A DNA stretch of 52,279 bases. Source: an uncultured Erysipelotrichaceae bacterium (GTDB lineage: Bacteria > Bacillota_I > Bacilli_A > Erysipelotrichales > Erysipelotrichaceae). The stretch is taken from NCBI GenBank assembly GCA_927435855.1, contig CAKMJZ010000029.1, forward strand, positions 1-52,279. The letters are read 5' to 3'. Below the pieces are notes generated by a model that saw only the letters and a program-made list of their open reading frames with translations, did not search any database and was not told the origin of the DNA. The stretch's first letter is position 1. Each line of letters starts with the position of its first letter. This document shows positions 1-52,279 of this stretch, piece after piece. The translations under genes and the position numbers were made by a program.

Positions 1-80
1 TCCACCGTCGCACTTTTATAGAAACACTTGGCCAACGCATGTTCACGTCCGCCACTGCCCACGATCAATATGCGGCTCAT
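1..80 (-). CDS. purD: purD, phosphoribosylamine-glycine ligase, N-terminal part (runs off the window)
   Basis: The minus strand opens with ATG and reads MSRILIVGSGGREHALAK, the nucleotide-binding N-terminus of GAR synthetase. This enzyme joins phosphoribosylamine and glycine at the second step of purine synthesis. The start codon overlaps a TGA as ATGA, and that TGA closes a codon run RHFKHG, the normal end of PurH. So this is the native purH-purD junction. Only about 27 codons are visible. The window edge falls at the codons for Val-Glu, the same place where the inverted purD copy at 98 begins. Whether an intact purD continues to the left cannot be seen. Confidence 0.85.
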   Translation of the reverse strand, partial: MSRILIVGSGGREHALAKCFYKSATV

Positions 81-97
81 CCGTGTTTAAAGTGCCG
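77..97 (-). pseudogene. purH: Stranded last six codons of purH
   Basis: The minus strand reads CGG CAC TTT AAA CAC GGA TGA, that is RHFKHG and stop. This is the conserved C-terminal tail of AICAR transformylase/IMP cyclohydrolase, and it overlaps the purD start by ATGA. The tail is cut off from the rest of purH by an inverted purD fragment of about 350 bp. The main purH frame therefore ends with a foreign tail. Confidence 0.8.
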
Positions 98-448
98 GTG
101 GAAAAGGTTTTTGTTGCACCGGGAAATCCTGGGATGAGGGATGTGGCGACAATCGTCCCAATTGAAGTAATGGATTTTGAAAAATTGATCAACTTTTCAA
201 TAAAGCAAAATATTGACTTGGTGTTTGTCGGTCCGGAAGCGCCGCTTTCGGCGGGAATTACTGATGTCTTACAACAGGCGGGCATCCGCGTGTTTGGTCC
301 AAGCGCAAAAGCTGCTCAATTGGAGGCTAGTAAGTCATTTGCAAAGCAGTTGATGAATCAATACAATATTCCTACTGCGAAGCATATGACGGTTTATTCG
401 AAGGTTGAGGCACTAAATTATCTATCTTCACATCCTTCGCCCATTGTT
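98..448 (+). pseudogene. purD: Inverted internal fragment of purD (about codons 26-142)
   Basis: Read on the plus strand, this stretch encodes EKVFVAPGNPGM and then LVFVGPEAPL and FGPSAKAAQLEASK, the first half of GAR synthetase. It has no proper N-terminus and stops matching after PSPIV, where VKADGLA would be expected. It points away from the genuine purD start at 80 and lies between purH codon 496 and the stranded purH tail. Short inverted similarities sit at both edges: CCATTGTT near 441-448 and CGGTGGA near 96-102. It is not an independent gene. Confidence 0.85.
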
Positions 449-1929
449 AACTTATGTTTTTTACATGACTCAACTGAAAGTTCGTCCTTGATTGAACCCC
501 CCGGTTGTATGATCGCTTTTACTCCAAATTGCGCGGCTAATTCGATGGTATCAGGCATCGGAAAGAAAGCATCCGAAGCCAGAATAGCCCCCCTAGCCTT
601 ATCACCGGCTTGTTCAAGCGCGATTTTCGCGGCACCGACCCGATTGCTCTGACCGCCACCAATTCCAACGGTCATGCCATCCTTCACAAGAACGATCGCA
701 TTGCTCTTAACGTGTTTGCATACTTTTTCCCCAAAGAGCAAATCATCCCAATCGGATTCATCCACGTTTCCACACACGATCTTACAATCATCTTTATCTA
801 ATTCAACTGTATCCGTCGTCTGAATCAACAGTCCTCCAGAAACGCGTGCACAGGTCATCGAGTAAGGACGGTCGAAATCATGGCTCGTTACCAGGACTCG
901 CACATTCTTTTTCGAACTAAGAATATCAAGCGCTTCTAACGAATATTTCGGAGCCAAGATAACCTCCAAAAATAGTTCCGATAGTCCTTGAGCAATCGTC
1001 GCATCGACTTCACCGTTAAACGCCACAATACCGCCAAAGATACTGACAGGATCGGCTTGATAGGCTTTTTGCCAAGCCAAAACAAGGTTCTCTGCGAGTG
1101 CGACACCGCAAGGATTGGTATGTTTGACTGCCACACAACACGGCGCATCAAACTCACTCAAAATCGCAAGCGCCGCATTGGCATCCTGAATATTGTTATA
1201 GGACAATTCCTTGCCTTGTAACTGATCACAAGCGGAAAGCGAATTTGGTTCTTGAAGGTTTGTTTGATAGAAAGCGGCCTTCTGATGAGGATTCTCTCCA
1301 TAGCGCAAATCCGCAACCTTTGTATATGTATTTGTGATTCTTTCCGGAAAGTCTTCTTCCGTTAAGTACTCGGCAATCATTGCATCGTATGCGGCGGTTA
1401 AACGAAAGACTTTCGCAGCTAAAAAGCGTCGAAAATCAAGAGAAGTTTCTCCATCTTCTTTCAGTTGTCGAATCATCTCTTGAGCATCACTCATATCACA
1501 GATTACGGTCACATCCGCATGATTCTTCGCGGCTGAACGCAACATGGACGGTCCGCCGATATCGATATTTTCGATGGCATGTTCAAATGAACAACCCTCT
1601 TTTTTGATGGTCTCAACAAAGGGATATAGATTCACAATGACAAAATCTATCGGTTGTATGTTATGTTTGTTTATCGCATCGACATGATTTTTATCATTTC
1701 GCCTAAACAAAAGACCCCCATGAATCATGGGATGTAACGTCTTTACCCGGCCATCCAACATCTCTGGAAAGTCGGTGACTTCTTCTATCGGTAGCACCGA
1801 TATCCCCGCATCTTTGAGTAACTTATAAGTTCCGCCGGTAGATATGATTTCAATGCCTAGTTCAAGTAACTCATTCGCTACTTGGACAATCCCTGTTTTA
1901 TCACTCACACTGATCAACGCACGTTTCAT
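418..1929 (-). CDS. purH: purH, bifunctional AICAR transformylase / IMP cyclohydrolase, altered C-terminus
   Basis: This enzyme catalyses the last two steps of IMP synthesis. The N-terminal cyclohydrolase (MGS-like) domain is clear from RALISVSDKTGI, EIISTGGTYKLLKDAG and DGRVKTLHPMIHGGLL (residues 3-75). The transformylase domain follows, with LRYGENPHQKAAFY, AVKHTNPCG, GGQSNRVGAAKIA and DAFFPMPDTIELAA. The start ATG overlaps the purN stop (ATGA). The final residues GEGCEDR do not belong to the family. The usual ending (V-F-T-G-x-R-H-F) is lost because an inverted purD fragment joins after KLTM. About 11 residues are missing. Activity may be impaired if this arrangement is real in the cell. 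Confidence 0.9.
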   Translation of the reverse strand: MKRALISVSDKTGIVQVANELLELGIEIISTGGTYKLLKDAGISVLPIEEVTDFPEMLDGRVKTLHPMIHGGLLFRRNDKNHVDAINKHNIQPIDFVIVNLYPFVETIKKEGCSFEHAIENIDIGGPSMLRSAAKNHADVTVICDMSDAQEMIRQLKEDGETSLDFRRFLAAKVFRLTAAYDAMIAEYLTEEDFPERITNTYTKVADLRYGENPHQKAAFYQTNLQEPNSLSACDQLQGKELSYNNIQDANAALAILSEFDAPCCVAVKHTNPCGVALAENLVLAWQKAYQADPVSIFGGIVAFNGEVDATIAQGLSELFLEVILAPKYSLEALDILSSKKNVRVLVTSHDFDRPYSMTCARVSGGLLIQTTDTVELDKDDCKIVCGNVDESDWDDLLFGEKVCKHVKSNAIVLVKDGMTVGIGGGQSNRVGAAKIALEQAGDKARGAILASDAFFPMPDTIELAAQFGVKAIIQPGGSIKDELSVESCKKHKLTMGEGCEDR

Positions 1930-2498
1930 ACAGATTCCTCCAATATCAACTTATTAATCACCGCTGGATACATTTGATGTTCCAACTGGTGTAAACGTTT
2001 CTCAATATGATCCCGATCCAGTTGTTCGGCTTCAAAAGGAACTTGAACGATGATTTCTCCGGTATCCATTCCTTCATCAACAAAGTGAATAGTAAGTCCG
2101 TAAATCGATTCCTTTTGATCTAACGCCTGACCCACCGCATCCAAACCGCGATACTTGGGTAATAACGATGGATGAATATTAACGATATGACGCGGATACG
2201 CCTGAATTAACATCGGTGAAAGTAAGCGCATATAGCCGGCTAAGACAAGCCAATCCGCATTCCACGATTGACATTGATGCAAAATAGCCATATCCATCTC
2301 TGTTTTAGATGAGAATGAATTACGTTCAAGCAACGCGACCGGAATACTATTGATTCTGGCACGTTCAATCGCATATGCCCCAGCTTTGTCACATATCAAA
2401 CCCGCAATATTTGCATGAAGTTTTCCATGCTTTACCGCATCAGTAAGCGCTTGAAAGTTCGAACCGAAACCTGAGGCAAAGATGACAATATTCTTCAT
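1926..2498 (-). CDS. purN: purN, phosphoribosylglycinamide formyltransferase
   Basis: PurN transfers the formyl group of 10-formyl-THF to GAR in the cytosol. The start of the Rossmann-like fold (IVIFASGFGSNFQAL) and the catalytic stretch around residues 105-115, NIHPSLLPKYRGLD, are present, with Asn and His of the active site. The downstream HFVDEGMDTGEII contains the catalytic Asp. At 190 residues the length is typical. Its ATG overlaps the purM stop and its stop overlaps the purH start, both as ATGA, so the three genes are translationally coupled. Confidence 0.95.
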   Translation of the reverse strand: MKNIVIFASGFGSNFQALTDAVKHGKLHANIAGLICDKAGAYAIERARINSIPVALLERNSFSSKTEMDMAILHQCQSWNADWLVLAGYMRLLSPMLIQAYPRHIVNIHPSLLPKYRGLDAVGQALDQKESIYGLTIHFVDEGMDTGEIIVQVPFEAEQLDRDHIEKRLHQLEHQMYPAVINKLILEESV

Positions 2499-3514
2499 CG
2501 AATGACGACTCCTGGAGTATCTGTTACCTCACCGATCACATACGGATGTTCATGATGTGATTTCAAATAGTCGATTACTTCCTCAACATCCTTAGGATCG
2601 ACGATAAGCATCATACCGATGCCCATATTGAACACCTGATACAACTGATCTTCCGGGATACGACCCAGATCGGCTAAGTAAGTAAAAATCGGCGGAATCG
2701 GCCAAGTACCTTTACTAATTAGAATACCTTGTTCATCTTGGATGCAACGTGGAGCGTTTTCAATGAACCCACCTCCGGTAATGTGAGCGATACCGTGAAT
2801 CTTAGACTGTTGAATCAATGGAAGAACAGCACGAACGTAAATCCTCGTTGGCGTTAACAAGGTTTCACCAAGTGTAACTTCCCCGAATTTCATCATATGA
2901 TCAAGCGAATGATCTTTGAATAAGATCTTCCTCACCAAACTGAAACCATTTGAATGAAGACCCGAACTTGCCAATCCAATGATCACATCCCCTACACTGA
3001 CATGGCTGGGCAATATCAGTTTGCTTTTCTCCGCAACTCCTACACAGAACCCTGCGATATCATATTCTCCCAACGTATACATATCCGGCATTTCAGCGGT
3101 TTCTCCGCCAATCAACGCACAGTTAGCACTAACACAGCCATCCGCAACCCCTTTGACAATCGCCTCGACAGTTTCAGGATTGTTTTTTCCGATGGCAATA
3201 TAATCCAAAAAGAACAGTGGTTGTGCACCTTGAGCCAAGATATCATTGACACACATGGCCACCGCATCGATTCCGATGGTATCATGCTTGCCTGTCATAA
3301 AGGCGATTTTTAGTTTAGTTCCCACCCCATCGGTCCCACTGACCAACACCGGCTCAGAAACATTAAGACGAGTCAAATCAAACAGACCGCCAAACGATCC
3401 GATATTGTCCATCATTCCCAATCGTCGCGTCCGCTCTATATGAGTACGGATCCGCGAAACGGATTCATACCCTGCATGAAGATTTACTCCTGATTTTGCA
3501 TAATGTTCACTCAT
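2495..3514 (-). CDS. purM: purM, phosphoribosylformylglycinamidine cyclo-ligase (AIR synthetase)
   Basis: PurM closes the imidazole ring with ATP to give AIR. The frame is open further upstream, but MSEHYAKSGVNLHAGY is the family N-terminus, and it is preceded by AGGAGG six bases ahead of the ATG. That gives the normal 339 residues. Diagnostic blocks are VSGTDGVGTKLKIAF, CVNDILAQGAQPLFFLDY, GGETAEMPDMY, GLASSGLHSNGFSLVR and AHITGGGFIENAPR. The gene lies 10 bases after purF and overlaps purN. Confidence 0.95.
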   Translation of the reverse strand: MSEHYAKSGVNLHAGYESVSRIRTHIERTRRLGMMDNIGSFGGLFDLTRLNVSEPVLVSGTDGVGTKLKIAFMTGKHDTIGIDAVAMCVNDILAQGAQPLFFLDYIAIGKNNPETVEAIVKGVADGCVSANCALIGGETAEMPDMYTLGEYDIAGFCVGVAEKSKLILPSHVSVGDVIIGLASSGLHSNGFSLVRKILFKDHSLDHMMKFGEVTLGETLLTPTRIYVRAVLPLIQQSKIHGIAHITGGGFIENAPRCIQDEQGILISKGTWPIPPIFTYLADLGRIPEDQLYQVFNMGIGMMLIVDPKDVEEVIDYLKSHHEHPYVIGEVTDTPGVVIR

Positions 3515-3524
3515 AACTATCCTC

Positions 3525-4931
3525 CTAGAACTTTCCGTCCTTATTGGCTTCCTTGATATCCTCATACAAATGCGTTGGATATTCTTTGGTGAAACAAGCA
3601 TGACAGAAACTGCGATGTCCCAACGCTTCACTGAGCCCTTCCATTGATAAAAAAGCCAGACTATCCGCACCGATTAGTTGTCTCAGTGCTTCTATCGAGT
3701 TGGTCGCACTGATCAACTCTTCAATCGTTGATGTATCAACACCATAAAAACATGGCGCAATAATCGGGGGTGAGGCAATGCGCATATGCACTTCCTTGGC
3801 TCCCATATCCTTAAGCATCGATACGATCTTCATCGAGGTCGTTCCGCGTACAATGGAATCATCAATCAAAATAACCCGTTGCCCGGCAATCACACTGCGA
3901 ACAGGAGCCAATTTCATCTTAACCCCTTTTTCTCTCAGTGCTTGGGAGGGTTCGATAAAGGTCCGTCCGCTGTACTTATTCTTAATAAGACCCATCTCAT
4001 AAGGAATTCCACTGGCCTCCGCATACCCGCTGGCCGCCGATAGAGAAGAATCCGGAACACCGATAACAATATCCGCTTCAACCGGCGCTTCCTTAGCTAA
4101 AATGCGACCACACGCTTTACGTGAGCGATGCACATTAAGACCTAATAAATCACTATCCGGACGAGAGAAGTAGATATACTCCATCGAACATATTTTTTCT
4201 TCCGTATCCGGAGTATAACTGTCAGTTTTTATTCCTTCTTTATCAATGATCACGATTTCACCGGGAAGTACATCCCGAACAAAGGTCGCCCCAACCGCAT
4301 CCAACGCACACGTTTCACTGGCAATCACATAACCGCCATTGAATTTTCCGATGGAAAGTGGGCGTAAACCGTGTTTATCACGCATAGCGTATAGTTTGTC
4401 TTTGGTTAACAGAAGAAAGGCGAATGCACCTTCTAAGTATATCAAAGCTTCCTTGATTGCGTCCAAACGGTCCTTACGGGTTTCACGTTGGATTAAATGA
4501 GCTAATATTTCGGAATCCGAAGAACTTTGAAAGATACTGCCATTGCGCTCCAACCGGTTTTTAAGTTGTTTAGAATTGACAATGTTGCCATTGTGACAAA
4601 GCGCGAAATCGCCACTGCCATGTCTAAAGAGAAAGGGTTGGACATTTAACAATCCACCACCACCGGTTGTCGAATAGCGAACATGACCGATTGCATGTTG
4701 ACCCGTCAGTTTTTTGAGAATATTCTCCGGAAATACGTATCGGACATTGCCCTCGTTTTTAACGCCGAGTAAACGGGTTTCATCACTGACCACAATTCCG
4801 GCACCTTCCTGACCGCGATGTTGTAGGGCATGTAACCCATAGTACGCCAATTCAGCAGCATCATGGATATTGAAAACCCCAAAGACCCCGCACTCCTCAT
4901 GCAATTCACGATCAAACATCATCTCAGTCAT
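3525..4931 (-). CDS. purF: purF, amidophosphoribosyltransferase (Fe-S type)
   Basis: PurF is the committed, feedback-controlled step, converting PRPP and glutamine to phosphoribosylamine. The chosen start MTEMMFDRELHEE gives a 13-residue propeptide before the catalytic Cys of CGVFGVF. That Cys is exposed by self-processing in the Bacillus-type enzyme. The PRPP loop VILIDDSIVRGTTS is intact. Cysteines in ICSMEY, APCFYG and the FCHAC pair fit the [4Fe-4S] ligands of the Bacillus class. The start overlaps the end of purC by 8 bases and has TGAGG ahead of it. Codons further upstream are open but do not match the family. Confidence 0.95.
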   Translation of the reverse strand: MTEMMFDRELHEECGVFGVFNIHDAAELAYYGLHALQHRGQEGAGIVVSDETRLLGVKNEGNVRYVFPENILKKLTGQHAIGHVRYSTTGGGGLLNVQPFLFRHGSGDFALCHNGNIVNSKQLKNRLERNGSIFQSSSDSEILAHLIQRETRKDRLDAIKEALIYLEGAFAFLLLTKDKLYAMRDKHGLRPLSIGKFNGGYVIASETCALDAVGATFVRDVLPGEIVIIDKEGIKTDSYTPDTEEKICSMEYIYFSRPDSDLLGLNVHRSRKACGRILAKEAPVEADIVIGVPDSSLSAASGYAEASGIPYEMGLIKNKYSGRTFIEPSQALREKGVKMKLAPVRSVIAGQRVILIDDSIVRGTTSMKIVSMLKDMGAKEVHMRIASPPIIAPCFYGVDTSTIEELISATNSIEALRQLIGADSLAFLSMEGLSEALGHRSFCHACFTKEYPTHLYEDIKEANKDGKF

Positions 4932-5643
4932 AATAGACCTCATGGAGTCGGTTATATATTTCTTGATAAGCATCCTCGACATTTCCCAAATCTCTGCGGA
5001 AGCGGTCTTTATCCAGTTTCTTACCGGTAATCTTATCCCACAAACGACAGGAGTCCGGAGATATTTCATCCGCAAGAATTACGGTCCCATCCGGAAGTTT
5101 TCCAAATTCGATTTTAAAATCGACTAAGGTGATGCCGATGCGATCAAACAAAGAAATAAGCAGTTGATTAATATCCAATGTCATATCTTTGATTGTGCCA
5201 AGTTCTTTCTCAGTAATGAATCCCAACGCCATCGCATGATCTTCGTTAATCAATGGATCCCCCAAATCATCATTTTTATAGCATAGTTCATAAATTGGTT
5301 TTAGAGATGGTGTTCCTTCTTCGATGTCCAAGCGCTTAGCCATCGATCCGGCGATGATATTACGCACGATGACTTCCAACGGAAAAATCTCGACCTTGTA
5401 ACACAGTTGTTCACGGTCGTTGAGCGTTTCGATGTAATGAGTTTTTATTCCATGTCGATGAAGCTGATGGAATAAAATCGTCGATATTTGATTGTTTAAG
5501 GCACCTTTGTTGGTGATTTGGGCTTTTTTGATGCCATTGAATGCGGTCGCATCGTCTTTGAAGCGCATCACATAGACATCATCTCTATCACAAGTATACA
5601 ACTGTTTGGCCTTACCTTCATAAATCATTTGTTTCTTTTCCAT
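4924..5643 (-). CDS. purC: purC, SAICAR synthase
   Basis: PurC ligates aspartate to CAIR. The N-terminal MIYEGKAKQLY, DDATAFNG, VIVRNIIAGSMAKR and the C-terminal DEISPDSCRLWD are standard family blocks. The length of 239 residues is normal. An upstream GTG overlaps the purL stop as GTGA. I place the start at the ATG nine bases further in because AAAAGGTG lies at the right distance from it. The gene sits between purL and purF in the operon. Confidence 0.93.
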   Translation of the reverse strand: MEKKQMIYEGKAKQLYTCDRDDVYVMRFKDDATAFNGIKKAQITNKGALNNQISTILFHQLHRHGIKTHYIETLNDREQLCYKVEIFPLEVIVRNIIAGSMAKRLDIEEGTPSLKPIYELCYKNDDLGDPLINEDHAMALGFITEKELGTIKDMTLDINQLLISLFDRIGITLVDFKIEFGKLPDGTVILADEISPDSCRLWDKITGKKLDKDRFRRDLGNVEDAYQEIYNRLHEVYYD

Positions 5644-5648
5644 ATTTT

Positions 5649-8600
5649 TCACCTTTTTCTGAAGTAGTTAATCCCATTTTCAAACAATGGAATCTCTCTT
5701 ATCCCCGGAATATTCGAATATAAATCCAACGTCACTCGCTCAGTATGTCCCATCTTCCCTAAGATCTGTCCACACGGTGAGATGAGTCCTTCAATTGCCA
5801 TCACGGAACCATTGAGATTGACACTTGGATTCATAGTTGAATTTCCTTCATCGTCACACATCTGAAAGGCTATCTGACCATTTTCAATCCAATGTTGAAC
5901 TTGTTGTTCACTTGCCATCAAGCGGCCTTCCCCATGACTGATGGGAACCTTGATTACTTCCTCCCCGATATCCGCCAACCAAGGAGAGCCATCACATACT
6001 AATCGGGTCGTAGCGATTGTACTGATATGACGGCCAATCGCATTGCTTGTCAGTGTCGCATCTTCAAAGGTCAAATCCATAATCTTTCCATAAGGTAGCA
6101 ACCCACATTTAATCAATGCCTGAAATCCGTTGCATATTCCGATAATCAAACCTTTTCGAACGAGAAGTCGTTCAACCGCTGCTTTGACTTTTTCGTTTTT
6201 GAGAATATTGACAATGAATTTTGCACTTCCATCCGGCTCATCTCCCATCGAAAATCCACCTGGCAATGCCAGAATGTGAGAGTGATCTAGAATATCGCAT
6301 AACTGATCAATGGATTGAATCAAATCTTCTTTACTCAGATTTCGGATAAGGGCTAAATCAACAGTCCCCCCTGCCTTCTCAAAGGCTCGCGCCGTATCGA
6401 CTTCACAATTGGTTCCCGGAAATACCGGTATGACAACGTGAACTTCGTCAACGGCCGCAAAGGGATATGTTTCAATCGGATAACCGATAGAAGGTAAGGT
6501 AACATCTGTGTTATCACTGACATGATGAATAGGATACAGAAATTCAAGTCCGCCAACATAAGCTTTTCTAATTTCCTCTTTATCAAGAGTAATTCCGTTA
6601 AAGGTGTAGTCATCATTTATGATGCCAATCTCGATCCAATCGGAATGAATTTCATTACTTTCAACAACCAGACTACCGATGTAATCGTCACACAAAGATA
6701 ACGTTGTATCAACGGTGACTCCCAAGCCATTGCCCATCAACATGACTGCGATCGTCGCAAATAGCGACTCTTTGACAACGGTCGCACTGACAACCGATCC
6801 TTGAAGTTTCTCAAAAGCTGTATATTTTACTTTTGCATCTTCAAGATCGAAACTGCCATCACTTAAGCGATTCACTTGAATCAGATATAATCGATTGCCT
6901 TTGTGCTTTGCCTCACTCGAAATAACGTTTGAAACGATTGTTGGTGCACAAGCGAAACTCACCAAAGTCGGTAGTACGTCCAAATGTTTAAACGAGCCAG
7001 ACATACTGTCCTTACCGCCAATGGCCGGTCGGCCAAACGCTTGTTGAACACTCAATGCTCCAAGCAGAGCACCTGTGACCTCACCCCACTGAAACTCATT
7101 CTTCAGCTTCGGGAAGTATTCTTGAAATGAGAAGAAGATATCGTTGATATTGCCACCTAAAGCCAGTACTTTTGCGATACTTTCTAATACTGCACCTTGC
7201 GCACTGACAAACATGTTCTTTTCACTTAGCTGTGGGTTAAATCCGTAGGTCAAGATAGAAGCCACCGAGGTATTACCTTTTAGTACAGGTATCTTCGACA
7301 CGCTTCCCTCACTGGGAGTCAGCTGATATTTCCCTCCCAAAGGAGCGAGCACTGAAAGTGTATTGATCGTGGAGTCAAATCGCTCAATCAACCCTTTTTG
7401 AGAACAAACGTTAAGTGATGACATATGGGTTAGTGCCCAATCTTTATCAAAAACTTCACTTGAAGATGGCGAATAATCCGCCGATATTCGGGCTTTCGCA
7501 TGTTGTCGGACACCATGCGTATCAATCAACTTGCGATCAAGATCAACAACCACCGAATCTTGATATTTCATAATCAAACGCTTACTTTCCGTGACTTTCG
7601 CAACCACGGTTGCCTCAAGGTTCTCCTGTTGAGCAAAGTTAAGGAATTGTTCAACATCCTTGGGATCAAGCACCACGGCCATGCGTTCCTGACTTTCACT
7701 GATGGCCAGTTCGGTCGCATTGAGTCCGACATATTTCGTAGGTACGGTCGATAAATCAATGGATAATCCATCCGCAAGTTCGCCGATAGCGACACTGACA
7801 CCACCCGCCCCAAAGTCATTGCATTTTTTAATTAATAAACTCACTTCCGGATTGCGAAAGAGTCGTTGAATTTTGCGTTCTTCCACCGCATTGCCCTTTT
7901 GTACTTGTGCGGCACATGTCAGTAAGCTCGAACTGTCATGTTCAATGGAAGATCCGGTTGCCCCGCCAATTCCATCTCTTCCGGTTCTGCCACCCACCAA
8001 AATAATTACATCACCTGCACTTGGCTTCAACCGTTGGACATACTCAGCTTTTACCGCACCGACAACTGCACCTAATTCCAAATGCTTCGCGACATACCGA
8101 GGATGATAGATTTCTTTGACGGTTGTGGTCGCAACGCCGATTTGATTGCCATAACCGCTGTTACCGGCTGTTGCCTTCATCGCAATGACACGTTGAGGTA
8201 GTTTATCAGCCATCGTTTCAGAAATTTCTTCTTTGACATTTCCACAACCACTGATACGCATGGCCTGATAGACATAGGCGCGTCCGCTTAATGGATCACG
8301 GATGGTACCACCGATACAAGTGGATGCCCCGCCATAAGGTTCAATCTCCGTTGGATGATTGTGTGTTTCATTTTTAAACTGAAGTAACCACTCTTCATTT
8401 CCAGATTCGGTATCAATATTGATTTTAACGGAACAGGCATTGATTTCATCACTGATTTCAACGCGCGGATCGTTGAGTGCTTTTGCATAGATTGTGGCGA
8501 TTTCCATCAGCGTGTCCGGTCGGTTTTCCCGATGGGTTGCTATTTTTAAGTTACCATAGGCAATCAGTGATTCTTCAATCGAAGATTTCAACGATCCATC

Positions 8601-9299
8601 TTCAATGATGATTTCATCAAGAACGGTCTCAAAGGTCGTATGACGACAATGATCGGACCAATACGTGTCGAGCACTTTGAATTCGGTGCGCGTCGGATTT
8701 CGGTTTTCGTTTTCTGTAAAGAATCGTTGAATGAGTTTGATATCCTCAAAGGACATGGCGGCTTGTTGATCTATAAGAAACTGTTTCAACTGCTCATTAT
8801 CATACTCACAGAATCCGCGAATCTCCCCTTCATCACTTTCCCTTTCCTCAATCTCAACGTCTATATCCAAGTCTTTTTGGCGTGATTCAATCGGATTGAT
8901 CCAATAGTGAATGAATGAGGAACATTCCTCTTCACTTAACTCCGTATCAAACATGGCGACTTCAAAGGTTTTAACTGTAGCCAACGTATCCACATCGAGC
9001 AATCGCAAGCACTGTTGAGCACTGTCCGCCCGTTGATCATATTGGCCTGGCAATGGTTCCTTGACAATGACCGTTCCTACAACTTTCGGCAGTCTTAAAT
9101 AGACCATGTCGGTCATCGGTTCACTAAACACGCGGGCAATCGCATCATCCCAATAGCTCTCATCAAGTTCGTCAATGTCATAACCGTTGATTATGGTCAC
9201 ATTGGCATTGATCATCAACTGTTGTCGGACGCTATCACTTAGCGAAGCCGAATGCGAGTCAATATCCAATCTTTTTTGTACAAATAAGCGAAACTTCAT
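5649..9299 (-). CDS. purL: purL, single-chain phosphoribosylformylglycinamidine synthase
   Basis: This is the large, glutaminase-fused form of FGAM synthase (about 1216 residues), not the split PurS-PurQ-PurL of Bacillus. The central synthase part shows KNETHNHPTEIEPYGGAST, GGRTGRDGIGGATGSS and NDFGAGGVSVAIGELADGL. The C-terminal glutaminase part shows PVFPGTNCEVDTARAFEKAG, the nucleophile Cys in GICNGFQALIKCG, and the His of VPISHGEGR. The ATG overlaps the purK stop as ATGA and has GGAGG eight bases before it. A TTG further upstream is less likely. The fused form is common in Clostridia and proteobacteria. Confidence 0.95.
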   Translation of the reverse strand: MKFRLFVQKRLDIDSHSASLSDSVRQQLMINANVTIINGYDIDELDESYWDDAIARVFSEPMTDMVYLRLPKVVGTVIVKEPLPGQYDQRADSAQQCLRLLDVDTLATVKTFEVAMFDTELSEEECSSFIHYWINPIESRQKDLDIDVEIEERESDEGEIRGFCEYDNEQLKQFLIDQQAAMSFEDIKLIQRFFTENENRNPTRTEFKVLDTYWSDHCRHTTFETVLDEIIIEDGSLKSSIEESLIAYGNLKIATHRENRPDTLMEIATIYAKALNDPRVEISDEINACSVKINIDTESGNEEWLLQFKNETHNHPTEIEPYGGASTCIGGTIRDPLSGRAYVYQAMRISGCGNVKEEISETMADKLPQRVIAMKATAGNSGYGNQIGVATTTVKEIYHPRYVAKHLELGAVVGAVKAEYVQRLKPSAGDVIILVGGRTGRDGIGGATGSSIEHDSSSLLTCAAQVQKGNAVEERKIQRLFRNPEVSLLIKKCNDFGAGGVSVAIGELADGLSIDLSTVPTKYVGLNATELAISESQERMAVVLDPKDVEQFLNFAQQENLEATVVAKVTESKRLIMKYQDSVVVDLDRKLIDTHGVRQHAKARISADYSPSSSEVFDKDWALTHMSSLNVCSQKGLIERFDSTINTLSVLAPLGGKYQLTPSEGSVSKIPVLKGNTSVASILTYGFNPQLSEKNMFVSAQGAVLESIAKVLALGGNINDIFFSFQEYFPKLKNEFQWGEVTGALLGALSVQQAFGRPAIGGKDSMSGSFKHLDVLPTLVSFACAPTIVSNVISSEAKHKGNRLYLIQVNRLSDGSFDLEDAKVKYTAFEKLQGSVVSATVVKESLFATIAVMLMGNGLGVTVDTTLSLCDDYIGSLVVESNEIHSDWIEIGIINDDYTFNGITLDKEEIRKAYVGGLEFLYPIHHVSDNTDVTLPSIGYPIETYPFAAVDEVHVVIPVFPGTNCEVDTARAFEKAGGTVDLALIRNLSKEDLIQSIDQLCDILDHSHILALPGGFSMGDEPDGSAKFIVNILKNEKVKAAVERLLVRKGLIIGICNGFQALIKCGLLPYGKIMDLTFEDATLTSNAIGRHISTIATTRLVCDGSPWLADIGEEVIKVPISHGEGRLMASEQQVQHWIENGQIAFQMCDDEGNSTMNPSVNLNGSVMAIEGLISPCGQILGKMGHTERVTLDLYSNIPGIREIPLFENGINYFRKR

Positions 9300-10378
9300 C
9301 GTGACATCCTCCAACGCAATACTAATTCTTTCAGTTTATTTTCATCATCCCCAGCGATGGTTACATGTCCCATTTTACGATTAAAACGTGTTTCCTTTTT
9401 GCCATACCAGTGAATGAAGACATGCTTATCTGGTTTTGCGGCTTGCTTACTGAAAACTTCGGCGACATGCTGGCCTAAGACATTGAACATTACGCCATGA
9501 TGAATCATCACTGGGGCAATCATTTTCTGACCGGTGATTGCGGCGATATGCAAGTCAAACTGACTGAAATCAGCGCATTCAATGGTCAGATGAGCACTGT
9601 TATGAGGTCTTGGCGCAAACTCATTGAAAATTACTTCATCACCGGAAACAAACATTTCCACAGCCAGTACTCCAATGTAGTTGAGATGCTCCACAATTGC
9701 GATAGCGGCATCCACCGCCAAACGCGCAACTGATTCATTAATTGAACTTGGATAGGTTGATTGTCTTAAAATGCCTTTCTCATGAACATTTTCAAAAGGT
9801 GGATACGTCACCGTTCCCTCTTCAAATCGGGCAACGACCACCGATATTTCACAATCATAACTCACAAATTCTTCCGCAATATATTCTCCAGGAAATTCCA
9901 GTTTGATTTCATTGAGATCTTCAACATCCCGAATCAGCCACTGCCCTTTTCCATCATAGCCAAATCGACAGGTCTTGATCAGCGTCGGAAAACTGACGAT
10001 TTGGAATAAGTCAGCTTCACTTTTAATTTTGAAGAAGTTTGGAGTTTTTAATCCGAGTTTCTTCGCGAATTTCTTCTCTTTATACCGATGCTGAGAAATG
10101 GTCAGTGCTTCACTTCCCTGAGGAAATTTATCTAAGTACGCAGATACTACTTGTGCATCCGCATTTTCAAACTCATAAGTCATAACATCGCACATATCAG
10201 CCATATCTTTTATCGCTGTTTCATCGTTGTACTTTGCACAAATAAACTCATCCGCAATACTGACACACGGACATTGATCGTCGGGGTCGATTACCACGAT
10301 GCGATGACCTAACTTCTTTGCGGCTTGGGCCATCATTAATCCCAACTGACCCCCACCTAAGATTCCAATGGTACTCAT
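9296..10378 (-). CDS. purK: purK, N5-carboxyaminoimidazole ribonucleotide synthase
   Basis: PurK makes the labile N5-CAIR from AIR, bicarbonate and ATP, and passes it to PurE. The start [20 protein letters not shown], the ATP-grasp stretch around [17 protein letters not shown], and [17 protein letters not shown] identify the family. It is 360 residues long. It overlaps purE upstream and purL downstream by ATGA. The purK/purE pair implies the two-step bacterial route to CAIR. Confidence 0.95.
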
Positions 10379-10860
10379 ATCAGTTCACTCCTTCGTACGG
10401 CATCCGCCATTTCGTCGCGATACACCTGTAGTGCCAAGGCAAGTTCTTCATCATGCACCGCCAACATCGCAATCGCCGCTAATGCCGCGTTTTTCGCTCC
10501 GGCCACACCAATCGCAACAGTCAGAACCGGGATTCCGGCCGGCATCTGAACGATGGAAAGTAATGAATCGATTCCTTTTAATGTCTTGCTCTCAATCGGA
10601 ATACCGATGACCGGAATGGTTGTTAATGAAGCGATCATGCCGGGCAGATGCGCTGCGCCACCGGCCGCCGCGATAATAACTTCTATACCTCGGCTCTTCG
10701 CGGTTTTCGCGTACTCGACCATATCCAACGGAGTGCGATGGGCACTTACGACTTTCTTTTCAAAGCTAACCCCAAACTGTTCAAGGATTGCGGTTGTTTC
10801 TTTAACAGTCGTATAATCACTCGACGAACCCATAACGACAGATATTTTAATGTTTTCCAT
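10375..10860 (-). CDS. purE: purE, N5-CAIR mutase
   Basis: This is the first gene of the purine operon. [27 protein letters not shown] and [15 protein letters not shown] are the class I PurE signature, with the active-site Ser, His and Asp residues. It is 161 residues long. AAAGGA lies eight bases before the ATG. It is separated from the riboswitch terminator by only about 20 bases, so its expression depends directly on readthrough of that terminator. Confidence 0.96.
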
Positions 10861-10878
10861 AAGTTGTTCCTTTCAATG

Positions 10879-10902
10879 AAAAAGACACCGGTCGCGGTGT
10901 CT
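10879..10902 (-). terminator. Intrinsic terminator of the guanine riboswitch
   Basis: On the minus strand AGACACC, loop GCGACC, GGTGTCT and a run of five T form a strong rho-independent terminator, between the aptamer and purE. The 5' side AGAGAC could alternatively pair with GTCTCT in the aptamer core (J2/3), a plausible on-state. Guanine binding would then favour termination of the whole pur operon. Confidence 0.88.
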
Positions 10903-10939
10903 CTGATAAAAACAAAAATAGCTAAAAAAGCCTAAGTTT

Positions 10940-11010
10940 GTTTTGTAGTCTCCTCATTTAAGGTAAGGAGGTAGAGACTTGCGGACCTTATTTCCACAGA
11001 TATACAAAAC
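10940..11010 (-). promoter_or_regulatory. Purine riboswitch aptamer, guanine type
   Basis: The 71-nt minus-strand sequence folds as the purine three-way junction. P1 pairs GTTTTGTA with TACAAAAC. P2 is a TGTGGA/TCCGCA stem with a seven-base loop ending GG. P3 is CTCCTTA/TGAGGAG with loop CCTTAAA, whose C residues can kiss the GG of P2. J1/2 TATC and J2/3 AGTCTCTACC match the family, with one change at the flipped-out U48 position. In J3/1 (ACTAC) the specificity base is C, which predicts guanine or hypoxanthine rather than adenine binding. It lies 38 bases upstream of the terminator before purE. Confidence 0.93.
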
Positions 11011-11020
11011 GATAATGATT

Positions 11021-11053
11021 AAACAAAAAACATAGGTGCGTAAACGACCTATG
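11021..11053 (-). terminator. Second intrinsic terminator just upstream of the aptamer
   Basis: On the minus strand CATAGGT and ACCTATG form a perfect 7-bp stem, extended by CG/CG around TTTA, followed by GTTTTTTG. It ends only about 11 bases before the aptamer's P1. That leaves almost no room for a promoter between them, so pur transcripts started upstream must pass it. It could close the upstream transcript or act as an attenuator. Confidence 0.7.
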
Positions 11054-11068
11054 CCCATGCCAGATTTG

Positions 11069-11104
11069 TTACTTCGATTTGGTTGAGCCGAAAATCCGAT
11101 TCAT
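11069..11104 (-). CDS. Possible 11-codon leader peptide ahead of the pur riboswitch
   Basis: ATG AAT CGG ATT TTC GGC TCA ACC AAA TCG AAG TAA (MNRIFGSTKSK) follows GGAGGG at a good spacing of five bases. It ends 16 bases before the hairpin at 11053. A strong ribosome site on so short a frame, just upstream of a terminator, resembles a leader peptide, but there is no run of regulatory codons. No family is recognised, and it may be chance. Confidence 0.3.
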   Translation of the reverse strand: MNRIFGSTKSK

Positions 11105-11236
11105 AGCTTCCCTCCGTAACATGCACAAAGTTTATCACAAGTTTGAGAGAAATTAAAGGGTTTAGCGAACTTTCACACACGATTCTATACCAACTCGCAT
11201 ATTGGAAATTTCGGTTCTTTGATCAGCTTGCGTGAA

Positions 11237-11674
11237 TCAAGGAGTAAATTTAATCACTTCTTCCAGTATTTTACTATCATTTTTACTTAAATTAAAAGAG
11301 CGTGGCTTGTCAATTGAGGAATACTTGTAGAAGTCAGTGTAGTCAATCTTTCTAACAAACAAATTATACTGGATTTCTTTGCGCTCATAATTGAAAGTAA
11401 TTGTAATATCCGTGCCCTCCGCCGTTGTTAACCCTGAACCAATCTTTGGAAAAAATACTGGACTCACCTTCGCCATTAATTCTGGATTGTCTATGGTTAC
11501 TGATTTTCCCGTAGAGCTATCTGTCACTACAATTTTCTGCAAATCTCCAGCAAATATATTTTCGAAATTCACAAATGTCATAGTTCCCCAAATCAAAGCT
11601 AGAAGCAATAATGATAACAAAACGCTTAAATACAAAATTTTCCTATTACTTCGTGGTAAATTTTCTCTTTTCAT
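11237..11674 (-). CDS. Hypothetical membrane-anchored protein
   Basis: The protein has 145 residues. After a basic start (MKRENLPRSNRK) there is one hydrophobic segment at about residues 13-35, followed by a soluble domain rich in beta-prone residues. The predicted form is an N-terminally anchored extracytoplasmic protein. There is no lipobox Cys and no recognised family. AGGA precedes the ATG by eight bases. It follows the three-TM protein at 11744 in the same direction and the two are probably co-transcribed. Confidence 0.6.
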   Translation of the reverse strand: MKRENLPRSNRKILYLSVLLSLLLLALIWGTMTFVNFENIFAGDLQKIVVTDSSTGKSVTIDNPELMAKVSPVFFPKIGSGLTTAEGTDITITFNYERKEIQYNLFVRKIDYTDFYKYSSIDKPRSFNLSKNDSKILEEVIKFTP

Positions 11675-11743
11675 ATTAAATTTCCTTTCAGTTTTTGAGA
11701 CGATCGTCTAATTTTGAATATCAAGACAGTTATCGAACATCAC

Positions 11744-12073
11744 TTAACGATAGATTATTGTCAAAACTTTCTTAACCGTAAGTATAACCAGTCGATTTAC
11801 AAAGTATGTCAAAACCATGACAATTAAACTCAAAACATAAATAGGCATTATAGCTTTCACTTGTTCGATGATGTCAGACCGGAACAAAATAAAAATATAG
11901 AGAGCTGAAATTATGCCCAATGAAATTTTACTCCAAATAACCGTAAAGTATTTAACTTTAAGATCATTATCAATAAGTCGATCCATCCGATACATATCAA
12001 AAAGCCCCCATGCAATCATAATCAATGATATTGTGTAAAAAAACATTTCTAAATCACGCGTGTAATTAGCCAT
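11744..12073 (-). CDS. Hypothetical small membrane protein, three TM segments
   Basis: The protein has 109 residues, with hydrophobic stretches at about 11-27, 46-64 and 74-100, and no recognised domain. GGGGG lies four bases before the ATG. It is probably the first gene of a two-gene unit with 11237-11674. Base composition is AT-richer than the purine operon. I cannot assign a function. Confidence 0.55.
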   Translation of the reverse strand: MANYTRDLEMFFYTISLIMIAWGLFDMYRMDRLIDNDLKVKYFTVIWSKISLGIISALYIFILFRSDIIEQVKAIMPIYVLSLIVMVLTYFVNRLVILTVKKVLTIIYR

Positions 12074-12173
12074 TTTTCCCCCATCACAATTGTCGTTGTT
12101 CTTCGAACATCTGATACAAATATTTTACCATAGGCTGTTATGTCGAATAAACAAGATATTGAACTTACTTAAC

Positions 12174-12202
12174 AAAAAAAGTTCCTCGAACCTCGAGAAA
12201 CT
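12174..12202 (-). terminator. Terminator after arsC
   Basis: On the minus strand AGTTTCTCGA pairs with TCGAGGAACT (10 bp, one G-U) across a GGT loop, followed by seven T. It lies 25 bases past the arsC stop. Confidence 0.88.
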
Positions 12203-12226
12203 CTATCACAATAGTGATTTCTTTTT

Positions 12227-12637
12227 CTACTTCACAAAAAGCGTGTCATTCTTCACTGCTTCGATCAGTTCTTCAACTTTACCCTTAATGATATCACGGG
12301 TAACTCTGAAATCTTCAATCGGACCACCTGAAGGATCAACCAATCCCCAATCCGCACGATAGCGCGTCGGAACAAACGGACACGCAACTCCGCAACCCAT
12401 GGTAATCAAAATATCCAACGATGGCGGAATATCACTGAGCAGTTTGGGATGGTGTTCGCTCATATCGATACCTATTTCCTCCATCACGTCTCTTGCTAAT
12501 GGCTTAACTTCCGGATAATCTTCGGTACCGGCTGAGTACACCTCGAAAATATCACTGCCCAAGTGTTTTGCCCAACCTTCGCCCATTTGTGAGCGGCAAG
12601 AATTATGGATACATACAAATGCTACTTTTAATTTCAT
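12227..12637 (-). CDS. arsC: Arsenate reductase, thioredoxin-coupled (low-molecular-weight phosphatase fold)
   Basis: The P-loop Cys9-Ile-His-Asn-Ser-Cys14-Arg15 near the N-terminus has the C-x5-R signature of LMW tyrosine phosphatases and ArsC. Cys82 and Cys86 in MGCGVACPF can act as the additional redox cysteines of the thioredoxin-coupled class. DWGLVDPSG carries the general-acid Asp. At 136 residues it is typical. It would reduce arsenate to arsenite in the cytosol. No arsR, arsB or acr3 lies next to it, so it is a solitary gene. A tyrosine phosphatase role is the alternative. Confidence 0.85.
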   Translation of the reverse strand: MKLKVAFVCIHNSCRSQMGEGWAKHLGSDIFEVYSAGTEDYPEVKPLARDVMEEIGIDMSEHHPKLLSDIPPSLDILITMGCGVACPFVPTRYRADWGLVDPSGGPIEDFRVTRDIIKGKVEELIEAVKNDTLFVK

Positions 12638-13359
12638 ATCTTGTCCTCCGAAATTATACTACCATAAAATAACTAAAAGCCGAGGAATTTTGCTTTTTTC
12701 GTATGTTAAGATTTCGTTAACCACTTATAATGAAAGCAGGTGATGACCATGAAAAAATACGAATACCGAATTGAAGATAAGTTAGAGTACTTCCCTCCCA
12801 CCCACCCTACCATTACTCAGATCATAACACACAACTACATCTGTGTTAAAGGTGAAGGAAATCCCAATGGGGAGGCCTTTGGTCTGGATGTTGAGATTTT
12901 GCATGCGCTGAGCTATGCGATCAAAATGTCTTACAAAGGCAGTGACATACCTTTGGGATATTATGAATATACAGTCTTTCCTCTGGAAGGGATATGGGAT
13001 GTAAAAGACAAAACAAGACAGGACTTCGATAAGGAGAATCTTATGTACACCATCATGATCCGACAACCGGAATTCGTGACGGTGGAAGTGTTTGAGAAGT
13101 TTAAGACATTGACTAAAACGAAAAAGAAGAACCTTGATATAGAAAAAGCCACCTTCGAAATCATTTAAGATGGCTGGTGTTGTCAGATGATACACATCGG
13201 ATCATTTGATGATGAATCGACATCGTTTGCGCAAATGGAAACTTACGTTAAGGACCATGGATTTCTGCGAGTAGACAAAACCCATCGCGAAATCTATCTG
13301 AGCGATCCGCGCAAAACTGATGTCGGTAAAATGAAAACGGTGTACGCTTTAACGTTGCG

Positions 13360-13414
13360 AAAGTTGATTAACTTTTGGTGCGACGACGATGCTCGTGGTA
13401 GACACGTTCAGCTC
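13360..13414. repeat. Left direct repeat: 3' end of a SIS-isomerase gene
   Basis: These 55 bases match 28930-28985 at about 80% by eye. Identical blocks are AAAGTTGATTA and CGACGACGATGCTC. Both copies lie in the same orientation, 15.6 kb apart, and enclose the signalling island. No integrase is present. Confidence 0.7.
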
Positions 13415-13415
13415 T
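13368..13415 (-). pseudogene. C-terminal remnant of a SIS sugar isomerase gene
   Basis: The minus strand reads ERVYHEHRRRTKS and stop, closely matching EGVYREHRRRTNR, the last residues of the intact SIS protein encoded at 28938-29699. Only about 16 codons remain. Upstream sequence is replaced by the end of the signalling island. It overlaps the tail of the GyrI pseudogene on the other strand. Confidence 0.65.
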
Positions 13416-13437
13416 ACTTTTAACCGGACTACAATAA

Positions 13438-15648
13438 CTATATCTCATATCCTTTTTCTTTAAAAAGCTTAACACAAATATCAACTACTTCCGCATCATA
13501 TTTAGTTCCCCGATGGAGCAATATCTCTTTTAGAGCAGCGTCAATGCCCAAGGCTGCCCTATATGGCCGATGTGAGGTCATAGCTTCCACGGTGTCAGCA
13601 ACTGCCAGAATTCTGCTTTCTAGAATGATTGCATCGCCTGATACCCCCTTAGGGTAGCCTGAACCATCTAATCTTTCGTGATGCTGATAAATCATTGTAT
13701 GGATTTCTTTAGGAAAATCAATTTCTTTAACTACATTATAGCTTTCTTCCACATGGGTTTGTATTATTTGATACTCTAAGTGAGTAATTTTGCCAGGCTT
13801 GTTCAGAATTTCTGTAGGGACAAAAAACTTTCCAACATCATGGAGTAGACTACCAAAGGAAAGATTTCTAATTTTTTCCTTCGTGAGTCCCAGTTCTTTA
13901 CCTATAGCGCAGGACAAATCTCCAACCTTTTTTTGATGTCCTGCAGTGTATACATCTCTAAGTTCACCGATTTTTGAGATTGCATTCACCGATTGAAGCA
14001 GTCTTTTTTCTAGTTCGTTCTCGGTCTGTTTGCTTTCGGTGATGTCCTGAGCTGCACCCCAAAGTGAATTAATATTACCTTCAAAGTCCGTTTCAGATTC
14101 ACCTCGTGCCCAAATCCATCCATTCGAACCGTCATTGGTTACAGTCTCCAGTTCTAGTTCATAAGGGTTACCGGATGTCCTTGTATAATCTAGGGCCGTC
14201 GCTAGTCTATCCCAACTTTCCGGAGTGAATAATTTCATGTGTTCAGTGTATGGCGGTGGTGGAATTGTTGGATCAAATCCATACATTTTGTAAAGTTCCT
14301 TTGACCACACCACTTGATTTGTCGCCAAATCCAATCTCCAAGTTCCTAATTGCGCAATTCGCTGTGTCTCCAATAAATCTTTAAAATTCTGATTAAACCG
14401 TTCTTCACTATTTTTGCGTTCAGTGATGTCTGCAATATAACCATGCCACAAAACGCTGCCATCTTCCAATTTCTCCGGTTTCGCTATTCCACTAACCCAA
14501 CGTTCACCTTGCTTTGGTAATATCACTCTATATTCATCTTTCCAGTTCTCTAAGGTTCTTGACGATTCTAAGATTCCGTCCATCACGCGATTGTAATCAT
14601 CTGGATGAAATCTAGACAACACTTTTGAAGCGTCTTCTATTACTTCCTCCGGTGTGACTTCATAAACATGCCAAATCGCGCTTGAAGTATAAGGGAAATA
14701 GTTTCTACCATCTGGATGATAGCGATACTGATATATCATACCTGGGACTTGCTCTGGAAGCTTTTCAAGCAAAATATTTTGCTCTACAATTTTTTCTTCA
14801 ACCAGTTTCTTCTCTGTGATATCCCGACTCACTCCCTGAAATCCAATAAACTTTCCGTTCTCGTCGCGCAAACAAGATGAATGCACGGAAACCCAAATAA
14901 CGCTTCCATCTGCTCGATAGTGTTCAATTTCAAAGATTCGCGACCTGTTTTTATCGCTCTTGGGATCTTTCTCTATTTCCAATTCTTCCAAAAAAACTTG
15001 ATGCGCTATTTTCAGAGAATCAGGCGTAAACCTTTCATCAACCGCTTTTCTTATATGAGCTTCTGGTGACTCGCCAAGCATTTTTTCTACAGATGGGCTA
15101 ATGTAAGTAGTCCTCATGTCCATGTCTGCCATCCATACGACATCTGTAACATTCTCCGCAATTTGTCGGAACTTCGCCTCGCTTTTGACTAGCTCCCGTG
15201 TCTTTTCCTCAAGCAGAGTTGCGAGCCGTTCGCTAACATTCTTATTCTCAATATTGGCCTCACTGATTTTAAACATCGCACGAATCTGGGCAGTCAATTC
15301 GCTTTCATCAATTGGTTTAGATAGAAATGCGTCCGCACCGGATTCTAATGCCTTAATACGGGTTGCCTTATCGCTTTTAATCGCTGTGACAAATACCACA
15401 GGAATATCGCGTAACTTTTTATTGGCTTTGAGTTTTCGACAAGTCTGGTACCCATCCATTTCAGGCATAATTATGTCAAGAAGAATCACATCTGGTTCTT
15501 CTTTTTCCGCAATATCCAATCCTTTCTGCCCAGTAACAGCAGTTAGCACGATAGCTTTAGGAAAGGCTTCCCTGATCAGTGCATTCAAAATTGTCAGATT
15601 GTCTCTATTATCATCAATCGCCAAGATTTTTTTAATCCTATTTTCCAT
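13438..15648 (-). CDS. REC-PAS-PAS-PAS-HD-GYP response regulator, predicted c-di-GMP phosphodiesterase
   Basis: Residues 6-125 form a receiver domain with the phospho-acceptor Asp in VILLDIIMPEMDG and the Lys in FLSKPID. A short coiled coil follows, then three PAS/PAC repeats (about 155-285, 295-415, 425-545). The HD-GYP domain (555-730) has an intact LLHDVGK and HHERLDGSGYP, so c-di-GMP hydrolysis is expected. The protein is soluble, 736 residues. It starts 11 bases inside the end of the hybrid kinase, with AGAGG upstream. The kinase is therefore its likely phosphodonor. Its HD-GYP part is a mosaic relative of the two other copies in the window. Confidence 0.9.
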   Translation of the reverse strand: MENRIKKILAIDDNRDNLTILNALIREAFPKAIVLTAVTGQKGLDIAEKEEPDVILLDIIMPEMDGYQTCRKLKANKKLRDIPVVFVTAIKSDKATRIKALESGADAFLSKPIDESELTAQIRAMFKISEANIENKNVSERLATLLEEKTRELVKSEAKFRQIAENVTDVVWMADMDMRTTYISPSVEKMLGESPEAHIRKAVDERFTPDSLKIAHQVFLEELEIEKDPKSDKNRSRIFEIEHYRADGSVIWVSVHSSCLRDENGKFIGFQGVSRDITEKKLVEEKIVEQNILLEKLPEQVPGMIYQYRYHPDGRNYFPYTSSAIWHVYEVTPEEVIEDASKVLSRFHPDDYNRVMDGILESSRTLENWKDEYRVILPKQGERWVSGIAKPEKLEDGSVLWHGYIADITERKNSEERFNQNFKDLLETQRIAQLGTWRLDLATNQVVWSKELYKMYGFDPTIPPPPYTEHMKLFTPESWDRLATALDYTRTSGNPYELELETVTNDGSNGWIWARGESETDFEGNINSLWGAAQDITESKQTENELEKRLLQSVNAISKIGELRDVYTAGHQKKVGDLSCAIGKELGLTKEKIRNLSFGSLLHDVGKFFVPTEILNKPGKITHLEYQIIQTHVEESYNVVKEIDFPKEIHTMIYQHHERLDGSGYPKGVSGDAIILESRILAVADTVEAMTSHRPYRAALGIDAALKEILLHRGTKYDAEVVDICVKLFKEKGYEI

Positions 15649-18607
15649 AAAGCACCTCTTGTATCACCTTGAAGAACTCTTTTGCGATAATTGGTTTAGC
15701 AATATACGCATCAAAGCCATATGAAAGAATGGCTTCGCGATCATGTGTCATGGCACTGGCTGTCATAGCAATAACAGGAATGTCTTGTAATTGTGTCATT
15801 GTTCTAATTTGTTGAAACGCTTCTATGCCACTGATATCAGGCAACGCAATATCCATTAAGATAAGGTTAGGAATGCATTTTAATGCCATCTCAAAACATT
15901 CATGCGCATTAACTGCTTCTAGAACGGTATAATGATCTTTAAGCAATGCTTTCACGGTAATCATGTTATCCGGATTATCTTCAACCACTAATACAACTGG
16001 TTTTCCTTCAATTGTCTGGTTTTTCTTCGGGAGCTCCTCATTTTTGATTTTTTCGAGATATAGCATATTTTTAATCGCCTTTTGAAGTTCCACACGTTTA
16101 ACATCGCCTTTTTGAATCAGTTGATGGATGTTGTTTCGTTTTAGAAATTTAAGCTCATCCTTGGTTATATGCTTAGCTGTCAGTATCAACACGGGGATAT
16201 GTGCTGTTTGCTCTGCATTTCGCAAGGTTTCCAACACTCTGAATCCGTCAACACCAGGCATCAACAGGTCGAGAATCATAGCATCTGGTATCATCTGGTC
16301 GATTATAGTAAACGCTTCCCCAGCATCACGGGCTATTTTCAACTGAAACCCCATATCCTCCACAAGGTCGCCAATTTGAATGATTGCTGATTCATTGTCT
16401 TCGACCAGCAATATTGACTTTTCAGAAAATTCATAATCACCAGGTACAAGTAATCGTTTTACTTCTACTTCATGCCCATCCGTTATTTCTTGTTCCTTCA
16501 TGGCATTTTCAGAAGTATACTGCAACGGAAGAGTAAGTGTAAATTCCGATCCTATACTTAAGGTGCTTTTTACTGAAATTGTGCCCCCAAGTAGATAAGA
16601 ATATTTTTTTGCAATAGCCAATCCCAGCCCAGCGCCACCATATCTTCTGGATGTACTGCCATCCGCCTGTCTGAATTCGTCAAAGATATAAGGCAGGTGC
16701 TCTTTAGAAATACCAATACCTGTATCTATCACTTTAACGATAATGTTGTTTTCATTTTGGCGGGATGATACTGTTACTTGACCCTTTTCGGTAAACTTCA
16801 CTGCATTGCTGATTAAGTTTTGCATGATATGTCTAAACATATCAACATCGCTGCTGATGATGATTGTATCTTCTGATTCATGAAGCAGCTTAATGTTTTG
16901 CTGCTGAGCATGTGGTTGTATCATAGCAATCACTTCGTCAATTGCATGATTAGCATTAAACCTGTTGATATCAACTTCTTCATACCCAGCTTCGATTCGG
17001 GAAATATCAAGAATATTATTAATCAATTTTAGGAGATTTTCTCCGTTGCGTTCAATAATTTCTAAATAGCTATACTCCTCTTTGGGGATTTGATTTACAA
17101 GTTTGCGGCTAAGAACTCCCGATAGGGCAATCACTGAATTGAGCGGTGTTCGCAACTCATGGCTCATGCTTGATAAGAAAGTGGTTTTAAGTCGGCTTGC
17201 ATCGTCCAACTGTATTTTTTGCATTTCCAACTCGGCATTTTGTTCTGTCAATTCATCGGTCTGCATTTCCAGCTCTTTTGCCTGCTGCTGAAGCTCAGCA
17301 TTGGTGCTTTGAAGCCTTTGTGAGAATTCATGAATCTTATTGTTTGCCAATATTGCGTTAAGACGTGCTGTGATTTCATTTTGAATACCTTTTATTAGTC
17401 GAACTGAACCAGGTGCATAACTTTTAATACTAGCCAATGAGATTATCGAAATAATCTCATCTCCATTTTTGACAGGGATAGTCATGATTTCTTTTGCTTG
17501 ATAATCACCGCTGACAGTTGAGAAAATAATCTGACTGTCAGAGGGAATATCGGTTAAATGTTGTACTGTTTCTGTCACAAGCGCTGTACCAAACTCACCT
17601 TCCTTAGCAGATGCAGAAAACGAGCATAGCTGGTCATGTTTGAAACCCGCAGATTCATAAGGTTCAAAGAATTGATTCTGTTCGTTTTTGAAGTAAACTG
17701 CCCCCATCTGTGAATTACTTTCTAGCATTAGTCCCTTAAGCAACTCTTGGCAGAACAAACGCAGAGAATCTTGATTTGTCATGATTGAGGATAAACTTAT
17801 AACGCTATCTCTATAATCTATTTCCGTTTCAATCGTGGTAGCCATAGTGTTAAACGCCTTCGAAAGCAAACCAATCTCATCAGTCGAATCATATTGTATT
17901 CTGGCATCATGCTTTCCTTGCTGAAATGCTTCAGTAGTAGTAGTTAACTCATTCAACGGAGGTAAGATCCCTTTTCTTAAAAGATAACTTATGCTAGATA
18001 ATAAGAGAAATACACCAAAGATTAATGCAGATAATTGCATCATATTGGCATTTCTCTGTTCTAGGGCGGTTTGATGAAACTCGTCGCCCTTGATAATTGC
18101 AAAATCACTAATATCATTCAGTTCGTCCTTGATCTTTTCTGCATGAATGCCTCCAATACCCGCACTGTTAACTCTTTCTTGTGCTTCTGTGATTTGACCC
18201 ATACGGAATAAACGGACAGTTTCTGCTCGAATGGTTTTCCATTGTGATAATGTAACCACCAGTTCATTTATATCATCTTTTGGACCAAGGAATCGATCGT
18301 AAAGTACATCCAGCTGCCGATTTATTTCCACTTCATAAGCATCAATTTCATTGATGTATTCGTCGGTTCTCTGCTGGTCATTTCCTAATACAAGCTGCAG
18401 CATATTATTGTGAATACGTAGAACATCGGCTTCAATTTCACCTACTGCTCTGCGAACTGTCAATGGATGCCTGTATAGATTTGAAGTGTTTTCCCATAAC
18501 GCATTCATAAAAAACACTGAGGTCAATGCAAGTATGGTCACGATCAAAAATATCGAACCCAGCCAGATATTTATTTGTTTAGAAATCTTTAGGTTTTTTA
18601 GTTTCAT
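15638..18607 (-). CDS. Membrane hybrid histidine kinase with two receiver domains
   Basis: The protein has 989 residues. TM segments at about 12-32 and 192-210 bracket a helical four-helix-bundle sensor of the MCP/CHASE3 kind. A HAMP domain (212-262), a GAF-like domain (265-420) and a coiled coil with repeated heptads (425-475) follow. The HisKA domain has the phospho-His in SSMSHELRTPLNS, and the ATPase domain has NLISNAVKF, DTGIGIS and GAGLGLAIAKKYS. Two receiver domains follow, with Asp in MILDLLMPGVDG and LILMDIALPDISG. GGAGG precedes the ATG, which overlaps the cheR stop (ATGA). A phosphorelay to the adjacent REC-HD-GYP protein is the likely route. Confidence 0.92.
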   Translation of the reverse strand: MKLKNLKISKQINIWLGSIFLIVTILALTSVFFMNALWENTSNLYRHPLTVRRAVGEIEADVLRIHNNMLQLVLGNDQQRTDEYINEIDAYEVEINRQLDVLYDRFLGPKDDINELVVTLSQWKTIRAETVRLFRMGQITEAQERVNSAGIGGIHAEKIKDELNDISDFAIIKGDEFHQTALEQRNANMMQLSALIFGVFLLLSSISYLLRKGILPPLNELTTTTEAFQQGKHDARIQYDSTDEIGLLSKAFNTMATTIETEIDYRDSVISLSSIMTNQDSLRLFCQELLKGLMLESNSQMGAVYFKNEQNQFFEPYESAGFKHDQLCSFSASAKEGEFGTALVTETVQHLTDIPSDSQIIFSTVSGDYQAKEIMTIPVKNGDEIISIISLASIKSYAPGSVRLIKGIQNEITARLNAILANNKIHEFSQRLQSTNAELQQQAKELEMQTDELTEQNAELEMQKIQLDDASRLKTTFLSSMSHELRTPLNSVIALSGVLSRKLVNQIPKEEYSYLEIIERNGENLLKLINNILDISRIEAGYEEVDINRFNANHAIDEVIAMIQPHAQQQNIKLLHESEDTIIISSDVDMFRHIMQNLISNAVKFTEKGQVTVSSRQNENNIIVKVIDTGIGISKEHLPYIFDEFRQADGSTSRRYGGAGLGLAIAKKYSYLLGGTISVKSTLSIGSEFTLTLPLQYTSENAMKEQEITDGHEVEVKRLLVPGDYEFSEKSILLVEDNESAIIQIGDLVEDMGFQLKIARDAGEAFTIIDQMIPDAMILDLLMPGVDGFRVLETLRNAEQTAHIPVLILTAKHITKDELKFLKRNNIHQLIQKGDVKRVELQKAIKNMLYLEKIKNEELPKKNQTIEGKPVVLVVEDNPDNMITVKALLKDHYTVLEAVNAHECFEMALKCIPNLILMDIALPDISGIEAFQQIRTMTQLQDIPVIAMTASAMTHDREAILSYGFDAYIAKPIIAKEFFKVIQEVLYGK

Positions 18608-19443
18608 TTCACACCTCCATGTTTTTTTTGAAAAATCGGCGATGGCGACGCAACAGTTAGCAAAGGGCTATGTTTTGCAACGGTCTGCCTTTCTGCTTCG
18701 CCAGTTATCAGATACCCCTGCTCAGACATAGAATTGATCAACTTATTCAGGATATACAGCTGAGAATCTGTTTTATAATAAAACAACACATTACAACAAA
18801 ATACCAGGTCAAAATTGCCAAAGATGCTCTCATGCGGATAGGCCGATCGGTTTTCGAGAAGATCATAAGTTGAAAAGCTTATTTGTTTTTTCAATCGATC
18901 ACAAACTGTATACGTTTCTTTTGTCTTCACAAAAAACTCCTTTATGTCTTTCATCCTGACATTTTGAATAGCTTCTTCAGTGTAGTTACCCTTTTCTGCC
19001 ACAGCCAGAGCTGATTTCGAAATGTCTGTTGCTATAATTCTATATCGCAAAGCTTGCTGTCGCTTCGCATTGATCTTCTCAACTAACATGGCTATGGAAT
19101 AAGCTTCTTGTCCAGTCGAGCATCCTGCTGACCAGATCCGAAGTTCACTATCTTCTGTCTTCTTTTCAATTAAACGTGGCAGAATCCATTGTTCCAAATG
19201 CGCATATGTGAGCGTGTTTCTAAAGAACTCAGTATAGTTGATATTCAGCGCATGGAAGAGATTTTGCGCTTCCACTAAATTCTTTGATAAATAGATTTCA
19301 TAGTCAGAAAACTTTTTAATTTCAATAGCTGTACATCGCTTTTCGATGGTTTGCTTAAGAAAAGAATAATCATACTGTGATACATCAAACCCGTAAACAC
19401 TATTCATCGTATGGACTATTGCTGATAAATCATCGACCATATG
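18604..19443 (-). CDS. CheR-type protein-glutamate methyltransferase (orphan)
   Basis: The protein has 279 residues from MVDDLSAIV. I chose this start because GAAGGAG lies just ahead of it. The open frame extends 11 codons upstream without a good site. The N-terminal helical CheR domain is followed by NYTEFFRN, the SAM-binding AGCSTGQEAYSIAML, IIATDISKSALA, and DLVFCCNVLFYY near the end, all standard for CheR. Chemotaxis CheR methylates receptor glutamates. Here there is no MCP, CheB, CheA or CheW, and the gene lies between a PAS-HD-GYP protein and a hybrid kinase. Its target is probably a sensor of this operon, but that is inference. Confidence 0.9.
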   Translation of the reverse strand, partial: HMVDDLSAIVHTMNSVYGFDVSQYDYSFLKQTIEKRCTAIEIKKFSDYEIYLSKNLVEAQNLFHALNINYTEFFRNTLTYAHLEQWILPRLIEKKTEDSELRIWSAGCSTGQEAYSIAMLVEKINAKRQQALRYRIIATDISKSALAVAEKGNYTEEAIQNVRMKDIKEFFVKTKETYTVCDRLKKQISFSTYDLLENRSAYPHESIFGNFDLVFCCNVLFYYKTDSQLYILNKLINSMSEQGYLITGEAERQTVAKHSPLLTVASPSPIFQKKHGGVK

Positions 19444-19465
19444 AACTCCTTCGTTCAATACAACT

Positions 19466-22198
19466 TTATTTTTCATAAAATTGAAATTTCTTTTCTCTAA
19501 ATAGTCTTATACATGCATCTACTACATCAGCATCAAATCTGGTGCCCTTATGAAGCTCGACTTCTTCCAACGCAACGTCAATGCCCCAAGCTGACCTATA
19601 TGGCCGATGCGAGCTCATAGCCTCTACGACGTCAGCGACTGCTAAAATTCTGCTTTCCAGAATGATTTCATCTCCCAATATTCCTTGGGGGTAGCCAGAA
19701 CCATCCAGTCTTTCGTGATGTTGATAGATCATGGTGTAGATTTCTTCAGGAAAATCAATCTCCTTTACTACATTGCAACTTTTCTCAACATGGGTTTGTA
19801 ATATTTTATACTCAAGATCAGACACTTTACCGGGTTTGTTCAGAATGTCTGAAGGGATATAGAACTTTCCAACATCAAGGAGTAGACCACCAAATAAAAG
19901 ATTTCTGATTTTTTCATCTGCGAGTCCCATTTCTCTACCTATAGCGCAGGACAAATCTGCAACCTTTTTTTGATGACTTGCAGTATATACATCCCTAAGC
20001 TCACCGATTTTTGAGATTGCATTAACCGATTGAAGCAGTCTATTTTCCAGTTCGTTTTGTTGCCATTCTAACTCTTTAGTGTAAGTTTTCAATGATTCTT
20101 CCGCCAGTTTGCGTTGAGTGACGTCCGATATAATTCCTCTCACACGGATTCCTTGCCCATTTTCATTGCGCTCAATGACTCGCCCATTCACTGAGAGCCA
20201 TCGGATGGTCGTATCGGGTAATACTACTCTAAAATCAAAAGAATAATCATTAGGTCCGCCCGGAGCCACAGAGTTCTGAATGAACTGATTTGAATACTCC
20301 CTGTCATCGGGGTGTGTTGCATTTTGGAAAGTAGTTAAGTCCCATCTCTCTTGTCGAGCCATGCCGTATAATCCGTCGTGATTCATGGAGCGAGACATTG
20401 TATTCGCTATGAAATCAAACTCCCAGATTGCCACATTAGACTGCTCCGTGGCTAATCGTATACGCTCCCCGCTGTCATGCAGTTGCTTTTCGGCCTGCTG
20501 CTGATCCTCCAGTATATTGACCAGGGCTCTTCGGTCGCGTTGAACCTGATCAAAGAGCATCCGCTGATCGGTTTCCGCAACCTTTCTCTCCGTGATATCC
20601 TGAATCATGCCAATGGATTGGATGATGTCGCCTGCGTCATCACGAACATTAACACATCGTTCATATACATGGCGAATTTCACCTGTGCTTTGTCGAAGGA
20701 TCCGGTGTTCAATCTCGTAGCTGTCGCTTTTTTCCCTCAACGAACGGGAATACCCCTCCTCCACCGCAGCCCGGTCGTCCGGGTAGATGAATTCAATAAA
20801 GGTCTCATAGGTAGCGGTAAACTCCTGCGGTTCGCACCCGAAAATACGGTAGGTCTCATCCGACCAGTACAGCTTGTTGGTGGTCAAATCAAGGTTCCAG
20901 CTTCCAATGTGGGCTAGCCTCTGGGACCGGGAAAGGAGTTCTTCGCTTTCAACAAGCTTAAGCTCTGTCAGCTTGCGCTCGGTGATGTTGGATATGGAAC
21001 CTGCCAAGATTTTAGTAAAACCTTTCTCATCTAGATAGCTTTTACCTCTATTTTGAATTAAGTTATAATTTCCCGATGGATTACTGGTTCGGTATACAAT
21101 ATCGAATGTACTCTCTTCACCACTTAAGCACGCCTCAAGGGCAAGCACTGATTGTTCATAGTCTTCTGTATGAATGGATTCTTTCTGTAAAATAGCATCA
21201 ATACCTTTGCCACCCTTTACATAACCATTGATTTCATCCCATTTGTCGGATGTGTAGATCTCATTTGTTATGATGTTCCATTCCCATAAAGCGTCATTGA
21301 CACTATCTAATGCAAGGGTATAACTCTCCTTAACTTTTTCGAGTACTTTCTTAGAAATAGCGAGTTGTTGATTGTTTTGATCCTTATTTATTAGTCTTAT
21401 CTGCGTCACAACTAAAAAGCCAATAATCAACAGGAATAAAAAGGTTGTTCCCGTTAAAAATCCGATTGTCGATGCCATCACATTGTCTTTCATTGAGACT
21501 TGAATCGTCCAAAAATTGTCTAGTATGGCAATATTATTGATATAGACGTGTCCCTTATGTTGTCCATCATATCCCCAAAATAGTTTCTCGTCATTATCAA
21601 TAAGACTAATATTATAATCCGTCATCATTTCATCATCAATGATGTTATTCAAGAAATTGTTAACGTTCATCACCACTACGACGAATCCGTTAAATTTCTC
21701 TTCAAAATAGAGCGGGTATCTGATAACAAGCCCTAAGAGGTCCTTAGAATCTTTGAGTACATAAGGTGCATTGGCGGTAACAATCTTATCCTTTATTGCT
21801 TTACGCACAGCTTCTTCAACTTCTGGTCTACCCAACAAAGTTGCGCCAAGCGTATACTTATATGTATCAGGGTAAACCATAACGGTCGTGGTCTCTTTAT
21901 CCTTGAGTTGAACATAAATGATTTCGGGACTTACTTTAAGATAGTGTTTTGCGAAAATCTCAAACTTCGTTACGTCTAAATCAGGATCTATCTCGTAATT
22001 GTAAGCAAACGAAGCTAATACGCCTTCACTGATATTGACGTCCACCTCTATAGCAAAGCCCAGTGTTTGCCCCATATTATTAACTTGATTTTGCAATTGC
22101 TTAGAGTTGTATTCTGCAAAAGAATGAACAAATAATAAAAACACAAAAAGTGTAAACACACTCTGCACTGCTATGATTTTAAAATGTTTTGCGGACAT
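19466..22198 (-). CDS. CHASE-PAS-PAS-PAS-HD-GYP membrane protein with degenerate HD motif
   Basis: The protein has 910 residues. TM segments at about 8-28 and 245-265 frame an extracytoplasmic CHASE-type ligand domain (YVQLKDKETTTVMVYPD). Three PAS/PAC repeats follow (about 290-405, 415-540, 570-700), then an HD-GYP domain (720-905). The GYP motif HHERLDGSGYP is intact, but the metal-binding His of the HD pair is replaced: LLLDVGK instead of LLHDVGK (Leu774, codon CTT at 19877-19879 versus CAT in the sisters). HD-GYP hydrolysis is therefore doubtful. It may act as a c-di-GMP receptor. CAGGAG precedes the ATG. The PAS-coding stretch near 20.5-20.95 kb looks GC-richer than the rest. Confidence 0.9.
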   Translation of the reverse strand: MSAKHFKIIAVQSVFTLFVFLLFVHSFAEYNSKQLQNQVNNMGQTLGFAIEVDVNISEGVLASFAYNYEIDPDLDVTKFEIFAKHYLKVSPEIIYVQLKDKETTTVMVYPDTYKYTLGATLLGRPEVEEAVRKAIKDKIVTANAPYVLKDSKDLLGLVIRYPLYFEEKFNGFVVVVMNVNNFLNNIIDDEMMTDYNISLIDNDEKLFWGYDGQHKGHVYINNIAILDNFWTIQVSMKDNVMASTIGFLTGTTFLFLLIIGFLVVTQIRLINKDQNNQQLAISKKVLEKVKESYTLALDSVNDALWEWNIITNEIYTSDKWDEINGYVKGGKGIDAILQKESIHTEDYEQSVLALEACLSGEESTFDIVYRTSNPSGNYNLIQNRGKSYLDEKGFTKILAGSISNITERKLTELKLVESEELLSRSQRLAHIGSWNLDLTTNKLYWSDETYRIFGCEPQEFTATYETFIEFIYPDDRAAVEEGYSRSLREKSDSYEIEHRILRQSTGEIRHVYERCVNVRDDAGDIIQSIGMIQDITERKVAETDQRMLFDQVQRDRRALVNILEDQQQAEKQLHDSGERIRLATEQSNVAIWEFDFIANTMSRSMNHDGLYGMARQERWDLTTFQNATHPDDREYSNQFIQNSVAPGGPNDYSFDFRVVLPDTTIRWLSVNGRVIERNENGQGIRVRGIISDVTQRKLAEESLKTYTKELEWQQNELENRLLQSVNAISKIGELRDVYTASHQKKVADLSCAIGREMGLADEKIRNLLFGGLLLDVGKFYIPSDILNKPGKVSDLEYKILQTHVEKSCNVVKEIDFPEEIYTMIYQHHERLDGSGYPQGILGDEIILESRILAVADVVEAMSSHRPYRSAWGIDVALEEVELHKGTRFDADVVDACIRLFREKKFQFYEK
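19615..19846. repeat. HD-GYP coding repeat, copy B
   Basis: This stretch aligns without gaps to 26030-26261. It has two perfectly identical runs of 61 bases (19615-19675) and 63 bases (19784-19846), with more divergence between and outside them. Long identical runs inside otherwise diverged paralogues suggest gene conversion. Confidence 0.85.
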
Positions 22199-22227
22199 GA
22201 TTCACACTCCTGTCTTTAACTATCGGG

Positions 22228-23727
22228 TCAGTTCTGATGGCTTTCAGTGCTCGGATATCGCGGTGGCTGCCCGGCCTGCACTAACAGTGCGTTGACCTCC
22301 CGCTTCAGCTCGATGGCCCGGTCCTCCCTGTCAAGCATCACCGCATGCCACCGTTGCAACTCGCGAATCTGCTCAGCAATTTTCTCTCCAGTCTGCTTGC
22401 GTTCGGTATAGTCGTTCGTGATTGCCATGATTTCCAGAACATCACCTTTATCATCAAACAATGGTACATAGTTAATTCTAAGATTGCGGAGATCGATATT
22501 GCGGAAGTAAAGTTCGGTATCCAAGGATTGTACTTCCCCGGTATTGAGCGATTCCAGAATCATGGGCATATAGACTTGGTATACCTCCGGTGGCCAAACT
22601 TCTTCTTCTCGCTTCCCGATAAAATCAGACACCGGCCTGCCGGTAGCTCTCTGCATGGCAGCATTGATATATTGTATTTTCAGCTCTTTATCGTAAATCA
22701 CCACTGCATCCGGAATGTTATCTAGAGCACGCTTAAAACGATTTTCGCTCTGCCTAAGAGACTCATACACCCGCTTGTGCTCGGTAATATCCACCATTGT
22801 CACTATGAAAGCCAGCAGATTCCCATCTGTGTCGCCCATCTTTGTGACGCTGATATCTGACCAGACATACGAGTTGTTTTTGTGGATATAACGCTTTTCA
22901 AACCGTACCGCATTCTTTTCTCCGCGAATCAGGGGGGCCAGCCTTTCATTGATCGAACCGATATCCTCGGGTGGGGTCAACTCCTGCCAGGTTTTGCCGC
23001 GCAAATCCTCCGGAGTGTAGCCCAACATGTCACAGAAAGCTTGGTTGACATCGATCTCACCTGTGGGTTGCGTCACAGATTTACCGACGTTTTCTACTAC
23101 AAAAAGACTTCGGTACCTCGCTTCACTCTCCTTCAATGCGTTGATTGCTTCTTCACGCTTGTATCGGGAGGACAGCAGCCAACCAAGGACGATGGTGGCG
23201 ATGGGATAGACTAGCAGCACCGGCAGCCCGATACCTTCGAGCACTCTCATTGCAGCTTCCCACGGCAACGTCAGCATCAATGTCAGCATGACCAAATGCA
23301 CTACTACGCCAAAGCTGTAAAGTTCACGAAAGGAGATGTCTTCAATTCGTCCCCTCCGATAATGGTGCCACAATATGCCTATACTACCGGTAGCTAGAAT
23401 TACACCTATTCCAGTCCAGATGCCGGTGCCGCCAAGCGAGAAGCGATAGATTGCTGCCATAACCATAGCGATTACAGTGGGAATCATTCCGAGGAATAAG
23501 CCGCTTAGGGACAACAGCACGGATCGCGTATCAAATACAATGCCGGTTTCGAGTTGGAATGCAAACAGCATGAGGCCGATGCAGAGTCCACCTAGTAGCA
23601 CACCCGCCATAACCTGACGCTCCCATTGGTCTTGCAACGGCTTCCGGCTAGTGACAAGATCTAAAACGACCATCATTGCCAACAACAAGGCGGCGTTTTG
23701 AATTAGAGTAATCAGAACGATAACCAT
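22228..23727 (-). CDS. 5TM (LytS/YhcK-type) receptor with two PAS domains and no output domain
   Basis: The protein has 499 residues. The first 190 hold five to six hydrophobic segments typical of the 5TMR-LYT sensor (GIVFDTRSVLLSLSGLFLG). Two PAS/PAC domains follow (about 200-325 and 330-450), then a short coiled coil and a tail ending PPRYPSTESHQN. This tail type is often seen on PAS proteins of other phyla. There is no kinase, GGDEF, EAL or HD-GYP domain, so it must pass its signal to a partner, perhaps the CHASE-HD-GYP protein 29 bases downstream. The coding sequence looks clearly GC-richer than its neighbours. AAGGGAG precedes the ATG. Confidence 0.85.
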   Translation of the reverse strand: MVIVLITLIQNAALLLAMMVVLDLVTSRKPLQDQWERQVMAGVLLGGLCIGLMLFAFQLETGIVFDTRSVLLSLSGLFLGMIPTVIAMVMAAIYRFSLGGTGIWTGIGVILATGSIGILWHHYRRGRIEDISFRELYSFGVVVHLVMLTLMLTLPWEAAMRVLEGIGLPVLLVYPIATIVLGWLLSSRYKREEAINALKESEARYRSLFVVENVGKSVTQPTGEIDVNQAFCDMLGYTPEDLRGKTWQELTPPEDIGSINERLAPLIRGEKNAVRFEKRYIHKNNSYVWSDISVTKMGDTDGNLLAFIVTMVDITEHKRVYESLRQSENRFKRALDNIPDAVVIYDKELKIQYINAAMQRATGRPVSDFIGKREEEVWPPEVYQVYMPMILESLNTGEVQSLDTELYFRNIDLRNLRINYVPLFDDKGDVLEIMAITNDYTERKQTGEKIAEQIRELQRWHAVMLDREDRAIELKREVNALLVQAGQPPRYPSTESHQN

Positions 23728-23878
23728 TTTTTAGCTCCCTTCTCAACAACTTGGTCAATAATATATGATTTCAATGGAATGATATATTGATTATTTCAAA
23801 AGTTTTTCTTGTATGAACAACCGATTTGGGTCATTTTCTTTTCGCTTCACACCTTTTATACATAACTTGTCAGCATAA

Positions 23879-23981
23879 TCTCGGTACTTTTATAAATTAG
23901 CCATAGGTTTTCAGTTTTCTTAGCACTTTCGATTCTCATAACACAAAGTAACTGCACAGACCTGAGTGATACGACCTATTT
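23879..23981 (-). ncRNA. Conserved 103-nt leader element, copy A
   Basis: This sequence lies in the transcribed leader of the 5TM-PAS gene. It is the same length as the element at 28475-28577, with about 15 mismatches and no gaps by hand alignment. Possible stems are ATAGGT/ACCTAT and an inner ACTTT/AAAGT, with the strictly shared core AGAATCGAAAGTG. It matches no riboswitch class I can recall. In particular it lacks the GGGCAAACC and GACGCAAAGCC of the c-di-GMP-I type. Confidence 0.5.
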
Positions 23982-24052
23982 GTCTTCTGCTTTTCGAACA
24001 ATTGTGTTCACTGTTTATTCAACTTTTACCCCAATAATTTATATTTTCTTTT

Positions 24053-24081
24053 ATTGTATTCTATATTTAAAACAACATCAA
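24053..24081 (-). promoter_or_regulatory. Promoter of the 5TM-PAS operon
   Basis: On the minus strand TTGATG, 17 bases, then TACAAT. The same boxes and spacing occur in the paralogous leader at 28650-28678. The rest of the 23728-24312 gap holds the 103-nt element and about 150 bases of AT-rich leader with no gene. Confidence 0.7.
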
Positions 24082-24291
24082 TATAAAAGGTTAATTGAAA
24101 AAGATAAACTAGAATTCTAAGAGTTAGTTCTGTTTTATTTTCTTAAGCAGAAATAAGTCTTGTGACAAAGGATTGTTTGATGAAGATATTTTTAGATTTT
24201 CAAAGCTCTATGCATTAGTATTAGCACCGAGAAATCTTTATGCAGAGCTCCAATTTTTCCGATTCCTCTCGGATACCGTCAAATAAAACCA

Positions 24292-24320
24292 TCAGTTAAC
24301 ACAAACTTCGCTCTAACTGA
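24292..24320 (-). terminator. Weak terminator at the end of the GGDEF gene
   Basis: On the minus strand TCAGTTA and TAACTGA pair across a 15-base loop, followed by TGGTTTTATTT. The stem overlaps the stop codon, and the T tract is interrupted. Confidence 0.4.
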
Positions 24321-25743
24321 CTACCTTATTCTTCCCTATTTCCTTGGCTCTATACATGGCTTGGTCCGTTCGGTACATCAACTGATCCTGGGATTGACCA
24401 GAAACATATTCTGATAACCCGATGCTCACCGTCAGTTGATAAGCCGACAGTTCCTCGTCCTTTTCAATCCTGTTTCGGAGCTCCTCCAACATCCCTTCCG
24501 CCCCAACAATGTCCTGATCGATCATCCCGGCGAACTCGTCGCCCCCAAGCCTGTAAATGGTGCTTTTCTTCAAAAACTCTCTAGCCACATTAGCCGTTCT
24601 TGCCAGTGCCTCATCCCCCGCAATATGTCCGTGGGCATCATTTAACTTCTTGAAATTGTCGATGTCGAAAAGGAACAGACAAAAGGGCTTCCCGGTTTTG
24701 TCCGCCTCCGCCAGCTTTTGGTTCAAATCCTCGCCCATGGCCCTTCTGTTGAAAAGTCCCGTGAGCACATCCGTTGTTGCAAGCTGCATAATTCGACGCT
24801 GGTAGCGTCTTGTGAGCATTACCGTGATGAAAACCACCATTAGCACAACGACAATGACAATCGCCAAGTTGACAAGCTGCTGTCGAAACAGCGCGGAATG
24901 GAAGGCTTCTGGGTTATTTTTCACCACAATATACCATTCCAAATCATTGATGTACTTAGTGAAAACATAATTATTATTGATGCTACCTTCGAGCCTGAGC
25001 ACCTCAAAATCTTCCTTATTATCTAGAATGCGCTCCTTCATGCCCGGATTGTCCAACTGGGAAAAATAATTAATGTTCTCAATGACCGAATCATCTGTGG
25101 CCACCTGAACAAACCCTTTGGTGTCTATCAGAAGAATGTCCAGTTGAAGCAAATTGTTGTAATACGCTAGAATGCTTTGTATCTCACGCATTTCCAAGCC
25201 TACCCCAATGACGCTGGCATTCGTGTCTCCCACATTCAGGATTTTACTGTTGATGAAAATAGAAAGGGTGTCTTCGTTTGCCTGATCTGTGTCTACATCC
25301 AGGGCGTAGTCCTTCCCGGATTCGACAAACTCATAAAACCAGACATCATGGCTGTCCTCGGTGGATATCTTTTTCAGAATGCCTTCTGTATTGTAATAAT
25401 TTCCCGAATTTCCTGAAACCAGAAAAACCGAACTGTACCCGTATTTATCTTTAATCCCCTTTAGATAACGAGTTATGGTTTCCAGATCTTGTTTATCTTC
25501 CTCCGCCAACCAAGACTTGACAAAGGAATCGTTAGCCATGGTCAGGCTCACAAAAATCGGCTTGGTCAGTTCGTTCTGAATCTCGGCGAAAATGGTCATA
25601 GCCGTTAGTTTCGTGATATTTTCCGCATCCTTCTGGATGATGTTATTGCTGGCTTTATAGTTAAGAACACTGGTTATAAAAAAGCCAAGAACAATAACTC
25701 CAACAATTAAGATGATGAATCGGATATTCGTTTTTTTATTCAT
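24313..25743 (-). CDS. dCache-type membrane diguanylate cyclase (GGDEF)
   Basis: The protein has 476 residues from MNKKTNIRF. TM segments at about 8-28 and 285-308 enclose an extracytoplasmic dCache-like sensor. The C-terminal GGDEF domain (315-475) has TTDVLTGLFNRRAMG, DIDNFKKLNDAHGHIAGD and an intact YRLGGDEFAGM, so synthesis of c-di-GMP is expected. No RxxD inhibitory site precedes GGDEF. The start ATG has only a weak ribosome site. It lies inside the end of a short ORF with a strong site, suggesting coupled translation. It is oriented with the HD-GYP gene upstream. Confidence 0.9.
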   Translation of the reverse strand: MNKKTNIRFIILIVGVIVLGFFITSVLNYKASNNIIQKDAENITKLTAMTIFAEIQNELTKPIFVSLTMANDSFVKSWLAEEDKQDLETITRYLKGIKDKYGYSSVFLVSGNSGNYYNTEGILKKISTEDSHDVWFYEFVESGKDYALDVDTDQANEDTLSIFINSKILNVGDTNASVIGVGLEMREIQSILAYYNNLLQLDILLIDTKGFVQVATDDSVIENINYFSQLDNPGMKERILDNKEDFEVLRLEGSINNNYVFTKYINDLEWYIVVKNNPEAFHSALFRQQLVNLAIVIVVVLMVVFITVMLTRRYQRRIMQLATTDVLTGLFNRRAMGEDLNQKLAEADKTGKPFCLFLFDIDNFKKLNDAHGHIAGDEALARTANVAREFLKKSTIYRLGGDEFAGMIDQDIVGAEGMLEELRNRIEKDEELSAYQLTVSIGLSEYVSGQSQDQLMYRTDQAMYRAKEIGKNKVVS

Positions 25744-25810
25744 CGAACACACTCAATTCATGACCAGAGTCAATGAGATCATACCCCCTTGCCAATACCT
25801 CCATGGTCAT
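25736..25810 (-). CDS. 24-residue upstream ORF coupled to the GGDEF gene
   Basis: ATG ACC ATG GAG GTA starts a 24-codon frame (MTMEVLARGYDLIDSGHE...) preceded by GGAGGAG at good distance. Its last codons GAT GAA TAA contain the ATG of the GGDEF gene. Ribosomes ending here could restart on the cyclase, whose own site is weak. No homologue is recognised. Confidence 0.5.
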   Translation of the reverse strand: MTMEVLARGYDLIDSGHELSVFDE

Positions 25811-25889
25811 CTACTCCTCCATTTCTAATTTCTTTATCTTTCTTTACTTCATTATATTTATCTGTTTTTTACCATCCAGTATACGATGA

Positions 25890-28430
25890 CTAAAATGTTA
25901 ATCCATCTTCTTTAAAAAGCTTAACACAAATATCAACAACTTCCGCATCATATTTAGTTCCCCGGTGGAGCAATATCTCTTTTAGAGCAGCGTCAATGCC
26001 AAAGGCTGCCCTATATGGCCGGTGTGAGGTCATAGCCTCTACGACGTCAGCGACTGCTAAAATTCTGCTTTCCAGAATGATTTCATCTCCTGATAATCCT
26101 TGAGGGTAGCCTGAGCCATCCAATCTTTCATGATGTTGATAAACCATAGTATGGATTTCTTTAGGAAAATCAATCTCCTTTACTACATTGTAGCTTTCCT
26201 CAACATGGGTTTGTAATATTTTATACTCAAGATCAGACACTTTACCGGGTTTGTTCAGAATATCTGAAGGGACAAAAAACTTTCCAACATCATGAAGTAG
26301 ACCCCCATATGATAGATTACTGATCTTTTCATCAGCCAGTCCCATTTCTCTCCCTATGGAAAAGGCCAACTCCGCAACCCTTTTTTGATGTCCTGCAGTG
26401 TATACATCCCTAAGCTCGCCGATTTTTGAGATTGCATTAACCGATTGATGCAATCTTTTTTCCAGATCTTTTCGTTGATGCTCTAGCTCTTCAGCGAACC
26501 TTTGCAATGATTCTTCCGCCAGTTTGCGCTGGGTGATGTCGCGAAAAGACCATACGCGACCTATGACCTTAGATTCTATTAATAAAGGACGCGACAGCCG
26601 CTCAAACACGCGACCGTCATCAAAATTTATTGCGTCAAAAATCTCTTTATCGCTACTGTAAATTTCTTGAACTTTCTGTAAAAAGCCTTCCGGATCAGAC
26701 AACTGATCGAGAATATGCTTCAGTAGGATTGAGTCGTCACCGATTTCCATGACATCTGAAGGAATTCGCCATAATTTTGAAAAGTGTTGATTAGAATAAA
26801 GCAACTTTTTATCTTTCCCAATTGCTAGAATACCGTCAGCTGTAGCGTTTAGAACAGCCTGAAGAGAAGCTTCACTTTCAATCAGTGCATCCTCCGCCAG
26901 CTTGAGCTCGGTGATGTCAGTACCAATGCTTAAGATGGCAGGTTTTCCAGACCATTCAATCTTTCTAGCGATTATATGCGAAGGAATTGTTGATCCGTCT
27001 TTCCTTATATGCTTAGCTTCGAACTCAGTTTCACCTTTTTCTTCAATCTCTTTCATACGGCAGGAAACCATTTCAGCACTTTCGGGTGCATTAACTTGTT
27101 GTATATTCATACCCATGAATTCATCTTTCTCATAACCCAGCAATTTGCAAGTTCGTTCATTGATGAATAAAAACCTTCCCTCAAAATCATGAACCACGAT
27201 CGCACTGGGTGCAATATCAGCGATCTTAGCCAACCTTTCAATTTGCTCTTCGGCCAGTTTACGCTCGGTGATGTTCTCATGCGCGATAACCACGCGCCTG
27301 GGACTATCGCTCTTGAATGGCGTGACACGTCCTAAAAACCAGCGTTGTTCATTCGGAGAATGGCAAGGATACTCAAGTTCGAAGGACGGGCGTTTACCTG
27401 AAAGCACCTCCCGGATGCCTTGGGCAAAAAAGCCGGCCTCCTCCGAATCTTCCCCCTGTGCGTTGTCACATACCGCGAGGTAGTTGCACCCTTCGGAAAC
27501 AGTACTGTGTTCGATATTGTTACGCTCTGCGAAATCTCGGTATGCCTTGTTCGTGAGAATGATTTCACCACCCTCGTTGATTACCACGATGTGGGACAAC
27601 AATCCGTCCAGCGTGTGTCTGATGAACTGTTCCGATACCTGCAGAGCCTCTTCGGCCTGCTTGCGTACGGTGATGTCCCTGGCAATTCCCTCGATGGCTA
27701 CCGGGATACCATCCTCATTAATAAGGAGGTTGTTTCTCTGTTCTGTCCAGATCACTTGGCCATCTTTGCGTAACCAGCGTAGGGTAAGGGGTTCCCCTGA
27801 AGGTATTTCACCACGGCCTGCTTTCTCAATCAGATGGTAGTCCTCTGGGTGAACCATTTTCATGCCTAGGTCAGGGTCTGCATAATGCTCTTCGGGGGTG
27901 TACCCGGTGATGTCGCTTACTGCAGGACTAACATACTCAAAATGGCGTTCCGGGACTAGGTTGATGCGATAAATAATATCCTTGGCGTTCTCTGCCAGCC
28001 TGCGGTAACGGGATTCGCTCTTCTGGAACGCTTCAGTTAGTTTTTGAAGTTCATTAATCTGCCGTCGCGCATTTGACATATCAGAGAAAATAGTTATAAA
28101 ATACCCTTTTTGGGGAGAATAGGCAGTCACTCTATACCAGCGATTCAAAGGTTCTGAAAACTGCTCAAACTCTTTCTTACTACCCTTTAAGGCAATTTCA
28201 CCGTAAAGAGCAATCCAGTCAAATTCACTTTCACTGATTTCAGGCAGCACTTTCGTAATTGGTTTGCCAGTGATGTCTGCACCCTTCAGTCCAGTTAATT
28301 CTTCGAATACCTCATTTACCTCGACAAACACGTAATCACACGGGGTACCCATTTCATCGCAAATAATCTTGTGATAAGCATATCCCATCGGAAGTTGATT
28401 CATAAGCTGCTTATAAAAACCCTCACTCAT
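25890..28430 (-). CDS. Soluble multi-PAS HD-GYP protein, predicted c-di-GMP phosphodiesterase
   Basis: The protein has 846 residues and no TM segment. Five PAS/PAC repeats lie at about 1-120, 130-260, 268-390, 395-510 and 515-640, several with the ITERKLAEE linker. The HD-GYP domain (655-840) has an intact LLHDVGK and HHERLDGSGYP. Its last 60 codons resemble the REC-HD-GYP copy at 13438, while its middle resembles the CHASE-HD-GYP copy at 19466. The promoter and the 103-nt leader element lie upstream. It probably lowers c-di-GMP in response to small-molecule or redox cues. Confidence 0.9.
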   Translation of the reverse strand: MSEGFYKQLMNQLPMGYAYHKIICDEMGTPCDYVFVEVNEVFEELTGLKGADITGKPITKVLPEISESEFDWIALYGEIALKGSKKEFEQFSEPLNRWYRVTAYSPQKGYFITIFSDMSNARRQINELQKLTEAFQKSESRYRRLAENAKDIIYRINLVPERHFEYVSPAVSDITGYTPEEHYADPDLGMKMVHPEDYHLIEKAGRGEIPSGEPLTLRWLRKDGQVIWTEQRNNLLINEDGIPVAIEGIARDITVRKQAEEALQVSEQFIRHTLDGLLSHIVVINEGGEIILTNKAYRDFAERNNIEHSTVSEGCNYLAVCDNAQGEDSEEAGFFAQGIREVLSGKRPSFELEYPCHSPNEQRWFLGRVTPFKSDSPRRVVIAHENITERKLAEEQIERLAKIADIAPSAIVVHDFEGRFLFINERTCKLLGYEKDEFMGMNIQQVNAPESAEMVSCRMKEIEEKGETEFEAKHIRKDGSTIPSHIIARKIEWSGKPAILSIGTDITELKLAEDALIESEASLQAVLNATADGILAIGKDKKLLYSNQHFSKLWRIPSDVMEIGDDSILLKHILDQLSDPEGFLQKVQEIYSSDKEIFDAINFDDGRVFERLSRPLLIESKVIGRVWSFRDITQRKLAEESLQRFAEELEHQRKDLEKRLHQSVNAISKIGELRDVYTAGHQKRVAELAFSIGREMGLADEKISNLSYGGLLHDVGKFFVPSDILNKPGKVSDLEYKILQTHVEESYNVVKEIDFPKEIHTMVYQHHERLDGSGYPQGLSGDEIILESRILAVADVVEAMTSHRPYRAAFGIDAALKEILLHRGTKYDAEVVDICVKLFKEDGLTF
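26030..26261. repeat. HD-GYP coding repeat, copy C
   Basis: This is the partner of 19615-19846: gap-free, with identical runs of 61 and 63 bases. The flanking part at 25908-26010 instead follows the copy at 13456-13550 almost base for base. Confidence 0.85.
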
Positions 28431-28474
28431 TAGGCATTACCCCTCTCATTTAGATTTTCTTTTATCAATAGGCT

Positions 28475-28577
28475 TCTCGGCATCTTTCGGAATCAGCCAT
28501 AGGTTTGCAGTTCTCTTAACACTTTCGATTCTTGTATCACAAAGTAACTGCACAGTCCTGAGTTATACGACCTATTT
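28475..28577 (-). ncRNA. Conserved 103-nt leader element, copy B
   Basis: This is the partner of the element at 23879-23981, in the leader of the multi-PAS HD-GYP gene and about 70 nt after the predicted transcription start. Stems ATAGGT/ACCTAT, GCAGTT/AACTGC and ACTTT/AAAGT can form nested. The GCAGTT/AACTGC stem loses one pair in copy A. Confidence 0.5.
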
Positions 28578-28649
28578 GTCTGCTGATTATTGTACAATTA
28601 TGTTCCACTTGCATTTACTTCTAGACCACATTATTCTATAATTAATTCT

Positions 28650-28678
28650 ATTGTATTCTTTATATCGAACAACATCAA
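28650..28678 (-). promoter_or_regulatory. Promoter of the multi-PAS HD-GYP gene
   Basis: On the minus strand TTGATG, 17 bases, then TACAAT, identical to the boxes at 24053-24081. It gives a leader of about 210 nt. The 28431-28937 gap holds this promoter, the leader element, the terminator of the next operon and the repeated SIS 3' end. Confidence 0.7.
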
Positions 28679-28799
28679 TGTAAATAGCATATTATACTAT
28701 TTAGTCGACCTTTTTCATCCGGTCAAACTGGTAATAAAGATTTAAAACTAACTTGGTTATATATAATTGGCTTTGATAGCCCTGCTTGCCAGTCTAAAG

Positions 28800-28826
28800 A
28801 AAAAGTGCGAGATTGAATAATCGCAC
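28800..28826 (-). terminator. Terminator of the glycyl-radical/corrinoid operon
   Basis: On the minus strand GTGCGA and TCGCAC form a 6-bp stem with a 10-base loop, followed by TTTTTC. It lies 112 bases past the SIS stop. Confidence 0.75.
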
Positions 28827-28929
28827 CAGTATACTATCCTTCTAAACTAACTTTTTTCATCCCAAAGACTATGTCTGTTTATCACAACACTACTGTTATC
28901 CTCCTATACAATCTCCATTCATTGTCAAT

Positions 28930-28985
28930 AAAGTTGATTAGCGGTTGGTACGACGACGATGCTCACGATACACACCTTCAAAGCT
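28930..28985. repeat. Right direct repeat: 3' end of the intact SIS gene
   Basis: This is the partner of 13360-13414. Here it spans the stop and last 15 codons of a complete SIS gene. Confidence 0.7.
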
Positions 28986-29699
28986 CTCCTTCGCCTCTTC
29001 AACACCCACAACCTGAGCACTTGTCAGAACATAGGGCGGCTGACCTTTTTCGGTCAGTAATTGTGCGACACGCACTTTAATCATATTAACAATCACAGAA
29101 TTAGCAATCGTTGATATCGGACCGACCGGATATTTCAAACCTTCTATTCTAATCGCGCTATCGCCCACCGGCACACAGGTATCAATCACTATATCCGCCA
29201 CATCATATAATTTTTGCTTGGTCGAATGCTTGCTTGGAGCTTTACCGCTGTTCTTCACACCGGTAATCGCAACGACCGGCACTCCCAGTGCCTTTGCCTC
29301 AATACCCATATCAATGACGACATTACCATTACCTGAGGTTGAAAAAAGTAAGAAAACATCTTGAGGTTTGACGATGAAATTCTTAATGATCTGCTTGGCA
29401 AAGCCTTCGACATTCTCCAAAAACATGGCCTGAGAAAGTCCGTTGGCACCTACGACATTGTGATAATAGGTGGTTGATAGTTCAACGATCGGATAAAAAC
29501 CAGCGAAACTGCCATAGCGCGGAAACATTTCCTCTACGCCCATGCGCGAATGACCGGAACCATACACATACACCAATCCATCCGCAGCTATACAATCCGC
29601 AAACATTTGTGACACCTTTTCTATCGTCTCACTTTGGGTTGCTTCGATTTGATTCATCACATCGATAGCGATGTCGAAATATTCTTTCGATACATTCAT
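28938..29699 (-). CDS. SIS-domain sugar-phosphate isomerase-like protein (UPF0309 type)
   Basis: The protein has 253 residues. The SIS fold is seen in GLVYVYGSGHSRMGVEEMF and FLLFSTSGNGNVVIDMGIEAK, with Ser/Thr clusters that bind sugar phosphates. The C-terminal half (PVGPISTIANSVIVNM) fits the UPF0309 group, whose substrate is not established. AGGAG precedes the ATG. It is the last gene of the operon containing the glycyl radical enzyme, so a sugar- or polyol-phosphate intermediate is likely in that pathway. Its 3' end is duplicated at 13360. Confidence 0.8.
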   Translation of the reverse strand: MNVSKEYFDIAIDVMNQIEATQSETIEKVSQMFADCIAADGLVYVYGSGHSRMGVEEMFPRYGSFAGFYPIVELSTTYYHNVVGANGLSQAMFLENVEGFAKQIIKNFIVKPQDVFLLFSTSGNGNVVIDMGIEAKALGVPVVAITGVKNSGKAPSKHSTKQKLYDVADIVIDTCVPVGDSAIRIEGLKYPVGPISTIANSVIVNMIKVRVAQLLTEKGQPPYVLTSAQVVGVEEAKESFEGVYREHRRRTNR

Positions 29700-29710
29700 A
29701 AATTTTTCTC

Positions 29711-30853
29711 CTAATGGTTTTGTAACCAGCGATTGGGATCGGACTCGGCGATAGATAAGTTATTCTGCTTGCCATCACGCACGACCTTCTCCCCGTATAT
29801 ATAAGACTCTTTGATTAATGAAAGATAATTCTCCAATGGAACATTATCCTGAATACGATTGGAAACGGACATGATCAGACGTCCCTTATTGGGTTGCCAG
29901 AAAACATCGGTAATGAACCGGACTTCCTGCGCAACATCCTCAACACTACCATACGGTAATATCTGTTGAAGATCGACACCGACCCAAAAACACAACCGAT
30001 CTTTATATTTTTCGAATATCTCACGCTCATTCATCGCAAATTTCTGAATCGGATGTAACACATCCACCCCCGATTCAACCAGTGCTTCCATCAGTAACGT
30101 TATATCCCCGCAACAATGTAACCAAACGTGCATATTGAAACTGTGAACATAGTCAAACACTTCTTTATAATATGGAAAGTAGTACTCACGGAAGAGGTCT
30201 TCGGACATAAAGGGACCCTTTTGCATGCCCAAGTCATCCGGAAAGCAGACCGCATCAATGTCTTTACTATGTGCTGCCCGCTCGATAACTTTTTTCATAA
30301 AATCAACCAGTTTTCGATTAAGCTTATGAATGTTTTCCCCTTCCAAATATAAATCTAACAAAGAATTGGTAATACCACGATAATCCCAATGACGATTAAA
30401 CAGAAACGGAGATATTGACATCACGCGATAACGACCATCCGGCTCAGGCGCATCGTCCAACAACGGTGGATAATCCGGATCTGGAGATAATGGTGATATC
30501 TGATTGATAATATCCCACTCAATTGAATTTTCTTCATCGATTCCAACCGTCTCACCTGGGTATCTACGCAAATGCGGGTCCGCATCCTTGACATCACACC
30601 AACAAAACGGATCGCCCGGCTCCCCAAAGAGTTTGGGCTTTTTCATATAGAAATGTTGAATGTCACACGGATGGTCTTTGTGTAAAGCAATGATTGGCGG
30701 ATGTTTGTCTTCTGAAAGTTCATCCAGATGAAGCCAGTGCCCGCAAGTGACCACCGAAGGACGCACTCCATTTTTACCCTCAATCAAATCCCTCATTTCC
30801 TGACGAGATAACGGTGGATACTTGGCATTGGGAAATTGATTATCTAGTGGCAT
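29711..30853 (-). CDS. UroD-family corrinoid-dependent methyltransferase, copy 2
   Basis: The protein has 380 residues and the URO-D fold of the MtaA/MtbA/CmuA superfamily: FPDDLGMQKGPFMSEDLF and VWLHCCGDI with a His-x-Cys zinc site, then a Cys in LCFWVGVDLQQILP as the likely third ligand. Known relatives move methyl groups between a substrate or tetrahydrofolate and a corrinoid protein. It is a paralogue of the 378-residue protein at 36813, with both starting MPLD. AGAGGAG precedes the ATG. One of the pair may be the substrate enzyme and the other the carrier enzyme. Heme-pathway UroD is unlikely in this context. Confidence 0.82.
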   Translation of the reverse strand: MPLDNQFPNAKYPPLSRQEMRDLIEGKNGVRPSVVTCGHWLHLDELSEDKHPPIIALHKDHPCDIQHFYMKKPKLFGEPGDPFCWCDVKDADPHLRRYPGETVGIDEENSIEWDIINQISPLSPDPDYPPLLDDAPEPDGRYRVMSISPFLFNRHWDYRGITNSLLDLYLEGENIHKLNRKLVDFMKKVIERAAHSKDIDAVCFPDDLGMQKGPFMSEDLFREYYFPYYKEVFDYVHSFNMHVWLHCCGDITLLMEALVESGVDVLHPIQKFAMNEREIFEKYKDRLCFWVGVDLQQILPYGSVEDVAQEVRFITDVFWQPNKGRLIMSVSNRIQDNVPLENYLSLIKESYIYGEKVVRDGKQNNLSIAESDPNRWLQNH

Positions 30854-30865
30854 ATTAATCTCCTC

Positions 30866-31774
30866 TCACGGATTACGAGTTTGTACCGTAAATCCTTGTG
30901 ACTTAATCAACTCTAACAAATTTTCGACATTACTTTCGTACTCTTCTACTCTCTGATTCAACGGATACGGTAATCCCAATCGGATATATTTCCCTTTACC
31001 CAACGTGTGATAGGGTAATAGTTCTATCAGTGATACATTAGCTCCACTTTGTTTCAAACGTTCACATCGTAACCTCATATCTTCAAGTTGATCATTGACA
31101 CCAGGTACGATAATCATACGAACGATTAGTTCTTTACCTAACTTCGACAAATGATCGAGATTTTCGAAAATCACAGCATTTCCAGATTGAATATATTGAA
31201 CGTGTTTCTCTTCATCGTGAAATTTCAAATCATACAGTATGAGGTCCACCTCAAAAGCAAGTTCTTTCCAATGGTCCCAAGGTAATCCACCGGAAGTGTC
31301 AAGTGCGACATGAATACCTTCTTCCTTCAATCTTCGAGTTACATCCAACAGAAAATCTGATTGCATGATCGGATCGCCACCGCTAAACGTAACTCCGCCC
31401 TTGGAATTTCGATAAAACGGCTCATCCTTCATACATTCTTCGATCAACATCTCGACACTCATTTCCTTACCGATAATTTCAAAAACATCATAGGGACAAC
31501 TTTGTGCTAATAGGTCAATATCGTGAATCAACGCTCGATTGACCTTAAGTTTTCCTTCAATTGTAATAGCCTCAGGTTCAACCCGAACACACTCCTCACA
31601 CAACGTACATTTCTGATCAAAAATCATCAACTGCTTCTCTTTTTTCAGTGCTTCCGGATTACTGCACCACGCACAGCGCAACGGACAGCCCATCATAAAC
31701 ACCGTCGTACGAATCCCGGGACCATCATGCAGACTATATCGCTGAATATTCGATACTAATCCCACTTTATCCAT
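30866..31774 (-). CDS. Glycyl radical enzyme activase (radical SAM)
   Basis: The N-terminal region reads SLHDGPGIRTTVFMMGCPL followed by the radical-SAM Cys triad C-x3-C-x2-C (residues 39-46). A ferredoxin-like insert follows, with CTLCEEC at 61-67 and a further Cys in SCPYDVF. That is enough for one extra [4Fe-4S] cluster, because the usual second Cys set is missing (VRVEPEA). GGVTFSGGDP is the SAM-binding glycine motif. It would install the glycyl radical on the enzyme encoded just upstream. Starts at GTG 31786 or ATG 31780 are also possible. I take the ATG at 31774 because GTGAG lies seven bases before it. The gene overlaps the partner's stop. Confidence 0.9.
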   Translation of the reverse strand: MDKVGLVSNIQRYSLHDGPGIRTTVFMMGCPLRCAWCSNPEALKKEKQLMIFDQKCTLCEECVRVEPEAITIEGKLKVNRALIHDIDLLAQSCPYDVFEIIGKEMSVEMLIEECMKDEPFYRNSKGGVTFSGGDPIMQSDFLLDVTRRLKEEGIHVALDTSGGLPWDHWKELAFEVDLILYDLKFHDEEKHVQYIQSGNAVIFENLDHLSKLGKELIVRMIIVPGVNDQLEDMRLRCERLKQSGANVSLIELLPYHTLGKGKYIRLGLPYPLNQRVEEYESNVENLLELIKSQGFTVQTRNP

Positions 31775-34184
31775 GACCATGCTCACTGCGCGATATAATC
31801 GCTTCTTGTGCTTCGGGCATCAACGATATAAACTGCGCACAATATCCCGCAACCCGAACGATTAAATCAGAGTACAGATGAGGATTCTTCTGTGCTTCTC
31901 GCAACGTTTTTGTATCCACGATATTGAACTGATTGTGATAAATATTAAGTTCGATACTTGTCCTTAATAAATCGATGAACTTATCTAAATCCTCATCCTT
32001 TGATAACGATGAAGGTGTAAAGCGCATATTTAACAACTGCCCAGCCGCAACCTGGTGATTGGGTAATCTAGATACCGATTTCAATACGGCTGTCGGCCCA
32101 TGAGTATCCGTTCCTTGAGTCGGAGAACAACCCTCATTGAGCGGCTGTTGAGCAAAACGGCCATCCGGAGTTGCCCCAACTTCCAAACCATTGGGTACAT
32201 ACGCCGTAATGTTGGATGTTGACATGGTATAGCGACTGATTAAAGGTCCTTTACCGCTTCGCACCGTTTTGTACATAGGGAGTAACTCTAAATAACTTTC
32301 AAACACTTTCGCTACAATTTCATCAACTTCATCAATATCATTACCATACTTCGGCAAGTGACGGATCATCTTATGAATCTTCGCGGACTCAAGGCTTTGC
32401 CAATTGTCCGAAAGAGCAGCCTTCAACTGATTCAACGTCAGCTTCTGTTCATCAAAAATCAGTTTCTTCATCGTATACAACGAATTACCAACCACGGATG
32501 GACCGATATTGGACTGCGAAATGACATCATACTTACATCCACCTTCCTTCAATGTTTTACCAAGTTCAAAAGCATTTTGAATAAAACAGGAAGCCAACGG
32601 ACTGGCATCGTATTTGATTAATGAGCGATCGCAAATCGCATCACTTTCCACAGCAAGATCCGTATAGTATGTTAAGATTTTCTTCCAACCTTGCCAAAGT
32701 TGATCGTAATTTGAAAATTCTATATCCTTCCCTGATTTTCCATTGATTGAGAACTGTTGAATGTTTGTTATCGGATCCACTCCATTGTTCACCAACATTT
32801 CCAACAGTTTTCCCCAGTTGCAATACGTCATACCGGTCGCCCTGTGACCGTATTTTCCCGCAACCCCGGTTTCCACACAGCCAATCGCACAGTAATCACG
32901 AGCATCTTCAATCGGAATTCCCAAATCCGTCAGTCCGCGAATCGCAACGGCATCATTGAACATCGCTGGCATACCCGTGCCACTGCGAATCAACTTCGCC
33001 CCTAATTTCAGTAGATCATCAGGTGTGTCTTTATGATAGCGCATCGCAAAATTTGGTTCTTTCAATGCGGTCAGATTCATCGCCTCAATACACAAAGTTG
33101 AAAGTGCGTTGGTCGCATCTTTTCCCTCCGGAGTTAATCCGCCAATCATTAGATTGGAATACAGCGGATATCCCTGAGAAAACTTGGTGTGTCCGTTGGG
33201 TCGGATTTTATTGGTACTGTTGGTCATAAGGAAGAAGTGAGTAATGATTTCAAGGGTAGTACTTTCGTTCAATATCCCCTTTTCGACATCTTTTATATAA
33301 TACGGATTCGCATATTGATCGAATCTTCCAAAACAGAAGCTATGACCATTACTTTCAATCAACTGTAAAATATGGACCAGATAGGTCGCCTGAACACACT
33401 CCATAAAGCTTTGTGCCGGTTGTTCCATCAAGGTCGTCGCTATTTTGGCCATATCCAAAAGTTCAGATTTACGCTTACCTTTTTCTTTAATTGAAAGTTT
33501 TTCAGCTAACTCACCATATCGCTTGATCCAACGCAGGGCTGCTTCAAGTGAGATGATGACAGCTTGATAAAATGACTTTTGCTCAATTGTTTGTTCTTCT
33601 ATTATTTTCTTATTCGCCTCATCAATATACCAACGAAACCCTCGATTCAACAGCGTCGGATAATCCGGGACAATGTGCCCATCCCCAGACATCGAAATCC
33701 CACCCAGATGCAACGATCCGGTTTTACCGGCCAGACGAATTTCATCGGTCAGATTTTTTCCTACTTCATCTTTATGAGTTTTGCCAAGCCAAAAGTCAGA
33801 TATAGAGAAGAGATCTGCTTTGACCTTTTCTTCGACTTGAAATACATCTCCCTTACGCAAAGGGAAGGTATCAATTTCATCAACCAACCAATCCATCGAA
33901 TATTCCGGATAAATCGGTGCTGCGAAATTCTTGGATGCCATATTTCCGAAAATCAAGCTGTCCGCTTCGATGAAAATCGTCATATGATCCAAGGTATGGG
34001 CAAATGCTTTGGCTTTTCTTAATATATACGGCTCATTCTCTGTTTTCTTAAACGATTCCGTATACAACAAAGCTCGCTGCGAACACAACGAAGCCTTGGT
34101 ATCAAGCATTTTCTTTCTTAAACGATGAATACGCAAACGCGCAACATCATTCAGAGCGATGTTTGTTAGTAAGTTTCTTTCCAA
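31767..34184 (-). CDS. Glycyl radical enzyme, diol-dehydratase-like, substrate unknown
   Basis: The protein has 805 residues. The glycyl-radical loop RVAGYCAQF puts the radical on Gly780. The thiyl Cys436 lies in AIGCVETG with Glu438 two residues later, the C-x-E signature of the eliminase/dehydratase class (glycerol, propanediol, choline, hydroxyproline enzymes). His281-Ser282 in SNGHSFCFGRFDQY and His170 in SGDGHIVPDYP correspond to substrate-binding residues of glycerol dehydratase. The position equivalent to its Asp447 appears to be Thr450. The start is TTG, 19 bases inside deoC, with AAGGA nine bases upstream. It keeps the family N-terminus RLRIHRLRKKML. The context suggests a sugar- or polyol-like substrate. 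Confidence 0.9.
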   Translation of the reverse strand: MERNLLTNIALNDVARLRIHRLRKKMLDTKASLCSQRALLYTESFKKTENEPYILRKAKAFAHTLDHMTIFIEADSLIFGNMASKNFAAPIYPEYSMDWLVDEIDTFPLRKGDVFQVEEKVKADLFSISDFWLGKTHKDEVGKNLTDEIRLAGKTGSLHLGGISMSGDGHIVPDYPTLLNRGFRWYIDEANKKIIEEQTIEQKSFYQAVIISLEAALRWIKRYGELAEKLSIKEKGKRKSELLDMAKIATTLMEQPAQSFMECVQATYLVHILQLIESNGHSFCFGRFDQYANPYYIKDVEKGILNESTTLEIITHFFLMTNSTNKIRPNGHTKFSQGYPLYSNLMIGGLTPEGKDATNALSTLCIEAMNLTALKEPNFAMRYHKDTPDDLLKLGAKLIRSGTGMPAMFNDAVAIRGLTDLGIPIEDARDYCAIGCVETGVAGKYGHRATGMTYCNWGKLLEMLVNNGVDPITNIQQFSINGKSGKDIEFSNYDQLWQGWKKILTYYTDLAVESDAICDRSLIKYDASPLASCFIQNAFELGKTLKEGGCKYDVISQSNIGPSVVGNSLYTMKKLIFDEQKLTLNQLKAALSDNWQSLESAKIHKMIRHLPKYGNDIDEVDEIVAKVFESYLELLPMYKTVRSGKGPLISRYTMSTSNITAYVPNGLEVGATPDGRFAQQPLNEGCSPTQGTDTHGPTAVLKSVSRLPNHQVAAGQLLNMRFTPSSLSKDEDLDKFIDLLRTSIELNIYHNQFNIVDTKTLREAQKNPHLYSDLIVRVAGYCAQFISLMPEAQEAIISRSEHGHG

Positions 34185-34903
34185 CCGGAATCATCCTTCT
34201 TTTGATTGGCAATATCCAAAACAACAGGCGTCGACTTATAGCCGATTCCCATGCGATCAATACCCATATCGATTAAACTCAAAAAAGCTTCACGGGTACG
34301 AATTCCACCGGACCCCTTGATTTTACAACGTCCATTCGCCACGTCCATCATTGCGGAAATAACTTCAACGGTTGCTCCATCGGTTTTACTGGTAAAAAAT
34401 CCAGTCGAAGTCTTAACGAAATCAGCTCCAGCTTCAATCGCAACTTCCGTCGCCTTCTTCACTTCATCCATCGTCAATGCGTCAGTTTCAAAAATGACCT
34501 TAACTTCAACATTATGTTTATGACATTCATCGCATACCGCACGGATGTCATCACGCACTTCATCCCACTTGCCACTGCGAATCCAACCATAGTTCGCGAC
34601 CATATCCAATTCAAAAACATCCCAGCCTTCACAATACATCTTCGCTTGCATGACTTTGGATTCAGTCGTACTTAAGCCAAAAGGAAAATCACAGACGACA
34701 CAAACTTTTGTGTCAGTTCCCTTACACATTTCTTGAGCAATATCCAAAGCGGAAGGATTGATACAAACCGTACGACAACTAAAATCAATTCCCTCTTGGA
34801 TGTACTTACGGATTTCCGCCTCCGAAAACTCCGGTTTTAATACCGACTGATCGATATACGCCGCCAATTCCTTGACGGACATTTCACTTGCTTTTTTTCT
34901 CAT
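34166..34903 (-). CDS. deoC: deoC, deoxyribose-phosphate aldolase
   Basis: This TIM-barrel aldolase has 245 residues. The Schiff-base Lys is in ADFVKTSTGF, the second active-site Lys in CKIKGSGGIR, and the conserved Asp in FELDMVANYGW. Known DeoC enzymes split 2-deoxyribose-5-phosphate to acetaldehyde and glyceraldehyde-3-phosphate. No deoxynucleoside genes (deoA, deoB, deoD, cdd) are nearby. Its place directly before a dehydratase-class glycyl radical enzyme suggests it cleaves a deoxysugar phosphate made in this pathway. Confidence 0.93.
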   Translation of the reverse strand: MRKKASEMSVKELAAYIDQSVLKPEFSEAEIRKYIQEGIDFSCRTVCINPSALDIAQEMCKGTDTKVCVVCDFPFGLSTTESKVMQAKMYCEGWDVFELDMVANYGWIRSGKWDEVRDDIRAVCDECHKHNVEVKVIFETDALTMDEVKKATEVAIEAGADFVKTSTGFFTSKTDGATVEVISAMMDVANGRCKIKGSGGIRTREAFLSLIDMGIDRMGIGYKSTPVVLDIANQKKDDSGWKETY

Positions 34904-34912
34904 ATTTATTCC

Positions 34913-35353
34913 CTAACCTTTCAGTTCTTCGAGAAACTCATCCAACATCTTAGCCGCAAAAGCAACCAGATGCTCACAATCCTTAACCTTTACTCCATCC
35001 CGAATCTCTTCGGGACGGGTCTTATTGATTTCTAACAAATCACGACATAACAGAGAACCCTTTTTCTCGCGAAACTGCTCTCCCAACTCTTTGACTCGTG
35101 AATAATGTTCTTCTTTAGCAACTTTGTTTTTCTCATCGGTACCGCTTAGCAACATTCCCGTCGCCATAAAAGCTCCACTCAGTGCTCCACATACTTCACC
35201 CAGACGACCCATCCCGCCACCAAAAGACGAAGAAATCTTGAATGCCTCGTTGCGATCCATTCCTGTAACATCGCAAAACGCACAGTAGACCGCTTGAGAA
35301 CAATTGTATCCCTGATTAAACAAATCTACCGCAATCTTTTCGTGAGTTGTCAT
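34913..35353 (-). CDS. C_GCAxxG_C_C family (putative redox) protein
   Basis: The protein has 146 residues with the spaced cysteines of the family: YNCSQAVYCAF, then GEVCGALSGA (C-G-A-x-x-G), SLLCRDLL and KDCEHLV. The biochemical role is not firmly known. The cysteine pattern suggests a metal or redox cofactor. The start overlaps the RACE stop by ATGA, so it may supply electrons for corrinoid reactivation, which is inference. Confidence 0.85.
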   Translation of the reverse strand: MTTHEKIAVDLFNQGYNCSQAVYCAFCDVTGMDRNEAFKISSSFGGGMGRLGEVCGALSGAFMATGMLLSGTDEKNKVAKEEHYSRVKELGEQFREKKGSLLCRDLLEINKTRPEEIRDGVKVKDCEHLVAFAAKMLDEFLEELKG

Positions 35354-36813
35354 ACGTTTCCTCCCTCAAATAACATGTGCTCGCTAAATAATTCTAACCA
35401 TTTAGCACTACTGGCTAGCTCAATCACTTTAATTGACTCAATGTTCCACTGAGTCGGTACTTTCTTTTCTTCACTCAGCCAGCTGACACAACCAGCTAAG
35501 GACGAATTACCGATGAAAGTGGTGTTTTCACTACATTGTTGGGGAATCAATCCGATATTGATAGCCGCTTCAAGATTGATGTGCTTACCAAATCCTCCCG
35601 CAATGATCAAAGAATCAAGCCGGTCATACGAAATTCCTGCTCGTATCAAACACATATCCATACCGCTGCGAATCGCGGCTTTTGCGAGTTGAAACTCACG
35701 TATATCTTTTTGAGTAATGGATATCCGGGGATGTTCATGTAAAATGACTTCTTCCATCATATAACCACTCGATTCCAGTGGTCCCTTAAGTAAACAACTG
35801 ATTAAATCGATATATCCGGAACCACAGATGCCCACAGGGGATCCTTCGTTGATCGTAGTGAAATTTATCTTCTCTTCATTTACAAAAAAGTGATCGATGG
35901 CACCATTTATTGCCCCACATCCCGACGACATATTAACACCTTCAAACGCCGGACCGGCCGCTGTACTGGTCGCATATAATTTTCCATCGCTTACTAAAAC
36001 AATCTCACCATTGGTGCCCAAATCGATAAATAGGATGTTGTCTCTTGTTTCAAACAAGTTAATCAACGACATTCCGGCTAATATATCCGAGCCTAAATAG
36101 GCGGCAATCGGCGGATAGACACTAATCGTTCCTTCAACATCAATACCTAACTCCGCTTTAATCGATTGAGTCACCTTTTTGATAACAGAGGGTCGGTACG
36201 GTATTTGTACCAACGGACGCACATTCGCATTCAGCCACAAATGATTCATTGTCGTATTTCCGGTTATACCTATGGACATTGACTTCGGTTGAAAACGAGC
36301 AACGATATCTTCCACATTTTTTTTGATCTCATTTTTGATCAAACGATGACAAACATTATTATTTGACAACGTCACTTCGATGCGCGACAAGACATCGGCA
36401 CCATATGTACGTTGCGGATTGGTAAATTTATGTTCCAATAAAACTTCACCACTTTTACCATCGATAAGCACCATTACGACCGTTGTTGTACCTAAATCGA
36501 TGGCCAGAAGCAAATCGACGATGCTTTTCTTTACATCGACATGTCCCTTATCCAATCCTAAAACAATAATATTCTCCTTATCAACCAGGGATACATTGAC
36601 ATCATCTTCAAGGACCGGATGTTGACAGGCCAATCGAATGTTTTCCTTGATCTGCAAAGTAGACAAAAGCTTGACTTCTGTTTCTGTCAACGGCAACTCT
36701 TTATCGAGTTTGACTTTACACTTGCCACACATCCCCCGACCATTACAAAGTGCACTTAGAGCTCCCTGACTTCGAACTTCTTCAAACAGATTTAACCCTT
36801 TTTTTACCTTCAT
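35350..36813 (-). CDS. Reductive activator of corrinoid enzymes (RACE/RACo-like, DUF4445)
   Basis: The protein has 487 residues. The N-terminus holds a short plant-type ferredoxin domain with Cys23, Cys29, Cys32 (LCNGRGMCGKCKV) and Cys63 (RLACQH) for one [2Fe-2S] cluster. An ASKHA-fold ATPase follows: LLAIDLGTTTVVMVLID, SIGITGNTTMNHLWL, ILFIDLGTNGEIVLV, SGCGAINGAIDHF and IAGGFGKHINLEAAI. Such proteins use ATP to return Co(II) corrinoid to the active Co(I) state. It is a little shorter than typical members (500-650). Its ATG shares a base with the methyltransferase stop (TGATG) and lacks a strong ribosome site, so translation is probably coupled. Confidence 0.9.
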   Translation of the reverse strand: MKVKKGLNLFEEVRSQGALSALCNGRGMCGKCKVKLDKELPLTETEVKLLSTLQIKENIRLACQHPVLEDDVNVSLVDKENIIVLGLDKGHVDVKKSIVDLLLAIDLGTTTVVMVLIDGKSGEVLLEHKFTNPQRTYGADVLSRIEVTLSNNNVCHRLIKNEIKKNVEDIVARFQPKSMSIGITGNTTMNHLWLNANVRPLVQIPYRPSVIKKVTQSIKAELGIDVEGTISVYPPIAAYLGSDILAGMSLINLFETRDNILFIDLGTNGEIVLVSDGKLYATSTAAGPAFEGVNMSSGCGAINGAIDHFFVNEEKINFTTINEGSPVGICGSGYIDLISCLLKGPLESSGYMMEEVILHEHPRISITQKDIREFQLAKAAIRSGMDMCLIRAGISYDRLDSLIIAGGFGKHINLEAAINIGLIPQQCSENTTFIGNSSLAGCVSWLSEEKKVPTQWNIESIKVIELASSAKWLELFSEHMLFEGGNV

Positions 36814-37949
36814 CAGCGATCTGGCAAGACCGTATGGTCTTTAGATGGTGATTCGTGTTTACCAACCCCATGTTTAGCCACATACGATCCATAAGTATAA
36901 AGTTCTTCAAAGAATGCCCGAATATTCTCAGTGGGAATGTCATGGCGGAAGCGATTTCCGCTAGCTAACACTAGACGACCTTTATCAGGAAGGTAGAATG
37001 TATCTATCAAAAAACGCATTTCCTGACGGACGTCTTCCGGTGATCCAAATGGTAAAATACGTTGAACTTCCATGCCTGCCCAGAAACAGATTTTATCGCG
37101 ATACTGTTCAATAATCTTCTCTTCATCCATCGAATATTTTTGAATCGGATGCAAAACATCCAAACCGATTTCAATCATATGAGGGATAAATGGCTCAACG
37201 TTGCCACAGGTATGTAACCAGACGTCCATACCTTTACTATGAGCGTAATCGATAACTTCTTTATAGTGCGGCTTAATAAATTCTAGAAATATATCCTCAG
37301 AGAAAAACGGTCGGTCTTGCATTCCGATATCATCAGTAAAAGCGATGGCATCAAAGTTATATTCATCGACCGAACGGTCAATCACCTTGAAAATAATTCT
37401 TCGCAGTTTGAGTAACAACGCTTTAACCTCATCCGGATTCAAATAGAAATCCATTAGAGTATCGGTCATTCCACGGAAATGCCATAAGCGTTCAAAGGAC
37501 AGTCGCGTCCAAAAAATCCCGCGATAACGCCCGTCATCCTCAAAAAAATCTTGTACCAGACACTCTGGGAAATACGGATCAGGAACATCCGGTGATATTT
37601 GTTCGATAATGTCCCATTCTAACGCAGTCTTTTCATCGATACCGACTTCATCCTCATTTTTATGTAATAAAGGATCAGCATTCTCGACATCACACCACAC
37701 ATAACGGTCGCCCGGTTTTCCAAAATTCTTTGGTCGGGTATACTCAAAGAATACCGCATCATCCGGATATTCCTCGATGATTTGTTCCATCTCTTTTTGA
37801 CGAATCGGTTGCTCGGAAGGTAAGTACAAAATCGGGGTGACACACTGAGCCGGTCGTGTAAATCCCTTCCCTTTAATCATAGCTTTCACTTCCTCACGGC
37901 TTAAAAGATCCTTCTTCGCCTTGGGAAACTTTGATTGATCCAACGGCAT
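36813..37949 (-). CDS. UroD-family corrinoid-dependent methyltransferase, copy 1
   Basis: The protein has 378 residues. It contains FTDDIGMQDRPFFSEDIF and VWLHTCGNV with the His-x-Cys zinc ligands, and a downstream Cys in ICFWAGMEVQRILPFG. It lies between the corrinoid protein and the RACE gene, the usual set of an anaerobic methyl-transfer system. Compared with its paralogue at 29711, the catalytic core is alike and the N-terminal substrate-facing third differs most. AAGGAGG precedes the ATG. The methyl donor cannot be told from sequence. Confidence 0.85.
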   Translation of the reverse strand: MPLDQSKFPKAKKDLLSREEVKAMIKGKGFTRPAQCVTPILYLPSEQPIRQKEMEQIIEEYPDDAVFFEYTRPKNFGKPGDRYVWCDVENADPLLHKNEDEVGIDEKTALEWDIIEQISPDVPDPYFPECLVQDFFEDDGRYRGIFWTRLSFERLWHFRGMTDTLMDFYLNPDEVKALLLKLRRIIFKVIDRSVDEYNFDAIAFTDDIGMQDRPFFSEDIFLEFIKPHYKEVIDYAHSKGMDVWLHTCGNVEPFIPHMIEIGLDVLHPIQKYSMDEEKIIEQYRDKICFWAGMEVQRILPFGSPEDVRQEMRFLIDTFYLPDKGRLVLASGNRFRHDIPTENIRAFFEELYTYGSYVAKHGVGKHESPSKDHTVLPDR

Positions 37950-37961
37950 AGTTAATCCTCC

Positions 37962-38603
37962 TTACGCAAAGCGCGCTTCTAGTAAATCAGCTAAAGAAAC
38001 AGCATCGGGTGTATATACATCTGCCTTGACTTGTTGAGCATACGCTTGAGTGACCGGTGCTCCACCGACACAAATCAATAGATTTTCACGTAAATCATTT
38101 TCTTCAAGTGCACTGACCACTTCTCTGAAGTGAATCATTGAAGTCGTCAGAAGTGCGGACATACACAAAACTTGAGGTTTATGTTCCTTAATGGCATCTA
38201 CGAATTTCTCCGGTTTGACATTGACACCTAAATCAACGATTTCAAAACCTCGTGACTTCAACATCAAGCCAATCAGATTTTTACCGATATCATGCAAATC
38301 GTCCAATACCGTACCAATGACAACTTTACCATGATTTTTCCGCTCACCTTTGGCTAGTTGAGGTTCTAAAACGGCTAACCCGATATTCATCGCTCGCGCT
38401 GTAATCAAGACTTCGGGAATAAAGGCTGTACCGTTTTTCCAAGCTTCCGCAACCCGTTGCATCGCCATCAGTAAGCCACCTTCCAAAATTTCCATGGCAC
38501 TCAACCCTTCGTCCAATGCTGATAAACACAACTGCTCGATTTCTTTGATTTTCCCCTTGATGACCTTTTCCTGAATGTTTGCTAAAATTTCTGAATGACT
38601 CAT
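37962..38603 (-). CDS. Corrinoid (B12-binding) methyl-carrier protein
   Basis: The protein has 213 residues. An N-terminal helical cap domain (1-85) is followed by the cobalamin domain with the base-off/His-on signature DDLHDIGKN, then SALLTTSM and GGAPV, the standard S-x-L and G-G motifs of MtaC/MtbC/MttC and MetH. It accepts methyl from one methyltransferase and gives it to another. It is the first gene of the operon, with AAAGGAGG before the ATG and an extended -10 promoter upstream. Confidence 0.93.
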   Translation of the reverse strand: MSHSEILANIQEKVIKGKIKEIEQLCLSALDEGLSAMEILEGGLLMAMQRVAEAWKNGTAFIPEVLITARAMNIGLAVLEPQLAKGERKNHGKVVIGTVLDDLHDIGKNLIGLMLKSRGFEIVDLGVNVKPEKFVDAIKEHKPQVLCMSALLTTSMIHFREVVSALEENDLRENLLICVGGAPVTQAYAQQVKADVYTPDAVSLADLLEARFA

Positions 38604-38647
38604 AGTGCCTCCTTTTTCATGATTCGTTTGATACTCTGTCTATTTAA

Positions 38648-38653
38648 ATTATA
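38648..38653 (-). promoter_or_regulatory. Extended -10 promoter of the corrinoid operon
   Basis: On the minus strand TGGTATAAT lies about 45 bases before the corrinoid-protein ATG. No good -35 box is visible, so an activator may be needed. Confidence 0.55.
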
Positions 38654-38676
38654 CCAAATACCTGTGCTTGATTATG

Positions 38677-38705
38677 AAAAAAACTGACGTCAAAATGCGT
38701 CAGTT
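38677..38705 (-). terminator. Terminator after the first NanE-like gene
   Basis: On the minus strand AACTGACG and CGTCAGTT form an 8-bp perfect stem followed by seven T. It separates nanE from the corrinoid operon. Confidence 0.9.
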
Positions 38706-38711
38706 AAATCA

Positions 38712-39461
38712 TTATTTGTGAACGTGTTTACTGCGTTCGGCGTTTCGCCAGTTATCCTGATAACCGCTAAGTAAATCAACATAGCGTTTGGCCGTCAAGT
38801 GCGGACGCGTAATCGCACCGCCAACAACAACGGCATGTGCTCCTAAGAAAATACATTTCATCGCATCTTCCGGTGTATAAATATGACCTTCCATAAAGAC
38901 ATAAGCATCTTCATTCAACTCCCGACAAAACTCACCGAACATCCGATAGTCCGCACCTTCGATGTGAGCTGTTTCTTTTGTGTAACCATACAACGTCGGA
39001 GCTACGATGTCCGCACCTAATCTAACGGCTTCCCGAGCTTCTTCAATGGTAGATACATCCGCAAATACCAGGACATCCGGATAAGCTTCTTTTAATTTTG
39101 GTAGTAATTCAATGGCTCTATTGCCTTCATGATTGATTTGAAAGGTACAGTCCAAAGCAATGATATCTGCTCCTGCTTCAATCAGCTGTTTACAAGCGTC
39201 CAGTGTCGGCGTAATGAAGACATCTGTGTTTTCAAACCACATTTTATACAGCGCAATGATGGGTAAATCGATTTCACTTTTGATCAAACGGATATCACGT
39301 GGCGAATTCGCCCGGATACCGACAGCTCCAGCCCACAAGGCTGCTCTGGCCATAACCAAAACGATATCATCGGTGTAAATCGGTTCATCCGGATATGCCT
39401 GACAGGAAACAATCAGCCCACCCTTCATCTTTTCAATAATTTCACTTTTTCTTCTTGGCAT
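38712..39461 (-). CDS. nanE: NanE-like N-acylmannosamine-6-phosphate 2-epimerase homologue, copy 1
   Basis: The protein has 249 residues from MPRRKSEIIEKMKGG. That start is chosen for AAGGAG seven bases before it. The family hallmarks GGLIVSCQA, GAVGIRAN, the catalytic Lys in IIALYKMW, the catalytic Glu in VFMEGHIYTPEDA and GGAITRP are present. The block that usually reads D-A-T-x-R-x-R-P reads DCTFQINHEG, so the sugar pocket differs. No nanA, nanK, nagA or nagB is near. It is a monocistronic unit with its own promoter and terminator between the formaldehyde-type and corrinoid operons. The substrate is probably another 2-epimerisable sugar phosphate. Confidence 0.82.
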   Translation of the reverse strand: MPRRKSEIIEKMKGGLIVSCQAYPDEPIYTDDIVLVMARAALWAGAVGIRANSPRDIRLIKSEIDLPIIALYKMWFENTDVFITPTLDACKQLIEAGADIIALDCTFQINHEGNRAIELLPKLKEAYPDVLVFADVSTIEEAREAVRLGADIVAPTLYGYTKETAHIEGADYRMFGEFCRELNEDAYVFMEGHIYTPEDAMKCIFLGAHAVVVGGAITRPHLTAKRYVDLLSGYQDNWRNAERSKHVHK

Positions 39462-39488
39462 AACAATCTCCTTCATATTAACACTTAT

Positions 39489-39517
39489 ATTATAGGTCAA
39501 AAACCACAGTTCTACAA
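39489..39517 (-). promoter_or_regulatory. Promoter of the first NanE-like gene
   Basis: On the minus strand TTGTAG, 17 bases, then TATAAT, about 27 bases before the start codon. Confidence 0.75.
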
Positions 39518-39558
39518 CAAATAATTGTCATATTCTTGCATATTCTTTCATTTTCAAT

Positions 39559-39582
39559 CAAAAAGCCGGAACTCCGGCTTTG
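39559..39582 (-). terminator. Terminator after hxlB
   Basis: On the minus strand AAGCCGGA and TCCGGCTT pair around GT and are followed by TTTTG. It closes the DUF1638-hxlA-hxlB operon. Confidence 0.85.
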
Positions 39583-39583
39583 C

Positions 39584-40144
39584 TTATTCTAGGTTCGCAT
39601 GGCGCGAAAACATGTTGTCTTTATCGATATTCATACGGTCCATCAGCACCATGATTAAGATGTCCAAATATAGCAATAAACTTTGTTCAAACAGATTTCC
39701 CATCGGTTGAATGGAGATGATATCGCCTTCTTTAACAGCCTTAGGAGATGGTGCCTCAATTTTGATAATCACATTTGCCAGTTTGCCAATGGTCGATTCC
39801 GGATTAATGGTTACCAGAACAATCGGAGCCCCAATGGATACGGCTTTTTCAGCCATGGATACCAAACTCTTCGTCTCACCTGATCCTGAGCAAATGACCA
39901 AGACCCCGCTCTTTCGCAAATTTGGTGTAACCACTTCACCAACCATATAACTTCGTAAGCCTAAGTGCATCAAACGCATACAGAAGGCACGAGCCATCAG
40001 ACCACTGCGACCTGCGCCAGCTACGAAAATTTCATCAGCTTCTAATAAAGCATCCCCTAGGTCCTCGGTCAATCCTAAAGGAATACGTGTCAGCGCTTCT
40101 CTCAATTCGGATACAACCAACAAAGCTTTTTCTCTGGCATTCAT
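39584..40144 (-). CDS. hxlB: 6-phospho-3-hexuloisomerase (PHI)
   Basis: The protein has 186 residues. It is a SIS-fold isomerase with IFVAGAGRSGLMARAFCMRL, VLVICSGSGETKSLV and the typical PHI ending FSRHANLE. It converts arabino-3-hexulose-6-phosphate to fructose-6-phosphate. It follows hxlA directly, with GGAGGG inside the end of hxlA. The pair normally fixes formaldehyde (RuMP pathway) or, run backwards, makes ribulose-5-phosphate. Confidence 0.92.
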   Translation of the reverse strand: MNAREKALLVVSELREALTRIPLGLTEDLGDALLEADEIFVAGAGRSGLMARAFCMRLMHLGLRSYMVGEVVTPNLRKSGVLVICSGSGETKSLVSMAEKAVSIGAPIVLVTINPESTIGKLANVIIKIEAPSPKAVKEGDIISIQPMGNLFEQSLLLYLDILIMVLMDRMNIDKDNMFSRHANLE

Positions 40145-40777
40145 TTACTTGCCCTCCATGATTTCTTTGATACGCTTAGCCGATACAACAGGATCTAGCG
40201 AAGAGGCAATTCCCCCGCCGACCACAATAATCTCTGGTTTTTCTTTGACAATATCTCCTACAGTCGCAACTTTTACTCCACCAGCCACCGCCGCTTTTCC
40301 TGTTGTGAGCACAGAAGTAATCAAACGAAGTTCATCGAGCGGATTAACTCCGGTCGATTGAATATCGAAGGCCGTATGGACGCATAGATAATCCACACCT
40401 AATTTCTCAATTTCCAGAGCTCTCGATCGAACTTCGTGCACATCGATCATATCCACCAATACTTGTTTACCATAAGCTTTTGCGGCTTTGACAACACCGG
40501 CAATCGTTGAATCATGGGCAACACCCAAGACCGTAACGATATCCGCACCCTTAGCAAAGCACAGTTTTGCCTCATGTTCCCCGGCATCCATGATCTTAGC
40601 ATCCGCAAGAATCAGTTTTTCCGGAAATCTTTCTTTGAAAAGAGCAACCGGCCGTAGTCCGTGTTCTAGTATAAGCGGTGTTCCGATTTCAATGATATCG
40701 ATATAATCTCGCACTGATTCAACTAAATCAATTCCCTCTTCAATCGTACACACATCCAAAGCCAGTTGTAATTTCAT
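40145..40777 (-). CDS. hxlA: 3-hexulose-6-phosphate synthase (HPS)
   Basis: The protein has 210 residues and belongs to the OMP-decarboxylase suprafamily. MKLQLALDVCTIEEGIDLV, IIEIGTPLILEHG, the catalytic region ILADAKIMDAGEHEA, DIVTVLGVAHDSTI and VAGGVKVATV fit HPS, which adds formaldehyde to ribulose-5-phosphate. The sister enzyme 3-keto-L-gulonate-6-phosphate decarboxylase is the main alternative. The adjacent hxlB favours HPS. It could capture formaldehyde released in demethylation or serve pentose supply. Confidence 0.88.
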   Translation of the reverse strand: MKLQLALDVCTIEEGIDLVESVRDYIDIIEIGTPLILEHGLRPVALFKERFPEKLILADAKIMDAGEHEAKLCFAKGADIVTVLGVAHDSTIAGVVKAAKAYGKQVLVDMIDVHEVRSRALEIEKLGVDYLCVHTAFDIQSTGVNPLDELRLITSVLTTGKAAVAGGVKVATVGDIVKEKPEIIVVGGGIASSLDPVVSAKRIKEIMEGK

Positions 40778-40778
40778 A

Positions 40779-41456
40779 TCATTTCTCCCTACTGACGAAC
40801 ACTTCGTCTAAATCATAGATCGCAAACAGTTCTTCATCTTCTTTAAGAACAACGGCATCGTTATCTTTTCCATCAATGAAATCTTGCATCATCTGCCATC
40901 CGCCACTCACAATTTCCAGAGGACGTCCGATATTCTTCTTTAAAAACTCTTGATCTTCTTTCAATCCGAAATCAAAAAATACGGTTGTTTCATTTTTGGG
41001 TTTATGCAATGTTTCTAATATATACTCCGCATTATCCTCGCCATACTCCTGCTTAATGCGCAGATATTCCAAAGACATGCGATAGTTTTCGGAGGACTCC
41101 AAGACATCATATGCCACACAAGAATAACTTTGACTTAATCGATGCGCAAACAATTCTTTATAGCGTTTCCGACTTCCCGCAAGAACCATTCCGCAGTCAT
41201 GCACTTTTAACAGTCGAATCGGAATACTGTTGCTTTTAAGCGGTAAAATGGCATTACCGCATAGACCGTACATTACCAATATTTCATCAACATCACTGAT
41301 TCGGTCGATATCTTGTTGAAGCAGTATTGCCAACTGCTCTGGATGATTATGTTGTTTGACTTCCAAAAAGACGACGGATTGGATGTCGTCTCTGTTATTT
41401 AACAGAATTTTGAGGTAAGGTTCAAAAACCGCACAACTGATGATAGCTTTTTTCAT
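40779..41456 (-). CDS. DUF1638 protein
   Basis: The protein has 225 residues. MKKAIISCAVFEPYL, VMYGLCGNAILPL and LLKVHDCGMVLAGSRKRY with conserved Cys and His suggest a metal or cofactor site. DUF1638 proteins occur in methanogens and anaerobic bacteria, often close to corrinoid methyltransferases. The function is not known. It leads the hxlA-hxlB operon, two bases before hxlA. Confidence 0.75.
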   Translation of the reverse strand: MKKAIISCAVFEPYLKILLNNRDDIQSVVFLEVKQHNHPEQLAILLQQDIDRISDVDEILVMYGLCGNAILPLKSNSIPIRLLKVHDCGMVLAGSRKRYKELFAHRLSQSYSCVAYDVLESSENYRMSLEYLRIKQEYGEDNAEYILETLHKPKNETTVFFDFGLKEDQEFLKKNIGRPLEIVSGGWQMMQDFIDGKDNDAVVLKEDEELFAIYDLDEVFVSREK

Positions 41457-41486
41457 AGAGATAGCCTCAACATTCTTACATATTCT

Positions 41487-41492
41487 ATTATA
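41487..41492 (-). promoter_or_regulatory. -10 box of the DUF1638-hxlA-hxlB operon
   Basis: On the minus strand a consensus TATAAT lies about 31 bases before the start codon. The -35 region (TTTTTG or GTTTTT) is weak, so regulation by an activator is possible. Confidence 0.55.
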
Positions 41493-41537
41493 AGTTTACT
41501 AAAATTTGCAAAAACAATCAAATAGACTTTGCGATTC

Positions 41538-41566
41538 TTTAAAATCAAACCATCTTACGATATAAT
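41538..41566 (+). promoter_or_regulatory. Promoter of the membrane-protein pair
   Basis: TTTAAA, 17 bases, then TATAAT. The transcript starts before the ATG at 41589. This settles the start there and not in the longer open frame from 41529, which would include the promoter. Confidence 0.65.
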
Positions 41567-41588
41567 AAGGTGTGTGAGGTATGAATCA

Positions 41589-42131
41589 ATGGCCAATGTT
41601 AAGATGACGGAAGTCGAAGCGCAGTATCAGAGAATCAATATTTTTAAGGGAAAGCATAATCGGTTGATCTTTTATCGGCCGTTACTGAAGAAAGCTTATC
41701 AAGTCGTCAAGGAAGATGTGAAGCAAATCCAGATTTATCACTATCGATTGTTTATTGTCCTATTTGTTTCCTTAATGGCTATGGTCATTACCGATGAAGA
41801 CCTTCTGTTAACTGTTGGAGCAGGAGTACTGGCTCTTGTATTGGTCGAGGCTTGGTTTTATTTCTTCAAGATCCGCTCATTTACTCCTCTGTTGAATTTT
41901 ACTCCGTCAAAACGGATTGGATTTATTCAAACGCATTTGGATGAATCCTATAAAGTCGTCAATATCCGCATATTTTCCTATGCGGCGATATCCATTGCGG
42001 CTGTTGCAGGAGCATTTGTCGGCGATTATCAGCCGTTGTACTTCTTTGGTATGATGGCCATCGCAGCTTTTGGATTGTATCAAGTGGGTATACTTGTTTA
42101 TGTGCAGTCACTGCGCAAGAAAGGAAGATGA
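41589..42131 (+). CDS. Hypothetical membrane protein, about four TM segments
   Basis: The protein has 180 residues from MANVKMTEVEAQYQRIN, with GAGGT about eight bases ahead. Hydrophobic segments are paired at about 57-73 and 76-94, then at 127-145 and 149-168, with a basic cytoplasmic link TPSKRIGFIQTHLDESYK. I do not recognise a family. It overlaps or abuts the next gene and is probably co-expressed with it. Confidence 0.65.
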   Translation: MANVKMTEVEAQYQRINIFKGKHNRLIFYRPLLKKAYQVVKEDVKQIQIYHYRLFIVLFVSLMAMVITDEDLLLTVGAGVLALVLVEAWFYFFKIRSFTPLLNFTPSKRIGFIQTHLDESYKVVNIRIFSYAAISIAAVAGAFVGDYQPLYFFGMMAIAAFGLYQVGILVYVQSLRKKGR

Positions 42132-42133
42132 TT

Positions 42134-42913
42134 ATGAAAGATTTCAAAGAAATGTTCGAACTTATTTCTACGTATCAAAACCTCGACTATGAGGAAGTGT
42201 ATGTTGATGAAGCGTATACCTTCACCCCTTACAAGAAAATCGAAGATTTAATGGATGAAGTCAAAGAGTTATTACCGACATTGTCAAAAGAAGAGGCAAC
42301 CCGACTGTTAGTCCAATTTGTCAAGACTGCCGAAGCAAACATTAAGTCACGTTATTACATCAATACGGACTTCCGTGAATATGCGGCCGTAGAATCCGCA
42401 AGAAGTGCGGATGGATTTATAGAAAAAGCCAGCACTTTTTTCGCACTCGACTTTCCATCCTTGGTTAATACCGATCCGATGAAAATTCAAGCCGCATTCG
42501 ACCGTATGAAAGTGATGGTCGCACAGTTTATGACAACGCCTCGTACCTTAGTCGTTTACAAACGTGATCCGAATTTTGTTAAGGATGAAATCAAAACCAC
42601 GATCAGTCCTTCGACGATTCGTGATTTTGACCCACTCTCAGAAGGAACGGTCAGTGATTGGAAATCGATTTTCATCTCTGTCAACGATAAATCCGTATGT
42701 CCTCCGGTTGAAGCATACAATAAGTACATGGAAGATCACCGCATGGTGAAGGAATACATTAAAAACGAACCGAAATCTAAGAACATTTATAAGCGTAAAG
42801 GATTTGAGAAAACGTACAATTACATCAAAGAAACCAAGCAATCCATAAAGTCTATTTTGATTTTAGTCGCATTGATTGCGATTGTCGTTATCTACTTTAT
42901 ATTCTTCAACTAA
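42134..42913 (+). CDS. Hypothetical tail-anchored protein
   Basis: The protein has 259 residues. The body is soluble and mostly helical, rich in Lys and Glu. A C-terminal TM segment (about 240-258, ILILVALIAIVVIYFIFF) gives a tail-anchored layout with a cytoplasmic body. The ATG at 42134 is preferred over 42128 because AAAGGA is eight bases before it. No known family is recognised. It is paired with the membrane protein upstream. Confidence 0.65.
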   Translation: MKDFKEMFELISTYQNLDYEEVYVDEAYTFTPYKKIEDLMDEVKELLPTLSKEEATRLLVQFVKTAEANIKSRYYINTDFREYAAVESARSADGFIEKASTFFALDFPSLVNTDPMKIQAAFDRMKVMVAQFMTTPRTLVVYKRDPNFVKDEIKTTISPSTIRDFDPLSEGTVSDWKSIFISVNDKSVCPPVEAYNKYMEDHRMVKEYIKNEPKSKNIYKRKGFEKTYNYIKETKQSIKSILILVALIAIVVIYFIFFN

Positions 42914-42937
42914 AGCTGCCAAAAGGCAGTTTTTTTA
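42914..42937 (+). terminator. Terminator after the tail-anchored gene
   Basis: CTGCC, loop AAAA, GGCAG and seven T. Confidence 0.92.
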
Positions 42938-42942
42938 TTTCA

Positions 42943-42973
42943 TTGCTCACTTCTTGTGAAATAAAGGTATAAT
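42943..42973 (+). promoter_or_regulatory. Promoter of the aldo/keto reductase gene
   Basis: TTGCTC, 19 bases, then TATAAT, 24 bases before the start codon. Confidence 0.55.
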
Positions 42974-42996
42974 TGTACTATGGCAGGAGGATAACT

Positions 42997-44121
42997 ATGG
43001 AATATCGTGAAATGAAAACAACGGGCATAAAGCCCTCTTTATTGGGATTTGGATGTATGCGCTTCCCACTTTTGGAAAACGGGAAGATTGATCGACCAAA
43101 AGCAGAGGAAATGATGGACATCGCAATCAAAGAAGGTGTGACATACATCGACACAGCCTACCCTTATCACGAGCAGGAAAGTGAATTGTTTGTCGGGGAG
43201 GTTATGAAGAAGTATCCGCGTGATAGTTTTTACTTGGCAACCAAGTGCTCGCTTTGGTATATTGAAACACCTGAAGATACAATTAAGATGTTTGAAAATC
43301 AATTGAACCGATTACAAGTAGAATATTTCGACTTTTACCTAATACACTCATTGTCCAAGGGCCTTTGGAACAAAGCGTTGAAATTAGGAGTGTTAGATTA
43401 TCTTCTCGAAATGAAAAAGCTGGGAAAAATCCGTCAGTTAGGATTCTCATTTCATGATGAATTCCCAGTCTTCGAAGAGATTATCCGTTATACTGATTGG
43501 GACTTCTGTCAGATTCAATTAAACTATATTGATACAGAGATTCAGGCAGGTATGAAAGGTTATGATTTGGCTAAAGAATTGGGTATCCCACTTGTGATCA
43601 TGGAACCGATCAAAGGTGGAACACTAGCCCGATTATCCGAAGAAATGGAAGAAAAGTTCAAAATCGTACATCCCGATTGGTCTCTTTCTTCTTGGGCATT
43701 GCGCTGGGTCGCCAGTTTGGATAATGTCAAAGTCATTCTAAGCGGTATGACTACGATGGAACATGTAATGGACAATCTGAATACATTTAACAATTTTGAG
43801 AAGTTAAGCTCTGATGAGCAAAACACCGTTATAGATGTTGCGGATATGATCCATACCCGCAAGAAAAACGGTTGTACCGGCTGTAATTACTGTATGCCTT
43901 GCCCTTATGGCGTCAATATTCCGCGAAACTTCAGAATTTGGAACGAACTTGGCGTATTTGGGGATGAGAAGAAGGCCAAAACGCGCTACTTTACCAACTG
44001 CCCACCTGAACAACGTTCGGACATGTGTCAGTGGTGTGGAGCTTGTGAGCCCTTGTGTCCGCAAAACATCCCGATTCGAGAAGACTTGAAGAAGATAACG
44101 GAAGAATTTGGGAGACTTTAG
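42997..44121 (+). CDS. Aldo/keto reductase with C-terminal 2x[4Fe-4S] ferredoxin domain
   Basis: The protein has 374 residues from MEYREMKTTG, with AGGAGG upstream. The AKR barrel shows GFGCMRFPL, the catalytic Asp and Tyr in YIDTAYPYHEQESE, Lys in ATKCS and His in LIHSLS. The C-terminal 65 residues carry two cysteine sets, GCTGCNYCMPCPYG and CQWCGACEPLCPQN, for two [4Fe-4S] clusters. This class is common in anaerobes. The physiological substrate is unknown. The clusters suggest ferredoxin-linked rather than only NADPH-linked reduction. Confidence 0.9.
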   Translation: MEYREMKTTGIKPSLLGFGCMRFPLLENGKIDRPKAEEMMDIAIKEGVTYIDTAYPYHEQESELFVGEVMKKYPRDSFYLATKCSLWYIETPEDTIKMFENQLNRLQVEYFDFYLIHSLSKGLWNKALKLGVLDYLLEMKKLGKIRQLGFSFHDEFPVFEEIIRYTDWDFCQIQLNYIDTEIQAGMKGYDLAKELGIPLVIMEPIKGGTLARLSEEMEEKFKIVHPDWSLSSWALRWVASLDNVKVILSGMTTMEHVMDNLNTFNNFEKLSSDEQNTVIDVADMIHTRKKNGCTGCNYCMPCPYGVNIPRNFRIWNELGVFGDEKKAKTRYFTNCPPEQRSDMCQWCGACEPLCPQNIPIREDLKKITEEFGRL

Positions 44122-44169
44122 TCAATATCAGTATAACGTGCCCGAATTCTAGAGAATAATCCGTTGAAT

Positions 44170-44204
44170 AAAAAAAGGCACGTTATATCAACACGTGCTC
44201 TTTT
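44170..44204. terminator. Bidirectional terminator between convergent genes
   Basis: GCACGT and ACGTGC pair around a 9-base loop. The plus strand is followed by TCTTTT. The minus strand is followed by C and seven T, which serves the second NanE-like gene. Confidence 0.75.
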
Positions 44205-44221
44205 CAATTTCCCATAAACTA

Positions 44222-44959
44222 CTAGTGCTTACTCTTCTCGGCCTCTCGCCAGTTATTTTGATATCCGCTCAACAAATCCACAAACCGCTTTGCCGTTAAA
44301 TGCGGACGAGTGATAGCACTACCCACAACCACTGCATGTGCCCCTAAAAACACACATTTCATCGCATCTTCCGGTGAATAGATATGCCCTTCCATAAATA
44401 CATAAGCATCCTCATTGAGCTGTCTACAGAATTCAGCGAACATCCGATAGTCCGCTCCTTCAATATGAGCGGTTTCTTTGGTATACCCATACAAAGTCGG
44501 AGCAACGATATCTGCACCTAAGCGTACAGCTTCTTTGGCTTCTTCGATATTGGAAACATCTGCGAATATCGGGATGTTTGGAAATGCCTTTTTGACTTCC
44601 GCCAATAACTCAATAGCCCTTCTTCCTTCGTGATTGATCTGAAATGTACAGTCTAACGCCAATATATCCGCACCGGCCTCAATGACCTGGGCGGCGGCTT
44701 GCAGGGTTGGGGTGATAAACACATCACTATGCTCATCCCAGATCTTATACAATCCGATCAAAGGTAAATCGACTTGCGCTTTAATCGCTTTGATCTGCTC
44801 TGGGGAATTTGCGCGAATACCCACGGCACCCGCCCACTTCGCAGCTTTAGCCATAATCACAACAATATCATCGGTATAAATGGGATCATCTTTTTGTACC
44901 TGACAAGAAACAACCAATCCGCCCTTCATCTTCTCAATGAGTTCGCTAGGCTTTCTCAT
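44222..44959 (-). CDS. nanE: NanE-like epimerase homologue, copy 2
   Basis: The protein has 245 residues from MRKPSELIEKMKGG. It is a close paralogue of the copy at 38712, sharing GLYKIW with the catalytic Lys, FMEGHIYSPEDA with the catalytic Glu, and the same unusual DCTFQINHEG block. It overlaps the DeoR-type regulator gene by 14 bases, so it is probably under that regulator's control. Two copies in separate units suggest differently induced uses of the same reaction. Confidence 0.82.
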   Translation of the reverse strand: MRKPSELIEKMKGGLVVSCQVQKDDPIYTDDIVVIMAKAAKWAGAVGIRANSPEQIKAIKAQVDLPLIGLYKIWDEHSDVFITPTLQAAAQVIEAGADILALDCTFQINHEGRRAIELLAEVKKAFPNIPIFADVSNIEEAKEAVRLGADIVAPTLYGYTKETAHIEGADYRMFAEFCRQLNEDAYVFMEGHIYSPEDAMKCVFLGAHAVVVGSAITRPHLTAKRFVDLLSGYQNNWREAEKSKH

Positions 44960-45719
44960 GATTCTTCTCAACGCCTGCCAAATTCTCAATATTGCATTCT
45001 ATCGGGATTTCATCCGTATAGACAATATCAAATTCATCTGTCATAGCAAAAAGGCAGAAACCACGCTTCTCAAATTTACCGGAATCAACCAATAGAATAT
45101 TGGTGATAGAATGCTTCATTACAGCCTGTTTTTGAGCCGCAACTTCCAGCGATGCGGAATAGCATTCTTTAGTGATAGGATCAAGACCTGAAGCTCCGAT
45201 AAACGCCAAATCATAGCGGAAATTTCCGGCTTCCGACGTTGCCAGACTGCCTACTACGGTTTCATGATAAATATCATACGAACCACCAATCATATGGACC
45301 GTTCCGGCAAAGGGTTTCATCTTCTTGATAGCCATCATATTGGGTGTGACGATATGCACGCGCTTTTTCATCAAATGAGGAATGATAAAAGCCGTCGTGG
45401 AACCACCATCGACATAAATGCACATATCATCTTCAACCAAAACTGAAGCCATATCACAAACCATTTTTTTCTTATCGCAGTTAATCGTGCTGCGCAGATT
45501 CATGGGATAGTCAGAAATCTGAGTCAGTGTATGTACGACACTGTTCAATACAGCGCCGCCATGTTGCCGTTTCAGACGTCCCTGACGCTCTAACTCGTCC
45601 AAGTCTCGGCGGACCGTAGCTTCCGAAACCCCCAACTCCTTTGATAACTGCCGAATCGACACGGCTGGATGTTCATCCAACCGATTTATTATATAAATCA
45701 ACCTTTCGCTAGCTAACAT
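44946..45719 (-). CDS. DeoR-family transcriptional regulator
   Basis: The protein has 257 residues from MLASERLIYIINRLDEH, preceded by AAGGAG. The N-terminal HTH (15-60) includes VSIRQLSKELGVSEATVRRD and the DeoR link LKRQHGGAV. The C-terminal DeoRC sensor domain has YVDGGSTTAFIIPHL and VDSGKFEKRGF and binds a phosphosugar. It is co-transcribed with the second NanE-like gene. A palindrome overlaps its own promoter, so autoregulation is likely. Confidence 0.9.
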   Translation of the reverse strand: MLASERLIYIINRLDEHPAVSIRQLSKELGVSEATVRRDLDELERQGRLKRQHGGAVLNSVVHTLTQISDYPMNLRSTINCDKKKMVCDMASVLVEDDMCIYVDGGSTTAFIIPHLMKKRVHIVTPNMMAIKKMKPFAGTVHMIGGSYDIYHETVVGSLATSEAGNFRYDLAFIGASGLDPITKECYSASLEVAAQKQAVMKHSITNILLVDSGKFEKRGFCLFAMTDEFDIVYTDEIPIECNIENLAGVEKNHEKA

Positions 45720-45745
45720 GTGATCAATCTCCTTGCGACTATTAT

Positions 45746-45759
45746 ATAACAAAAGTTAT
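45746..45759. promoter_or_regulatory. Candidate DeoR operator in its own promoter
   Basis: ATAAC, four bases, GTTAT: a perfect inverted repeat overlapping a TATAAT (minus strand, 45741-45746) that precedes the regulator gene. Confidence 0.5.
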
Positions 45760-45919
45760 CAAAAAGTAACAGAATACCGACAAACATGACGTTTTACGTA
45801 TTGATTTTCATTCATTCCTAAAAACTCCTTATAGTTAAGCAACACCATTAGTGTTAGAATGTTCGTAATGGTAAGTACACCTACTGAATAATGTAAAAGA
45901 AAGCATAGAGGCTCAACTC

Positions 45920-46861
45920 ATGAATGAAAATAAACTGTTTTTGGTAGATGAAGATAATCATAAAGCAGATATATTGAAGGATAATCCTTGGATAGAAAAT
46001 TTATTTGAAGGAGCTTATACAGTCGATGTCGATCGAAAAATTCTATATTGGAATCATGGGGCAGAGACAATAACCGGATATAAAGCCGAAGACATTATCA
46101 GAAGATCTTGCTTCGATAATATACTTAATCATGTCGATGAAGATGGTGTCGGACTCTGTTTTGACGGATGCCCTTTAAAAGCAACCATCGAAGATGGCAT
46201 GGAACGGGAAGCTGCGGTTTATTTACAACACAAATCCGGTCACCGAGTACCGGTTAAAGTTCGGACAATGCCACTGCGCGATAGTGAGAAAAATATTATC
46301 GGAGCACTTGAACTTTTTACTGAAAACAAGGACGAAGTAAGCTTGCGAAACAGTTTAGAAAGTTATAAAAAGCAATCCTTTGAAGACCCTTTGACAAAAG
46401 CGGCTAATCGAAGATATTTCACTGCTATCATCGAATCAAAAATCAGAGAATTCAAAATCATGGGTACAACGTTTGGAATTGCCTTTTTAGACATAGACAA
46501 CTTCAAACTTATAAACGATACTTATGGTCATGAAGTTGGTGATAAGGTCATTAAAGTACTGGCCGAAACAGTACAGAGTACTTATAGAAAAAATGATTCA
46601 CTTGGCCGTTGGGGCGGTGAAGAGTTCATAATCCTATTTTCGGATGTCAGTGCCGATGGATTGATGATAGCTGCAGAGAAAATCAGAAAACTTGTAGCGG
46701 CATCAAGTCTTCGTTTATCTAATCAAGAGCTAAAGATTACGATTTCAATTGGTGCAACGATTGTTGTTGAAAGCGATGATCCCGAAAGTATCGTTACCCG
46801 AGCAGATCAACTAATGTATACAAGTAAAAAAAGCGGAAAGAACAAGGTTACGTTAGGTTAA
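45920..46861 (+). CDS. PAS-GGDEF diguanylate cyclase
   Basis: The protein has 313 residues and is soluble. A PAS domain (about 25-140) is followed by GGDEF (150-312) with DPLTKAANRRYF, DIDNFKLINDTYGHEVGD and active RWGGEEFIILF. The RKND five residues upstream is an RxxD product-inhibition site, unlike the membrane cyclase at 24313. It is divergent from the DeoR gene. It would make c-di-GMP in answer to a cytoplasmic cue. Confidence 0.92.
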   Translation: MNENKLFLVDEDNHKADILKDNPWIENLFEGAYTVDVDRKILYWNHGAETITGYKAEDIIRRSCFDNILNHVDEDGVGLCFDGCPLKATIEDGMEREAAVYLQHKSGHRVPVKVRTMPLRDSEKNIIGALELFTENKDEVSLRNSLESYKKQSFEDPLTKAANRRYFTAIIESKIREFKIMGTTFGIAFLDIDNFKLINDTYGHEVGDKVIKVLAETVQSTYRKNDSLGRWGGEEFIILFSDVSADGLMIAAEKIRKLVAASSLRLSNQELKITISIGATIVVESDDPESIVTRADQLMYTSKKSGKNKVTLG

Positions 46862-46878
46862 AACAGAGTTTCTTTAAA

Positions 46879-46968
46879 ATTTCACATATCAATCATATTC
46901 CCTTGTTATTATTGAACTAGGGTTATATGTAGAATAATGTGAAATAATCTGATATAAACATTTCACAT
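46879..46968. promoter_or_regulatory. Three ATTTCACAT boxes upstream of the 5'-nucleotidase-like gene
   Basis: ATTTCACAT occurs at 46879-46887 and 46960-46968, and its reverse complement ATGTGAAAT at 46937-46945. The last two form an inverted repeat with a 14-base spacer. They surround a region with a TTGAAC hexamer, consistent with operators for a dimeric regulator. This and the next entries describe the 46862-47185 gap. Confidence 0.5.
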
Positions 46969-46979
46969 CAGGAGACTAA

Positions 46980-47099
46980 ATGTCACTCAATATCAATCAC
47001 ACCATTGTGGATACTTTTTCTTTGGTATCGAATGGACGACATGAAAAGTTGATTAAACTATTAATCAACCCTTTTCCCTTGCTTAAAAGCAGGTTTTAA
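46980..47099 (+). CDS. Possible 39-residue small protein or leader peptide
   Basis: ATG with AGGAG five bases before it opens MSLNINHTIVDTFSLVSNGR, and the frame runs to TAA after KSRF. It overlaps one hairpin fully and the start of a second. It has no TM segment and no recognised family. It may be a leader peptide whose translation controls the downstream hairpins. Confidence 0.4.
   Translation: MSLNINHTIVDTFSLVSNGRHEKLIKLLINPFPLLKSRF
47048..47069 (+). other. Perfect 9-bp hairpin
   Basis: GTTGATTAA, loop ACTA, TTAATCAAC. It lies inside the small ORF and is followed by CCCTTTTCCCTT, so it is at best a weak terminator. It could equally be a protein-binding palindrome. Confidence 0.6.
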
Positions 47100-47138
47100 C
47101 GCAAACCACGGACAATCGTGGATTTGTGCTTTTAAGCA
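47080..47138 (+). other. Long hairpin before the 5'-nucleotidase-like gene
   Basis: TGCTTAAAAGCA pairs perfectly with TGCTTTTAAGCA (12 bp). A 10-base bulge GGTTTTAACG leads to an upper stem CAAACCACG/CGTGGATTTG with one bulged A and loop GACAAT. There is no T tract, so it is not an intrinsic terminator. It lies 47 bases before the start codon. Confidence 0.65.
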
Positions 47139-47185
47139 GTGATTAATTGTAGTATCGATGAATATCGAAAAACAAGGAGAACAAC

Positions 47186-48634
47186 ATGGAAAATAAAACG
47201 ACGTTGACCGTTATACAAATGAATGACAGCCATGCCTATTTCAATTTGCATCAGGAATTATTTTGGAAAGCCAATGGAGCTGAATATCGTCAGGTAGGTG
47301 GCTACGCTCGCATTGCAACGCTAGTCAAACAAATACGCGAATCAAATAAAGATCATGTACTGTTTTGTGACAATGGTGATACATTGAACGGTACTTATCC
47401 TGCAATAAAGACGCAAGGAGCCGCAATGATCCCCGTGGTGAACGCATTGGGTTTGGACGCGATGTCATCCCATTGGGAATTTGCTTATGGTCCCTCCGTT
47501 TTCAAGACTCGGGCAGAGGAACTAAACTTCCCTGTTCTAGCCATCAACATATACGATAAAGAGACAAATGAACTAATCTTTCCGCCTTTTATCGTAAAAG
47601 AGATCGGCGGTTTAAAAGTCGGTGTAATCGGCATTGCATCTAACATCGTGGATACTACCATGCCGCCTTCTTTTAGTGAAGGAGTTCGTTTTACACTTGG
47701 TAAAGATGAACTTCCCACAGTCATAGAAAACCTAAAAACTAATGAACATGTAGATTTGATTATTCTTATCTCTCATCTTGGATTTCCTCAAGACATGAAG
47801 CTGATGTCCGAGGTAGCAGGTGTTGATCTTTGTTTGAGTGGCCATACCCATAATCGAACGGTTCAACCTGTACATCAAGGAAACACACTGATCATTCAAT
47901 CAGGATGCCATGGTTCATTTCTTGGTCGAATCGATCTGAATATTATCAATAGCAAAATATCTGATTACAAATTCGAGTTGATTGAAGTTGATTCTAATAT
48001 TACTCCTGATCCTATGATTTCGGATATTATCGAACGTGAGCTTGCGCCATTTAAAGATAAACTCAGCATGATTGTAGGCGAGACAGCGACAGCACTGCAT
48101 CGTTACACAATGTTGGAGTCTACCATGGATAATTTTCTCTTACAATCCATTCTTGAAGCCTCAGGTGCCGTGTTAGCCTTTTCCAATGGTTGGAGATATG
48201 GCGCACCTATCATACCCGGGCCGGTTACGCTAAACGATCTTTATAATATCATTCCCATGGATCCAACTATTGGGTTAGTTGAAATCACGGGCGATGAGTT
48301 AATAAGTATGCTTGAAGAGAATTTAGAACGTACATTTGCCGCAGACCCGTATGATCAAATGGGCGGATATATTAAAAGAGGGCTTGGACTAACGGTTTAT
48401 TTTAAAATCGAAAATGCTCCAGGTCATCGCATCCAGCAAGTGTTTATAGGAGATCAACCTTTAGATCGCACTCGCACTTACCTTACAGCTTTCGTGACTG
48501 ATCAAGGAGTGTCCCTAAAATATGGAAAGCGAAGAAGTGTAATGAGCGTGCATGCAGTCGAAGCTATGCAAGCATATTTAGCAAAACACAAACCCTTACA
48601 TGCAGAACTTCGTGGCACCTATATCCCTGTCTAG
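47186..48634 (+). CDS. Cytoplasmic 5'-nucleotidase/metallophosphatase family protein
   Basis: The protein has 482 residues and no signal peptide. The metallophosphoesterase domain (1-270) has MNDSHAYF, DNGDTLNGT, ILISHLGFPQDM and LSGHTHNRT. The block normally GNHEFD reads SSHWEFAYG, similar to the H-W-E-F of SoxB-type members. The C-terminal 5_nucleotid_C domain (290-480) follows, including PVTLNDLYNIIPMD and substrate-ring residues typical of UshA relatives. AAGGAG precedes the ATG. The substrate could be a nucleotide or another phosphate ester. Confidence 0.85.
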   Translation: MENKTTLTVIQMNDSHAYFNLHQELFWKANGAEYRQVGGYARIATLVKQIRESNKDHVLFCDNGDTLNGTYPAIKTQGAAMIPVVNALGLDAMSSHWEFAYGPSVFKTRAEELNFPVLAINIYDKETNELIFPPFIVKEIGGLKVGVIGIASNIVDTTMPPSFSEGVRFTLGKDELPTVIENLKTNEHVDLIILISHLGFPQDMKLMSEVAGVDLCLSGHTHNRTVQPVHQGNTLIIQSGCHGSFLGRIDLNIINSKISDYKFELIEVDSNITPDPMISDIIERELAPFKDKLSMIVGETATALHRYTMLESTMDNFLLQSILEASGAVLAFSNGWRYGAPIIPGPVTLNDLYNIIPMDPTIGLVEITGDELISMLEENLERTFAADPYDQMGGYIKRGLGLTVYFKIENAPGHRIQQVFIGDQPLDRTRTYLTAFVTDQGVSLKYGKRRSVMSVHAVEAMQAYLAKHKPLHAELRGTYIPV

Positions 48635-48785
48635 TAGAATAAACGTAGCATCAAAGTTTCTATGAAAAATTTTGATGAGCAGTTAAGTAAAGACGTTGTA
48701 TCTTTTTCAACAAGCAACTACTCGCAAAACCTGTCAAAAAGTAACAACATTCTTACAATGCCGTTAAATCGGGTACTCAATATGG

Positions 48786-48791
48786 TATAAT
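48786..48791 (+). promoter_or_regulatory. Extended -10 promoter of the GT14-like gene
   Basis: TGGTATAAT, with TTAAAT 16 bases upstream, 25 bases before the start codon. The 48635-48815 gap holds otherwise only a weak CATCAAA/TTTGATG hairpin. Confidence 0.55.
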
Positions 48792-48815
48792 ATGGTACAT
48801 ATCGAGGGTGAAATA

Positions 48816-49685
48816 ATGAAAATCTGTTACTTATTACAAGGTCGTGATGACTTCGAAAAAACTCTTCAACTTGCCGATGCGCTAGGTAAAGAGGACTATG
48901 TCGTCTTGGGTATCAATGACAATAGTTGGCGGGATGAGGCGACGTTTGCATTTGCTAGAAATCCTAACGTACGAGTGAGCACGACAACCAATTTTGCCAG
49001 TTTGGGAGATCTTTCCTCTGTTCGCAGCTGGCTTTATCAAATGAAAGAGGCCGTGGATAATTTTGAATTTGATTATTGCGTTAATATAACTGAATTTACA
49101 ATCCCTGTATTACCAAGACAAGAAATGCTTGATAAGTTAGAACCTCATCTGCCAAACAACTTGTTTACTATCACCGGTGATTCGAACGATCCAACCATTA
49201 AAGCAACCGTCGAACGCTACTATACCGGAACAAACGCTATGCAGTTTGCGGCAAGCGAAGGATATCGCAAACGCCACTTTTTTCTTTCAAAAATTTGGGG
49301 AGCAGTAGGAGTTAAGCGTAAACTTGATTTCACCGTATATGTTGGCGATCCGTGGTACTGTTTGAATTATGAAACCGCAAAAATCTTTGGTGAGCAGTTC
49401 GCCTTTGCTTCAAAACATTTTCTATTAGCCTGGTTTCCTGAGACGTATGTCGTTCAAACGATGTGGAATCAGTTTGCTTTTCAACAGCCACGCATAGATT
49501 TATGTGTCGTTGATCAAATCATGTTCAAAACAATTGATTCAACTATTGAGAGAGTTGATTATGCTCAGCTTCTGAGCACATATCAGCCACTATATAAACC
49601 ACCCTACGAGTTTATTGCGGAGGAAATTATTGAAGAAAGAAAGACCTTGGTCGATCAGTTAATCGAACGAATGAAAAAGAAGTAG
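48816..49685 (+). CDS. GT14-like (core-2/I-branching type) glycosyltransferase family protein
   Basis: The protein has 289 residues from MKICYLLQGRDDF, with GAGGGTG upstream. FDYCVNITEFTIPVLPRQEM and the middle GDPWYCLNYETAKIFGEQF resemble the G-S-x-W-x-x-L stretch of bacterial branch-type glycosyltransferases. It is cytoplasmic and the acceptor is unknown. Assignment rests on a few motifs only, and a polysaccharide or teichoic acid role is a guess. Confidence 0.5.
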   Translation: MKICYLLQGRDDFEKTLQLADALGKEDYVVLGINDNSWRDEATFAFARNPNVRVSTTTNFASLGDLSSVRSWLYQMKEAVDNFEFDYCVNITEFTIPVLPRQEMLDKLEPHLPNNLFTITGDSNDPTIKATVERYYTGTNAMQFAASEGYRKRHFFLSKIWGAVGVKRKLDFTVYVGDPWYCLNYETAKIFGEQFAFASKHFLLAWFPETYVVQTMWNQFAFQQPRIDLCVVDQIMFKTIDSTIERVDYAQLLSTYQPLYKPPYEFIAEEIIEERKTLVDQLIERMKKK

Positions 49686-49704
49686 CCAAACGGCTACTTC
49701 TTTA
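49674..49704. terminator. Bidirectional terminator between convergent genes
   Basis: GTAGCC, AAAC, GGCTAC, followed by TTCTTTA on the plus strand and TTCTTTTT on the minus strand. Confidence 0.8.
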
Positions 49705-50776
49705 TGTCCTCACGAACATTTAATTTATTCTGATAAAACTCAAATACCTTAGCTCCATCGGCTCCGTAATCCCTAGCTTTTGCCCAAGCAACAATAAATC
49801 CGTGCACTAATGGAAAGAAAAGTGCTGTTGAGAAATATTTTGAATCTAGCAATTTCACCGATAAGTTGCCTTCAGGAGCATCGTGTCCGAAATACACAAC
49901 CGGCTGACCAAACTCCTTGATGGAATGATACACTTTTTTACTATATGAAGCAGTCTCGATATCCGCCAACATGATGACCAGATTACCGTTAGGATCGGCA
50001 GCACATATACCATGTAAGTATTCCTCGGTATCAACAGCCATCGAGAAGCGATTTTGAACTTCAATGGACTTAATGGCCAACTCCATTGCGGTTTCCGTCA
50101 GCGGTCCGCTACCTAAAACAGTTAATTTAGTGAATTGTTCAAGGAAGTCGATATTTTCAATCGTCCATTGTTGTGATTGATCGGCAATCAGTTTGTAACG
50201 CTTATTTAAATCCCTGAATTCTTGCAAGAAGCTTTCAGCTTGCTTTTCATTAATGAATTCATTAGCCAAAGCAATACCGATAATGACCATCCAAAGACCG
50301 TACAACTGCCCCAAAACACCAACGACTTTATAGTCCACATTTTCCTTGCATTCCGGTAATACGACGGGAATATCCGCAACTTCAGCTACCGGTGCATGAG
50401 CAATGGTTGTTATCGCAATTGTTGTTGCTCCAGCCTTCTTTGCCAAACGCAGACTTTCTACGACTTCATGGCTTGTACCGGTCTGTGAGATAGCAATAAC
50501 GATGTCTTTGTCAGTTAAAGCAACATAAGAATAATGCGTAAATTGATATGGAGTAATGCAATAAGGAACTTTTCCGAAAAGGTCAATTGCTAAAAATGAG
50601 GCAATGCGCGCTCCTTCTCCAGAGGAACCATTGCCAATCAAATACAAATTTGATCTTTTTTTAAACTCAACATTTTTAAATAATCCCAAAATTTGATCAT
50701 ATCGATCCAAAAGTTCGTCAATTTTCCTTGGCGTGATTTCAAGAAAACCCGCCATTTTTTCAATTTCATGATTCAT
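49694..50776 (-). CDS. Double-SIS sugar-phosphate enzyme (deglycase/isomerase type)
   Basis: The protein has 360 residues. The first SIS domain (about 40-180) has LYLIGNGSSGEGARIASFL and IAISQTGTSHEVVESLRLA. The second (200-345) has LTVLGSGPLTETAMELAIK and the catalytic-type Glu in DTEEYLHGICA. This layout fits FrlB/GfrF fructosamine- or glucoselysine-phosphate deglycases and AgaS. Its place behind mannose-family PTS genes favours cleavage of a PTS-imported amino-sugar or Amadori phosphate. The ATG overlaps the upstream gene (ATGA). Confidence 0.8.
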   Translation of the reverse strand: MNHEIEKMAGFLEITPRKIDELLDRYDQILGLFKNVEFKKRSNLYLIGNGSSGEGARIASFLAIDLFGKVPYCITPYQFTHYSYVALTDKDIVIAISQTGTSHEVVESLRLAKKAGATTIAITTIAHAPVAEVADIPVVLPECKENVDYKVVGVLGQLYGLWMVIIGIALANEFINEKQAESFLQEFRDLNKRYKLIADQSQQWTIENIDFLEQFTKLTVLGSGPLTETAMELAIKSIEVQNRFSMAVDTEEYLHGICAADPNGNLVIMLADIETASYSKKVYHSIKEFGQPVVYFGHDAPEGNLSVKLLDSKYFSTALFFPLVHGFIVAWAKARDYGADGAKVFEFYQNKLNVREDIKK

Positions 50777-51093
50777 TTCTTGACTCCTTTCAACGTATTA
50801 ATTAATTTTAATACGTGCTTTCGTCCATTTTGAATAGCAACTAACACTAAAATTGCAAATACAAATGCCAATACTGCAATTATGGAACCAAGCCATCCCA
50901 CAGCAATTCGGCCAGGGCCAGTGATGTCAGGTAAAAAGCGATCTTGTATCCCAGATAGCCCCCAAAAGCCTAAAGTACCGGTAATTAACAAAATCAATAT
51001 GCTATTTCGCAACCAATTTCCCAATGTCTTAATGTGAGCCGTTTTGACGGTAATTTCAGTCTTTAACTGTTCTTTTTCTTTATGATTCATCAT
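50773..51093 (-). CDS. Small membrane protein of the PTS operon, two TM segments
   Basis: The protein has 106 residues from the ATG five bases after AAAGG. A basic N-terminus is followed by TM segments at about 27-48 and 64-86 and a basic tail. The family is not recognised. It lies between the PTS IID gene and the SIS gene, separated from the former by a strong terminator. Confidence 0.6.
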   Translation of the reverse strand: MMNHKEKEQLKTEITVKTAHIKTLGNWLRNSILILLITGTLGFWGLSGIQDRFLPDITGPGRIAVGWLGSIIAVLAFVFAILVLVAIQNGRKHVLKLINTLKGVKK

Positions 51094-51105
51094 TTTCACC
51101 TTTTG

Positions 51106-51136
51106 AAAGAAAAGCCCTGCTAATCAGCAGGGCTTT
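51106..51136 (-). terminator. Internal terminator between PTS IID and the downstream genes
   Basis: On the minus strand AAAGCCCTGCT, loop GATT, AGCAGGGCTTT (11 perfect bp), followed by TCTTTC. It would lower expression of the last two genes relative to the transporter. Confidence 0.85.
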
Positions 51137-51149
51137 GTACAACGTTAAC

Positions 51150-51983
51150 TTAGTACGATAGACCTGGATCGAAGACGCCAAGTAATACACCGACGAAAGC
51201 GATGCCGACCAAAATCAACATAACGGTAATCGGGGACATTTTTCTCTTTGTCATCAACCACCATGCAAATAGCACGGTTAATAAGGACAAGACATTCGGG
51301 AAAATGTTATTCAACGTATCTTGCAGAACCAACGGCGGATTTCCTTCGCCTAAAGAGAATTGCAATGCAGTTGTAACACCGATCCAGGAAGCTGCCAATG
51401 AACCGATAACGATTGCACCAAGCATAATCATGGATTCGCGGAAAGCAGTAGCACGATCGCCGATAACAACATCAACGGCACGTCCACCCAATTCATAACC
51501 TTTATCGAAAACATACTTCATAAAGAATGTCATCGTTGAAATATAAACAGCTGCATAGAAGATCGGTCCAACAACAGAACCACCAGCCGAGAAGCCCAAT
51601 GCGATAGACAATAAAATAGGAATATAGGTGCCTGGAATCAAGGAGTCACCGATACCAGCTAATGGACCCATCAAACCAGCACGGATACCATTGATCATAG
51701 CATCATCGATAGCATCTGCACCATTGGCGCGAGCTTCTTCCAAACCTACAGCAATACCAACAACCATTGAACCGATTTGAGGTTCAGTGTTGAAGAACGG
51801 ACTATAAGTCTTCAATGAACGAAGTCTTGAAGCATCATCTTGATACAATTCTTTGATAACTGGGATCATTGCGCACATAAAACCAAAAGTTTGCATGTGT
51901 TGATGCGTAAATCCTGTTAAGTTACCATGATACCACCACCAGAATGCTGAGTTTTTTGTTTGTTTACTTAATTTAACGCTCAT
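51150..51983 (-). CDS. PTS mannose/fructose/sorbose family IID component
   Basis: The protein has 277 residues. FWWWYHGNLTGFTHQHMQTFGF near the start, MVVGIAVGLEEARA, and GIRAGLMGPLAGIGDSLIPG are the IID signature. Several C-terminal membrane segments follow. With IIC it forms the membrane channel of the transporter. The sugar is unknown. It is two bases from the IIC gene. Confidence 0.95.
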   Translation of the reverse strand: MSVKLSKQTKNSAFWWWYHGNLTGFTHQHMQTFGFMCAMIPVIKELYQDDASRLRSLKTYSPFFNTEPQIGSMVVGIAVGLEEARANGADAIDDAMINGIRAGLMGPLAGIGDSLIPGTYIPILLSIALGFSAGGSVVGPIFYAAVYISTMTFFMKYVFDKGYELGGRAVDVVIGDRATAFRESMIMLGAIVIGSLAASWIGVTTALQFSLGEGNPPLVLQDTLNNIFPNVLSLLTVLFAWWLMTKRKMSPITVMLILVGIAFVGVLLGVFDPGLSY

Positions 51984-51984
51984 C

Positions 51985-52278
51985 TTAGAGGTCCTCCTCT
52001 TCTGCTACTGCTTTTTTGGTAGATCCTGACATTACAATCTTGTAGTTCAAGTAAGCAATCATAGCCCCGAAGAAAGCGGCGCCGATCAAGTTGATCTTCA
52101 ATGCTGCGGCTAATGTGAAACCGAAGAAGAAGACGATCAAGTCTGTCGGTTTAGATACTACTTGTTTTAGAAGAATCGCGATACCAACTGCTGGTAATAA
52201 TGTACCAACGGTAAACAATGTCTTCATGACGATACCATCCATCGGTAACCATTCTTTCAGGTTAGCAACAAACGGAGC
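51985..52278 (-). CDS. PTS mannose/fructose/sorbose family IIC component, C-terminal part
   Basis: The frame is open to the window edge (APFVANLKEWLPMDGIVMK), so the start is outside. The visible part has membrane segments with LFTVGTLLPAVGIAILLK and INLIGAAFFGAMIAYLNYK, typical of IIC. It is the upstream partner of IID. Confidence 0.9.
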   Translation of the reverse strand, partial: APFVANLKEWLPMDGIVMKTLFTVGTLLPAVGIAILLKQVVSKPTDLIVFFFGFTLAAALKINLIGAAFFGAMIAYLNYKIVMSGSTKKAVAEEEDL

Positions 52279-52279
52279 T

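Follow-up and report, generated by a model that had tools for sequence, protein, structure and literature searches.

Two kinds of described system come closest to the locus analysed here: the small proteins of the HTH_17 (PF12728) and excisionase (TIGR01764) families of Bacillota, and the c-di-GMP-I and c-di-GMP-II riboswitches. The window, which is the whole stretch of 52,279 nt that was analysed, contains two similar leader elements (copies A and B) on the minus strand. Like the c-di-GMP riboswitches, these elements are located in 5′ leaders and have genes of c-di-GMP enzymes nearby, but no covariance model matched them, even with the threshold relaxed to E 10, and they have no fold in common with those riboswitches; the first-pass annotation had likewise seen no match to the c-di-GMP-I/II classes. 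With the HTH_17/excisionase genes, the two copies share the reading frame, a similar length, a similar promoter layout, and the pattern R..VQ.LC...RIE....LWLIPKDAEKP.D.RK. They differ from these genes in having in-frame stops, one lost codon, no coding constraint, and no Pfam or NCBIfam match. Each leader element is therefore probably the remnant of an HTH_17/excisionase-like gene of approximately 55-65 codons, whose own promoter was retained and which was duplicated together with a signalling block; from the sequence comparisons below, we put the probability of this reading at about 0.93. Homology to a protein gene accounts for the leader sequence.

Self-BLAST of the window returned the promoter and the element as a minus-strand repeat of about 212 nt with 80% identity (E 2e-44), a length and a score far above chance expectation. 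In its full extent, the element covers 24009-23879 in copy A and 28605-28475 in copy B, which align without gaps over 131 nt at 84% identity. The first-pass annotation had described a 103-nt element with about 15 mismatches and no indels, and the core was indeed found as 102 ungapped nucleotides with about 14 mismatches, in which the core said to be invariant, AGAATCGAAAGTG, was identical between the copies. The promoters that it had placed ahead of both genes were located as well, each with a 17-nt spacer on the minus strand: TTGATG (24081-24076) and TACAAT (24058-24053) at 24053..24081 for copy A, and TTGATG (28678-28673) and TACAAT (28655-28650) at 28650..28678 for copy B. Beyond A and B, no further copy of the element was found in the 1.57 Mb searched of its own genome, which is about 70% complete, and the exact core patterns had no match in genome contigs or viral contigs. 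Matches to a loose 15-base pattern were background only, with a count equal to that of the reversed-pattern control. Weak DNA matches in two genomes (G049 and G053) lay within or next to unrelated genes, and of the loci with promoter-like matches (G000:C11, G001, G004, and G005:C24), the two inspected had the match at a coding gene's end. A literature search around the repeat found nothing specific.

Pfam analysis of the minus-strand genes behind the elements showed that copy A precedes a 499-aa gene with a 5TMR-LYT and two PAS domains (22228..23727), whereas copy B precedes an 846-aa multi-PAS and HD-GYP gene (25890..28430). The first-pass annotation had spoken of c-di-GMP sensors, but the copy-A gene has no c-di-GMP domain of its own.

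The protein origin of the elements was examined using a profile of 16 intact HTH proteins, from which the window sequence was excluded. The profile matched copy B at 28446..28604 (minus strand; 51.0 bits, E 4.5e-15) and copy A at 23877..24008 in the same frame (minus strand; 21.3 bits, E 8.8e-6). The next best match in the rest of the window had 5.2 bits (E 0.89), and the maximum among 2000 shuffled leaders read in six frames was 15.8 bits. Weak matches near other 5TMR-LYT genes (L132 and L133; 8 bits) were inside the shuffle range, and a match on G002:C16 (E 0.18) was taken as chance. With stops written as asterisks, copy B reads NIIVQ*SADK*VV*LRTVQLLCDTRIESVKRTANLWLIPKDAEKPIDKRKSK* and copy A reads NTIVRKAEDK*VVSLRSVQLLCVMRIESAKKTENLWLI, also given as NTIVRKAEDK*VVSLRSVQLLCVMRIESAKKTENLWLIYKSTE; one example of an intact relative reads MFEYMTVQEAATKWDISERRIQTLCSENRIEGVVRLSRVWLIPKDAKKPIDRRKKKNEK. 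A and B resemble the intact proteins across the HTH domain and also in the WLIPKDAEKP tail, the similarity extending through almost the entire frame.

The copy-B read-through was 51-54% identical to intact 64-aa genes of other genera (E 7e-12 to 2e-11; the best at 54%, 7.4e-12). It matched 59 of the 316 genomes of the order, its own included, at E<=0.01, and also recovered copy A with 64% identity (E 8.7e-12). Plasmid matches were present too, annotated as 'DNA-binding protein' or 'helix-turn-helix domain-containing protein'. Furthermore, when 273 genomes of the family were searched with a promoter-plus-leader model built from sequence only, with no assumption of a protein, the matches were weak and several of them fell on the starts of intact small HTH genes. 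The intact relatives scored near the cut-offs of Pfam HTH_17 and of the excisionase family in NCBIfam; some exceeded them and others fell slightly short, and neither remnant reached a model. No intact copy of the HTH gene was found in the same-genus genomes searched. Intact HTH genes stand directly upstream of varied genes, often regulators; named by eye from their sequences, these neighbours included response regulators, XRE-, MerR-, and LysR-like proteins, a DNA methyltransferase, and, in G179, a sensor kinase.

Neither copy retains an uninterrupted reading frame with a start codon. Copy B is interrupted by TAA (28589-28587), TAG (28574-28572), and TAA (28565-28563) before its terminal TGA (28448-28446), and copy A is interrupted by TAG (23978-23976) and becomes unrecognisable at its 3′ end past ...KSTE. 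Because of these in-frame stops, A and B are regarded as pseudogenes and not as working members of the family. In both copies a TAG occupies the position of a conserved Trp of the relatives, two further in-frame stops being present in B, and both lack one codon in comparison with the intact relatives. By parsimony, the shared TAG and the shared missing codon suggest that the gene was broken before it was duplicated. The differences between A and B fell on the three codon positions as 6/12/5, and coding constraint on the remnants was rejected since pN (0.186) exceeded pS (0.118).

Several intact HTH genes carry TTGTTC (or TTATTC) about 11 nt ahead of a TATAAT-like box. The corresponding arrangement is TTGTTC-N11-TACAAT in copy B and TTGTTT-N11-TACAAT in copy A, and owing to this likeness to TTGTTC-N11-TATAAT, judged by pattern and eye, the leader promoter is read as the HTH gene's own. 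As a separate observation, several intact small HTH genes (L084-L112) have TTCG-N6/7-CGA just upstream of the TATAAT box, which is possibly a candidate operator for self-regulation.

The two remnants are part of a roughly 15-kb signalling block (13360-28991), which contains three HD-GYP genes, GGDEF, CheR, a hybrid kinase, and PAS sensors. Pfam and self-BLAST located three HD-GYP regions on the minus strand with 81-86% identity among them: 25908..26540 in the copy-B gene (84% to 19493-20125 and 86% to 13449-14019), 19493..20125 in a CHASE-PAS-HD-GYP gene (22198..19466), and 13449..14019 in a response regulator-PAS-HD-GYP gene (15648..13438). According to Pfam, self-BLAST, and locus comparison, the left edge of the block is the 3′ end of a SIS-domain gene (28930..28991, minus strand; intact gene 29699..28938). 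A second copy of this 3′ end forms the right edge (13360..13419, minus strand; 80.6% to 28930-28991). In two relatives (G001 and G002) the site is empty, the SIS 3′ end being directly joined to sequence corresponding to window position 13380 and below. In the window and in a third genome, G005 (JAUYTU010000038.1, an Erysipelotrichaceae MAG of the same genus), a signalling block separates the two, and at its far edge the SIS 3′ end occurs again, in a shorter form in G005. Because of this repetition, insertion is preferred over deletion. No integrase was found among eight proteins scanned with Pfam. The window also contains a second internal duplication (38724-39446 and 44225-44947; 74% over 723 nt).

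G005 carries a third copy of the element. As in the window, a promoter and remnant stand behind the same SIS gene and upstream of an HD-GYP gene; however, there is a single remnant lacking 43 nt, one HD-GYP gene of 479 aa, and a block of about 2 kb instead of 15 kb. The G005 remnant has the same promoter as A and B, a frameshifting 43-nt gap in the core, and a retained RIENLWLI*..KKPVDK. The N-terminus of the HD-GYP gene in G005 showed 87% protein identity to the window gene at 22198..19466, and its HD-GYP part showed 83% to the copy-B gene.

The two remnants are more similar to each other than are the stretches preceding them: A and B agreed at 97 of 112 positions in the remnant and at 25 of 45 positions between promoter and remnant (Fisher p 8e-5). 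Such a difference is not expected if the copies had merely decayed neutrally since a single duplication. The excess similarity of the remnant could be due to gene conversion between the copies, which the conversion test between A and B weakly suggests (p 0.07). The excess would also be accounted for if the transcript or DNA of the decayed HTH gene had taken on a function in the 5′ leaders of the two signalling operons, for example as an operator, a spacer, or an mRNA-stability element, and the promoters are retained in all three copies. However, in comparison with G005 the conservation of the remnant was not significantly above that of the untranslated stretch, the centre of the remnant is lost in G005, and gene conversion is the simpler cause; hence such recruitment appears unlikely.

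The first-pass annotation had favoured a structured regulatory RNA with shared stems. A riboswitch-like cis-regulatory RNA, acting on the downstream sensor genes in response to a small molecule, would fit the leader position, the invariant core, the 84% conservation without gaps, and the higher conservation of the body than of the stretch between promoter and body. Nevertheless, neither leader matched Rfam at gathering thresholds, and up to E 10 no match was found in the elements, the only two matches being chance ones outside them. The purine riboswitch at 10926-11027 (minus strand; 78.9 bits) was the only Rfam family found elsewhere in the window. The fold energies were similar to those of shuffled sequences (z +0.79 and -0.67), neither leader being unusually stable, and A and B differed in their minimum-energy folds, so that the shared stems were not confirmed. 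Between the copies, 23 base pairs of each fold were unchanged, because the letters themselves were unchanged, and 3 to 6 were broken in the other copy. There were no compensatory pairs, in a test of low power because only three sequences exist; with so few sequences, the fold comparison alone is weak evidence. In addition, 43 nt of the core are gone in G005, and the conserved letters correspond to residues of the HTH protein. A riboswitch-like function is accordingly very improbable. The other possibility raised at first, that a short repeat had accompanied a duplicated promoter, was right in direction: the unit is probably a broken HTH gene with its own promoter, inside a larger block. Just as improbable as the riboswitch is a short leader peptide still translated from a GTG-started frame of about 35 codons in copy B that ends just upstream of the HD-GYP gene. 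In A as well as in B the frame stays open once the final in-frame stop is passed, but pN exceeds pS between them, the C-terminus of copy A diverges, and the G005 copy is both frameshifted and interrupted by a stop.

Taken together, these findings suggest the following history for the remnants of the HTH gene. A signalling block with the broken HTH gene and its promoter at the front would have been inserted at the SIS 3′ end, and the block would then have been duplicated within the locus, the HTH gene being already broken. This duplication may have given rise to the two remnants and three HD-GYP genes of the window, of which the closest relative has one each. Transcription of the sensor genes behind the remnants would now come directly from the surviving promoters, and the dead coding sequence would be an inert 5′ untranslated region.

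The repeat is most probably ordinary genome decay and not a new RNA switch. A false riboswitch candidate is thereby removed, since a pseudogene that is duplicated along with its promoter can mimic a conserved structured leader, and for such leaders a read-through check against protein families should come before RNA modelling. The case also illustrates the growth of one Erysipelotrichaceae signalling locus via insertion and duplication.

Follow-up and report, generated by a model that had tools for sequence, protein, structure and literature searches.

A DUF1638 gene in one operon with HPS and PHI genes, beside a corrinoid and glycyl radical enzyme operon in an Erysipelotrichaceae genus

Described systems closest to the locus

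The DUF1638 family is widespread, and a phenotype has been published for it. In Phaeobacter, with transposon mutants made in Phaeobacter inhibens, mutant genetics place the DUF1638 protein on the B12 side, according to the available portion of that study (PMC5764234). In Ruegeria, the DUF1638 protein increases on N-osmolytes and is predicted, in the accessible part of a second study, to enable the reductive recharging of cobalamin (PMC12478193). As far as the available text of the two papers goes, the systems concerned are a split methionine synthase or MtgBCD, in which a corrinoid protein is combined with a RamA-like, ferredoxin-type activator and a DUF1638 protein, homocysteine or glycine betaine serves as acceptor or donor, and neither HPS nor PHI is named (PMC5764234, PMC12478193). 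The locus described here has the same three kinds of component, but it adds URO-D proteins, a glycyl radical enzyme, and an aldolase.

The closest precedent for the carbon flow proposed below is the methylotrophy of the Brockarchaeota, which the available portion of the source predicts to be anaerobic and to join corrinoid methyltransferases with tetrahydrofolate enzymes and RuMP in the absence of CODH/ACS (PMC8065059). Like the genus studied here, these organisms have a corrinoid system, MTHFR, formate-THF ligase, and HPS/PHI, and no CODH/ACS; unlike it, they are archaeal and use MtaB/MttB enzymes, again as far as the available text, which does not locate the HPS/PHI genes, shows (PMC8065059). 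The present case differs in that the genus is bacterial, the HPS–PHI unit lies physically beside the corrinoid locus, and a DUF1638 protein is present.

The window, by which we mean the whole stretch of DNA that was analysed (52,279 nucleotides, positions 1–52279 of contig C29), comes from the 1.57-Mb genome of an uncultured Erysipelotrichaceae bacterium that is assembled in 70 contigs and is 69.7% complete. In a Thermococcus study, the ribulose monophosphate pathway reportedly replaces the pentose phosphate pathway, likewise with HPS and PHI; unlike Thermococcus, the genus of the window keeps G6PDH. The solved structures closest to the glycyl radical enzyme of the window are 6xs4 and YbiW, the latter an enzyme that acts on anhydroglucitol phosphate, yet the window enzyme differs from the YbiW/PflD type in being found with DeoC and corrinoid genes. 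Among the literature matches listed, no title names a glycyl radical enzyme/deoxyribose-phosphate aldolase or pentitol operon like this one, no title on YbiW or anhydroglucitol names the window operon, and no title fits HPS/PHI or a corrinoid protein with Erysipelotrichia. Taken as a whole, the finding is partly known and partly a lineage-specific variant.

The three-gene unit and its neighbourhood

The unit is read from the minus strand and starts with the gene for the DUF1638 protein (40779..41456; 225 residues; PF07796, 75.3 bits against a cut-off of 27). HPS (HxlA; 40145..40777; 210 residues; TIGR03128, 259.2 bits against 200) follows after 1 nt, and PHI (HxlB, 6-phospho-3-hexuloisomerase; 39584..40144; 186 residues; TIGR03127, 225.6 bits against 160) follows HPS with no gap. 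No NCBIfam profile matched the DUF1638 protein. An earlier, sequence-only reading of this DNA had placed these three genes at 39584–41456, and all three ORFs are found there on the minus strand with scores above their profile cut-offs. Its statement that the DUF1638 protein is fused into an HPS–PHI operon describes the operon well; a fused protein is ruled out, since the ORF coordinates define three distinct genes.

The predicted activity of the window HPS is that of an HxlA-type 3-hexulose-6-phosphate synthase. The sequence-only reading had named keto-gulonate decarboxylase as the competing identity, which did not hold: a 3-keto-L-gulonate-6-phosphate decarboxylase (UlaD/SgbH) is ruled out by profile scores and by the position of an arginine. 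The window protein falls below both decarboxylase cut-offs (NF009831, 83.7 versus 294 bits; NF009832, 113.5 versus 250 bits), and it reads VGGGI at the segment that is AGRSI in the decarboxylase, so that it lacks the arginine that we take to be catalytic there. The same segment in solved structures is AGGAI and VGSAI in the synthases 3ajx and 3f4w, and AGRSI in the decarboxylase 1xbx.

The order DUF1638–HPS–PHI is repeated in four further genomes of the genus, with DUF1638 proteins that are 76% (L008), 92% (L009), 83% (L010), and 85% (L011) identical to that of the window, and the arrangement is therefore more than chance. DUF1638 is present in five of the seven genus genomes, the same five carry HPS above its cut-off, and HPS–PHI directly follows DUF1638 in all five genomes that have either. 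Three of the four additional loci continue into the same corrinoid/glycyl radical operon, and L008 stops at a contig edge. The nearest named loci belong to MAGs recorded as Erysipelotrichaceae bacterium (JAUYTU), Erysipelotrichaceae bacterium UBA2227, and Firmicutes bacterium HGW-Firmicutes-19 and -10.

That neighbouring operon consists of nine genes on the minus strand with gaps of at most 12 nt. From its upstream end, it encodes a corrinoid protein with two B12-binding domains (37962..38603), a URO-D family protein presumed to be a methyltransferase (URO-D1; 36813..37949), a RACo-type corrinoid activator (35350..36813), and a C_GCAxxG_C_C redox protein (34913..35353), all assigned by profiles. 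The operon continues with a DeoC-family aldolase (34166..34903; TIGR00126, 195.9 bits against a cut-off of 117.3), the glycyl radical enzyme (31767..34184), a radical SAM protein presumed to be its activase (30866..31786), a second URO-D family protein and presumed methyltransferase (URO-D2; 29711..30853), and a SIS-domain sugar isomerase-like protein (PRK02947; 28938..29699). The activator matches RACo_C_ter with 200.2 bits (cut-off 27) and Raco_middle with 119.2 bits (cut-off 26.8), and its score against the RamA profile TIGR04270 is 108.9 bits, below the cut-off of 500. Against the MtaA/CmuA profile TIGR01463, URO-D1 and URO-D2 score 35.0 and 33.4 bits, both below the cut-off of 235.4. A gene for a NanE-family protein, a putative ManNAc-6-P 2-epimerase assigned by profiles (NanE1; 38712..39461, minus strand), lies between the operon and the three-gene unit, and a second NanE-family gene (44222..44962) and a DeoR-family regulator (44946..45719) occupy the other side, also on the minus strand. 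A PTS IID-like gene stands at the end of the window (178 bits, below the cut-off of 293). This gene, the PTS genes near URO-D2 relatives (below), the NanE, SIS, and DeoC genes, and a glycyl radical enzyme close to 6xs4 and YbiW together hint that the substrate may be a sugar phosphate carrying a methyl group or some other modification.

The same kinds of genes occur in a different order in G011, a genome from another genus of the family, at ~84–107 kb of one contig. The order there is PHI, HPS, DeoC, an ORF without a Pfam match, and PTS IID; then DeoR, a phosphomannose-isomerase-like ORF (recognised by eye), NanE, glycyl radical enzyme, activase, and DUF1638; and lastly RACo, corrinoid protein, MtaB, and URO-D. 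HPS and DUF1638 are 14 kb apart in this genome, its DUF1638 protein branches elsewhere in the tree than that of the genus, and its glycyl radical enzyme shares only 25% identity with that of the window. The URO-D2 type of the window also occurs in G011 and in Longicatena (405 and 487 bits, respectively), each with PTS genes nearby.

The sequence-only reading set the three-gene unit next to the corrinoid genes, and the two do adjoin; NanE1 and hairpins nevertheless intervene. A hairpin just 3′ of PHI (39562..39581), followed on the minus strand by a T tract, is the probable terminator of the three-gene unit; the terminator scanner reports it on the plus strand only, and the minus-strand reading was made by eye. 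This hairpin is kept in L008, L010, and L011 and is missing in L009. The terminator scan also gave a terminator-like hairpin in the interval between NanE1 and the corrinoid operon (38682..38705, minus strand), and NanE1 has its own TATAAT in the window and in all four relatives, as seen by eye. Between positions 28500 and 46000, terminator-like sites exceed shuffled sequence (27 versus 12.8), whereas promoter-like sites do not (45 versus 45.5), and Rfam gave nothing above the gathering score over 28000–46500. Because NanE1 and the hairpins intervene, we judge the three-gene unit, as far as sequence tells, to be a neighbour of the corrinoid operon outside its transcript.

A short motif, AGAATATGNAAGAAT, lies immediately 3′ of a TATAAT upstream of DUF1638 (41469..41486, minus strand) and recurs upstream of NanE1 as one exact copy and an overlapping copy with two mismatches (39529..39556, minus strand). 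Upstream of DUF1638, it is exact in the window, L009, L010, and L011 and has one mismatch in L008; upstream of NanE1, it is exact in the window and L009, has one mismatch in L008 and two in L011, and was not found in L010. At up to two mismatches, no further copy was found in the window, in L008–L011, or in the four loci of the MeTr operon discussed below, and it is absent upstream of the corrinoid operon. The six matches at up to three mismatches compare with 1.35 expected, a count that is post hoc because the pattern was built from its own sites, and half of these matches are probably chance occurrences. Its presence upstream of both genes suggests that the DUF1638 unit and NanE1 may be co-regulated, perhaps through the nearby DeoR-family protein, a candidate regulator of the locus.

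Possible routes for methyl carbon

The explanation that we favour, with a probability of about 0.45, is that the locus would serve corrinoid-dependent methyl transfer, probably demethylation, tied to sugar-phosphate chemistry, with roles for both the DUF1638 protein and HPS/PHI. First, the DUF1638 protein would help the corrinoid protein by acting together with RACo to hold its cobalt in, or bring it back to, the active Co(I) state; we regard this part as likely. Second, the MeTr known from other genomes of the genus would transfer methyl groups from the corrinoid to tetrahydrofolate, and the neighbouring MTHFR would oxidise them to methylene-tetrahydrofolate, at the level of formaldehyde, with Etf as the electron carrier. 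Third, HPS would fix formaldehyde on ribulose-5-phosphate, and PHI would convert the product to fructose-6-phosphate, a direction that we put forward tentatively and at somewhat less than even odds. We propose that DUF1638 sits in the HPS–PHI unit because both serve one growth condition, and not because it binds formaldehyde. In its fullest form, the locus would represent a bacterial, non-acetogenic anaerobic methylotrophy in which methyl groups are taken from a sugar-linked compound in a B12-dependent step, passed to tetrahydrofolate, oxidised with Etf to the level of formaldehyde, and refixed into hexose by HPS/PHI, with DUF1638 as a dedicated helper of the corrinoid; this larger picture is unlikely. 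If it were true, methyl groups would be used anaerobically without methanogenesis or acetogenesis and would end in sugar, for which the only comparable route in the literature looked at is, as far as its available text goes, the Brockarchaeota proposal (PMC8065059).

The folate branch rests on an operon of the order MeTr–MTHFR–EtfB–EtfA. At L119, MeTr scores 349.5 bits against NF005719 (cut-off 259) and MTHFR 56.3 bits (cut-off 24), and the same order is seen by eye at L120–L122. The genomes with this operon (G005, G002, G004, and G001) are the four other members of the genus with DUF1638 and HPS. No MTHFR match was found in G003 and G006 (79% complete each), both of which lack DUF1638 and HPS, nor in the genome of the window (69.7% complete), nor in G011 (97% complete), which has DUF1638, HPS, and an MtaB-like gene. 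The operon would lead from methyl-corrinoid to methylene-tetrahydrofolate, a possible source of formaldehyde for HPS. Acetyl-CoA synthase (CdhC, PF03598), the mark of Wood–Ljungdahl acetogenesis, was found in none of the seven genus members, two of which are 98–99% complete. MtaB (PF12176) was likewise found in none of the seven (five 62–79% complete, two 98–99%); among 16 genomes searched, it occurs in G011 only, and there the protein is below the NCBIfam MtaB cut-off (434 versus 720 bits). FTHFS is present in all seven genus members and in 15 of the 16 genomes, which makes formate an equally possible sink for the methyl carbon. The absence of an MTHFR match in the genome of the window and in G011, the hairpins that set the three-gene unit apart from the corrinoid operon, and the lack of the shared motif upstream of that operon weigh against the scheme. 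It is possible, though unproven, that HPS/PHI take up the carbon released by demethylation.

The direction of HPS/PHI is where another explanation competes, namely that the two enzymes run from fructose-6-phosphate to ribulose-5-phosphate and formaldehyde for pentose supply, and that proximity to DUF1638 and the corrinoid genes is incidental or reflects shared regulation by a sugar signal. A hexose shunt of this kind is found in archaea that lack the oxidative pentose pathway. In relatives, HPS–PHI adjoins phosphomannose-isomerase-type proteins (L030, L031), a cupin-like ORF (L032, by eye), or a mannitol PTS with a mannitol-1-phosphate dehydrogenase-like gene (L029), and no corrinoid gene was detected near it on these stretches (L029–L032); in L035, it lies by DeoC. 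The NanE, SIS, and DeoC genes of the window themselves mark a locus concerned with sugar phosphates. Outside the genus, all six family members with HPS above its cut-off lack G6PDH, but so do eight of the 12 without such an HPS, which leaves the anticorrelation weak. Within the genus, G6PDH is present in seven of seven members, so that HPS/PHI is not the only route to pentose phosphates and the need for it is weaker; G264 has both as well. The strict succession of DUF1638 and HPS–PHI in the genus also speaks against mere pentose supply. A pentose-supply role fits the relatives better than this genus, if weakly so, and for the window we consider it doubtful, though still a serious contender.

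An improbable alternative to demethylation is that the corrinoid set is biosynthetic, with MTHFR producing methyl-tetrahydrofolate, MeTr loading the corrinoid, and the methyl group passing to homocysteine or another acceptor; DUF1638 and RACo would then be helpers of methionine synthesis, like their Phaeobacter counterparts, and HPS/PHI would be unrelated. The usual reaction of MTHFR is a reduction, which this alternative requires and which counts against the oxidation proposed above, and in G264, an S-methyltransferase–MTHFR fusion and a MetH-like protein lie 1.6 kb and 3.3 kb from HPS. The operon of the window, however, encodes an aldolase and a glycyl radical enzyme besides its two URO-D proteins, and no homocysteine methyltransferase was found among the window proteins scanned around it.

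The DUF1638 protein and its partners

The sequence-only reading suggested that DUF1638 handles either methyl- or formaldehyde-level carbon or the corrinoid itself, and proposed co-occurrence with HPS as a check. Counted by genome, the link is there. In a phylum sample of 392 genomes, DUF1638 is above its cut-off in five and HPS in three (G000, the source of the window, with G011 and G264), all of which carry DUF1638 (3/5 versus 0/387, p 1e-6); in G264, the two genes are on different contigs. Among 41 relatives, including the window's own genome, DUF1638 occurs in seven, HPS in 11, and both in six (p 6e-4). Counted by genus, the link is not significant (2/3 versus 5/28, p 0.12), all co-occurrences fall within one family, and five family members have HPS above its cut-off without DUF1638. 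A wider scan listed 80 of 170 confirmed DUF1638 loci, all caught by the motif [LI][LV][MLG]YG[LI]CGN and drawn from named genomes. HPS and PHI are adjacent in four of these 80, all from the same genus, and in none of the 76 listed loci outside it; 39 of the 80 have 5 kb on both sides, and among the 37 such loci outside the genus, the count is again zero. DUF1638 and HPS are therefore genuinely linked within this lineage, whereas a general link is ruled out by the zero of 76 among the listed loci.

The tie to corrinoid genes extends further. RACo is present in 11 of the 392 genomes and in all five with DUF1638 above its cut-off (Fisher p 6e-9, a value that ignores kinship); six of the 11 RACo genomes lack DUF1638. 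A sixth DUF1638 match, in G218 (20.7 bits, below the cut-off), was excluded from the Fisher tests, and that genome has no RACo. Among the 76 listed loci outside the genus, RACo lies within six ORFs of DUF1638 in 23, a corrinoid protein in 20, and a URO-D gene close enough to be detected in 11. The search for these neighbours used the proteins of the window as phmmer queries and therefore under-counts divergent URO-D or methyltransferase genes. In 53 of the 76 listed loci, the sequence retrieved around DUF1638 showed neither RACo nor a corrinoid protein, which suggests that the role of DUF1638 may be wider or that its partners are encoded elsewhere.

Compact arrangements were found at L013, an operon of URO-D, RACo, DUF1638, and corrinoid protein, and at L101 in the named strain Longicatena caecimuris DSM 29481, where the operon holds URO-D, URO-D2, corrinoid protein, RACo, DUF1638, and CobW. 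In a midpoint-rooted tree, four rows stand beside the genus in one group (support 99/97), and every one of them is corrinoid-linked. Their records carry the titles Haloplasma contractile, Longicatena caecimuris, Candidatus Stoquefichus, and Thomasclavelia, and two of the four are long and unsure rows (L101 and L064 are so flagged). The tree and its alignment (A2) comprise the window protein and 53 of 83 rows, from which near-copies, cut ORFs, and over-long ORFs had been dropped. Of the sequence-only reading's statement that DUF1638 proteins occur near corrinoid methyltransferases in methanogens, the analysis bears out the presence of the family in the control genome, Methanosarcina acetivorans. 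Together with the tree, these counts extend the tie between DUF1638 and corrinoid activators beyond the proteobacteria.

The co-occurrence with RACo, the Phaeobacter genetics in the available portion of that study (PMC5764234), and the lack of HPS or PHI at the 76 listed outside loci indicate that DUF1638 probably serves the corrinoid and not formaldehyde, so that one of the two roles offered by the sequence-only reading is supported and the other is not. A direct action of the DUF1638 protein on formaldehyde or methyl-level carbon, such as handing formaldehyde to HPS, is very improbable: the tight unit in five genomes comes from one genus, and the genome-level co-occurrence and the nearby HPS of G011, whose DUF1638 belongs to a different tree group, are set against the outside loci, the non-significant test by genus, and the family members with HPS alone.

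The predicted model of the DUF1638 protein is good (pLDDT 89.6, pTM 0.82). A PDB sequence search gave no match up to E 1, and Foldseek gave a best E of 0.018, with none at 0.001. VIA-align returned a best Z of 7.7, with 128 of 999 chains at Z ≥5, and its matches include asparaginase, Argonaute, and LacI/periplasmic-binding folds, which we read as a common α/β arrangement only and not as a confident fold match to the modelled protein. Nine residues (C8, G64, C66, G67, N68, H86, D87, C88, and G185) are identical in all 54 aligned rows, and H36 is kept in 53. Most rows came from the scan that required YG[LI]CGN around C66, and for those rows the conservation of Y63–N68, C66 included, is therefore in part built into the search; rows that came from the profile searches carry this stretch as well. 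The analysis thereby names C8, C66, H86, C88, and H36 as candidates that could act as metal or cluster ligands.

The nine-gene corrinoid operon and a shared upstream motif

The nine-gene operon at window 28938-38603 combines a corrinoid set with a glycyl radical enzyme and a DeoC aldolase; it is kept in the genus, and its novelty possibly exceeds that of the DUF1638-HPS-PHI finding. The regions 5' of NanE1 (window 39529-39556) and 5' of DUF1638 (window 41469-41486) have the motif AGAATATGNAAGAAT in common, and relatives retain it. Just past the locus, window 13438-28430 holds a series of large signalling genes that, by eye, are of PAS/HD-GYP and histidine kinase types.

Four genus members carry an operon encoding MeTr (methyltetrahydrofolate:corrinoid methyltransferase, the first gene), an MTHFR-like protein, EtfB, and EtfA, located at 4082-7575 in locus L119 and also present in L120, L121, and L122. 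No acetyl-CoA synthase was found in these four members.

DUF1638 outside the genus

In Longicatena caecimuris (locus L101, 5346-11580), an operon adjoining a PTS encodes, in this order, a URO-D protein, URO-D2, a corrinoid protein, RACo, DUF1638, and a CobW-like GTPase. The C-terminal part of the URO-D protein is weakly thioredoxin-like (24.4 bits, below the cut-off of 24.8). Among the matches listed, no RACo or corrinoid gene was detected along the fetched sequence in 53 of the 76 DUF1638 loci outside the genus (e.g., L049, L052, L063, and L070); their RACo/corrinoid partners may be located elsewhere in the same genomes.

HPS and PHI in other genomes

In G264, a genome from Longicatena's kin (locus L123, 9428-16374), the distance from HPS-PHI is 1.6 kb to an S-methyltransferase-MTHFR fusion and 3.3 kb to a MetH-like gene. 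An apparent HPS-PHI fusion ORF of 363 aa, its PHI part recognized by eye, is found at 9998-11089 of locus L036, from a different genus of the same family as the window. An HPS-family protein scoring ~135-167 bits, under the HxlA cut-off, occurs in many small genomes with in-frame TGA, mostly of family f5.
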